This document shows, piece after piece, positions 1-35,311 of a stretch of DNA of 35,311 nucleotides. Numbering within the stretch: the first letter of the stretch is position 1; every line of letters begins with the position of its first letter. Source of the DNA: Methanothrix sp. (GTDB lineage: Archaea; Halobacteriota; Methanosarcinia; Methanotrichales; Methanotrichaceae); contig JAPKYA010000017.1 of assembly GCA_026394565.1 (NCBI GenBank), positions 1-35,311 of the forward strand. Direction: 5' to 3'. Position numbers and translations under genes: made by a program. The notes beneath the pieces were generated by a model. The model did not search any database. It worked only from the letters and a program-made list of their open reading frames with translations, and was not told the origin of the DNA.

Positions 1-216
1 CGGATCGCAATTGAAGGGGCAGTCTTCCACCACTTGAATATTCTCCAGCAGGTCGGCTAAAGCCCGCACGGCAGTCGATTTGGCAGTGCCCTTGTCGCCT
101 CTGATCAGGACGCCGCCTATGCGGGGATTGATGGCATTTAGAATCAGGGAGAACTTCATGTCATCCTGCCCAACGATGGACGTAAATGGTAGGGTCTTTC
201 TCTTTAAATGGTGCAT
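1..216 (-). CDS. ChlI/BchI-type AAA+ chelatase ATPase subunit, N-terminal part (runs off left edge)
   Basis: Translating the complement from the ATG at 214-216 gives 72 residues open to the window edge. They begin [17 protein letters not shown] and contain a Walker A loop GDKGTAKST at residues 40-48 and the FNCDP stretch typical of the magnesium-chelatase I subunit. The start follows an AAAAGGAG ribosome site. In this family the I subunit is a hexameric AAA+ motor that drives metal insertion by the large BchH/CobN subunit. A CobN-type subunit lies at 2701-6513, transcribed divergently, so the two probably work as one chelatase. The D subunit is not in the window and might lie further left. 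The family call is firm; the metal and the tetrapyrrole are unknown. A TATA-like CTTATTAATAC on the minus strand near 268-278 would give a leader of roughly 30 bases. Confidence 0.85.
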
Positions 217-591
217 TGTTATCTCCTTTTTTTTAAGCTGGTTGTTTTCGTATTTAAGGCTTTATGTTGTATTAATAAGTACTAATTTTGGAATTATTTT
301 AGTGCTGCTTGTATGATGAATTCATGCATAGATAATAAAAATTTGTAAGTATCGTATCAAGTAGAATCGATTGATTCTTACTGAAACATGGTCATTAGAT
401 GAAGAGACGTTTTTGCAGAGGCTATAATCGTGATCTAATATCTGAACGGCAGCAATTGCATCTCATTGATGCGCAAGTGCGGTAAATGACAAAATAAATT
501 ATGATCTAGTAATACTATTACCAAAAGACTTATTAATATGTGTATAAGTTACCTGCGCAGATCTCAAAGACCGAACCTGAGGATTAAACAA
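217..591. promoter_or_regulatory. Divergent control region between the chelatase ATPase and the first permease
   Basis: This 375-base AT-rich stretch holds no convincing gene. Rightward, a perfect inverted repeat GTAAT-ACT-ATTAC (509-521) is followed by a TATA-like CTTATTAATA (529-538); transcription would then start near 558, upstream of the ribosome site for the ATG at 592. Leftward, CTTATTAATAC (268-278, minus strand) can serve the chelatase ATPase. Other structure: an imperfect inverted repeat AGTAGAATC-GATT-GATTCTTACT at 360-382 and a near-palindrome GTATGATGAATTCATGC at 311-327. The regulator is unknown. Confidence 0.5.
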
Positions 592-1671
592 ATGCTATCT
601 GTGTATTCCAAGGAAAAACCAAATGCCGATTTGAGGGCAGAGTATCAGAAGTTCATTGGCAAAAAGATGCTCTTTCTCATTTCACTCATATTGGGTATAA
701 TCATATTGGCAGGCTATGCAGCCACGCGAGGCTCGGCAGACATCAGCGTTGTTGATGTTTACACCACCATCATAGCCAGGTTTTTGCCGGGCCACTTTGA
801 GACCACCTGGTTCTCGGATACCATCGTCTGGGGCCTGCGGCTGCATCGCATTCTTCTGGCCATTGTGGGAGGAATCGGCCTCGCGGTTGCAGGAGCCGTA
901 ATGCAGGGCATACTCAAGAATCCCCTTGCCAGCCCATTCACATTAGGCATAGCTTCGGCAGCGGGCTTTGGTGCCGCTTTGGCCATTGTCATGGGAGCAG
1001 GATTCGTCGGGGGAGAGTATCTCATCATCGGCAACGCCTTCATCTTCACCCTTCTCGCCTCTATGAGCGTTTATGGCCTGGCAAAATACAAGGGCATTAC
1101 ACCTGAGACCATGGTCCTGGCGGGCATAGCCATCATGTACCTATTCTCAGCCATGACCTCCTTCTTGCAGTACGTAGGGCATGCCGAGCAGGTGCAAGAG
1201 GTGGTCTTCTGGATGATGGGCTCTTTAGGGAGGTCTTCTTGGGATAAGGTATGGATAGTCTCGGCCGTCATTGCCGCTTGCTTTCCCTACTTGCTCTTGA
1301 AGTCTTGGGACATCAATGCCATGGGAACAGGCGACGAGACCGCCAAGAGCCTGGGAGTAAATGTGGAGAAAACGCGTGTGGTATGCATGGTGCTGGTCTC
1401 AATCATCACGGCGAGCGTGATATGCTTTACAGGAACCATCGGCTTCGTCGGCCTTGTAGCTCCGCATATTACGCGCATGGTGATAGGAGGGGACCACAGG
1501 TTCCTGCTCCCTGCCTCTGCACTGGTGGGGGGACTGCTGCTATTGGCCGCAGACACCGTGGCGAGGACTATCCTGTCGCCCGTGATTCTGCCGGTGGGAA
1601 TAATGACTGCCTTCCTGGGTGTCCCCTTCTTCGTCTACCTCTTTCTGCGCCGAAAGAAGGAGTTCTGGTGA
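592..1671 (+). CDS. BtuC/FecCD-family ABC transporter permease, copy 1
   Basis: The product is a polytopic membrane protein of 359 residues with the FecCD family pattern: GLRLHRILLAIVGGIGLAVAG, an AVMQGILKNPLASPFTLG block, and the cytoplasmic GTIGFVGLVAPHITR block that contacts the ATPase. Such permeases dimerise and import cobalamin, haem or ferric siderophores. I chose the ATG at 592 because GAGG lies at 579-582; an in-frame ATG at 538 overlaps the TATA-like box and has no ribosome site. It is closely similar along its whole length to the permease at 22537-23646, so the two are paralogues from a duplication. Its own ATPase, at 1855-2520, is damaged, so this permease may now depend on the intact ATPase at 24015-24803, or may not be used. 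Confidence 0.9.
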   Translation: MLSVYSKEKPNADLRAEYQKFIGKKMLFLISLILGIIILAGYAATRGSADISVVDVYTTIIARFLPGHFETTWFSDTIVWGLRLHRILLAIVGGIGLAVAGAVMQGILKNPLASPFTLGIASAAGFGAALAIVMGAGFVGGEYLIIGNAFIFTLLASMSVYGLAKYKGITPETMVLAGIAIMYLFSAMTSFLQYVGHAEQVQEVVFWMMGSLGRSSWDKVWIVSAVIAACFPYLLLKSWDINAMGTGDETAKSLGVNVEKTRVVCMVLVSIITASVICFTGTIGFVGLVAPHITRMVIGGDHRFLLPASALVGGLLLLAADTVARTILSPVILPVGIMTAFLGVPFFVYLFLRRKKEFW

Positions 1672-1675
1672 GCTG

Positions 1676-1708
1676 CCCCTGGTGGACAGCCTCAGGGGGC
1701 CACTTTTT
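1676..1708 (+). terminator. Possible intrinsic terminator after permease 1
   Basis: CCCCTG (1676-1681) pairs with CAGGGG (1693-1698), and GTGG (1682-1685) can alternatively pair with CCAC (1700-1703); a run of five T follows at 1704-1708. This would separate the permease from the following ATPase, which has its own promoter. Confidence 0.4.
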
Positions 1709-1745
1709 ATGGGCAGATGGACCATAACGGCCTATTTCTTATTTG

Positions 1746-1777
1746 TTAATACTAATATCATAGAAAGTTTTATTAAT
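1746..1777 (+). promoter_or_regulatory. Predicted promoter of ATPase 1
   Basis: TTAATACTA (1746-1754) precedes a TATA-like TTTTATTAAT (1768-1777). The same TTAATACTA element lies before the nitrogenase-like operon (18258-18266) and a variant precedes permease 1 (AATACTA at 511-517), which suggests a shared control element. This comes from reading only. Confidence 0.4.
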
Positions 1778-1854
1778 GATGCCGAAAATTGGTCCACCAT
1801 AAGATAACACATCTATGCAAACAGTGTACAACATCGGCAGGAGAGTGAGGAATA

Positions 1855-2520
1855 TTGGTAAAAATCACCATAAAAGATTTGACCTTTAGTTATAGAAGCA
1901 ATAAAATCCTGGATGATCTTAACGTTGTAGTAAATGATGCCGAGGTACTCAGCCTGGTGGGACCTAACGGATCGGGCAAGACTACGCTTATCAAATGCAT
2001 CGATCGCATCCTTAAGCCGAAGGGCAGCATTCTGCTCGAAGGAACCTGGCGGATCTCGGATGCGGATATCGGCAAGGTGGCAGATACCCTGGAGCTTTTA
2101 AATCTGCAAGATCTATCCATGAAGGACTTTGCCCAACTCTCCGGCGGGCAGAAGCAGAAGGTGCTCATCGCCCGCGCCCTGGCTCAGGAGCCAGCGATCC
2201 TGCTCCTGGACGAGCCCACTTCGAATCTGGATATGAAGCATCAGCTCGATGTTATGGAGACTATTAGCTCACTGGTAAAGGAAAAAAGCATCTCGGCGGT
2301 GATGGCTATCCACGATCTCAATCTCGCCGCCCGTTTCTCGGATAATCTGGTGATGCTGAAAAATGGTAAAGTCTATGCAGCCGGCACTCCCAATGAACTG
2401 CTCTGCGAGAGGAATATTCGCGATGTCTACGGTGTTGAAGCGCTGGTTATGAAATCACTGGACAAGCCGTGCATCGTACCACTCAGATCCTTGAACGGCG
2501 GTGTGGCATGCAGTTCGTAG
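1855..2520 (+). CDS. ABC transporter ATPase, copy 1, with an internal deletion removing the Q-loop
   Basis: This 221-residue ABC ATPase is the FecE/BtuD-type partner of the upstream permease. It has Walker A GPNGSGKT (residues 36-43), signature LSGGQ (95-99), Walker B ILLLDE (115-120) and the H-loop histidine in AIHDLN. Compared with its intact paralogue at 24015-24803 (262 residues), about 42 residues are missing after LLEG (residue 63). The missing part corresponds to residues 64-105 of the paralogue and includes the Q-loop YVPQ and the segment that contacts the permease. Reading frame is kept. The Q-loop couples ATP hydrolysis to transport in this family, so I infer that this copy cannot drive transport normally. 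The start is the TTG at 1855, behind GGAGAGTGAGG. Confidence 0.85.
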   Translation: MVKITIKDLTFSYRSNKILDDLNVVVNDAEVLSLVGPNGSGKTTLIKCIDRILKPKGSILLEGTWRISDADIGKVADTLELLNLQDLSMKDFAQLSGGQKQKVLIARALAQEPAILLLDEPTSNLDMKHQLDVMETISSLVKEKSISAVMAIHDLNLAARFSDNLVMLKNGKVYAAGTPNELLCERNIRDVYGVEALVMKSLDKPCIVPLRSLNGGVACSS

Positions 2521-2570
2521 CATTCTATATAAATCAATAAATTTCTTTATACTTTTTTAACATTTCAATC

Positions 2571-2588
2571 GAAATAGTTATTACTTAG
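2571..2588 (+). promoter_or_regulatory. Predicted cobN promoter (BRE/TATA)
   Basis: GAAATAGTTATTACTTAG resembles an archaeal BRE plus TATA box. Near-identical GAAATAGTTATAAATG (10460-10475) and GAGATAGTTATAAG (13148-13161) precede two type-A binding protein genes. Used here, it would leave a leader of about 95 bases before the cobN start. A nearer promoter cannot be excluded in this AT-rich region. Confidence 0.45.
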
Positions 2589-2700
2589 AACGTATTATTT
2601 CATTAATTTAGTGAAGAAATATGATAAAATTAAAAATACATAAAACTGAATTTAAGCAAAAGTGCAGAAATAGGGGATATTTGATCAAAAAGGAGCAATC

Positions 2701-5700
2701 ATGAAACTCACCTGCATTGTTGGGAATTCGTATTTGCAGATTATCGCCAAGGCCTGCAAGCGCCTTGGATTCGACCTGCGGCTTTTTTCCGCTCAGCGTC
2801 TGGATGATCAGCCCGGCCTGCTGGAAGAAGCAATGAAGTCCATGGAACAATCAGACCTGATCTTCACGCATCGCGGCAGCGAGGCCCTTTGGGACGAGAT
2901 CGAGTCCAAGATGAGTGAGATCGGAAAGCGCACACCCACCGTATGCCTCGGCTATGATCAATCATACTGGCTGAACTCCACAGCTCCGGCAAAGGTTGTA
3001 GTCACTGCGAATGCCTACCTCACCTACGGAGGAGAGGATAACATCAGCAATATGCTCCTCTATCTTTGCCGGGAGCTGCTCCATATGGATGTGACCGCAA
3101 AGCCGCCCTCTCCCATGCCCTGGGAAGGAGCATACCATCCGGATGCACCCTGTCACTTCAATAATATCCAGGAGTATCTGAAGTGGTATGAGCCTGACGA
3201 AGGCCCGACGGTGGGATTGCTCTTCTCCCGGTTCTACTGGGTGAACAGAAACCTGACTGTGGAGGATGAGCTGATCCGGGCACTGGAAAGAGTTGGATTG
3301 AACGTCATCCCCGTGTTTTCTTATTCCGTAAAGGATGTGGATCTTGGCACCAGGAGCATGGCCGAAGTGGTTAGGGCCTACTTCTTCATGGGAGGCAAAC
3401 CTCGCATCGATGCCATGGTAAAGACGTCTCCCTTCTTCCTCGGACAGGACAGAAACAACATGGGCGAGTCAAAAGGAAATCAAACGGGCATTGCTCTTCT
3501 CAAAAAGCTAAACACACCGGTATTTGAGCCGGTTCTTTCCAATCACATGACTCTGGATGAGTGGGAAAACGGCATTGGACTGTCCAATGATATAGGTTGG
3601 GGCGTGGCCATGCCGGAGTTTGAAGGAATGATCGAGCCCATTATCATAAGCGCCGGTTCCAAGCGGGGTGATTATGAGGAGCGCACGCCTATTTTGGAGC
3701 GCTGCGAGAAGCTTGCAAAAAGAGTAAAGAATTGGATCGAATTGGCCGGGAAGCCGATAAGCGAACGCCGGGTAGCCTTCATCCTGCACAATAATCCCTG
3801 TGTCTCGGTGGAAGCGGCCGTAGGCGGCGGAGCGCATCTGGATACCATCGAAAGCGTGGCCCGCATTATGAATAAAATGGTCGCAGCAGGATACGCTCAA
3901 GAGAACACGCCGGCGACGGGCAAAGATCTCATCACCACCATCATGGACCGCAAGGCCGTCTCCGAGTTCCGTTGGACGCCCATCGAAGAGATTGTGGCCA
4001 AGGGCGGCGTGCTGGCCTATCAGACCAAAGAAGAGTACGAAAAATGGTTCAATACGCTCACACCTCTGGTAAAGGAGCGTGTCAGCGAGGCCTGGGGAAA
4101 CCCCCCAGGTGAACTGAAGAACGACATTCCTGCGGCCATGCTCTATCAGGGCAAGATTGTTATCACGGGCGTCCGGTACGGCAACACGGTAGTCTGCGTG
4201 CAGCCGAAACGGGGCTGTGCCGGAGCGCGCTGCGACGGCCAGGTCTGCAAGATCCTGCATGACCCGGATGTGCCGCCCACGCACCAGTACATGGCCACCT
4301 ACCGCTATCTGGAAGACATCTTCGGAGCGGATGTGCTCATTCATGTGGGCACGCACGGCAACGTGGAGTTCCTGCCCGGCAAAGGCGTGGGCCTTTCCAA
4401 AAACTGCTATCCGGATATCTGCATCGGCACCATTCCCCATCTTTACATCTATAATGCCGACAACCCGCCTGAGGGAACCATCGCCAAGCGGCGCAGCTAT
4501 GCCACGCTGGTGGACCACATGCAAACCGTGATGACCCAGTCCGGGCTTTACGATGAGCTGCTGGAGGTGGATCGGCTGCTGGGCGAGTATGAGACCGCCA
4601 AGCACGACCACGCCCGCTCCCATGAGCTGCGCCGTCTTCTCATCGACGCCATCAAGGCAGCAAACCTCGACAAAGGCATGAAGCTGACCGACGACATGCC
4701 TGTAGAAGAGATTGTGACCAAGGCCCACAATGAGCTGAGCCGGGTCAGGAATACGCAGATTGATTCCGGCATGCACATATTCGGCGAACTGCCGCTGGCC
4801 GAGAAGCGTGTCGAGTTCATCAACTCCATAATGCGGTTCGAGGGAAGCGGCGTGCCGCTTCGCAGCACCGTAGCGGCCATGATGGGCCTCTCCATGGAAG
4901 AGCTGCTGGCCGACCAGGGAGCCGTCAATGAGCGCCACGGCAAATCGCACGGGCAACTGCTGGAGACGATCGACGGGCTCTCTAAGAAACTCATAGACAT
5001 GTATCTGCAGGGAGATGGCAACGGAGCCCTACCGGAAGAGGTCCTTGGTTTTTCCGCAGCGGGTTATGAGAGCAAGCTAGAAGCTATTCGGGAGAAGGTC
5101 ATGGACCTGCAAACCCGGATGGAAGCCTCTTTGGAGATCGAGGCTTTGTTCAACGGCATGGACGGCGGCTACATCGAGGCGGGACCCAGCGGTCTCATCA
5201 CCCGCGGCCGGGATGATGTCCTGCCCACGGGAAGGAACTTCTACTCTCTGGACCCCTACCGCGTTCCCACGAAGACCGCCTGGAAGGTGGGACAGAAGCT
5301 GGGCGGGGCTGTTATCGCCAAGCACCAGAAGGAGGAGGGACGCTATCCCGAGAACATCGCGTTCTTCTGGATGTGCAACGACATCATGTGGGCGGACGGC
5401 GAGGATATGTCGCAAATGCTCTTCCTGCTCGGCACGGAGCCTGTCTGGCTGTCCAACGGACGGCTGAAGGGCTTCAAGGTTATCCCGCTGGAAGAGCTGG
5501 GCCGACCCAGGATCGATCTGACCGTTCGCGTCTCAGGCATCACCCGTGATAATTTCCCCAATTGCATCGACACCATCGACGAAGCGGTGCAGGCAGTTGC
5601 TGCGCTCGATGAGCCTCTGGAGATGAATTTTGTCCGCAAGCATACTCTGGCCAACCTGGAGAACGGCACGGCCAAAGACTGGCGCGATGCAACGCTGCGC

Positions 5701-6513
5701 ATCTTTGCCAGCAAGCCGGGCACCTACCAGTCGGGCACAAATCTGGCCGTCTACGCCAGCGCCTGGAAAGATGAGAAGGACCTCTCGGACATATTCATCT
5801 ACTGGAACGGCTATGCTTACGGCAAGGGCGTGGCCGGCAAGGAATCTCATCAGAATTTTGTGAACTCTCTCAAGTCGGTGGATGTCACCTACAACAAAGT
5901 GGTCAGCGACGAGTACGATCTCTTCGGATGCTGCTGCTACTTCGGCACACACGGAGGCATGACCGCGGCAGCCAGGCATCTCTCCGGCAGGGATGTGAAG
6001 GCTTACTACGGCGACACCAGGGAGCCGGAGCACGTCGAGGTGCGAGATCTGGCCGATGAGGTCCGGCGCGTTGTGCGCACCAAGCTGCTCAATCCCAAGT
6101 GGATAGAAGGCATGAAGCAGCACGGCTACAAGGGAGCAGGCGACATCTCCAAGCGCGTGGGAAGGGTCTACGGCTGGGAGGCCACCACGCAAGAGGTGGA
6201 CGACTGGATCTTCGACGACATCGCCAAGACCTTCATCATGGATGAGGAGAACCGCAAGTTCTTCGAGGAGAACAATCCCTGGGCCATGGAGGAGATGGGC
6301 CGAAGGCTCCTGGAGGCCGAGCAGAGGGGCCTGTGGAAGGCCGATCCCGAGGTGCTGGATGCTCTGAAGTCCCTTTACCTTGAGATTGAGGGTTGGATGG
6401 AGGAGAGGATGGGCGACGTGCAGGGCGAATTCCAGGGCGGAGCGATCGACGTTATCAACGCCGATGAGGTGGCAGCCTGGAAGGAGAAGATGGCCAAGGT
6501 GATCGGGGCGTAA
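2701..6513 (+). CDS. cobN: CobN/BchH-type metal chelatase large subunit
   Basis: A protein of 1270 residues, the usual length for CobN. It shows the CobN/Mg-chelatase family blocks: a cysteine-rich RGCAGARCDGQVC near residue 505, GTHGNVEFLPGKGVGLS near 550, the NADNPPEG region just after, and a C-terminal YFGTHGG near 1080. In cobaltochelatase or Mg-chelatase this subunit binds the tetrapyrrole and metal, while AAA+ I and D subunits supply ATP-driven motion. The ChlI-type gene at the left edge is the obvious partner. The ATG follows AAAAAGGAG. Methanogens normally insert cobalt or nickel with the small CbiX/CfbA enzyme, so a CobN-type enzyme suggests an additional tetrapyrrole step. The specific metal is not shown. 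A long antisense open frame on the other strand is a shadow. A relic of a second copy lies at 12976-13107. Confidence 0.93.
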   Translation: MKLTCIVGNSYLQIIAKACKRLGFDLRLFSAQRLDDQPGLLEEAMKSMEQSDLIFTHRGSEALWDEIESKMSEIGKRTPTVCLGYDQSYWLNSTAPAKVVVTANAYLTYGGEDNISNMLLYLCRELLHMDVTAKPPSPMPWEGAYHPDAPCHFNNIQEYLKWYEPDEGPTVGLLFSRFYWVNRNLTVEDELIRALERVGLNVIPVFSYSVKDVDLGTRSMAEVVRAYFFMGGKPRIDAMVKTSPFFLGQDRNNMGESKGNQTGIALLKKLNTPVFEPVLSNHMTLDEWENGIGLSNDIGWGVAMPEFEGMIEPIIISAGSKRGDYEERTPILERCEKLAKRVKNWIELAGKPISERRVAFILHNNPCVSVEAAVGGGAHLDTIESVARIMNKMVAAGYAQENTPATGKDLITTIMDRKAVSEFRWTPIEEIVAKGGVLAYQTKEEYEKWFNTLTPLVKERVSEAWGNPPGELKNDIPAAMLYQGKIVITGVRYGNTVVCVQPKRGCAGARCDGQVCKILHDPDVPPTHQYMATYRYLEDIFGADVLIHVGTHGNVEFLPGKGVGLSKNCYPDICIGTIPHLYIYNADNPPEGTIAKRRSYATLVDHMQTVMTQSGLYDELLEVDRLLGEYETAKHDHARSHELRRLLIDAIKAANLDKGMKLTDDMPVEEIVTKAHNELSRVRNTQIDSGMHIFGELPLAEKRVEFINSIMRFEGSGVPLRSTVAAMMGLSMEELLADQGAVNERHGKSHGQLLETIDGLSKKLIDMYLQGDGNGALPEEVLGFSAAGYESKLEAIREKVMDLQTRMEASLEIEALFNGMDGGYIEAGPSGLITRGRDDVLPTGRNFYSLDPYRVPTKTAWKVGQKLGGAVIAKHQKEEGRYPENIAFFWMCNDIMWADGEDMSQMLFLLGTEPVWLSNGRLKGFKVIPLEELGRPRIDLTVRVSGITRDNFPNCIDTIDEAVQAVAALDEPLEMNFVRKHTLANLENGTAKDWRDATLRIFASKPGTYQSGTNLAVYASAWKDEKDLSDIFIYWNGYAYGKGVAGKESHQNFVNSLKSVDVTYNKVVSDEYDLFGCCCYFGTHGGMTAAARHLSGRDVKAYYGDTREPEHVEVRDLADEVRRVVRTKLLNPKWIEGMKQHGYKGAGDISKRVGRVYGWEATTQEVDDWIFDDIAKTFIMDEENRKFFEENNPWAMEEMGRRLLEAEQRGLWKADPEVLDALKSLYLEIEGWMEERMGDVQGEFQGGAIDVINADEVAAWKEKMAKVIGA

Positions 6514-6546
6514 GGTGGGCAGGAAAGTGGATCGAAAAGATTACAT

Positions 6547-6577
6547 ATAGGATATATTATATATTCTATCTTTTTTT
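6547..6577 (+). terminator. Probable terminator after cobN
   Basis: ATAGGATATA (6547-6556) and TATATTCTAT (6560-6569) form a stem with a three-base loop and are followed directly by seven T at 6571-6577. The rest of 6578-6775 is AT-rich and shows no gene; weak TATA-like sequences there could serve the following remnant and binding protein. Confidence 0.55.
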
Positions 6578-6775
6578 CTGTTATTTTTATGATATATGCC
6601 TTTGCCTACCTAAAACCCTGGCTGGATAAATCCAAGGTATGGGGCATGTTAAGGTAACAGAGGTTTCGAGGAGATTATAGTTCTTTGTGCTAGTCGGTAT
6701 AATCATGTTTAAATATAGAATGAGTTTTGCCACATCAATAATAATTAAATAATATTTATTGCGTTATATTGAATT

Positions 6776-7108
6776 ATGCAAAGAACTATAAAGGCCGATG
6801 CCTCTTGCGGCTACGATGAGGACGATACAGCCCAGATAAAGGCATTGAGAGATAAGATCCTCAGCCGTCCTGAGCTGGCCAATATTACGGCCATTAAGAA
6901 CGGAGACGTCTACTGCTTTGCCACCGATATCTCAACCGGCCTTTCTTACTGGCTCGGCATTGTGTACATGGCCAAACAATTGCATCCCGATATCTTTTCA
7001 GACCTGGACCCCGTGGCGATTCATCAGGAGTATCTAACACGGTTCCAGAGGCTGGATTTCAATTTAAATGAGCATGGTGTATTCTTCTATCCTGCGGAGG
7101 CGGTGTAA
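6776..7108 (+). pseudogene. C-terminal remnant of a type-A binding protein
   Basis: The 110-residue reading frame matches only the last part of the type-A binding protein at 13243-14427. Both share the CGYDEDDTA block and the ending AIHQEYLTRFQ ... HGVF-YP. Signal peptide, calcium loop, N-lobe and most of the C-lobe are absent, so it cannot bind a ligand as a two-lobed protein. No ribosome site is evident before the ATG. It sits immediately before a type-B gene, exactly where an intact type-A gene sits in the other two pairs. Its 3' end contains the GGAGG that serves the TTG start of the type-B gene, which may be why this end was retained. Confidence 0.85.
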
Positions 7109-7109
7109 A

Positions 7110-8381
7110 TTGAGGTTGCTTTCAATTTTTATAATGATGATGCTCTTATCTTATGCATTGCCGGTTGCTTGTGCGTATGCTCCCGATTACACTCTGGAGA
7201 TCTTCGGCAACGCTAATATGGATGGTAACATAGATCAGAAAGATATTGACTATGTCGAGGGAGTAATCAATGGAATAAATCCCGCCACAAATCTCAGCGA
7301 TGCCAATTATGACGGCAAGATCGATACTCTCGATGTCTATCAAATCAAGAAGATCATGAATAGAAATGAGACAGAGCTTACTATCATCGATTCTCGTGAT
7401 AGAATAGTAACGGTTCAGATACCAGTGAAGCGAATAGCCGTACTAACCGGCTGGACACTTGAGGTGATGCGATCACTAAAACTGGAACGGGATAGAATAG
7501 TCGGCGTAGACCAATATGTGACAGGAGATAAAGATTGGAAGACGTTCTTCCCGGAGTTCAGCGACTATCCGAATTGCGGCTCTTCGTGGACTCCCAACTA
7601 TGAAGAAATATTGAAGTGCAATCCGGATGTTGTTTTTATCTCCACAAGTTCATCTGGGGATTGCGATACGATCCCAGATAGGCTTAAGGAACTGGACACA
7701 AGCATAAAAGTGATCAGATTCGATTCAACCGATCCATTGCACTACGCTGACGAGGCGAGAAAGCTAGGATACATCCTTGGAAAAGAAAATGATGCGGAGA
7801 AGTTTATAGATTATTACGATGGATTGGTGAATGAAATCACGGAGAAGATAAAAGAAATTCCTGAGGATAAGTGGCCTAAAGTTTACCTGGAATATTATAG
7901 CCCTTATACGACCTTTGGGGGAGGAACTGGCTCCTCTAACATAGTTGAGATGGCAGGAGGAAGAAACATCTTCAGCGATCTCTCAAATTATCCTGAGGTG
8001 GACCCAGAAGAGGTGATGACGCGCAATCCTGAGATAATCCTCAGAATGGCAGGATCGACAAAAGGGCAGGGAGGCTATGCTGTGGATAATACCACTGCAA
8101 TGAAAAACATCAGTGAAGAAATCATGAGCCGTCCAGAGCTGGCTACGGTTAGTGCCGTGGAAAATGACCGTGTCTATTTGAGCATCAATTATTTCTTTGG
8201 AGCAAGGCATTTCATAGGCATGGGTTACATGGCAAAATGGTTCTATCCGGACCTCTTCAATGAAATAGATCCAAAGGCAATCCACCAGGAATACCTGAAA
8301 AAATTCCAGGGCCTCGATCTTGACTTGGACAAACATGGTTCCTTCGTATATCATCCTAAAGAGAATCCAGAGGGAAAATAG
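7110..8381 (+). CDS. Type-B dockerin-like/periplasmic binding protein 1
   Basis: The product (423 residues) has a signal peptide (about residues 1-22), then two calcium-loop repeats typical of a type I dockerin: NANMDGNIDQKD (34-45) and DANYDGKIDTLD (64-75), each followed by a helix. From about residue 90 it is a BtuF/FepB-type binding protein (RDRIVTV...VKRIAVL). It ends with the block shared by all large binding proteins here (YMAKWFYPDLF...IHQEYLKKF). Its likely role is capture of a metal chelate or corrinoid outside the membrane for the FecCD-type transporter; the dockerin part could bind calcium and dock to a cohesin or simply stiffen the protein. The start is the TTG at 7110, nine bases after GGAGG (7096-7100); the longer open frame from 7068 overlaps the remnant upstream. 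Confidence 0.88.
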   Translation: MRLLSIFIMMMLLSYALPVACAYAPDYTLEIFGNANMDGNIDQKDIDYVEGVINGINPATNLSDANYDGKIDTLDVYQIKKIMNRNETELTIIDSRDRIVTVQIPVKRIAVLTGWTLEVMRSLKLERDRIVGVDQYVTGDKDWKTFFPEFSDYPNCGSSWTPNYEEILKCNPDVVFISTSSSGDCDTIPDRLKELDTSIKVIRFDSTDPLHYADEARKLGYILGKENDAEKFIDYYDGLVNEITEKIKEIPEDKWPKVYLEYYSPYTTFGGGTGSSNIVEMAGGRNIFSDLSNYPEVDPEEVMTRNPEIILRMAGSTKGQGGYAVDNTTAMKNISEEIMSRPELATVSAVENDRVYLSINYFFGARHFIGMGYMAKWFYPDLFNEIDPKAIHQEYLKKFQGLDLDLDKHGSFVYHPKENPEGK

Positions 8382-8424
8382 AAAGGCACGGCAGAAGCAA
8401 AGCTCAAGATAAGTCAAAAATTTT

Positions 8425-8449
8425 GGACGGCGGGCATCTTTCGCCGTCC
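8425..8449. terminator. Bidirectional terminator between binding protein B1 and nitrilase
   Basis: GGACGGCG (8425-8432) pairs perfectly with CGCCGTCC (8442-8449). On the minus strand the stem is followed by AAAATTTTT, so it can end the nitrilase transcript; on the plus strand it lies 43 bases after the binding protein stop codon. Confidence 0.6.
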
Positions 8450-8466
8450 GTCGCTTCTTGGCTCGC

Positions 8467-10266
8467 TCAGCTCTTGCCGCTCAGATTCAGCAGAACATTG
8501 TATTCCACGTTCTCGGAAAATCGTTTTTCACGAGAGTTTTTGGTTCCAAGCTGCATGATTTCGATCCAATCACCCTCTGCCGGAGATTCTGACTTCTTCC
8601 TCTTTTCGGGATACCTGGAATAGCTGCAAAGGAGGCTTCCCCCTAATGCATGAAGTCCACCGATATCACCCCATTGATTGGCAATAGCCAGATGCATCTG
8701 TTCAGCCAGCCTGGCCTCCCAAATAAACTTGCTCTTGCTATCTACCCAAAAAGCAGGTACGCAGAGAAGGTCTGTGCCGATTTTAGCCAGTGAATCAGAG
8801 CCTTCAGGAAACAACAAGTCGCAGCCTATCTGCATGCCAACTCGGCCAAATGGAAGATCAAAAGCAGGAAAACCAACGTCTCCTTCCCAGGCCCATCTAT
8901 TATCCCAGGAAGAAAGATGGACTTTTCTATATCTGCCTACTACGCCACCAGGGCCTACCAACACGCTGCTATTGTAAAATCTTGCGTCCTTCTTTTCTGC
9001 TATCCCGAAAACTATAAAGACATTCATCTCCTTGGCCTTTTGAGCCAGAATGTCCGTTGTGAGGCCCGGGATCACCTCACATAGCTTCATCGCTTCTTGT
9101 GGTCCGGAAACGTTTCCTGTCGTGGCCAGTTCTGGGAAGACGGCCAAGTTGAGCGTCGTTCCCATGGCAATGGCCATTTCTGCAGCTTTATCGATGAGCT
9201 TGAGCATTATTTCAATGTTAGACGCATGGTCCTGGCATGTGGATTGAAGTTGCAGAGTTGAAACGGCTAAATCAGCATTTTCCGGCAAACCAAGCAGCAT
9301 CTGTGTATTCAGATGAGAATAGGTATCAAGGGAGATGTTCCCATAAAAGCGAGGTCGCCTTCGGTTCAAGATATTTTCTGCAGGAGGCAAAATTTGCATA
9401 CCGCTTTGGATCGGCAGAGTGCTGTAAATAATAATGTCATCTAGTGAGCTGATTTGCTTGATTACCACTCCAAGGGGATCAATAATGAAGGATTCTGCCT
9501 TTCGACAGTCCATAGTTTTATCCTTTCCTGTTCGATTACAGGCCAGGACATATATGCCGTTTTCCGCTGCCCGGGCTCGCCAGAGCTTTTCCGGATTGTG
9601 ATTTTCAGGAGGCCAGTTGGCCGGAACGAGCAACAGGCTGGCCCCCCTTAAAGCGGCTACCCTTGCAGGCTTATATGAATAGGAATCTGCACATATTATT
9701 ACACCGAATCTGCCAAACTCGGTCTGTATTACCGGAACAGGAAGATTACCCTTTGCAGCCCATAGGTTTTCCTTGAAAGCCGGCGAAGTCTTGCGATATT
9801 TGCCAGCAACTTTCCCCATCGGTCCGATTACGGCTGTCGCATTGTAAAATATCCCCGTACACGGGTCCGTTTCCGGCAAGCCGATACATATATAGCATCC
9901 ATATCTTTCTGCAATTTTTCCGAAGGCCTCTGTCGTCGGACCGGGGATGATCTCCGTCAGTGGCCCAATGTCGGCTCTGTTTTCAAAGGAATAGCCGGTG
10001 GTTGCCATTTCAGTATTCAAGATGATTCGCGCCCCTGCACCGGCGGCATTCTCATTGAGGGCCAATAGATTGGCAAGGTTCTCCTCCTTATTCTTCCAGT
10101 GTATGCCAGCATGAATTAGTGCGATCTTTATTCCTTTGCCAGCAATCTCATATTCATCTTCTCTTAGCACGAAATCCGCCCTTATTGGTCTTTTATTAAA
10201 CTTTTTTCGCAAATGATTTATGCGTAAGATGTTAATAAAATTAATCCTCGTAATATTCAAACTCAA
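8467..10266 (-). CDS. Tandem double-domain carbon-nitrogen hydrolase (nitrilase superfamily)
   Basis: The 599-residue protein contains two complete nitrilase-superfamily domains in one chain. Domain 1 (about residues 46-285) has the triad Glu86 (NTEMATTG), Lys159 (KYRK) and Cys192 (IICADSY). Domain 2 (about 330-570) has Glu379 (FPELATTG), Lys448 (RYRKVHL) and Cys482 (QIGCDLLFPEG). Both should be active amidase- or nitrilase-type sites; the substrate is unknown. No signal peptide is evident, so it is probably cytoplasmic. The N-terminal 45 residues are poorly conserved-looking and lysine/arginine rich; the TTG at 10266 has no ribosome site, and a GTG at 10170 is a possible true start. It lies opposite to all its neighbours and interrupts the series of binding protein pairs. 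An amidase acting on tetrapyrrole side-chain amides is possible but only a guess. Confidence 0.85.
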   Translation of the reverse strand: MSLNITRINFINILRINHLRKKFNKRPIRADFVLREDEYEIAGKGIKIALIHAGIHWKNKEENLANLLALNENAAGAGARIILNTEMATTGYSFENRADIGPLTEIIPGPTTEAFGKIAERYGCYICIGLPETDPCTGIFYNATAVIGPMGKVAGKYRKTSPAFKENLWAAKGNLPVPVIQTEFGRFGVIICADSYSYKPARVAALRGASLLLVPANWPPENHNPEKLWRARAAENGIYVLACNRTGKDKTMDCRKAESFIIDPLGVVIKQISSLDDIIIYSTLPIQSGMQILPPAENILNRRRPRFYGNISLDTYSHLNTQMLLGLPENADLAVSTLQLQSTCQDHASNIEIMLKLIDKAAEMAIAMGTTLNLAVFPELATTGNVSGPQEAMKLCEVIPGLTTDILAQKAKEMNVFIVFGIAEKKDARFYNSSVLVGPGGVVGRYRKVHLSSWDNRWAWEGDVGFPAFDLPFGRVGMQIGCDLLFPEGSDSLAKIGTDLLCVPAFWVDSKSKFIWEARLAEQMHLAIANQWGDIGGLHALGGSLLCSYSRYPEKRKKSESPAEGDWIEIMQLGTKNSREKRFSENVEYNVLLNLSGKS

Positions 10267-10549
10267 TATTTAAAATTTTTTATTATTGAATAATAATTTA
10301 ACAATGACTGCTACTAAGCGATAGCGGAGTCTTGCCCAATTCAAAATTATATATAATATTTATATAAAATCGCCTCTCAGAATGAACTGCGTAATTTAAA
10401 ATCTATTAAAATATATATAGATAATATCTTATTTTTCATGATTCTTTGAAACTTTAGCCGAAATAGTTATAAATGCATGTTACGAATACATATCTAATCA
10501 TACGATATGATCAATTGATATGATTTTAAAAAAAAGTTGTAGGTGAGTT
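10267..10549. promoter_or_regulatory. Divergent AT-rich control region before binding protein A2
   Basis: No gene is seen in these 283 bases. For the rightward gene, GAAATAGTTATAAATG (10460-10475) is a good BRE/TATA match, followed by a perfect inverted repeat TCATA-CGA-TATGA (10498-10510) within the predicted leader and a second TATGA at 10520-10524; GGTGAG lies just before the ATG at 10550. The palindrome position would suit a repressor. A TATA-like TTTTAAATATT on the minus strand near 10267-10277 may serve the nitrilase. Confidence 0.5.
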
Positions 10550-11713
10550 ATGAGACGCTATCGTGGAATCGCTTTAGTCATTCTGGTTGTCCTCGCAACA
10601 GCCTCCATCGTATGGGGAACGGTGCCAGGAGATCAGAACGGAGATAATATAATCTCCCAATCAGAGCTGTTAAATGCTGAAAATCTCTCAAAAGATGCAA
10701 AGATCACTGAGGATCAGTTGGAGGAGATCAGGCATATACGCGAAGCTTATCCAAGGACACTTGTAGACGCCATTAACAGAACGATAATGATTTATAAGCC
10801 GGTGAAAAGAATCGTCGTCCTTGGCGCTTTTACACCTGAAGCGATGCGTATACTGAATGCCTCCGATAAAATAGTTGGCGTGGATACAAGCATTGCGGCA
10901 TTGACGGATCTTTATCCTGAAGCCGGCAAACTGCCAACTGTCGGCAAGTGGAATGAGCCGGACATAGAGGCAATAATTAAGCTTGAGCCCGACACTGTTC
11001 TCACCTATGGGGGAACTCCCAGTCAGGATGTTGAAGAAAAGCTCAAAGCCTCAAATATTCAGATGCTTCGACTCAATTTCTATTCGGAGATAGCTCCGCA
11101 ATCTTTGGAGAAACTAGGCTACGCCCTGGAAAAAGAGAAAGAGGCCAAGGAGTATATCGACTTCGTGAATAAATACCTGGATATCATCAAGTCCCGAACG
11201 GAAAAACTTTCCGATGCAGAAAAACCCAAGGTATTCGTTGAATCCTGGAAGCCCTACTATACCCAGACAATCGGAGACTCCGTCGATCTTGCCTGCCGCT
11301 GTGCCGGCGGCAGCAATATTGCCGTGAACTTTGAGGGAAGACAACTGGATCCAGAGTGGGTGATTGAGCAAAACCCGGACATCATTTTAAAGTATGTCTC
11401 TTCAGAAAACGCTGGTTATTCAATCACCAATTCCTCTAAGCTGGCTGCCATTAGAGATGAGATCCTCAATCGCAAGGAATTAGCTACGGTTGCGGCAGTG
11501 GAGAACAAGAATGTGCATCTCTTCTGTACAGAGCTCATGTATTTGAGAGGATTTGTCGGCACTATTTATTTTGCCAAGTGGTTCCACCCGGATCTCTTTG
11601 AGGATCTAGATGTACAAGCCATCCATCAGGAATATATGACCAAATTCATGGGTCCTGATTACGATCTGAAGGAACATGGAATATTCGTCTTCCCACCACA
11701 AGAGGTGAGCTGA
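10550..11713 (+). CDS. Type-A EF-hand/periplasmic binding protein 2
   Basis: The product (387 residues) has a signal peptide (about 1-24) followed by a short calcium-loop module. One good EF-hand/dockerin-like loop, DQNGDNIISQSE (28-39), is followed by a degenerate second half (ITEDQLEEIRHI, about 52-63). A BtuF/FepB-type binding protein then begins with the YPRTLVDAINRTI block near 68. Its C-terminus carries the shared YFAKWFHPDLFEDLD ... IHQEYMTKF ending. It should bind the chelate substrate outside the membrane. Its stop codon abuts the ATG of the type-B gene (TGA then ATG with no gap), so the two are co-translated and may act as a pair. It differs from type B by having one calcium loop instead of two. 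Ligand unknown. Confidence 0.87.
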   Translation: MRRYRGIALVILVVLATASIVWGTVPGDQNGDNIISQSELLNAENLSKDAKITEDQLEEIRHIREAYPRTLVDAINRTIMIYKPVKRIVVLGAFTPEAMRILNASDKIVGVDTSIAALTDLYPEAGKLPTVGKWNEPDIEAIIKLEPDTVLTYGGTPSQDVEEKLKASNIQMLRLNFYSEIAPQSLEKLGYALEKEKEAKEYIDFVNKYLDIIKSRTEKLSDAEKPKVFVESWKPYYTQTIGDSVDLACRCAGGSNIAVNFEGRQLDPEWVIEQNPDIILKYVSSENAGYSITNSSKLAAIRDEILNRKELATVAAVENKNVHLFCTELMYLRGFVGTIYFAKWFHPDLFEDLDVQAIHQEYMTKFMGPDYDLKEHGIFVFPPQEVS

Positions 11714-12970
11714 ATGAGAATTACCTTTTTTGTGCTGATGCTTTTGGCATTATCCGCCTTTGCGGAGGTCATGCCAGCAGCATCATCCGATTATGCTTTA
11801 GGCATCTTCGGCAACGCCAATATGGATGATAGAATTGATGAGCTGGATATTGCCTATGTCGAAGGGATAATCAAAGGAGCAAATGCACCCACCAATCTCA
11901 GCGATGCCAATTACGATGGCCTGATAGATGCCCAGGACACCGATCAAATCCAGAAGATCATGGATGGAAGCGAGAGCGAGATCACCATTGTCGATGCACG
12001 AAAGAGAAATGTGACCTTAAATGTTCCCATTCAAAAGGCCGTTGCCGTCAATACCGGAGCATTGGAGATCATACGAGCCATCGGAGTAAATGTAGATGAT
12101 GTCTTTGTGGGTGTCAGCTCCTATGCCATTGCCAACGGCTTGTACTGGCCGGAATTGAAGGATCAGGTGAGCATCGCATACGGAAGCCCTGATTATGAGC
12201 AGCTTGCCCAGCTCAAGCCGGACCTGGTCATATTATATAAAAACCCTAAAAAGGATGAATCCTTCGATAAATACCAGGCCATAGGCGTTCCCGTGATATG
12301 CATGGATTGCTTTAATCAAGAAGAAATGGACGGAAGCATTAAAATATTTGGAGAATTATTCAATAGAAGAGCCGAGGCTAACGGCTTGATTGAATGGTAT
12401 CATGGATATGTGGATCTCGTTGAGGAGAGAACCCGTGGCCTTTCTGCATCGGATAGACCCAGGACTCTATTCTACAACTATCCTGAATCCAATTATCCCC
12501 TCTTGAAGGCCAGCAATAGCCTGAGCGGAGAGAACACCATGATTGTTAAAGCGGGAGGAATTAACATTGCCGAGAATCTGAACAGCTCCTCAGGGGTAGC
12601 AGAAGCGGAATGGGAGTGGCTGATGTCTGAGAACCCGGACATAATCGTAAGCAATGTCGTTGCCGCAGAAACAAAGTCTGGGTACAGTGCCAATGATACT
12701 GCTCTTGATTTTATGAAGAAGATCAGAGATACGCTCCTAAACGATTCTGCCATCAATTCCACTGCAGCCGGCAAGAACGGACGGATTTTCATAATCTGCA
12801 CAGATCTTAATCGCGGTCCCATGCAGGCAGCCGGTACGGTATTTATGGCTAAGCTCCTCCATCCGGAGCTGTTCGAAGATCTCGATCCTCAGAGCATATT
12901 GAAGGAGTATTATGAGAAGTGGCAGAGAATACCCTATCATGGTATCTACGTCTATCCGAACCAGGAGTGA
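11714..12970 (+). CDS. Type-B dockerin-like/periplasmic binding protein 2
   Basis: The protein (418 residues) has a signal peptide (about 1-24), two dockerin-type calcium loops NANMDDRIDELD (34-45) and DANYDGLIDAQD (64-75), then a BtuF/FepB-type fold. It has diverged more than the other type-B copies: the segment after residue 95 (RKRNVTLNVPIQKAVAVNTG) and the ending (MAKLLHPELFEDLD ... GIYVYPNQE) are recognisable but altered. GAGGTGAG just before the ATG, inside the end of the type-A gene, is the ribosome site, so translation is coupled. Its 3' end holds GGAGTGAG, which once served the cobN relic that follows five bases later. Function as for the other binding proteins; ligand unknown. Confidence 0.87.
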   Translation: MRITFFVLMLLALSAFAEVMPAASSDYALGIFGNANMDDRIDELDIAYVEGIIKGANAPTNLSDANYDGLIDAQDTDQIQKIMDGSESEITIVDARKRNVTLNVPIQKAVAVNTGALEIIRAIGVNVDDVFVGVSSYAIANGLYWPELKDQVSIAYGSPDYEQLAQLKPDLVILYKNPKKDESFDKYQAIGVPVICMDCFNQEEMDGSIKIFGELFNRRAEANGLIEWYHGYVDLVEERTRGLSASDRPRTLFYNYPESNYPLLKASNSLSGENTMIVKAGGINIAENLNSSSGVAEAEWEWLMSENPDIIVSNVVAAETKSGYSANDTALDFMKKIRDTLLNDSAINSTAAGKNGRIFIICTDLNRGPMQAAGTVFMAKLLHPELFEDLDPQSILKEYYEKWQRIPYHGIYVYPNQE

Positions 12971-12975
12971 GTTTC

Positions 12976-13107
12976 ATGAAGATCACATGCATTACGCCGA
13001 ACCAGAGGTGTTGGATGCTCTGAAGCCGCTCTTATCTGGAGATTGAGGGATGGATTGAGGAGAGAATGGGCGATGTCGAAGGCGAGTTCTAGGACAAAGC
13101 GATCTAC
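12976..13107 (+). pseudogene. Relic of a second cobN gene (start joined to end)
   Basis: The ATG at 12976 opens with MKITCI, matching the MKLTCI start of the intact CobN and preceded by GGAGTGAG. From about 12996 the DNA matches the last ~37 codons of cobN (intact copy 6340-6451): it encodes AEPEVLDALK, then after a one-base insertion GWIEERMGDVEGEF, then a stop TAG. The two parts are out of frame with each other. Roughly 1,200 codons between them are gone. This shows that a second cobN lay between binding protein pairs 2 and 3. Confidence 0.85.
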
Positions 13108-13147
13108 ATAAAAAATATATTTTTTTAGATAAATATTAGGAATTGCA

Positions 13148-13189
13148 GAGATAGTTATAAGTACTGAATATGATATCTGATTTTATCAT
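13148..13189 (+). promoter_or_regulatory. Predicted promoter and operator of binding protein A3
   Basis: GAGATAGTTATAAG (13148-13161) matches the TATA region of binding protein A2. Downstream ATGATA (13170-13175) and TATCAT (13184-13189) form an inverted repeat in the predicted leader, and ATATCTGAT aligns with ATATCTAAT of the A2 leader. Shared ancestry of the two leaders is likely. Confidence 0.45.
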
Positions 13190-13242
13190 ATTAGGATATG
13201 AATTTGTATGAGCATAATATACAATCGAGAGGTAGTAATAGC

Positions 13243-14427
13243 ATGAAAGTGAATTTGAAGATAGGCATGATCGTTCTGATTCTCCTGGCGGCGTCACCAC
13301 ATGCATGGGGTGCTGTGCCGGGGGACTTGAACGGGGACAATATCGTTTCCCAGGAGGAGCTACTGATTGCCGAAAATCTGGCAAACATGGGAAATATAAC
13401 CGCGGATCAGTTAGAAGAGATTCAGCATATTCACGATGACTATCCGAGGACATTTATCGATAACAGTGGCAAATCAATTACGATCAACAAGCCCATTCGA
13501 AAAATTATTTTGTTGAATGCAGACTGCGCAGAGGTATTTCGCTGCCTTGGAATCAAGAATATTATTGGTGTAGATTCATATATTGCAAAAGATAGCATAT
13601 TTTTTCCAGAACTCTCTAAACTGACTGAAGTAGGATCGTCATTCCATCCGGACTGTGAAGCTATACTGACTCTAGATCCAGATATTGTAATTGCATATAC
13701 AGGGGTAAAAGAAGAGGATCTAGATGATAAAATAGAAGCAGCCGATATACCTATTGCTCGCTTTTCTGCATGCAAAGTCCCAACTAGAGACGATCAGTTG
13801 AGAACGCTGGGTTACATTTTTAATGAAGAGGACAAAGCCGAAGAACTAGTCAAATTCTATCACAACATCACAGATCCCATAATCAGCACTTTGAAAAATG
13901 CTTCAAGTGCGAAGAAGTCAAAAGTATATATTGAATGTTATTCTGACTTCAAAGCTCGCAATGGTCGCTCTGGCACTCAAGAAATGTGCGCAATGGCAGG
14001 CGGAATGAATATTGCCGAGGATTTGGACCTATCTGGACAGGGAACAACATCTCAAGTCGATCCTGAATGGATAGTCGCACAGAACCCCGACATAATAATC
14101 AAGGTAGTATCTGGCAGCGAAGTTTCTTGTGGCTATGATGAAGATGATACTGCCGAAATGATGTCCTTAAGAGATGCCATCATGAATCGTCCCGGCTTCG
14201 ATAACATTACTGCTGTCAAAGAGAACAGAGTATATTTGATTACCCCAGATATCTGTGATAGATCGTGCAATGTCATTGGTGTTGCCTACATGGCAAAATG
14301 GTTCCATCCGGATCTCTTCAAGGATCTGGACCCACAGGCAATACATCAGGAGTACTTAACAAGGTTCCAAGGACTGGATTATGATCTGAGCAAGCACGGT
14401 GTATTTGTTTATCCGGAGGAGAGCTGA
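13243..14427 (+). CDS. Type-A EF-hand/periplasmic binding protein 3
   Basis: The product (394 residues) has a signal peptide (about 1-24), a calcium loop DLNGDNIVSQEE (28-39) with a degenerate second half, and a BtuF/FepB-type binding fold from about residue 68. The C-terminal part (CGYDEDDTAEM ... YMAKWFHPDLFKDLDPQAIHQEYLTRFQGLDYDL) is the closest relative of the remnant at 6776-7108. The ATG at 13243 is preferred because GAGAGG lies at 13227-13232; the open frame from 13198 extends into the leader and has no ribosome site. The TGA stop abuts the ATG of the next gene. Base composition is more AT-rich than in the CobN gene. Role: extracytoplasmic capture of the transporter substrate; ligand unknown. 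Confidence 0.88.
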   Translation: MKVNLKIGMIVLILLAASPHAWGAVPGDLNGDNIVSQEELLIAENLANMGNITADQLEEIQHIHDDYPRTFIDNSGKSITINKPIRKIILLNADCAEVFRCLGIKNIIGVDSYIAKDSIFFPELSKLTEVGSSFHPDCEAILTLDPDIVIAYTGVKEEDLDDKIEAADIPIARFSACKVPTRDDQLRTLGYIFNEEDKAEELVKFYHNITDPIISTLKNASSAKKSKVYIECYSDFKARNGRSGTQEMCAMAGGMNIAEDLDLSGQGTTSQVDPEWIVAQNPDIIIKVVSGSEVSCGYDEDDTAEMMSLRDAIMNRPGFDNITAVKENRVYLITPDICDRSCNVIGVAYMAKWFHPDLFKDLDPQAIHQEYLTRFQGLDYDLSKHGVFVYPEES

Positions 14428-15660
14428 ATGAAAAAATCAATTCTATGCATACTGATGGCCTTCATATCTTCGGCAATGATCATCATGCCTACGGTTGCAT
14501 CATCGAGTTTCACCCTGAACATCTTCGGCAATGCTAATATGGATGATACCATAGATCAGGCAGATATCAATTATGTTGAAGGTGTGATAAAGGGCAGCAA
14601 TGAGCCTTCCAATCTTTCCGATGCCAATTACGATGGAACGGTGGATCAAAAGGATATTGAGCAGATAAAGCAGATTATCCAGAGCGATGAAAAGACGCTG
14701 ACCCTCATCGACACCGCCAACAGAACTGTAACCTTAAAAATGCCCATCAAGAAGATAGTAGCTGTAACTGGCGATGCTGCTGAGGCCATTAGGGTTTTGC
14801 ATGCCACAGATAAGGTTGTAGGTGTGTCGGTTGATACGCTGGATGACGCCACCTACTTACCGGATTTCAGCAAAATGCCAAGTGTTGGAAAGTGGAGTGA
14901 GCCGGACATAGAGAGGATCCTCACCCTGGAGCCGGATCTGGCCATAAGCTACAAGTCTGCCGCCTCCAAGTACCTCGAGCCAAAGCTCAACGGCACAGGC
15001 ATCCCTATTGTAGCCCTTGATCTGTACAGGGGAGACGATCTGCCTGCGGAAATGAAAATGCTCGGATTTATCGTCGGCAAAACGGATGATGCAGACAAGT
15101 ACCTGAAATTCTTCTACAATATCACAGATGCTATTCAGGCAAAGACCTCAAAGTTGCCCACAGATAAAAAAGCAAGAGTCTACCTGGAAGGATATGCAGA
15201 CCTTAAAACGTACACCAAGGGCAAAGGCGGAGACTTGGCCTGCACTATGGCAGGTGGTATTAATATCGCCTCTAATTTGGAAGGAGCATATCCTGAGGTA
15301 GAGTCAGAGTGGGTCATGATACAAAATCCGGAGGTTATTGTGAGGCTCACATCACCATCGGAGATTGCATGCGGCTATGCGACCGATGATTCAATGGGAT
15401 TTGCATCCAAGAGAAAGGAGATTCTGGCCAGAACCGGCTGGAGCAATATTACAGCAGTGAAAGATGAACGGGTGTACATGCTGCTCTATGAGTTTGGAGC
15501 AAGCCCCGCGGTTCCCGTGACCATCGCCTACATGGCCAAGTGGTTCTATCCGGAGCTCTTCCCTGAATTGGATCCTAAGGCGTTGCATCAGCAATATCTG
15601 GACATGCAGGGCTTTGATTACGATTTGAATACCCTTGGCGTGTTCGCATATCCTTCTTAA
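14428..15660 (+). CDS. Type-B dockerin-like/periplasmic binding protein 3
   Basis: The product (410 residues) has a signal peptide (about 1-25), dockerin-type loops NANMDDTIDQAD (35-46) and DANYDGTVDQKD (65-76), and a BtuF/FepB-type binding fold whose first strand is RTVTLKMPIKKIVAVTG. The ending AYMAKWFYPELFPELDPKALHQQYL belongs to the shared C-terminal block. It is co-translated with the type-A gene directly upstream (no gap; the GGAGGAG of the previous gene end is the ribosome site). This is the last member of an intact A-B pair and is followed by a terminator. Confidence 0.88.
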   Translation: MKKSILCILMAFISSAMIIMPTVASSSFTLNIFGNANMDDTIDQADINYVEGVIKGSNEPSNLSDANYDGTVDQKDIEQIKQIIQSDEKTLTLIDTANRTVTLKMPIKKIVAVTGDAAEAIRVLHATDKVVGVSVDTLDDATYLPDFSKMPSVGKWSEPDIERILTLEPDLAISYKSAASKYLEPKLNGTGIPIVALDLYRGDDLPAEMKMLGFIVGKTDDADKYLKFFYNITDAIQAKTSKLPTDKKARVYLEGYADLKTYTKGKGGDLACTMAGGINIASNLEGAYPEVESEWVMIQNPEVIVRLTSPSEIACGYATDDSMGFASKRKEILARTGWSNITAVKDERVYMLLYEFGASPAVPVTIAYMAKWFYPELFPELDPKALHQQYLDMQGFDYDLNTLGVFAYPS

Positions 15661-15676
15661 GCCTACGAAGGATATG
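15647..15676 (+). terminator. Terminator hairpin overlapping the stop codon of binding protein B3
   Basis: CATATCCTTC (15647-15656) pairs perfectly with GAAGGATATG (15667-15676) over ten base pairs. The loop contains the TAA stop and the stem is followed by TTTATATTTTTAATTT. Confidence 0.6.
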
Positions 15677-15730
15677 TTTATATTTTTAATTTATATATTA
15701 CTACCAAACGAAAGGCCAGGATTGCAGTAG

Positions 15731-16684
15731 TTGCATGAATTGACGATGCTAGATATCCTCCAGGAAGCGCTGAATACGACTGTGTCCACCATGACGATCG
15801 TATTCCTGATGCTCTTTCTAACAGGCATAATGATGGAGATGGGTTTATTTCATCGAATCTCATTCATTGCCAGGCCTCTGGCTTCAATATCACGCTTGCC
15901 TGCCATTTCAGCCTCCACCTTTGTGATCAGCCTTGGCTCAGTCCTCGCCGCCAATACCATGACTGCCAGGCTAAAAGAAGAAGGACATTTGACAGAGCGG
16001 CAGGCTTTTCTCAGTGCTTTGATGAATACCGTTCCCGTCTATTTCCGGGAGATGTTCACATATCAACTGGCCGTTGTGATTCCCGTTTTAGGCCTTTTTG
16101 TGGGCGGAGCATATGCGATCATATTTTCCGCAACGGGGATCATAAAGCTGCTAATTGTCATGATCTTTGGCAGAAAATATTTAGTTGAAGATCCAATAGC
16201 CATTGAAGGGACGATCAAGTTTCCATCCAAGAAGAACATTTTTCAGGCAGCAAAAGGATCATTGGTTGGTGAGATCCCTATTTTTCTCAGAATGGCCGGC
16301 ATTTTCTTCATAATGACCTTCTCAATTCTCTATCTGAATGAAATGGGCTTTCTTGCATCCTTGGATGTAATTCCCCTGGCTCATTTCTTCCAGGTTCCTC
16401 CGGAGACAATAATTCCGCTGATGGTATTCGTAGCCAGCCCCAAGGCAGGCATGTCCCTTCTCGGCCCCATGATCCAAAGCGGCAGCCTTTCGGAGGCTAA
16501 GGCCCTGATTGTCTTGATGCTGGGGAGCATGTTCATGCTTCCGTTTATAGCCCTTAGATCACAGATACCAAATTATGCTTCGGTGTTCGGCATGCACATG
16601 GGAGTCTCACTGGTGGCAATCTCCACGGTCATCAGTATCATAGTGAGGCTGACGGCATTGTGCCTGCTGATGATGATGACATGA
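15731..16684 (+). CDS. Membrane protein with nucleoside-recognition ('gate') domains
   Basis: The protein (317 residues) is strongly hydrophobic with about eight membrane segments. Blocks such as GIMMEMGLFHRISFIARPL, SLGSVLAANTMTARLKEEG and the second-half GEIPIFLRMAGIFFI are typical of the nucleoside-recognition/gate domain family, also found in the transport part of FeoB and in spore maturation proteins SpmA/B. The two halves look like a repeat in which each half has a helix-rich gate. Function in archaea is not established; its place among metal-chelate binding proteins suggests a metal or chelate membrane step, which is inference. The start is uncertain: TTG 15731 follows AGG by ten bases; ATG 15746 is the first ATG in frame. 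Confidence 0.7.
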   Translation: MHELTMLDILQEALNTTVSTMTIVFLMLFLTGIMMEMGLFHRISFIARPLASISRLPAISASTFVISLGSVLAANTMTARLKEEGHLTERQAFLSALMNTVPVYFREMFTYQLAVVIPVLGLFVGGAYAIIFSATGIIKLLIVMIFGRKYLVEDPIAIEGTIKFPSKKNIFQAAKGSLVGEIPIFLRMAGIFFIMTFSILYLNEMGFLASLDVIPLAHFFQVPPETIIPLMVFVASPKAGMSLLGPMIQSGSLSEAKALIVLMLGSMFMLPFIALRSQIPNYASVFGMHMGVSLVAISTVISIIVRLTALCLLMMMT

Positions 16685-16748
16685 TAGTCCTCAGCCGTCG
16701 GTTGCTGTCAAGCATCAAACAATTATTCTCATGTCAATCAATAAATTT

Positions 16749-16815
16749 AGGATATAGTTTTAAGCATTAAATTAAGATAGCTTGTTAAATCATACCTTAG
16801 TTTAATATAGTATGA
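16749..16815 (+). promoter_or_regulatory. Predicted promoter of binding protein B4 with flanking TCATAC/GTATGA hexamers
   Basis: TTTAATATAG (16801-16810) lies about 26 bases before the ATG at 16832, which would give an almost leaderless transcript; no ribosome site precedes this ATG. TCATAC (16790-16795) and GTATGA (16810-16815) form an inverted repeat around the box. An additional GATATAGTTTTAAG at 16750-16763 resembles the type-A gene promoters. Confidence 0.4.
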
Positions 16816-16831
16816 AAAATGATGTTATGAT

Positions 16832-18082
16832 ATGAGAGTAATAACCCTTGGTTTAATAGTCCTGGCAAGCGTTTTGCTATATGCAGCTCCTGCCGCAGCA
16901 GATTTCACGCTGGACATATTCGGCAACGCCAATATGGACGATACCATAAATGCAGACGACATAGCCTACCTGCAAGGAATAATCAATGGAATGAACAAGG
17001 AGACCGAACTGTCTGATGCCAATTACGACGGCAAGATCGACCAGCTGGATCTAGCTCAAATCGAAGAGATCATTCGGGGGGAAGAGAAAAATCTCACCAT
17101 AATCCAATACATCAAGCCCTCGTCCGCTCCAGAGATGGCAAGAACTCCTGTGAAAGTTCCCTTGCCGATAGAGAGCATCGCAGCTTTAAGCGGCACCTAT
17201 GGGCCTGAGATGCTCTGTGTTCTGGGGGACGCGGATAAAATCGTTGCAGTCACAAATACCGCAGCTAACCGCGGCGAGATCAGGGATATGATTAAGGACA
17301 AACCCGGCGTCGGAGCTACCTTCGAATGGGATTTGGAAAAGGTACTGCAGATTCATCCTGATGTCGTTTTGGGCTATGCATCTTACGACTATTCCGAGCA
17401 GAGAAAGACCCTGGAGGCTGCTGGCATCACCCTGATCCAGATGAATTTCAACAGACCTGAGGTTTATGCTGGCGAAGCGAGAAATATCGGGTGGCTGCTT
17501 GGCAAGAGAGACCGAGTTGAAGAGCTGATCGACTTTGAAGAGAAGTACATCGATCTCATTGAGGGGAGGGTGAAAGGATTAAATGACGGCGAGAAACCCC
17601 GCGTTTATGCAGAGAGCTATAAGGATTTGCAGTACAGTGCAGGATCAACATCGGTCACTGCTGCGATAAAGCCATGCGGCGGAATCAACATCTTTGAGGA
17701 GCTGAACGGCTCTAATAATGAGATAGATCCAGAACAGGTCATAAGCGACAATCCGCAGGTCATCCTAAAGATGACGTCTCATAATGATATGCCTAACAGC
17801 GGCTACGATGCTGGGAATACAACCCAGATGGCAGCCAAAGTCAAAGAAATGGAAAACCGCACTGGATGGAGCAAGATCGATGCTGTCAAGGACGAACGGG
17901 TCTATATCATCACCAGCGATCTTGCATCAATACACCCGAGCATATTCAACCTCTATATTGCCAAGTGGCTGCATCCTGAGTTGTTCAAGGATATAGACCC
18001 TGTAGAAATCCAGAGGGAATGGCTGCAGAAGTTCCTTGGAATTGAGTTCAAGGGCGTATTCGGCTATCCATTGCTGGATTAG
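16832..18082 (+). CDS. Type-B dockerin-like/periplasmic binding protein 4 (unpaired)
   Basis: The product (416 residues) has a signal peptide (about 1-23), dockerin-type loops NANMDDTINADD (32-43) and DANYDGKIDQLD (62-73), then a BtuF/FepB-type binding fold. It differs from the other type-B proteins by an insertion around residues 95-105 (IKPSSAPEMARTPVKVP) before the first strand, and it lacks the QEYL form of the C-terminal block (EIQREWLQKF instead). It has no type-A partner; the upstream gene encodes the gate-domain membrane protein. A clear terminator follows. Probably it binds a related but different ligand; this is inference. Confidence 0.87.
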   Translation: MRVITLGLIVLASVLLYAAPAAADFTLDIFGNANMDDTINADDIAYLQGIINGMNKETELSDANYDGKIDQLDLAQIEEIIRGEEKNLTIIQYIKPSSAPEMARTPVKVPLPIESIAALSGTYGPEMLCVLGDADKIVAVTNTAANRGEIRDMIKDKPGVGATFEWDLEKVLQIHPDVVLGYASYDYSEQRKTLEAAGITLIQMNFNRPEVYAGEARNIGWLLGKRDRVEELIDFEEKYIDLIEGRVKGLNDGEKPRVYAESYKDLQYSAGSTSVTAAIKPCGGINIFEELNGSNNEIDPEQVISDNPQVILKMTSHNDMPNSGYDAGNTTQMAAKVKEMENRTGWSKIDAVKDERVYIITSDLASIHPSIFNLYIAKWLHPELFKDIDPVEIQREWLQKFLGIEFKGVFGYPLLD

Positions 18083-18130
18083 GGTGCAGAGGAATAAGGG
18101 AGATAAAAAGAGCATTTGAAAATAGCATTC

Positions 18131-18167
18131 AGGAGGCAATGACTTTCAAAGGGCATTTTTGCCTCCT
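18131..18167 (+). terminator. Terminator after binding protein B4
   Basis: AGGAGGCAA (18131-18139) pairs perfectly with TTGCCTCCT (18159-18167), followed by CGTCTTATTTAT. Confidence 0.6.
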
Positions 18168-18257
18168 CGTCTTATTTATCCCGGATGTATTTTATTGCTT
18201 TTATCATGGAACTTTGCGGTTGGACTTCGAGAGCTCTCCCGACAATTTGATGCATAA

Positions 18258-18296
18258 TTAATACTACAATATCATTAATTATGAAAACTTTATATG
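18258..18296 (+). promoter_or_regulatory. Predicted promoter of the nitrogenase-like operon
   Basis: TTAATACTA (18258-18266) precedes a TATA-like CTTTATATG (18288-18296). Transcription would begin near 18317, just before AGGAGAG (18323-18329), which serves the ATG at 18333. An in-frame ATG at 18294 lies inside the TATA box and is not used. Confidence 0.5.
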
Positions 18297-18332
18297 AATC
18301 AATCGCGGAATATTTATACCACAGGAGAGTTC

Positions 18333-18944
18333 ATGAATCAAATATTGCTGAGGATTGAGGTGAATGAATCTAGAAAATCAGAAATTGGGAAAAAATGCAT
18401 CCTATTGAGTGAGCTTCCCGAGGACGGATCTCTGATTGCCACCGCTCGTGCCTTGTATCCAGGCCAGCACTGCTCCTTCCGGGCAGTAGCCGGAATCGTG
18501 CCTCTGATCAATAACTCCTATGCTCTGCTCTTAGGCCCGGCCATATGTTTGTATAATGCCAAGCTCTCCATGAACATGAGATCCCTTACCTCAGATCCTC
18601 GCCCCAATAATCTTCTATTTGTGAATTATTCTCAGGATGATATCATATTCGGTTTTCGTGAAAAAGTCCGTGCTGCAATCCTGCAAGCGGAGAATGTTTA
18701 TCATCCAGAGGTCCTGTTCCTCGTCACCTCCTGCCTGCAGGAGATCGTTGGCGAGGACTTCGACTCCTGCATTGATGAGATCCGGCCTCATGTTCAGGCC
18801 AAGCTGCTGATAGTTCATACTGAGAACTTCACCTGCGAGGGCGCAACGCCAGGCGTCGAGAACATGTTCAAGTCGCTCTTTGAGCTGATGACGCCGCAGC
18901 CGAAAGAGGAGAAAACGGTCAACATTCTATTGCAGGAGCCTTGA
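18333..18944 (+). pseudogene. NifD-like subunit, N-terminal domain (5' part of a broken gene)
   Basis: The 203-residue frame is the first domain of a nitrogenase component 1-type protein. The three cysteines expected of the P-cluster half-site are present: GQHCSFRAVAG, GPAICLYNAK and TSCLQEIVGEDF. ENFTCEGATPGVENMF follows. It then reaches the strand that opens the second domain (KTVNILLQEP) and stops. In the sister subunit at 19438-20586 that strand is followed by about 90 further residues of domain 2 before domain 3 begins; here they are missing and the next reading frame starts at domain 3. I therefore read 18333-19435 as one gene with an internal deletion and frame change. Such proteins form reductases with a NifH-type partner (DPOR, COR, CfbCD, nitrogenase). 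A stable truncated domain cannot be ruled out. Confidence 0.75.
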
Positions 18945-19435
18945 ATATTGATCTGTCCTGTGAGATCCAGGAATTGAAGAAGGAGACGGAGGAGCTGCTT
19001 TGCGAGGCGCACATGTCTCTCGTCGGCAAAACCTGCGCCATTTCCGGCATCTTCGGAAGGCCTTTCGACCTGGCGTTGCTGCTCACAAGCCTGGGAGTCG
19101 AGCCCAAGGTGATCCTGCTGCAGATGATCCTTCCCGAGGACCGGCCCGATATTCAAAAGCTCTTGGCCAGGGGGATCGATCCCATTATATTTCAAGGCGA
19201 CAATTCCCTGCAAAATGAGGAGCTCTTGTCGGAGCTTTCACCCGATATCTCCCTTGGTGTCCTGGACCGCCAGGCTCTGGCGAGAATGGCAATCGTGCCC
19301 GTAGTTTTGTCCACCTCATATTACATGCTCGGTTTTGAGAGCACCAACGAGGTCTTGCGTTTACTCCTGGAGAAGCCGGCGGGCCTGGAGGCTCTGATGT
19401 ATAAAGAGAAGATTCTGGCAAAAGGAGTGTGCTAG
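18941..19435 (+). pseudogene. NifD-like subunit, C-terminal domain (3' part of the broken gene)
   Basis: The 164-residue frame corresponds to the third domain of a nitrogenase component 1-type subunit: SLVGKTCAISGIFGRPFDLA is the usual opening strand-loop, followed by LTSLGVEPKVILL, SPDISLGVLDRQALAR and a C-terminal helix. Its first possible start, TTG 18941, overlaps the stop of the previous frame (TTGA), and the AGGAG is only two bases away, too close for normal initiation. Domain 2 is absent from both frames. It is therefore probably a remnant, although programmed or reinitiated translation is formally possible. It ends just before the NifK-like gene, whose ribosome site AAAGGAG lies inside its last codons. 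Confidence 0.72.
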
Positions 19436-19437
19436 TT

Positions 19438-20181
19438 ATGGATCTCAAACACAACGGCTTTCCGGTGCCCTCCGACTATTTCGGCGTCCTGTGGGCATTG
19501 TCGGGCATCAAGGATCTCCTGATCATGGAGCACGGATCCACAGGCACCTGCAACTACAACGCCTTCAACTACATGATCATGAACCGGCAGTCCCCCAAAG
19601 GCAAGCTCTTTACCTGCGGAATGGATGAGGACGATGTGGTCATGGGCAGGGATGAGAAGATCAAAGAGGCTATTGGCGAATTGGATGACAAATACCATCC
19701 AAAGGTCATCGCCCTGGTGGCCACAGGCGTCACCTCCGTGATCGGTCTGGATCTGCAAGGTATCATCGAAGAGAGCCAACCCGTCACGAAGGCCAGGCTG
19801 CTCCCATTTTCCAGCGGGGGTTTTGCCGGAGACTACAATCTGGGCATAAAGGAGGTCTTTCGCTCTTTGGTGAATAATATTGTAGAAGAGCCCAAAGAAA
19901 CAAAGCCCGGCACGGTAAACATAATTGGGCCTACCATCGATTCCTTCAATAATGTCTCCGACCTGGCTGAGCTGGAGAGGATGCTGAAGCTCCTGGGAGC
20001 CCAAGTCAATACCGTCTTTACCTACCAAACCGATGTCAGCGATATCAAAAATCTGGCATCAGCTTCTTTGAACCTGGTTACAAGAGATATCGGGCTTGAG
20101 GCTGCCGAGATGCTGAAGGAGCGCTATGGCATTCCTTACTACTACGGCCTTCCCTTCGGAGTCAGAGGTTCTGTTGAATAG
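19438..20181 (+). pseudogene. NifK-like subunit interrupted by an in-frame TAG: part before the stop
   Basis: From the ATG at 19438 (AAAGGAG at 19421-19427) the frame runs 247 residues to a TAG at 20179-20181 and continues in the same frame to 20586. Domain 1 has MEHGSTGTCNYNA (the one retained cluster-type cysteine), FTCGMDEDDVVMG and TGVTSVIGLDL, where the usual third cysteine is replaced. Domain 2 starts with TVNIIGPTIDSFNN and ends near VRGSVE before the TAG. The protein is the second subunit of a nitrogenase-like reductase; loss of cluster cysteines in one subunit is known in the superfamily. TAG is used as an ordinary stop by several neighbours (for example 2518-2520, 8379-8381, 18080-18082, 24801-24803), so a nonsense mutation is more likely than pyrrolysine, but readthrough remains possible. 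Confidence 0.75.
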
Positions 20182-20586
20182 GAGATTGAAAAATACGGCT
20201 TTTCCATCTTGGAGCTGGTCAATTTCATGCAAAACTTCGATCATCTGAGGGCGATGATCTCCTGTCCATTCGACTATTCCCTTGGTCTGACAAGACTGAT
20301 GCAGGACGAATGGGGCATAGAGCCCTCTTTAGTTGCACTGATCGAACCGGATAGCGCGAGCCTGGAAGAAGCGATCGCCTGCATCAATCCCCATATCATC
20401 TTCGGCAATTCCTACGATCTTTTGATCGCAAAGAATGTGCCGTTAAAGGTGCATGCCGCTTTTCCTGCATTCGATCACATTTATCGATATGATGGGACTC
20501 CTTTTGTGGGCTTGCGGGGCCATGCCTATCTCACGCAAACCATCATCAATCTTCTCAATCAAAATCCCGAGGTGTTCCGAAATTGA
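20182..20586 (+). pseudogene. NifK-like subunit: part after the in-frame TAG
   Basis: Directly after the TAG the same frame encodes 134 further residues, EIEKYGFSILELVNFMQNF then domain 3 with ISCPFDYSLGLTRLM, GIEPSLVALIEPD, NPHIIFGNSYDLL and the C-terminal [19 protein letters not shown]. The region is continuous with the upstream frame and has kept its reading frame without other damage, so the interruption looks recent. A TTG at 20209 without a ribosome site is not a convincing independent start. With the TAG read as an amino acid the protein would be 382 residues long. The stop overlaps the TTG start of the NifH-like gene. Confidence 0.72.
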
Positions 20587-21326
20587 AAAAAATCGCCATC
20601 TACGGCAAAGGCGGAATTGGAAAGTCCACCACCACTGCCAACCTTTCCGCAGCTTTAGCGGAGCAGGGGCTAAAAGTGATGCAGATCGGCTGCGATCCCA
20701 AGGCGGACTCCACCTGCATGCTCATGAAGGGAAGACAGGTTCCGACAATTCTCGATACTCTGAGGAGCAAAGCCGACACGGTATCTTTGCAGGACCTTGT
20801 CTTTTCCGGCTTTGCAGGAGTGCTTTGTGCCGAATGCGGCGGCCCGACTCCGGGCGTGGGCTGCGCCGGGCGTGGGATTATCGCCTCCTTTGAGAAGCTG
20901 GAGGCTTTGAAAGCCCATGAGATCTATCAGCCTGATGTAGTCCTGTACGATGTTCTCGGCGATGTGGTCTGTGGTGGATTTGCCATGCCGCTTCGCAAAG
21001 GATATGCCAATGAAGTTTATATAGTGACATCCGGGGAGAAGATGTCCCTTTTTGCCGCTCGAAATATCGCCCAGGCGGTGGCCGAGTTTAAAGGGAGGGG
21101 TTATGCTCAGCTCCAAGGCATAATACTCAATGCCCGGGGAATTGCCAATGAATCTGAGAATGTGCGGGCCGCTGCAGAAGAGATGGATACGGTTGTAGTT
21201 GCCGAAATTCCCCGCGATCCCACCATCCAGGTCTGCGAGAGCATGAATGTCACGGTCATCGAGGGAGCACCGAATTCGGCATTGTCTGAGATATATCGAA
21301 GGCTGGCGCGCTCAATTGCAGGATAA
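20583..21326 (+). CDS. NifH-like ATP-dependent reductase (iron protein)
   Basis: The protein (247 residues) has all hallmarks of the NifH/BchL/CfbC family: a P-loop GKGGIGKST (8-16), GCDPKADST (36-44), and both cysteines that bind the shared [4Fe-4S] cluster, Cys94 in GVGCAGRG and Cys130 in [14 protein letters not shown]. It should form a homodimer that passes electrons with ATP hydrolysis to a NifDK-like partner. Two additional cysteines (LCAEC, 82 and 85) precede the cluster loop. The TTG start overlaps the stop of the NifK-like gene (TTGA), with GAGGTG upstream. Unlike its two partner genes it is intact, which suggests either recent loss of the partners or use by another NifD-like protein elsewhere. 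It could serve tetrapyrrole reduction; true nitrogen fixation is unlikely because no nif accessory genes are nearby. Confidence 0.9.
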
Positions 21327-21370
21327 ATTATCTACGGTTTTGCGTACCCAGGCACATCATTCATCCCTTT

Positions 21371-21448
21371 TCATTTCACTTTGGCAAGTGAGCGCTGCAA
21401 GAGCGATATGGTAAAGGAGGCCATTACATAATTTGCCCACATCCTGGA
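21371..21448 (+). repeat. 78-base direct repeat, copy 1
   Basis: This stretch matches 23722-23799 with 7 mismatches in 78 bases. It lies after the NifH-like gene; the second copy lies after permease 2. An upstream GGCACATCAT (21351-21360) is also shared, but here a short extra segment separates it from the repeat. Changes are not concentrated at one codon position, so it does not look like a conserved protein; it may be a relic of a duplicated sequence or a small RNA. The remaining bases of 21327-21596 show no gene; CTTATATCC near 21567 may be the TATA box of the following binding protein. Confidence 0.75.
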
Positions 21449-21596
21449 TAAGCGCCATCCAGGCAGACGAGGTCTTTTGTAGCGGTTTATTATATCGAAC
21501 AACTCATTATAGGTAGATTATACATTCCCAGGTTCAGCCCAAAAACTTTAAATCAAGTCATTATGTCTTATATCCAATTAAGTTTAATTAACTGAG

Positions 21597-22526
21597 ATGA
21601 GGAACTTGATCTTGAAGTCGATGATATTATCTCTGGTCGTGTTGCTGTTTTTCTGCTCTGTAACCTTGGCCGAAGAAAACACGACAAGTGCGGTGACTGT
21701 TACGGACGATCTCGGGCGGGCGGTCAGCGTGGCCGAAACCCCGGCGAGAATAGTCTCGCTCTCTCCTTCCAACACGGAGATCCTCTTTGCTCTCGGCCTG
21801 GGGGATCGAGTGGTTGGGGCGACGAAGTACTGCAATTATCCTCCTCTGATGAAGGAACAAAAGGACAGCGGAAAGATCGAGGTTGTGGGTGGGTACGCTG
21901 ATCCGGATATAGAGAGGATTCTCACTTTGCATCCCGATCTGGTCCTGGCCGGCCAGAAGCACAGCAACGGGGCAGTCCCCCTGCTGGACAAAGAGGGCAT
22001 TGCCACATTTGTCGTCTATCCGAATAACCTATCGAGCATCATTCTATCCATAGAAAAAATCGGCAAGATCACGGGAAAGGAGGCGGAGGCATCCGAACTT
22101 GGCAGTCGGATGGAGGCCCGAATAAGAACAGCATCGGATAAAGTATCATCCCTTCCTAAAACGCGGGTCCTTTACATCGTCTGGCACGATCCGGTTCGGA
22201 CTGCAGGTGCGGGAACCTTCGAGGACGAGATCATCGAGAAGGCAGGGGGTATGAACATATTCCACGATCTTTCGGGATATGCTCAGGTAGATCCTGAAGC
22301 CATAGCTGTGCGAAATCCCGAGGTGATCATAGCCTGCTCAGGCATGGGAACCGGGGCGGACAAGCCCCTCCAATGGGCGGAAACGGAACGCGGCTTGAAT
22401 CAGACCGATGCCCGCAAGAATGCTCGGATCTATCAGGCAGAAGGAGATCTCATAACCCGCACCGGTCCCAGGATCGTAGATGGCCTGGAGATGTTTGCAA
22501 AATTTATCCATCCTGAGGCATTCTGA
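21597..22526 (+). CDS. BtuF-like substrate-binding protein without calcium loops
   Basis: The product (309 residues) has a signal peptide (about 1-25) and a binding protein of the BtuF type: TVTDDLGRAVSVAETPARIVSLSPSNTE, ALGLGDRVVGATKYCNYPP, and GGYADPDIERILTLHPDLVL. Unlike the five large binding proteins upstream it has neither a dockerin nor an EF-hand module, nor the AKWFHP...HQEYL ending. It is followed directly by permease 2 and ATPase 2, so it completes a standard class II importer. The motif pattern is close to cobalamin-binding BtuF, but haem or siderophore cannot be excluded. The ATG at 21597 has little ribosome site; a TATA-like box about 30 bases upstream suggests a near-leaderless transcript. 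Confidence 0.9.
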   Translation: MRNLILKSMILSLVVLLFFCSVTLAEENTTSAVTVTDDLGRAVSVAETPARIVSLSPSNTEILFALGLGDRVVGATKYCNYPPLMKEQKDSGKIEVVGGYADPDIERILTLHPDLVLAGQKHSNGAVPLLDKEGIATFVVYPNNLSSIILSIEKIGKITGKEAEASELGSRMEARIRTASDKVSSLPKTRVLYIVWHDPVRTAGAGTFEDEIIEKAGGMNIFHDLSGYAQVDPEAIAVRNPEVIIACSGMGTGADKPLQWAETERGLNQTDARKNARIYQAEGDLITRTGPRIVDGLEMFAKFIHPEAF

Positions 22527-22536
22527 GGCATTGGTA

Positions 22537-23646
22537 GTGGATCCCATATCTGGCTATAATGCAATCTCAGGCATCCCGAAGCTGGGTGCCTGCGAGAGGA
22601 CTGATTTGAGGGTGCAGTACAGTCAGTACACAGGACGGAAGGTGCTCTTCTTTCTGGTCCTGATGCTGGCGATAGCTTTCCTGGCAGGGGTAGCGGTCAC
22701 CCTTGGCTCGGCCGAAATCAGTATCTTGGATATTTATTCCTCCATCTTGGCCGAATTTTTTCCCGCGCACTTTCATTCCACGGCCTTTACGGATATGATC
22801 GTCTGGGACCTGCGGCTGCACAGAGTCTTGATGAGCATTATGGCAGGCATGGGCCTTGGCGCGGCCGGGGCTGTGATGCAGGGCATTCTCAAGAATCCAC
22901 TGGCCAGCCCCTTCACTTTAGGAATATCCTCCGCTGCCAGCTTCGGCGCAGCATTAGCCATCATCCTTGGTGCAGGCATCGTGGCCGGATCCTGGCTTGT
23001 CATCGGCAATGCCTTCATCTTCGCCCTTCTCTCCGCCTTTGCCGTTTACGGCCTGGCCAAGTACAAAGGAATCTCTTCCGAGACCATGATCTTGGCTGGC
23101 ATCGCCACAATGTACCTTTTTTCGGCCTTAACATCCTTGCTGCAATATTCGGGAAAGTCGGAGCAGGTTCATGAAGTGGTCTTCTGGATGATGGGCTCTT
23201 TGGGCCGCTCCTCCTGGGAGAACGTGGGGATGGTCGTAACCATTCTTGTCATTTGCCTGCCTTGTCTCATCATCAAATCATGGGATCTCAACGCTCTCGG
23301 GGCTGGCGATGAGACTGCCCAGAGCCTGGGGGTGAATGTAGAGCGAACGAGGGTGATCTACTTGATGCTTTCCTCGCTCATAACGGCCAGCATCATCTGC
23401 TTCACGGGAACCATCGGCTTCATAGACCTGGTCTCACCTCACATTACCAGGATGGCCATAGGCGGAGACCACCGCTTTCTTCTGCCCGGTTCCGCTCTTG
23501 TGGGCGCCCTGCTTTTGCTCGCGGCCGATACGGCAGCGCGAACAATCCTGGCTCCGGTGATTCTGCCCGTAGGTATAATGACCGCCTTCCTGGGAGTGCC
23601 GTTCTTCGTCTACCTGTTCATGAAGCGGAAGAAGGAGTTTTGGTGA
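22537..23646 (+). CDS. BtuC/FecCD-family ABC transporter permease, copy 2
   Basis: The product (369 residues) is a polytopic FecCD-family permease with AVMQGILKNPLASPFTLGIS, the MMGSLGRSSW region and GTIGFIDLVSPHITRMAIGG. It is closely similar to permease 1 throughout, including both ends. The GTG at 22537 is chosen because GAGG lies at 22525-22528 eight bases before; TTG 22531 is an alternative, and an open frame from 22480 overlaps the binding protein gene. Between it and its ATPase lie 368 bases containing repeat copy 2. It should form the membrane channel for the BtuF-like protein's ligand. Confidence 0.92.
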   Translation: MDPISGYNAISGIPKLGACERTDLRVQYSQYTGRKVLFFLVLMLAIAFLAGVAVTLGSAEISILDIYSSILAEFFPAHFHSTAFTDMIVWDLRLHRVLMSIMAGMGLGAAGAVMQGILKNPLASPFTLGISSAASFGAALAIILGAGIVAGSWLVIGNAFIFALLSAFAVYGLAKYKGISSETMILAGIATMYLFSALTSLLQYSGKSEQVHEVVFWMMGSLGRSSWENVGMVVTILVICLPCLIIKSWDLNALGAGDETAQSLGVNVERTRVIYLMLSSLITASIICFTGTIGFIDLVSPHITRMAIGGDHRFLLPGSALVGALLLLAADTAARTILAPVILPVGIMTAFLGVPFFVYLFMKRKKEFW

Positions 23647-23721
23647 AAGAGCAGAAGAGGAGCGCCCCGACCGTAAGCCGCACAATTCCAGGGCGGCCAA
23701 TGGCAGATTGGCCAGGGCACA

Positions 23722-23799
23722 TCATTTCACTTTGGAGAGTGAGCGCAGCAAGAGCGATACGGTAAAGGAGGCCTTTGCATAATTTGCCCACATTCTGGA
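23722..23799 (+). repeat. 78-base direct repeat, copy 2
   Basis: The partner of 21371-21448 (71 of 78 bases identical). It lies in the 368-base gap between permease 2 and ATPase 2. The remainder of this gap (23800-24014) is AT-rich, contains CTAATAGTATTAAG (23829-23842, the reverse complement of a TTAATACTA-type element) and ends with AGGAGG before the ATPase start; I see no gene in it. Confidence 0.75.
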
Positions 23800-24014
23800 G
23801 ATCATCATACATAGTAATAAATCTTTTGCTAATAGTATTAAGAATTTGGTTCCTAATAAACATTGATAACAAAATACACAGCTAATAGAAGGATTTATTA
23901 ACCACTACATCCATCTTCAAATTAGACTATTGATAAAAAATAGCATGAATAAAGAAATACATATTAACCAAGATGAAATGACGAATAGAGTTTTTTATTT
24001 CAGGAGGAAGTCAA

Positions 24015-24803
24015 TTGGTAAATATCACCATCAATAACCTCACATTCAGCTACAACAGTCACAAGATCCTCGATGATCTCAATGTGGTTATTGAGAACTC
24101 AGAGATCTTGAGCCTGGTTGGGCCCAACGGCTCGGGAAAGACCACGCTCATCAAGTGCATCGATCGCATCCTCAAGCCCAGGGGCAGCATCCTCCTGGAT
24201 GGCCTGGAACTGGAGAGAATGAGTCGCCAGGAGGTGGCCAGGCAGATAGGCTATGTGCCCCAGTCCAGCTCCACCCCCCTGGCCACGACGGTCTTTGATA
24301 CGGTTCTCATGGGCCGCAGGCCGCACATCGGCTGGAGGGTCACTGACTCCGACCTGGATAAGGTGGCCGAGGTCCTGAAAAAGCTGCACCTGGAAGAGCT
24401 GGCCATGCGCGACTTTTCTCAACTCTCAGGCGGGCAGAAGCAAAAGGTGCTCATCGCCCGCGCCCTGGCCCAGGAGCCGGCTGTGCTCCTGCTGGACGAA
24501 CCGACCTCCAACCTGGATATGCACCATCAACTGGAGGTGATGGAGACCGTAAGCAGCCTGGTCAAGGAGAAGAACATATCTGCGGTCATGGCCATTCACG
24601 ATCTCAATTTAGCCTCCCGCTTCTCTGACAAACTGGTCATGCTAAAGGAAGGCAAGGTTTATGCCGCAGGCGAGCCGGAGGCCCTTCTCAGCGAGGCCAA
24701 CATCAGCCGGGTTTACGGCATCGAGGCCATGGTAATGAACGCCATGGGCAGACCGTACATCGTACCCCTGCGTTCGCTTAGCGGGGGGTTGGCATGCGAT
24801 TAG
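24015..24803 (+). CDS. ABC transporter ATPase, copy 2 (intact)
   Basis: The product (262 residues) is a complete FecE/BtuD-type ATPase: Walker A GPNGSGKT (36-43), Q-loop YVPQ (80-83), signature LSGGQ (137-141), Walker B VLLLDE (157-162), D-loop SNLD, and the H-loop histidine in AIHDLN. It powers import through permease 2, and possibly also through permease 1, whose own ATPase has lost the Q-loop. The TTG at 24015 follows AGGAGG (24002-24007) by seven bases. It serves as the intact reference that shows the deletion in copy 1. Its last block, RPYIVPLRSLSGGLACD, is shared with copy 1. Confidence 0.93.
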   Translation: MVNITINNLTFSYNSHKILDDLNVVIENSEILSLVGPNGSGKTTLIKCIDRILKPRGSILLDGLELERMSRQEVARQIGYVPQSSSTPLATTVFDTVLMGRRPHIGWRVTDSDLDKVAEVLKKLHLEELAMRDFSQLSGGQKQKVLIARALAQEPAVLLLDEPTSNLDMHHQLEVMETVSSLVKEKNISAVMAIHDLNLASRFSDKLVMLKEGKVYAAGEPEALLSEANISRVYGIEAMVMNAMGRPYIVPLRSLSGGLACD

Positions 24804-24859
24804 CCGCTCTATGCCGGGCCGGCGATGCTGCTCTGCTTCTATTTTAATCTCTTTGGCCA

Positions 24860-25651
24860 TCATCTTGCTCCGATTCGGTATATGTCATCTACAAACTCGC
24901 TTATCTCTTTCAACGCAACCGGATCATTCACCCAGATTCCTACCTCGTAGTTGCTCTCGGTGCCGCCCTTGGTAAGGTTGGAGGAGGTGACTATGGCCTC
25001 CTTTCGATCTATCATGTAAATCTTGGCATGAAGCCTTGCTACCAGGATTGTCTCTCCTCCCAGATCTGAGATCTCCTCTTGCAAATTATCACTCAGGCCC
25101 AAAGAGTAGTCCGACTCGCTTCCTCGCATGAATACCCTCAGCTTTCCTCCCCTTCGGGAGAACTTTCGTAGTGGCCCTTTCATCCTGTTCCAGGTCTGCC
25201 TCTTTATCCAGGGTGACACTATTACTATCTCAAACCCGGCATCCTCCAGCATGCGGCGGAGTTCGTCCTCGAATGCATGCCGTCCCTGGGAAGGGAGGGT
25301 GCCCAGGAAAAGAACGTTTGGCTTTTTTTGAGATTTTGCGATGTAATCTTCCAGGAAATGCAGCCGCTGCGCTGAGGCATAATCCTGCGTCTGCTTGACT
25401 CTCTTAAGCTCCTCTTCCAGTTCAAAGGCGCGTTCTTTCCACTTGAGCAATTGGGCAATGCCACGTTGGAGCTGATCAATGCTGCTCTCCTTCTTCCGCA
25501 GTTTATCCTGCCAAAGCAGAAGGTTTTTTTGCAATTGCCGGCAGTTTTCTTGCAGCCTCTTGCTCCGGCCTTCCTGGAGCTGGATTATGCTGACTGAGAA
25601 TATCGCCAACGCTAGAAAGATCAGCCATATCAAATACCCCTCCATTGCCAT
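24860..25651 (-). CDS. Membrane-anchored coiled-coil protein with a phospholipase D-type domain
   Basis: The protein (263 residues from ATG 25651) starts with one membrane segment (GYLIWLIFLALAIFSVSII), continues with a coiled coil rich in Lys, Glu, Gln and Leu, and ends in a PLD-family domain. Its single HKD-type motif is HAKIYMID...SSNLTKGG, so the active form is probably a dimer. PLD-family proteins cleave or transfer phosphodiesters; many single-HKD members are nucleases. The open frame extends upstream to 25720, but a TATA-like box (ATATAAAG, plus strand 25680-25687) lies in that extension, so ATG 25651 or 25645 is preferred. It is transcribed toward the end of the transporter locus and follows trm5 on the same strand. 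Substrate unknown. Confidence 0.8.
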   Translation of the reverse strand: MAMEGYLIWLIFLALAIFSVSIIQLQEGRSKRLQENCRQLQKNLLLWQDKLRKKESSIDQLQRGIAQLLKWKERAFELEEELKRVKQTQDYASAQRLHFLEDYIAKSQKKPNVLFLGTLPSQGRHAFEDELRRMLEDAGFEIVIVSPWIKRQTWNRMKGPLRKFSRRGGKLRVFMRGSESDYSLGLSDNLQEEISDLGGETILVARLHAKIYMIDRKEAIVTSSNLTKGGTESNYEVGIWVNDPVALKEISEFVDDIYRIGAR

Positions 25652-25704
25652 CGACCTATTGAAATATCTCTCGTGTAAGTTATATAAAGATAATGTAATA
25701 ATTT

Positions 25705-26772
25705 TTATTTTTTCTTGCAAACCCTAAAGTCTATGACCACGTTGTGCCTGTGGGGGGCATAGCTTCTCACTATCTCTTTGTAGAGGACTTCGACCCGTGC
25801 GCCCACATCCTTGGCCGCCTTTTCAATCAGTGCTTCATCCCTGTAAAGATCATCTTCAGGCGCTATGCAGTAGTAATGGACCACCCCGTCAGGCTTTGCC
25901 GCCCTCATGGCGGGAAGAAGGAATGCAGAGGCGCTGTGGGGAAGGTTCATGATGACGTGATCGGCTCTGTTCTCATAGCGCAGGGCAAGCTCTGACGCAT
26001 CGCCTTCCAGGATCTCGATGTGCTTGATTTTATTCAAAAGCGCATTCTCTCGCAAGTATTTCACAGCCACGGGATTTTTGTCCATGGCGATGACGTCTGC
26101 CCCCTTTTTGGCCAGAAGCAGGGCAAAAGGGCCCACGCCTGCGAACATATCCAGCACGACATCGCCCGGTGAAACCAGGCCGGCGATTCTTAGCCTTTCC
26201 GTGCCCAGTCTGGGAGTGAAATAGGCCCCTTCCAGGTCAACCCGATAGCGCAGGCCGTGCTCCTTGTGGAGGGTGACGGTGCGAGCCTCTCCAGCCACAT
26301 GCCTGAAGCGGCGGGTGCGAAATTCCCCTTCCACATCGGAGATGGGGGCAATGACGGTTTTTATGCTCTTGCTGGTGGACATGAGGGCGGCGGCCACGCG
26401 CTGTGCATCGCTGTCCTCAACCATGGCAATATCGCCCACCACCTCAAAGCTGGGGCGAAAGCCCAGGAGATCCTCCGGGCTTAATATGCGCTCTTCCGGC
26501 TGGAAGTTGATCTGCACAAGATCAAACTGCCCAATGCTGCGCATCTTTGCGGCTTGCGTTTCATCGATATCCAAAACGGGCAGATAGACATGGGATTCAT
26601 CCGAGCTGATCTTGCGGCTGCGGTCGAATGTGCCCATCTCCACGAGAGCCTTGCGAATTTTTTCTCCATTTTTTCGGCTAACCTTCAAACCCAGGGATTT
26701 ATCCGGCATCTGGTGATACTGATGGGGGGCTTCTATTAATATGATAGCTTTATCTCTAATCGAATCCTGCAC
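25705..26772 (-). CDS. trm5: tRNA (guanine-37-N1)-methyltransferase Trm5
   Basis: This 355-residue protein carries the archaeal Trm5 signatures: an N-terminal D1-like region ([16 protein letters not shown]), RFRHVAGE, the SAM-binding motif DMFAGVGPF (208-216), an acidic [10 protein letters not shown] strand end, and the catalytic-type motif NLPHSA (276-281). It methylates N1 of G37 next to the anticodon in tRNAs and, in archaea, may start wyosine synthesis. The GTG at 26772 leaves nine bases to the divergent Cas4-like gene. The N-terminus has about 20 residues before the usual family start, so a later start is possible. A relation to Taw2-type enzymes was considered, but the NLPHSA motif and layout favour Trm5. 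Confidence 0.9.
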
Positions 26773-26781
26773 AAGATCATT

Positions 26782-27054
26782 ATGCTAAGACGCAAAAATT
26801 GCAGCAAAGCAATATCAGCATCCGAGATCTCGCAATATGTTTACTGCCCCGTCTCCTGGTACCTGAAAAGATGCGGAGTGCAGCCTCAATCAAGCGGCCT
26901 GAAGAGAGGAATCGATGCGCATGAAAAAGCAGGGAGCAGGCTGGTTCTTCTAGAGAGGCGGGAGAGGGCGGCCGGCATGTTCCGATTGCTGGGCTATTTC
27001 TCTGGGCTAGTTGCTATTTTACTCATAGGATGGGTTTTATGGAACTATTTTTAA
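26782..27054 (+). CDS. Cas4-like membrane nuclease, N-terminal part (frame 1)
   Basis: The 90-residue product starts with ISASEISQYVYCPVSWYLKRCG, the N-terminal pattern of Cas4/Dna2/RecB-type nucleases, in which the cysteine before Pro is a ligand of the [4Fe-4S] cluster. HEKAGSRL follows, then a membrane segment (GYFSGLVAILLIGWVLWNYF) and the stop. The nuclease core lies in the next, overlapping frame (27030-27584). Either both frames encode one protein interrupted by a frame change at the overlap near 27030-27054, or the family is expressed here as two membrane-bound halves. The combined length, about 267 residues, would suit one Cas4-like protein. No CRISPR array or cas gene is nearby. Confidence 0.65.
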   Translation: MLRRKNCSKAISASEISQYVYCPVSWYLKRCGVQPQSSGLKRGIDAHEKAGSRLVLLERRERAAGMFRLLGYFSGLVAILLIGWVLWNYF

Positions 27055-27584
27055 TTTTATTTTTCTTGATTTTAGCTCTCTTAATATTGGCTGTTGCTTT
27101 TCAATTTCTGTCAAAGAGAGAGTCGTCATCGGCAAAAACCATGCGCATGGTATATGGAATTCCTGCGGGAAAGGTGATCTACTCTGATCTTGACCGCCCG
27201 GGAAAGGCCCTGTATTCCAAGAACCTCGGCATCAGCGGCAAGCCGGATTACATAGTAAAAGGCAGAGGTCGCAGCTTGATTCCGGTGGAGATCAAAAGCG
27301 GACGAGCCCAGGAGCCTCATAAAAACCACGTCATGCAATTGGCGGCCTACTGCTACCTGGTGGAAGAGAACTACCACAGGTCGGTGCCCTATGGGATAAT
27401 TGTATATTCCGATGGATTGCAGCACAGAATCAATTTCGATAAATACCTGCGACATGATTTGCTGGCAACTGTCGGCGAGATGAAGAGGGCATTAGGGCAT
27501 GATTGTCCCAAGAGAACGCATAACTATAAGCAAAAATGCCTCCACTGTTCATTTAGCGGGAGCTGCGAGAGGAGTCTGGTGTAA
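27030..27584 (+). CDS. Cas4-like membrane nuclease, PD-(D/E)XK core (frame 2)
   Basis: The 184-residue product begins with a second membrane segment (LFLILFFLILALLILAVAFQFL) followed by the PD-(D/E)XK nuclease core: GISGKPDYIV, IPVEIKSGRA, and the QLAAYCYLVEE helix. It ends in the cysteine cluster CPKRTHNYKQKCLHCSFSGSC, which in Cas4-type enzymes joins an N-terminal cysteine to hold [4Fe-4S]; that N-terminal cysteine is in the preceding frame. The starts at 27030 or 27039 overlap the previous gene. This strongly suggests that the two were one protein or function together. The TAA stop overlaps the ATG of the SNase-like gene (TAATG), so all three are one transcript. Its biological role is unknown. 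Confidence 0.72.
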   Translation: MGFMELFLILFFLILALLILAVAFQFLSKRESSSAKTMRMVYGIPAGKVIYSDLDRPGKALYSKNLGISGKPDYIVKGRGRSLIPVEIKSGRAQEPHKNHVMQLAAYCYLVEENYHRSVPYGIIVYSDGLQHRINFDKYLRHDLLATVGEMKRALGHDCPKRTHNYKQKCLHCSFSGSCERSLV

Positions 27585-28234
27585 TGATGAGGCAGTTGGC
27601 TTTATTGGTTTTGTCATTGTTTTTGGTTTCCATGCCCGCAGCTTTCGGTCTGCCTGACGAGGCTGTCGGGCGTGTGGTGAGCGTAATCAGCGGCGACTCG
27701 CTGGGCATAGAGATGCTGATTGCCGATGCGAGGACAAACAACATCGATAGCATCAAGCTCGCAGATATCGAAGCGCCCTCAACAGTAACCGCCGAAGGCA
27801 AAGCCGCTCAAAAATATGCCCTTTCCTTGCTCAAGAATAAGACGGTATACCTGGACATCAATGACAACGCCTCCGGCACACGCAATGAATGGAGCCAGCT
27901 TATCTGTGTGATTTATCTCATGGATTCGGAATACCGGCCGGTCTGGCCGCCCGTTAACAGAATTCTTGTGGACGGCGGCTATGCCAGACTCATTGACGAC
28001 AAGAATAATGAATTCAATTCATCCGCCTGGTGGCAACAGCCTCCAGCTTTCCCTTTAGGAACAAAGAGAGATCTGCTAAAAGCCATGCAGGAAGGAGGGC
28101 CGCTGCCTGAGCAGGAGACTGTTGTCGGGCTTTCTTCCTCTCCGGCTGGTGTAATAATGGGCAGTTCTAAGAAAGGCAGCGTTTTGGAGAAGGACAGCGC
28201 AACCGGGCGGATGAGCATCGGATATCGCACCTGA
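27584..28234 (+). CDS. Secreted staphylococcal-nuclease-like protein
   Basis: The product (216 residues) has a signal peptide (about 1-22) followed by an SNase-type OB-fold pattern: GRVVSVISGDSLGIEM, IKLADIEAPSTVTAEGKAAQ, YALSLLKNKTVYLDI, and a last VNRILVDGGYARL block. In active SNases the second block has Arg and Asp in fixed places (RLxGIDAPE); here KLADIEAP lacks the arginine, so nuclease activity is doubtful. The C-terminal 60 residues are low-complexity and serine/glycine rich. The ATG overlaps the stop of the Cas4-like gene. A secreted or surface-bound domain with a membrane nuclease could act on extracellular or incoming DNA; this is inference. Confidence 0.72.
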   Translation: MMRQLALLVLSLFLVSMPAAFGLPDEAVGRVVSVISGDSLGIEMLIADARTNNIDSIKLADIEAPSTVTAEGKAAQKYALSLLKNKTVYLDINDNASGTRNEWSQLICVIYLMDSEYRPVWPPVNRILVDGGYARLIDDKNNEFNSSAWWQQPPAFPLGTKRDLLKAMQEGGPLPEQETVVGLSSSPAGVIMGSSKKGSVLEKDSATGRMSIGYRT

Positions 28235-28313
28235 GGCGCAGGAACTGTCCTGAAAGCTAAATCAAGTGAGCCCAATAAAAAGAGTGCTGCAGTTAGGCCC
28301 TCCTGCACAATTT

Positions 28314-29768
28314 TCAGTACTGCCTGGCCATGTAGGTTCGTCCCTTGCTCAACTTGTCGCAGACCGCACATTTGGCCTCAGGGAAGTTCTGGTACTGCGG
28401 CTCGCCCAGCATGTTCGCTTCCACCTGTTCCTCCAGATGATGGCCGCAGTCCACCTCGCCGCACCAGGGCACCAGGGCCACGCCCACCTGCGTCTGCGCC
28501 TTGGCCTGCTCAATGCTGGCGACCTCTTTTACCTTGCTCTCATGGAGCTGCTTAGCCCGTTCAAAGAGCGCCGTTTGAAGCTCATCTGCCTCTTTGCGGA
28601 TGGCTTCCACCAGCCCCTCCATGGGCACAGCCTTCTTGGCTCCGTCGCGACGGGCTAATGTGACGACACCCTTCTCAATGTCCCTGGGCCCAACCTCCAG
28701 ACGGATGGGCACGCCCTTCATCTCCCACTTGTAGAACTTTGCTCCCGGCCGCTCATCGCTGGTATCCAGCTGCACGGCAACGCCGGCGGCCGAAAGCTTG
28801 CTTTGCAGCTCCCGGCAAACGGCCAGCACCTTCTCCTTGTCGCCCAGCAAGATGGGCACTATTACTACCTGGGTAGGAGCCACGCCCCAGGGCAGGACCA
28901 GGCCCTTCTCGTCTCCGTGCACTGATATGAGGGCGGCAATGCAGCGCTCCGATATGCCGTAGCAGGTCTGAGAGACCAGCTTCTGCTCGCCGTTCTCCGC
29001 CTCGTAGGTGATCTCGTAGGTCTTGGCGAAGGTCGAGCCCAGATGGTGCGCCGTGCCCACCTGCAGCGTCTTGCCGTCGGGCATGATCACATCTATGGCT
29101 GTGGTGTAGTCCGCGCCTGGGAACTTGTCCCAACTGGGTCTGCGGCTCACCAGGAAGGGCAGGGCCAGGCGGCGGTAGAACTCCGAGTACCGGGAAATGG
29201 CCACCTCCACCTGTTCTGCTGCCTCCTCCCAGGTGGCATGAACGGTATGCGCCTCCTTGAAGGAGGTGATCTCGCGCAGGCGTATGAGCGGCCGGGTGTG
29301 CTTTGTCTCATAGCGGAAGGTGTTGACGATCTGGTAAATGCGCAAGGGCAGATCGGCATGCGACCTGATCCAGAGCTTGAACATGGGATAAATGGCCGTC
29401 TCGCTCGTGGGTCGCAAGGCGAGCTTGACCTCCAGTGGCGATGTCCCGCCGCTGGTCACCCAGTATACCTCCTCCTCAAAGCCCTTGATGTGCTGCGCCT
29501 CCTTCATGAACTCGTTTTCCGGTATCAAGAGGGGGAACTGGGTCTCCTGATGATCGGGATCGAGAAGCTCCCGGATAACTGCGTAGACATTCTTTTTGAT
29601 GGCAAAGCCGAATGGGAACCAGACGCACATGCCCTTGACTGGATAGCGGTTATCGACGATCTCCGCAGTCATGAGCAGTTCATGATACCACTCGCTGAAG
29701 CTCTCCTTAGCAGGTAGCTTGGCTTGCTTGCTGTCCTTTGCCTTGGATTTAGAGTTGGATATAATCAT
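28314..29768 (-). CDS. proS: Prolyl-tRNA synthetase, archaeal/eukaryotic type
   Basis: This 484-residue class II synthetase charges tRNA-Pro with proline. Visible are [13 protein letters not shown] (118-130), motif 2 FRYE (151-154) with [13 protein letters not shown] (163-175), motif 3 [18 protein letters not shown], the anticodon-binding domain, and a C-terminal zinc-type domain with CGEVDCGHH and CAVC ending in the characteristic tyrosine. It lacks the long insertion of bacterial ProRS, as expected for an archaeon. The ATG overlaps the stop of the SpoIIM-like gene upstream by four bases, so the two are co-transcribed. The first ~20 residues are a lysine-rich extension. Confidence 0.97.
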
Positions 29769-30349
29769 GTAACCACCGATATAGCGATAGGGGTGATAAA
29801 AGTTTCAATGGCTGCGGCCAGGAAGAGCAGCGGCGCGACATAGCGCACGAGGAAATGAATGGCCATCCTGGTCTCGCCGGAAAGGTCGGCCTTCTCTTTG
29901 GCCAGGGTCAGGGCCAGCAGATAGCCCAGCCTAAAGCCGATGGCGATGCTGACCAGGACTACAGGCAGCTCAATGATGCCGTGGGGCAGGATGCCGGCCA
30001 GCAGAAAGAGCATACCCGCTTTTTGCACGGCAGCGTAGCCCACTATGCCCAGGAGAAAGCCGTTGCTGGTAACGACCAAAAGGGGAACAAGCCCCAGTCC
30101 CAGGCCCAGCAGCATGGCCATTGCTGACGCCAGGAGATTCTTCAGGAATATTATCATCATTATGAGGATAGGTGGCTGATCCAAAATCCACTTCAGCATC
30201 TCCAGCTCTTTCGTCCAGTTGGATGCCAGCTCGGGATCGACGGCGGCAGCATAATAACCCATTACAGTCGTCAGCCCGAAGATGAAAACGGACAGGCCGA
30301 TGAATATGCGAATCGACTTCAGATAGGCCAGATCATCCTTTATTGACAA
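29765..30349 (-). CDS. SpoIIM-like (stage II sporulation protein M family) membrane protein
   Basis: The product (194 residues) has about five membrane segments and the family marker [28 protein letters not shown]. In bacteria SpoIIM acts in engulfment; archaeal members have no known role but are common. The TTG at 30349 follows GGGGAG by about seven bases and gives [12 protein letters not shown], whereas the open frame also allows TTG 30367. It overlaps proS by four bases, so expression is coupled. A metal- or lipid-related role would be speculation. Confidence 0.85.
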
Positions 30350-30384
30350 ACAGCATCTCCCCTTCAACCTCGCCCGGCCTTTAT

Positions 30385-31272
30385 TTAAGGATAGCGCGGT
30401 TTTACGATCGCGAGGAGAATGAAAAAGGCGGTCTCGGCCAGGACTGCAAAAGCTGACGGAAGGCCGGCTGCCGGTCCGAAGAGCATCAGAGAGACGGCTG
30501 CTGCCAGCCCCAGATTTTTGTATGAGCCGAGCAGGGTATAGGATATGGCAATAGATCTGCTCAGGCCGGCCAGAAGGGCGGCAGCGTATATGGTCAATCC
30601 TATGGCAAAGGTGCGCGCCAGCGCGATTGCCGCTACGGCCGCGCTGCCCTGCCAGAGGGCTCCATGATTGAGTCCGATAACGGTGTATGTTACGAGGAAA
30701 AATCCCAGGTTGATGGGAAGAACCGGATTGATGGGGATACGCGCCGCCGCCCGAGAGGCCAGGGCGGGCAGAAGAATCAGGGCCAGGGATATCTGCACCA
30801 GGTAGCCGAGGCTAATGCCTGTCTGGCGGGTGAGGACGAAGATGATGGCCGGCATGAGCAGAAGAGAGGCCAGATAAGAGAGGGCCTCAGAGCACAATGA
30901 GAGGAGAGCGTCCCCCTGCAGCAGCCTGGTCATGGGCAGGACCGCGACCGCGGGAGGTACAGCCGCCATGACGATGAATCCCTGGCGCAGGGCCCCATCC
31001 GGCAGACTATAGGATAGTAGTAATATGAGCCCGGAGAGAAGGCCGTAGTTCAAGAAAAGGCCCCACAGAGAGCTTTTCAGGTAGATGCGCCAGGCAGCGG
31101 TTTGGCTGATGTCCACCTCGGTTAGGGAAAAGGCCATCATGAGCATGAGGGCGGGAGTGATAAGCCCCTCTGTGACCTTGGCAGGCTCGGGAAAGGCCAG
31201 GCCTAAGGCGATGGAAAGCAACAGAATGGAAGATGAATTCTTGAGAAGGCTTGCTGTCCATTTTTTCGCGTT
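30385..31272 (-). CDS. Bile acid:sodium symporter (BASS)-type membrane carrier
   Basis: The product (295 residues) is a polytopic protein with nine or ten hydrophobic segments. Features of the BASS/arsenical-pump superfamily are LITPALMLMMAFSLTEVD, the crossing segment VMAAVPPAVAVLPMTRLLQGD, and the second-repeat SYTLLGSYKNLGLAAAVSL. Such carriers move organic anions with sodium; the actual substrate cannot be told. I chose the TTG at 31272, preceded by AGGTGG and positioned after the stop of the LysE-type gene; the longer open frame to 31341 would overlap that gene by 52 bases. Confidence 0.78.
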   Translation of the reverse strand, partial: NAKKWTASLLKNSSSILLLSIALGLAFPEPAKVTEGLITPALMLMMAFSLTEVDISQTAAWRIYLKSSLWGLFLNYGLLSGLILLLSYSLPDGALRQGFIVMAAVPPAVAVLPMTRLLQGDALLSLCSEALSYLASLLLMPAIIFVLTRQTGISLGYLVQISLALILLPALASRAAARIPINPVLPINLGFFLVTYTVIGLNHGALWQGSAAVAAIALARTFAIGLTIYAAALLAGLSRSIAISYTLLGSYKNLGLAAAVSLMLFGPAAGLPSAFAVLAETAFFILLAIVKPRYP

Positions 31273-31289
31273 CAATGCTTCCACCTGTT

Positions 31290-31898
31290 TTAAGCTGCGT
31301 TCAGGAAATAGATGCCGAAGCAGACTAAAAAACCGCCGCATATTCCCAGGATTCTTCTATAACTCTTCTCGGAGAGGATGCTGCGTCCCCTATCCAGGCT
31401 GCTCGATACCAATGTGTACCATCCGAAGTCCGCGCCCCAGTGACCGATCATGAAAACGGCGGCCATGATTACACCCGAATGCAGTCCGGAGAGCACCAGG
31501 GCGCTGCCGATGGAGAGCCACCAGATCCAGAAGTAAGGATTGGCTGCGCTGGTGATTATTCCCGCCAGGTAGGCATTGCCGGTCATCTGCCCCTGCGGTG
31601 CGGACAATGTGGCGCTGCGGCTCCCCTTTACCGTCATAAATCCAAAGATAATAAGGGCCAGGCCGCCCACCAGAGCGATTGTTTGGGAATACCGCTGCAT
31701 AGCTGCAGCCAGCCCGCCGACGATGAGCAGAAATATCAATGTCTCCACCAGAGCGTGGCCTGCCGCCACCTTGGGGCCTGCCGTCCAGCCGTCTTTGAGA
31801 GAGGAGTTGACGGTGGCAACCAAGGTCGGCCCGGGGGCCAGCGCGCCCGTAAGGCCAATGGTAAAGGCCATAGCCAGCATCTGCAGGATCTCGTACAT
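31290..31898 (-). CDS. LysE-family amino-acid/metabolite exporter
   Basis: The product (202 residues) has six membrane segments and the family pattern GLTGALAPGPTLVATVNSSLKDG near the N-terminus and TSAANPYFWIWWLSIG in the middle. LysE/RhtB-type proteins export amino acids or related molecules. The ATG follows AAAGGAGTGATAGT, a strong ribosome site. The gene ends 18 bases before the start of the BASS-type carrier, so both are probably in one transcript. Confidence 0.88.
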   Translation of the reverse strand: MYEILQMLAMAFTIGLTGALAPGPTLVATVNSSLKDGWTAGPKVAAGHALVETLIFLLIVGGLAAAMQRYSQTIALVGGLALIIFGFMTVKGSRSATLSAPQGQMTGNAYLAGIITSAANPYFWIWWLSIGSALVLSGLHSGVIMAAVFMIGHWGADFGWYTLVSSSLDRGRSILSEKSYRRILGICGGFLVCFGIYFLNAA

Positions 31899-31964
31899 AC
31901 TATCACTCCTTTGCCGGATTTCCAGGCAATTATGCTCGAAAGAATTAGACCAAAAGAGCCGAAA

Positions 31965-32037
31965 TGGACAGGTCGGGATTTGAACCCGAGGCCTCTACCA
32001 TGCCAAGGTAGCGATCTTCCAGCTGATCTACCTGCCC
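31965..32037 (-). tRNA. tRNA-Ala (anticodon GGC)
   Basis: On the complement the 73 bases fold into a complete cloverleaf. The acceptor is GGGCAGG/CCTGTCC with a G3-U70 pair (the alanine identity element) and discriminator A. The D stem is GATC/GATC, the anticodon stem CTACC/GGTAG with loop TTGGCAT (GGC, alanine), and the T arm TCGGG-TTCAAAT-CCCGA. CCA is not encoded. No intron is seen. Confidence 0.95.
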
Positions 32038-32198
32038 AACAGCACTGAAGGTAAGTCGTACCCCATTTAAACATGTCGGTAGGAGGGCAGCCAATGGGCT
32101 ATGCAGTAATGGGCCTTTTCCATTCAGCGGGCAGCGTGCGCGGAATGCCTATCCTAAGAGTTATATCCACCTATCTCCGAAAAAGGGTGGCGACGATC

Positions 32199-32687
32199 AT
32201 GAAACACTGGGCACTGATATCTCTCTTGTTCCTGCTCTCGGCAGAATGCGCGGGCGCGACCATTTATCTTTACAGCGGCCGCGATGCCTACGGCCTGGGA
32301 TTGAGCTACCCCGCTTACGGCAGCCCCCTTTCCTTCGCCTCCTTTGCCGTCGGCAACAATACCACTTCCGTATCGCAGGTCCTGCTGAGGGCCACCATCT
32401 TCCGGCCCGAGTTCGAACTTCAAAGGAGCCGGAACCGCTCCGGTTATTATCATCCCATCCTGCCCATGTGGAGCCAATTCACCTTTTACCTGCCATTTTC
32501 CAGCATGCAAAATTTCCTGCGAGAGGACTGGAAACCGGCCGCCTCGGACTATGATACTCCTGCGATAAGGCAGTTTATGCAGGAAGACGGCTATCGTGAA
32601 GGAGTCGAGGCGCACAACGATCCGGATCGCATGGGCCTGAATCATTTCCTGGATGATGATGAGCCGCCTGGAAGGCCGCTATTATAA
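32199..32687 (+). CDS. Unrecognised secreted protein
   Basis: From ATG 32199 the product has 162 residues with a signal peptide (MKHWALISLLFLLSAECAGA), after which no family is recognised. The mature part is rich in aromatic residues, with YLYSGRDAYGLGLSYPAYGS and a region RNRSGYYHPILPMWSQFTFY; it ends in an acidic, proline-rich tail. The open frame extends back to 32073, but that part overlaps the tRNA promoter region and lacks a signal. The GC content matches that of the conserved neighbours. It is probably surface-exposed; no function can be assigned. Confidence 0.55.
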   Translation: MKHWALISLLFLLSAECAGATIYLYSGRDAYGLGLSYPAYGSPLSFASFAVGNNTTSVSQVLLRATIFRPEFELQRSRNRSGYYHPILPMWSQFTFYLPFSSMQNFLREDWKPAASDYDTPAIRQFMQEDGYREGVEAHNDPDRMGLNHFLDDDEPPGRPLL

Positions 32688-32711
32688 AATTAGGTAACAA
32701 ATCATTAAGTT

Positions 32712-33179
32712 GTGTTGCTTATCGTTGCAGTAAGTATGGTTAATGCGGCTCTGCCAGCTATACGTCCTAGTCAAACTGTTGCAGTAAAACCGTACCCACA
32801 GCTAATTGCACCATCTATCAATGTTAATTTAATAAAGATAGCACCGGCTTCCCCTGGCAATAGCGAGCCAGTAAATGTCGGTGTCAAAGTTATATCCGGA
32901 GTGACTCACCAGGATATTTGTGGATTGGATGCATCGAATTTTGATATGGACACGCTTGCAGTCCCTCCCGGCGGTCCCGCAATCGTTATAAAAAATGTCT
33001 ATCCCATATCTTCAGTCGCTATAAACCAACCAGTGAGCTGCGATTATTGGCTCTACATAGTCCCAACATCGTACCAGGGTAACCAATATACCTGGTTAAC
33101 AGGAACTTATACACTTAAACTATATTATGTTGAAAATGGGCAACAACTCGCTAATAGAACGTTTAGCTTTAGAGTCTAA
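32712..33179 (+). CDS. Unrecognised secreted or exported protein, AT-rich
   Basis: The 155-residue product from GTG 32712 starts with a short hydrophobic signal-like stretch (MLLIVAVSMVNAALP) and continues with strand-like alternation (NVGVKVISGVTHQDICGLD, YTLKLYYVENGQQLANRTF), suggesting a small beta-sandwich domain. No family is recognised. It is visibly more AT-rich and uses codons such as TTA and ATA more than its neighbours, which suggests a foreign or decayed origin; the signal is so short that the 5' end may be missing. It ends about 150 bases before the convergent nuclease gene; that gap holds nothing I recognise. Confidence 0.5.
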   Translation: MLLIVAVSMVNAALPAIRPSQTVAVKPYPQLIAPSINVNLIKIAPASPGNSEPVNVGVKVISGVTHQDICGLDASNFDMDTLAVPPGGPAIVIKNVYPISSVAINQPVSCDYWLYIVPTSYQGNQYTWLTGTYTLKLYYVENGQQLANRTFSFRV

Positions 33180-33333
33180 ACCGAAACATCCTTTTTTAGC
33201 GATTGCACGTATGGGAGGAGCGGCGACGAGAACGAGGCCCCGGTCCAGAAAGCAGCCAATCCCGGGCAAGGCTGTCTCCCGACAAGGGACCCCTGCGTCC
33301 TCTGTGATGGTAGTTCGTAACCATTTGGTTATA

Positions 33334-33852
33334 TCACTGCAGATAGTTATCGATGCTGATCAGCTTCTCCACATCGCTTTTGCCGATGCAGGCCTCCCGG
33401 ACGACCTTCTCCTGCACCTCGATGGGTGCGCGGCTCCTCAGAGCCAGGGCCAGGCAGTCAGAGGGCCTGGCATCTATCTCGCTCTGTATGCTCTCGCTCT
33501 TGATGGTGAGGCGAGCATAGTAGATTCCTTCCTCCAGATCATCGATGAGCACATTGGTGATGCTGGCGGAAAGGCATTCCAGTACGGAGATAAATAGGTC
33601 ATGGGTCATGGGCCGTGGCGATAGCTCCCCGGAAAGGGCGTGATGAATGGAGACGGCCTCGGACAGACCCACAAAGATGGGCACGATCCTGGCCCTCTCA
33701 TCCTCCAGGAGAACTACAGGTGCCGGCGAGCTTCCTTCCGATTCGGCGATGTAGACACCTTTAACCCTGACGGGAACCGGCGCCTCCATGACATCATCAT
33801 CCATGCTCATTTTAAACTCCGATGATCTATTTCCATTCTCAAGCCCATTCAT
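33334..33852 (-). CDS. Bifunctional nuclease family protein (DUF151)
   Basis: The 172-residue protein has the DUF151/BFN pattern: VRVKGVYIAESEGSSPAPVVLLED, RIVPIFVGLSEAVSIHHAL, RPMTHDLFISVL, and the family marker ARPSDCLALALRSRAPIEV. Plant and bacterial members have been described as nucleases or stress-related proteins. The ATG lies one base after the stop of ileS, so translation is coupled to it. The first ~25 residues look variable; a second in-frame ATG follows at residue 15. Confidence 0.85.
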   Translation of the reverse strand: MNGLENGNRSSEFKMSMDDDVMEAPVPVRVKGVYIAESEGSSPAPVVLLEDERARIVPIFVGLSEAVSIHHALSGELSPRPMTHDLFISVLECLSASITNVLIDDLEEGIYYARLTIKSESIQSEIDARPSDCLALALRSRAPIEVQEKVVREACIGKSDVEKLISIDNYLQ

Positions 33853-33853
33853 T

Positions 33854-35311
33854 TCATACTGCTCGATCGATGCCGATTCTCACACAGACACCCTCGATAT
33901 CCCAGTCTTTAACCAGCTTTCCCTGCAATTCCAGGCCCAGGCCCAACTGGAAGTTTGCGGCCCGAACCTCGCCGGCAATATGCTCCTTCTTTTGCAGGGC
34001 TAAGTCGAGGATAGGCTTGCTCTCGATATCGACCATGGCCCGGATCTGATCTTCCACGCGCAGATCGAGTTCTTTTCTCATGTCCTGAATGCGGCGAATG
34101 ATCTCTCGGGCATACCCTTCCGCCTCAAGCTCAGGAGTGAGGGTGATGTCCACGAAGACGAATCCCCGGGAAAACTCAGCCGCAGGCAGATTTTGCGACG
34201 GCAATTCTTTGATTTGCACCATCTCGGCGGTTATTTTATACTGCTTTCCGGCGAAAGATATGGTCGCTTCGCCTGCGTCCAGTTGCCTCTTAACCTGGGC
34301 GGGGTCGGCGGCGGCTATGGCCTCGACGACCATCTTGGCTTCGCCCTTGTAGACCGGCCCGATCTTCTTATGAACGGGAGCGATCTCCAGGTCCATCTTT
34401 GGCTTTTTTCCGACAGCTAGCACGGTTATCTTCTTGGAGTTGGTCTGGCCCTTAAGGACATTTTCCAGGCCGCCCAGGTCCACGGCATCTTTGGCCGGAG
34501 CTATCAAGATCTCTGAGACTGGCCAGCGCAGTTTGCGGCCCCCTTTCTGGCGGGCATTGGAAGCGGCCATGGAAACCTCCCTTACCAGTGCCATGCTCTC
34601 TTCCAGGCGCTTGTCTATCCGCGCCGGATCGGCTTCTGGCCACATGCACATGTGCACCGACTGTGGCGCAGCCTCGTCCAGCCCTTTCACCAGATTCTGG
34701 TAAATGGACTCGGAGATGAAAGGCGTGAACGGAGCCATGAGCCGGCAGAGTTTGACCAAAACCTCATAGATGGTGGCGTAGGCTGCGAGCTTGTCCGGAT
34801 TATCCTGCTCAATCCAGGTGCGGGGCCGTACCAACTGGATGTACCAGCGGGAAAGATCCTCCAGGATGAAGTCGGAGATGGAGCGCACAATGCGGTGCAA
34901 CTGGTAGACCTCCATCTCTTCTGTGACCGCCTCGATCAGGCTGTTCACCCGGGACAAAATCCAGCGATCCTCGGGGCGTAGATTGCTCTCGTACCTGGAC
35001 AGATCCGCCTTGCCGGCATCGAACTTATCCAGGACCATGTAGGGCAAAGCAAAGCGATAGGCATTCCAGAAGATGTTGAGCATGCGGCTGGTGTTCTCCA
35101 CAGCATCCCAGGAGAAGTGCAGATCCTCCCAGGGAGCATTGGCTCCCAGCACATAAAAGCGCAGGATGTCGGCACCAAACTTCTGCACAACCTCCTCCGG
35201 CTGGACGATGTTGCCAATGCTTTTGGACATCTTCCTGCCCTGGTCATCTAAGGTAAAGCCGTGCATGAGAACGCTCTTGTAAGGCGCTCTGCCAAAGGAG
35301 ACCATGGCGGC
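33854..35311 (-). CDS. ileS: Isoleucyl-tRNA synthetase, C-terminal part (runs off right edge)
   Basis: The frame is open through the window edge at 35311 and encodes the C-terminal ~485 residues. It contains the class I KMSKS loop (GRKMSKSIGN), the following VLGANAPWEDLHFSWDAVENTSRML, the tRNA-anticodon helical domain (SISDFILEDLSRWYIQLVR), and the C-terminal EAEGYAREIIRRIQDMRKELDLRVED region of archaeal/eukaryotic-type IleRS. It charges tRNA-Ile. The Rossmann fold with HIGH and the editing domain lie outside the window. No fault is seen in the visible part. The DUF151 gene follows in the same transcript. Confidence 0.96.
   Translation of the reverse strand, partial: AAMVSFGRAPYKSVLMHGFTLDDQGRKMSKSIGNIVQPEEVVQKFGADILRFYVLGANAPWEDLHFSWDAVENTSRMLNIFWNAYRFALPYMVLDKFDAGKADLSRYESNLRPEDRWILSRVNSLIEAVTEEMEVYQLHRIVRSISDFILEDLSRWYIQLVRPRTWIEQDNPDKLAAYATIYEVLVKLCRLMAPFTPFISESIYQNLVKGLDEAAPQSVHMCMWPEADPARIDKRLEESMALVREVSMAASNARQKGGRKLRWPVSEILIAPAKDAVDLGGLENVLKGQTNSKKITVLAVGKKPKMDLEIAPVHKKIGPVYKGEAKMVVEAIAAADPAQVKRQLDAGEATISFAGKQYKITAEMVQIKELPSQNLPAAEFSRGFVFVDITLTPELEAEGYAREIIRRIQDMRKELDLRVEDQIRAMVDIESKPILDLALQKKEHIAGEVRAANFQLGLGLELQGKLVKDWDIEGVCVRIGIDRAV

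What the first reader, a model, noticed from the sequence alone, without database searches (positions are those of the whole stretch)
7110..18082. Dockerin/EF-hand modules fused to ABC-importer binding proteins
Four type-B binding proteins carry two classic dockerin loops each (NANMD.. and DANYDG..), and two type-A proteins carry one EF-hand loop (D.NGDN). Such fusions to BtuF/FepB-type domains are unusual. They could dock the binding proteins to a cohesin in the S-layer or sheath, or make ligand capture depend on calcium. No cohesin is visible in the window.
Basis: partly seen in the sequence, partly recalled or inferred. Interest (0 to 1): 0.8.

Follow-up and report, generated by a model that had tools for sequence, protein, structure and literature searches.

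The report
Calcium-docking modules on Methanothrix transport proteins
In a methane-making archaeon (Methanothrix), proteins that catch metal- or cofactor-like nutrients for uptake begin with a calcium-binding "plug" like the one that snaps enzymes onto cellulosomes; the fusions are real and common in archaea, but the matching "socket" is missing in its usual form, so what holds these proteins at the cell surface is an open and testable question.

Summary
Four BtuF/FepB/YiuA-type binding proteins carry a complete two-loop dockerin-fold module right after the signal peptide; two more carry one intact EF-hand loop. The host is a Methanothrix MAG. The fusion is not rare: 54 of 393 sampled genomes of the phylum carry it, up to 43 per Methanotrichaceae genome. 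Dockerin-bearing transport proteins were already noted in ANME archaea, and M. concilii's 17 dockerins with 0 cohesins were already tabulated. New here: in Methanosarcina and an ANME-1-like family the same fusion lies beside a membrane-anchored (PGF-CTERM) cohesin gene; in other archaea the binding protein has its own membrane helix and the genomes searched lack cohesin. Methanothrix has neither tether nor detectable cohesin, yet keeps the module far better conserved (58% identity) than the protein body (32%). Its contact positions differ sharply from those of cohesin-paired dockerins. One S-layer protein in 27 of 46 family genomes ends in a cryptic cohesin-like domain, but its presence does not track the dockerins. 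Best reading: calcium-dependent docking to a non-canonical surface partner (about 50%); the rival is a calcium-stabilised structural domain. New variant of a known kind.

The parts
7197..7370 (+). Dockerin-fold module of binding protein B1 (gene 7068-8381); loops at 7209-7244 (NANMDGNIDQKD) and 7299-7334 (DANYDGKIDTLD)
7068..8381 (+). Binding protein B1, signal peptide + module + Peripla_BP_2 (PF01497)
   Evidence: PF01497 E=7.4e-30; a TTG start at 7110 is also possible
10550..11713 (+). Binding protein A1 with one EF-hand loop at 10631-10666 (DQNGDNIISQSE) and a shortened second half (KDAKITEDQLEEI); abuts B2
11714..12970 (+). Binding protein B2; module 11801-11974; loops 11813-11848 and 11903-11938
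13198..14427 (+). Binding protein A2 with one EF-hand loop at 13324-13359 (DLNGDNIVSQEE); abuts B3
14428..15660 (+). Binding protein B3; module 14518-14691; loops 14530-14565 and 14620-14655; AlphaFold2 model
16832..18082 (+). Binding protein B4; module 16913-17086; loops 16925-16960 and 17015-17050 (best Dockerin_1 score)
21597..22526 (+). Ordinary BtuF-like binding protein without a module, next to permease 2: the no-module comparison in the same cluster
22480..24803 (+). BtuC-type permease (22480-23646) and BtuD-type ATPase (24015-24803), the likely membrane part of the importer; a second set at 538-2520 has an internally shortened ATPase
2701..6513 (+). CobN-like chelatase large subunit, recurrent neighbour of these binding-protein arrays

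Best explanation
The module is a true dockerin-fold domain (two calcium loops, each followed by a helix) at the free N-terminus of secreted binding proteins that have no other anchor. In Methanothrix it most likely holds a large paralogous set of binding proteins in the cell envelope by a calcium-dependent grip on one shared surface partner, so that many ligand specificities use one common plug. In Methanosarcina and ANME-1-like relatives the partner is probably a PGF-CTERM-anchored cohesin encoded next door. In Methanothrix the partner is not a canonical cohesin. A candidate in part of the family is the cohesin-like C-terminal domain of an S-layer protein; elsewhere it is unknown. Shown by computation: module, fold, calcium-ligand conservation, lack of tether, adjacent cohesin genes in relatives. 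Inferred: calcium binding, docking, and the identity of the Methanothrix partner.
For: In 117 distinct Methanotrichaceae-centred modules the calcium-ligand positions are almost invariant and the module is 58% identical on average against 32% for the body, with the module ahead in 98.5% of pairs (selected by a loose loop pattern, but non-ligand positions such as the preceding Gly, Y15, I20, G22, T27, Q45 and I49 are conserved too). In 72 Methanothrix relatives the median distance from the hydrophobic signal region to the module is 7 residues, with signal-peptidase-like endings; the window's proteins have no C-terminal anchor. In Methanosarcina and the f10 family, cohesin genes with PGF-CTERM tails abut or adjoin the fusion gene (L201, L215, L217, L227, L214, L193/L219, L202). 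PDB profile hits are dockerins; fold at pLDDT 97-98. Position 10 of the loops, not needed for calcium, is Glu in 114 and 92 of 162 Methanotrichaceae modules, which suggests a conserved contact face. S-layer C-terminal domain: hhalign probability 90% to archaeal cohesins; CARDB decoy 9% and 0.3%; 4 of its top 5 PDB hits are cohesins, though weak (E 0.006-0.22).
Against: No PF00963 cohesin in any dockerin-bearing Methanotrichaceae genome searched (one weak sub-threshold hit aside) and no match at E<=1 to an alignment of archaeal SBP-linked cohesins. The S-layer candidate is absent from 11 of 22 good genomes that have the module and present in 8 of 11 that lack it (Fisher p=0.28). In 1.6 of 1.88 Mb of the genome taken to be M. 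thermophila PT, which has dockerin-SBPs, no cohesin-like protein was found. Hydrophobic residues at position 10 of both loops mark cohesin-linked modules (9 of 11) but only 1 of 159 here. Membrane-tethered homologues keep the module although they need no docking.
Confidence: 0.5

Rival explanations
1. The module is a calcium-stabilised N-terminal structural part of this archaeal binding-protein family (stalk, spacer or clamp on the binding domain); it docks to nothing in Methanothrix, and docking to cohesins is a derived use in Methanosarcina and ANME.
For: Methanomassiliicoccales/Thermoplasmata, Bathyarchaeota and Nitrososphaeria homologues have an uncleaved N-terminal membrane helix plus a hydrophilic stalk (13-84 residues in the listed examples) before the module, and the genomes of these groups that were searched have no cohesin (G431-G433, G435, G436). 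Contact positions in Methanothrix resemble these rather than the cohesin-paired ones. High pTM (0.89) for the whole B3 model suggests a fixed position on the body (no PAE seen).
Against: In Methanothrix the tether is gone but the module stays and is more conserved than the body; type-A proteins manage with half a module; in Methanosarcina the same module is encoded directly beside an anchored cohesin.
Confidence: 0.33
2. Classic cohesin-dockerin docking (a special case of the best explanation): the modules bind the cryptic cohesin-like domain at the C-terminus of the ~970-residue S-layer protein (own genome: contig C28), which carries the binding proteins in the S-layer under the sheath.
For: Two PF07752 domains plus the cohesin-like domain and a hydrophobic, Arg-ending tail; hhalign 90% with decoys at 9% and 0.3%; cohesins lead the PDB profile hits; 6 of 7 good genomes with 10 or more modules carry it (Fisher p=0.20).
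Confidence: 0.2
3. The modules recognise something else: a permease, a sheath-protein cap domain, or each other (the A-type and B-type genes abut in pairs), giving receptor clusters on a shared transporter.
For: A1-B2 and A2-B3 abut with zero bases between them; large numbers of binding proteins per genome; Ig-like and carbohydrate-binding cap domains occur on Methanothrix sheath proteins (PMC11576556).
Against: No direct evidence; none of these partners was tested.
Confidence: 0.12

Closest known systems
Type I dockerin (Pfam PF00404; e.g. Clostridium thermocellum CelS dockerin 1daq/2mte)
   Same: Two D/N-rich 12-residue calcium loops, each followed by a helix, internal twofold repeat, Gly at loop position 6 of loop 2
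   Different: Loop spacing fixed at 30; Asn at position 1 of loop 1; Glu rather than hydroxyl or hydrophobic contact residues at position 10; N-terminal position; fused to a transport receptor; no canonical cohesin in the genome
Dockerin-bearing ABC binding proteins of ANME archaea (Chadwick et al. 2022, PMC9012536: NikA/OppA and TroA types)
   Same: Same idea and the same kind of module; f10-family homologues are of both the OppA-like and the BtuF-like kind
   Different: ANME have cohesins, even multi-cohesin scaffoldin-like proteins; Methanothrix has none that is detectable, and its contact positions differ
PGF-CTERM-anchored ABC binding protein (NCBIfam TIGR04281)
   Same: Same PF01497 receptor family in archaea, needing surface attachment
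   Different: There the receptor itself carries the C-terminal anchor; here it has none
YiuA / FepB-type siderophore binding proteins (PDB 9if3, 6b2y, 4mo9)
   Same: Closest solved fold of the body (TM-score about 0.8 by target length, about 21-29% identity)
   Different: No dockerin module; the ligand here is unknown

Membership tests
Type I dockerin (PF00404) | Two calcium loops with D/N at 1, 3, 5, 9 and D/E at 12 | tested here: met
   B-type proteins; near-invariant in 117 modules
Type I dockerin (PF00404) | Each loop followed by a helix (F-hand), no entering helix | tested here: met
   AlphaFold2 model of B3: helices 44-55 and 74-84 after loops 35-46 and 65-76, pLDDT 97-98
Type I dockerin (PF00404) | Score above Pfam's gathering cut-off | tested here: inconclusive
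   14.5-21.9 bits against 22.9 by hmmscan; two of four pass with genome-based scoring; many relatives pass
Type I dockerin (PF00404) | A cohesin partner in the same organism | tested here: inconclusive
   PF00963: none; alignment of archaeal cohesins: none; cryptic S-layer candidate only
Type I dockerin (PF00404) | Calcium-dependent binding to a cohesin | not testable with these tools
   needs purified proteins
Type I dockerin (PF00404), for the two A-type proteins | Two calcium loops | tested here: not met
   One canonical EF-hand loop and a shortened second half
Periplasmic binding protein family PF01497 (BtuF/FepB) | PF01497 match over cut-off and the two-lobe helical-backbone fold | tested here: met
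   73-104 bits against 27.5; Foldseek top hits YiuA, FepB
Cohesin (PF00963), for the S-layer C-terminal domain of contig C28 | PF00963 match over cut-off | tested here: not met
   no PF00963 hit in the full proteins at E<=1; sub-threshold hits only in single relatives
Cohesin (PF00963), for the S-layer C-terminal domain of contig C28 | Homology by profile comparison | tested here: inconclusive
   hhalign 90%, decoys 9% and 0.3%, PDB cohesins first at E 0.006; single-comparison E-values are rough

The most novel reading that the evidence does not exclude
Methanothrix has a repurposed, cohesin-independent (or cryptic-cohesin, S-layer-borne) docking system: dozens of ABC receptors with different ligands share one calcium plug that seats them in the envelope beneath the sheath, so that a cell can exchange receptors on a common socket, for cofactor or metal scavenging.
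Probability: 0.4. Interest if true: 0.8.

Novelty: new variant of a known kind. Interest (0 to 1): 0.55.

Why it matters
Dockerins without cohesins have been listed in archaeal genomes with no function. Here the comparison gives a clear pattern (own tether, or anchored cohesin, or neither) and named partners to test. If true, it explains how archaeal cells with no outer membrane keep dozens of untethered uptake receptors at the surface, in one of the main methane producers on Earth.

Tried and rejected
First genome-contig scan with B1 alone found no relatives; the alignment A2 did. PF00963 weak hits in Methanotrichaceae: several are CARDB-type or DUF11-type Ig domains and were rejected as cohesins; the one hit over the cut-off (G032) is in a genome without modules; only the S-layer C-terminal domain recurred. 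Search with the SBP-linked cohesin alignment over 46 genomes: nothing at E<=1 (that search had no positive control of its own, but PF00963 with the same tool found cohesins in 16 of 35 genomes). Neighbour clustering of Methanothrix arrays found no small anchored protein that could replace the cohesin. Foldseek was run on whole models, so its hits reflect the receptor body, not the module. HlyD_3 Pfam hits on the module are below that family's cut-off and were set aside.

Full report
What is there. The window is contig C7 of a 2.29-Mb, 79%-complete genome. Named relatives are Methanosaeta/Methanothrix MAGs, the closest at 88% protein identity (PtaU1.Bin112); a relative genome has a chromosome of 3,008,626 bases, which I recognise from memory as M. 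soehngenii GP6. Between 7068 and 18082 lie six PF01497 binding proteins. Four (B1-B4) have, directly after a signal peptide, two calcium-type loops 30 residues apart; two (A1, A2) have one EF-hand loop and a shortened second half. A seventh binding protein at 21597 has none. Shuffles give the two-loop arrangement in 8e-5 of cases.

The module is a dockerin by fold and by profile. The AlphaFold2 model of B3 (68-sequence alignment, mean pLDDT 94.1, pTM 0.89) shows loop-helix, loop-helix with pLDDT 97-98; a profile of 30 modules finds cellulosomal dockerins in the PDB as 5 of 6 hits. It scores slightly under Pfam's own threshold. The A-type model has one loop-helix and a second, shorter helix unit. 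The receptor body is closest to YiuA/FepB siderophore binders; the ligand here is not known.

It is conserved as a unit. In 117 distinct modules, with no insertion or deletion, ligand positions 1, 3, 5, 9 and 12 of both loops are nearly invariant; mean pairwise identity is 58% in the module and 32% in the body, and the module is the more conserved part in 98.5% of pairs. The selection pattern (loop pattern and spacing of 30) favours loop positions, but unselected positions are conserved as well.

It is widespread. 54 of 393 sampled genomes of the phylum carry it, with 43, 32 and 23 copies in three Methanotrichaceae genomes; named hits are in Methanothrix, Methanosarcina, ANME-1, Bathyarchaeota, Methanomassiliicoccales and a Nitrososphaeria MAG. 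Chadwick et al. 2022 (PMC9012536) already describe dockerins on NikA/OppA and TroA binding proteins of ANME, and Timmers et al. 2017 (PMC5244752, Table 2) list 17 dockerin and 0 cohesin domains for M. concilii GP6. I found no text that discusses the Methanothrix case.

Three ways of holding the protein. (i) In Methanosarcina (G379, G409, G421, the last with the size of M. acetivorans) and in the f10 family (ANME-1-like by content, not named), a cohesin with signal peptide and PGF-CTERM-like tail is encoded next to the fusion gene, in Methanosarcina with overlapping stop and start. (ii) In Methanomassiliicoccales/Thermoplasmata, Bathyarchaeota, Nitrososphaeria and one Methanosarcina type, an uncleaved N-terminal helix and a hydrophilic stalk precede the module (a simple hydrophobicity analysis), and the genomes of the first three groups that were searched have no cohesin. 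(iii) In Methanothrix the module starts about 7 residues after the hydrophobic signal region, there is no C-terminal anchor and no PF00963 cohesin over the cut-off in dockerin-bearing genomes; an alignment of SBP-linked archaeal cohesins finds nothing at E<=1 in 46 genomes.

Contact positions. In cellulosomal dockerins, loop positions 10 and 11 are main cohesin contacts (established knowledge of type I dockerins). Cohesin-linked archaeal modules have a hydrophobic residue at position 10 of both loops in 9 of 11 cases, Methanotrichaceae in 1 of 159, tethered forms in 0 of 33 (Fisher p=2e-12 for the first two, not corrected for relatedness, small first group). Methanotrichaceae instead prefer Glu there. 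So if they dock, the socket should be different.

A cryptic socket in the S-layer. Following sub-threshold hits led to a ~970-residue protein with two S-layer domains (PF07752), its C-terminal domain present once in 27 of 46 family genomes including this one (contig C28). That domain matches archaeal cohesins at 90% hhalign probability, while a CARDB decoy matches the cohesins at 9% and the domain at 0.3%, and PDB cohesins head its profile hits. But among 33 good genomes it does not go with the modules (11 both, 8 only this, 11 only modules, 3 neither; p=0.28), and in 1.6 of 1.88 Mb of the genome taken to be M. thermophila no candidate was seen. It is a lead, not an answer.

Setting. The arrays recur with CobN-like chelatase, BtuCD-type transporter genes, nitrogenase-like genes and a membrane protein of 314-317 residues without Pfam match. 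CobN relatives include HmuS, a heme dechelatase (PMC12583661), so tetrapyrrole or metal-chelate scavenging is a reasonable guess for the ligands (inference).

Verdict.

Noticed in passing
L264:3190-6102 (-), own genome contig C28; homologues L297-L323: S-layer-family protein (2x PF07752) with a cryptic cohesin-like C-terminal domain and a hydrophobic, Arg-ending tail; below Pfam detection.
   Followed up: partly
window 18294-20586: Two nitrogenase-component-1-like genes (PF00148) that read as broken: the first by a frameshift near 18941, the second by an in-frame TAG at 20179-20181. Pseudogenes, sequencing error, or true splits were not told apart.
   Followed up: no
window 1855-2520 and 6776-7108: First ABC ATPase lacks about 40 residues compared with the copy at 24015-24803; a 110-residue binding-protein C-terminal fragment overlaps the start of B1. 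The first transporter set looks partly decayed.
   Followed up: no
window 15731-16684 and relatives in 8 array loci (e.g. L091:8671-9612): Membrane protein with no Pfam match, recurrent next to the binding-protein arrays across Methanotrichaceae.
   Followed up: no
window 10550-12970 and 13198-15660: A-type and B-type genes abut in pairs with zero intergenic bases; the same A-then-B order occurs in L091 and L101.
   Followed up: partly
window 2701-6513 with 18294-21326: CobN-like chelatase together with NifH/D/K-like genes and B12/siderophore-type transport genes recurs in Methanothrix loci: a possible uncharacterised tetrapyrrole or metal-cofactor pathway.
   Followed up: no
L075:14285-16786 (+): 834-residue open frame holding two dockerin-binding-protein units in tandem in one Methanothrix genome.
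   Followed up: no
L099, L104: Contigs filed under a Bacteroidales MAG carry Methanothrix-type dockerin binding proteins: probably binning contamination.
   Followed up: no
L201, L215, L227: Methanosarcina gene pair of a PGF-CTERM cohesin and a dockerin binding protein with overlapping stop and start codons: a ready experimental pair in a genetically tractable archaeon.
   Followed up: yes
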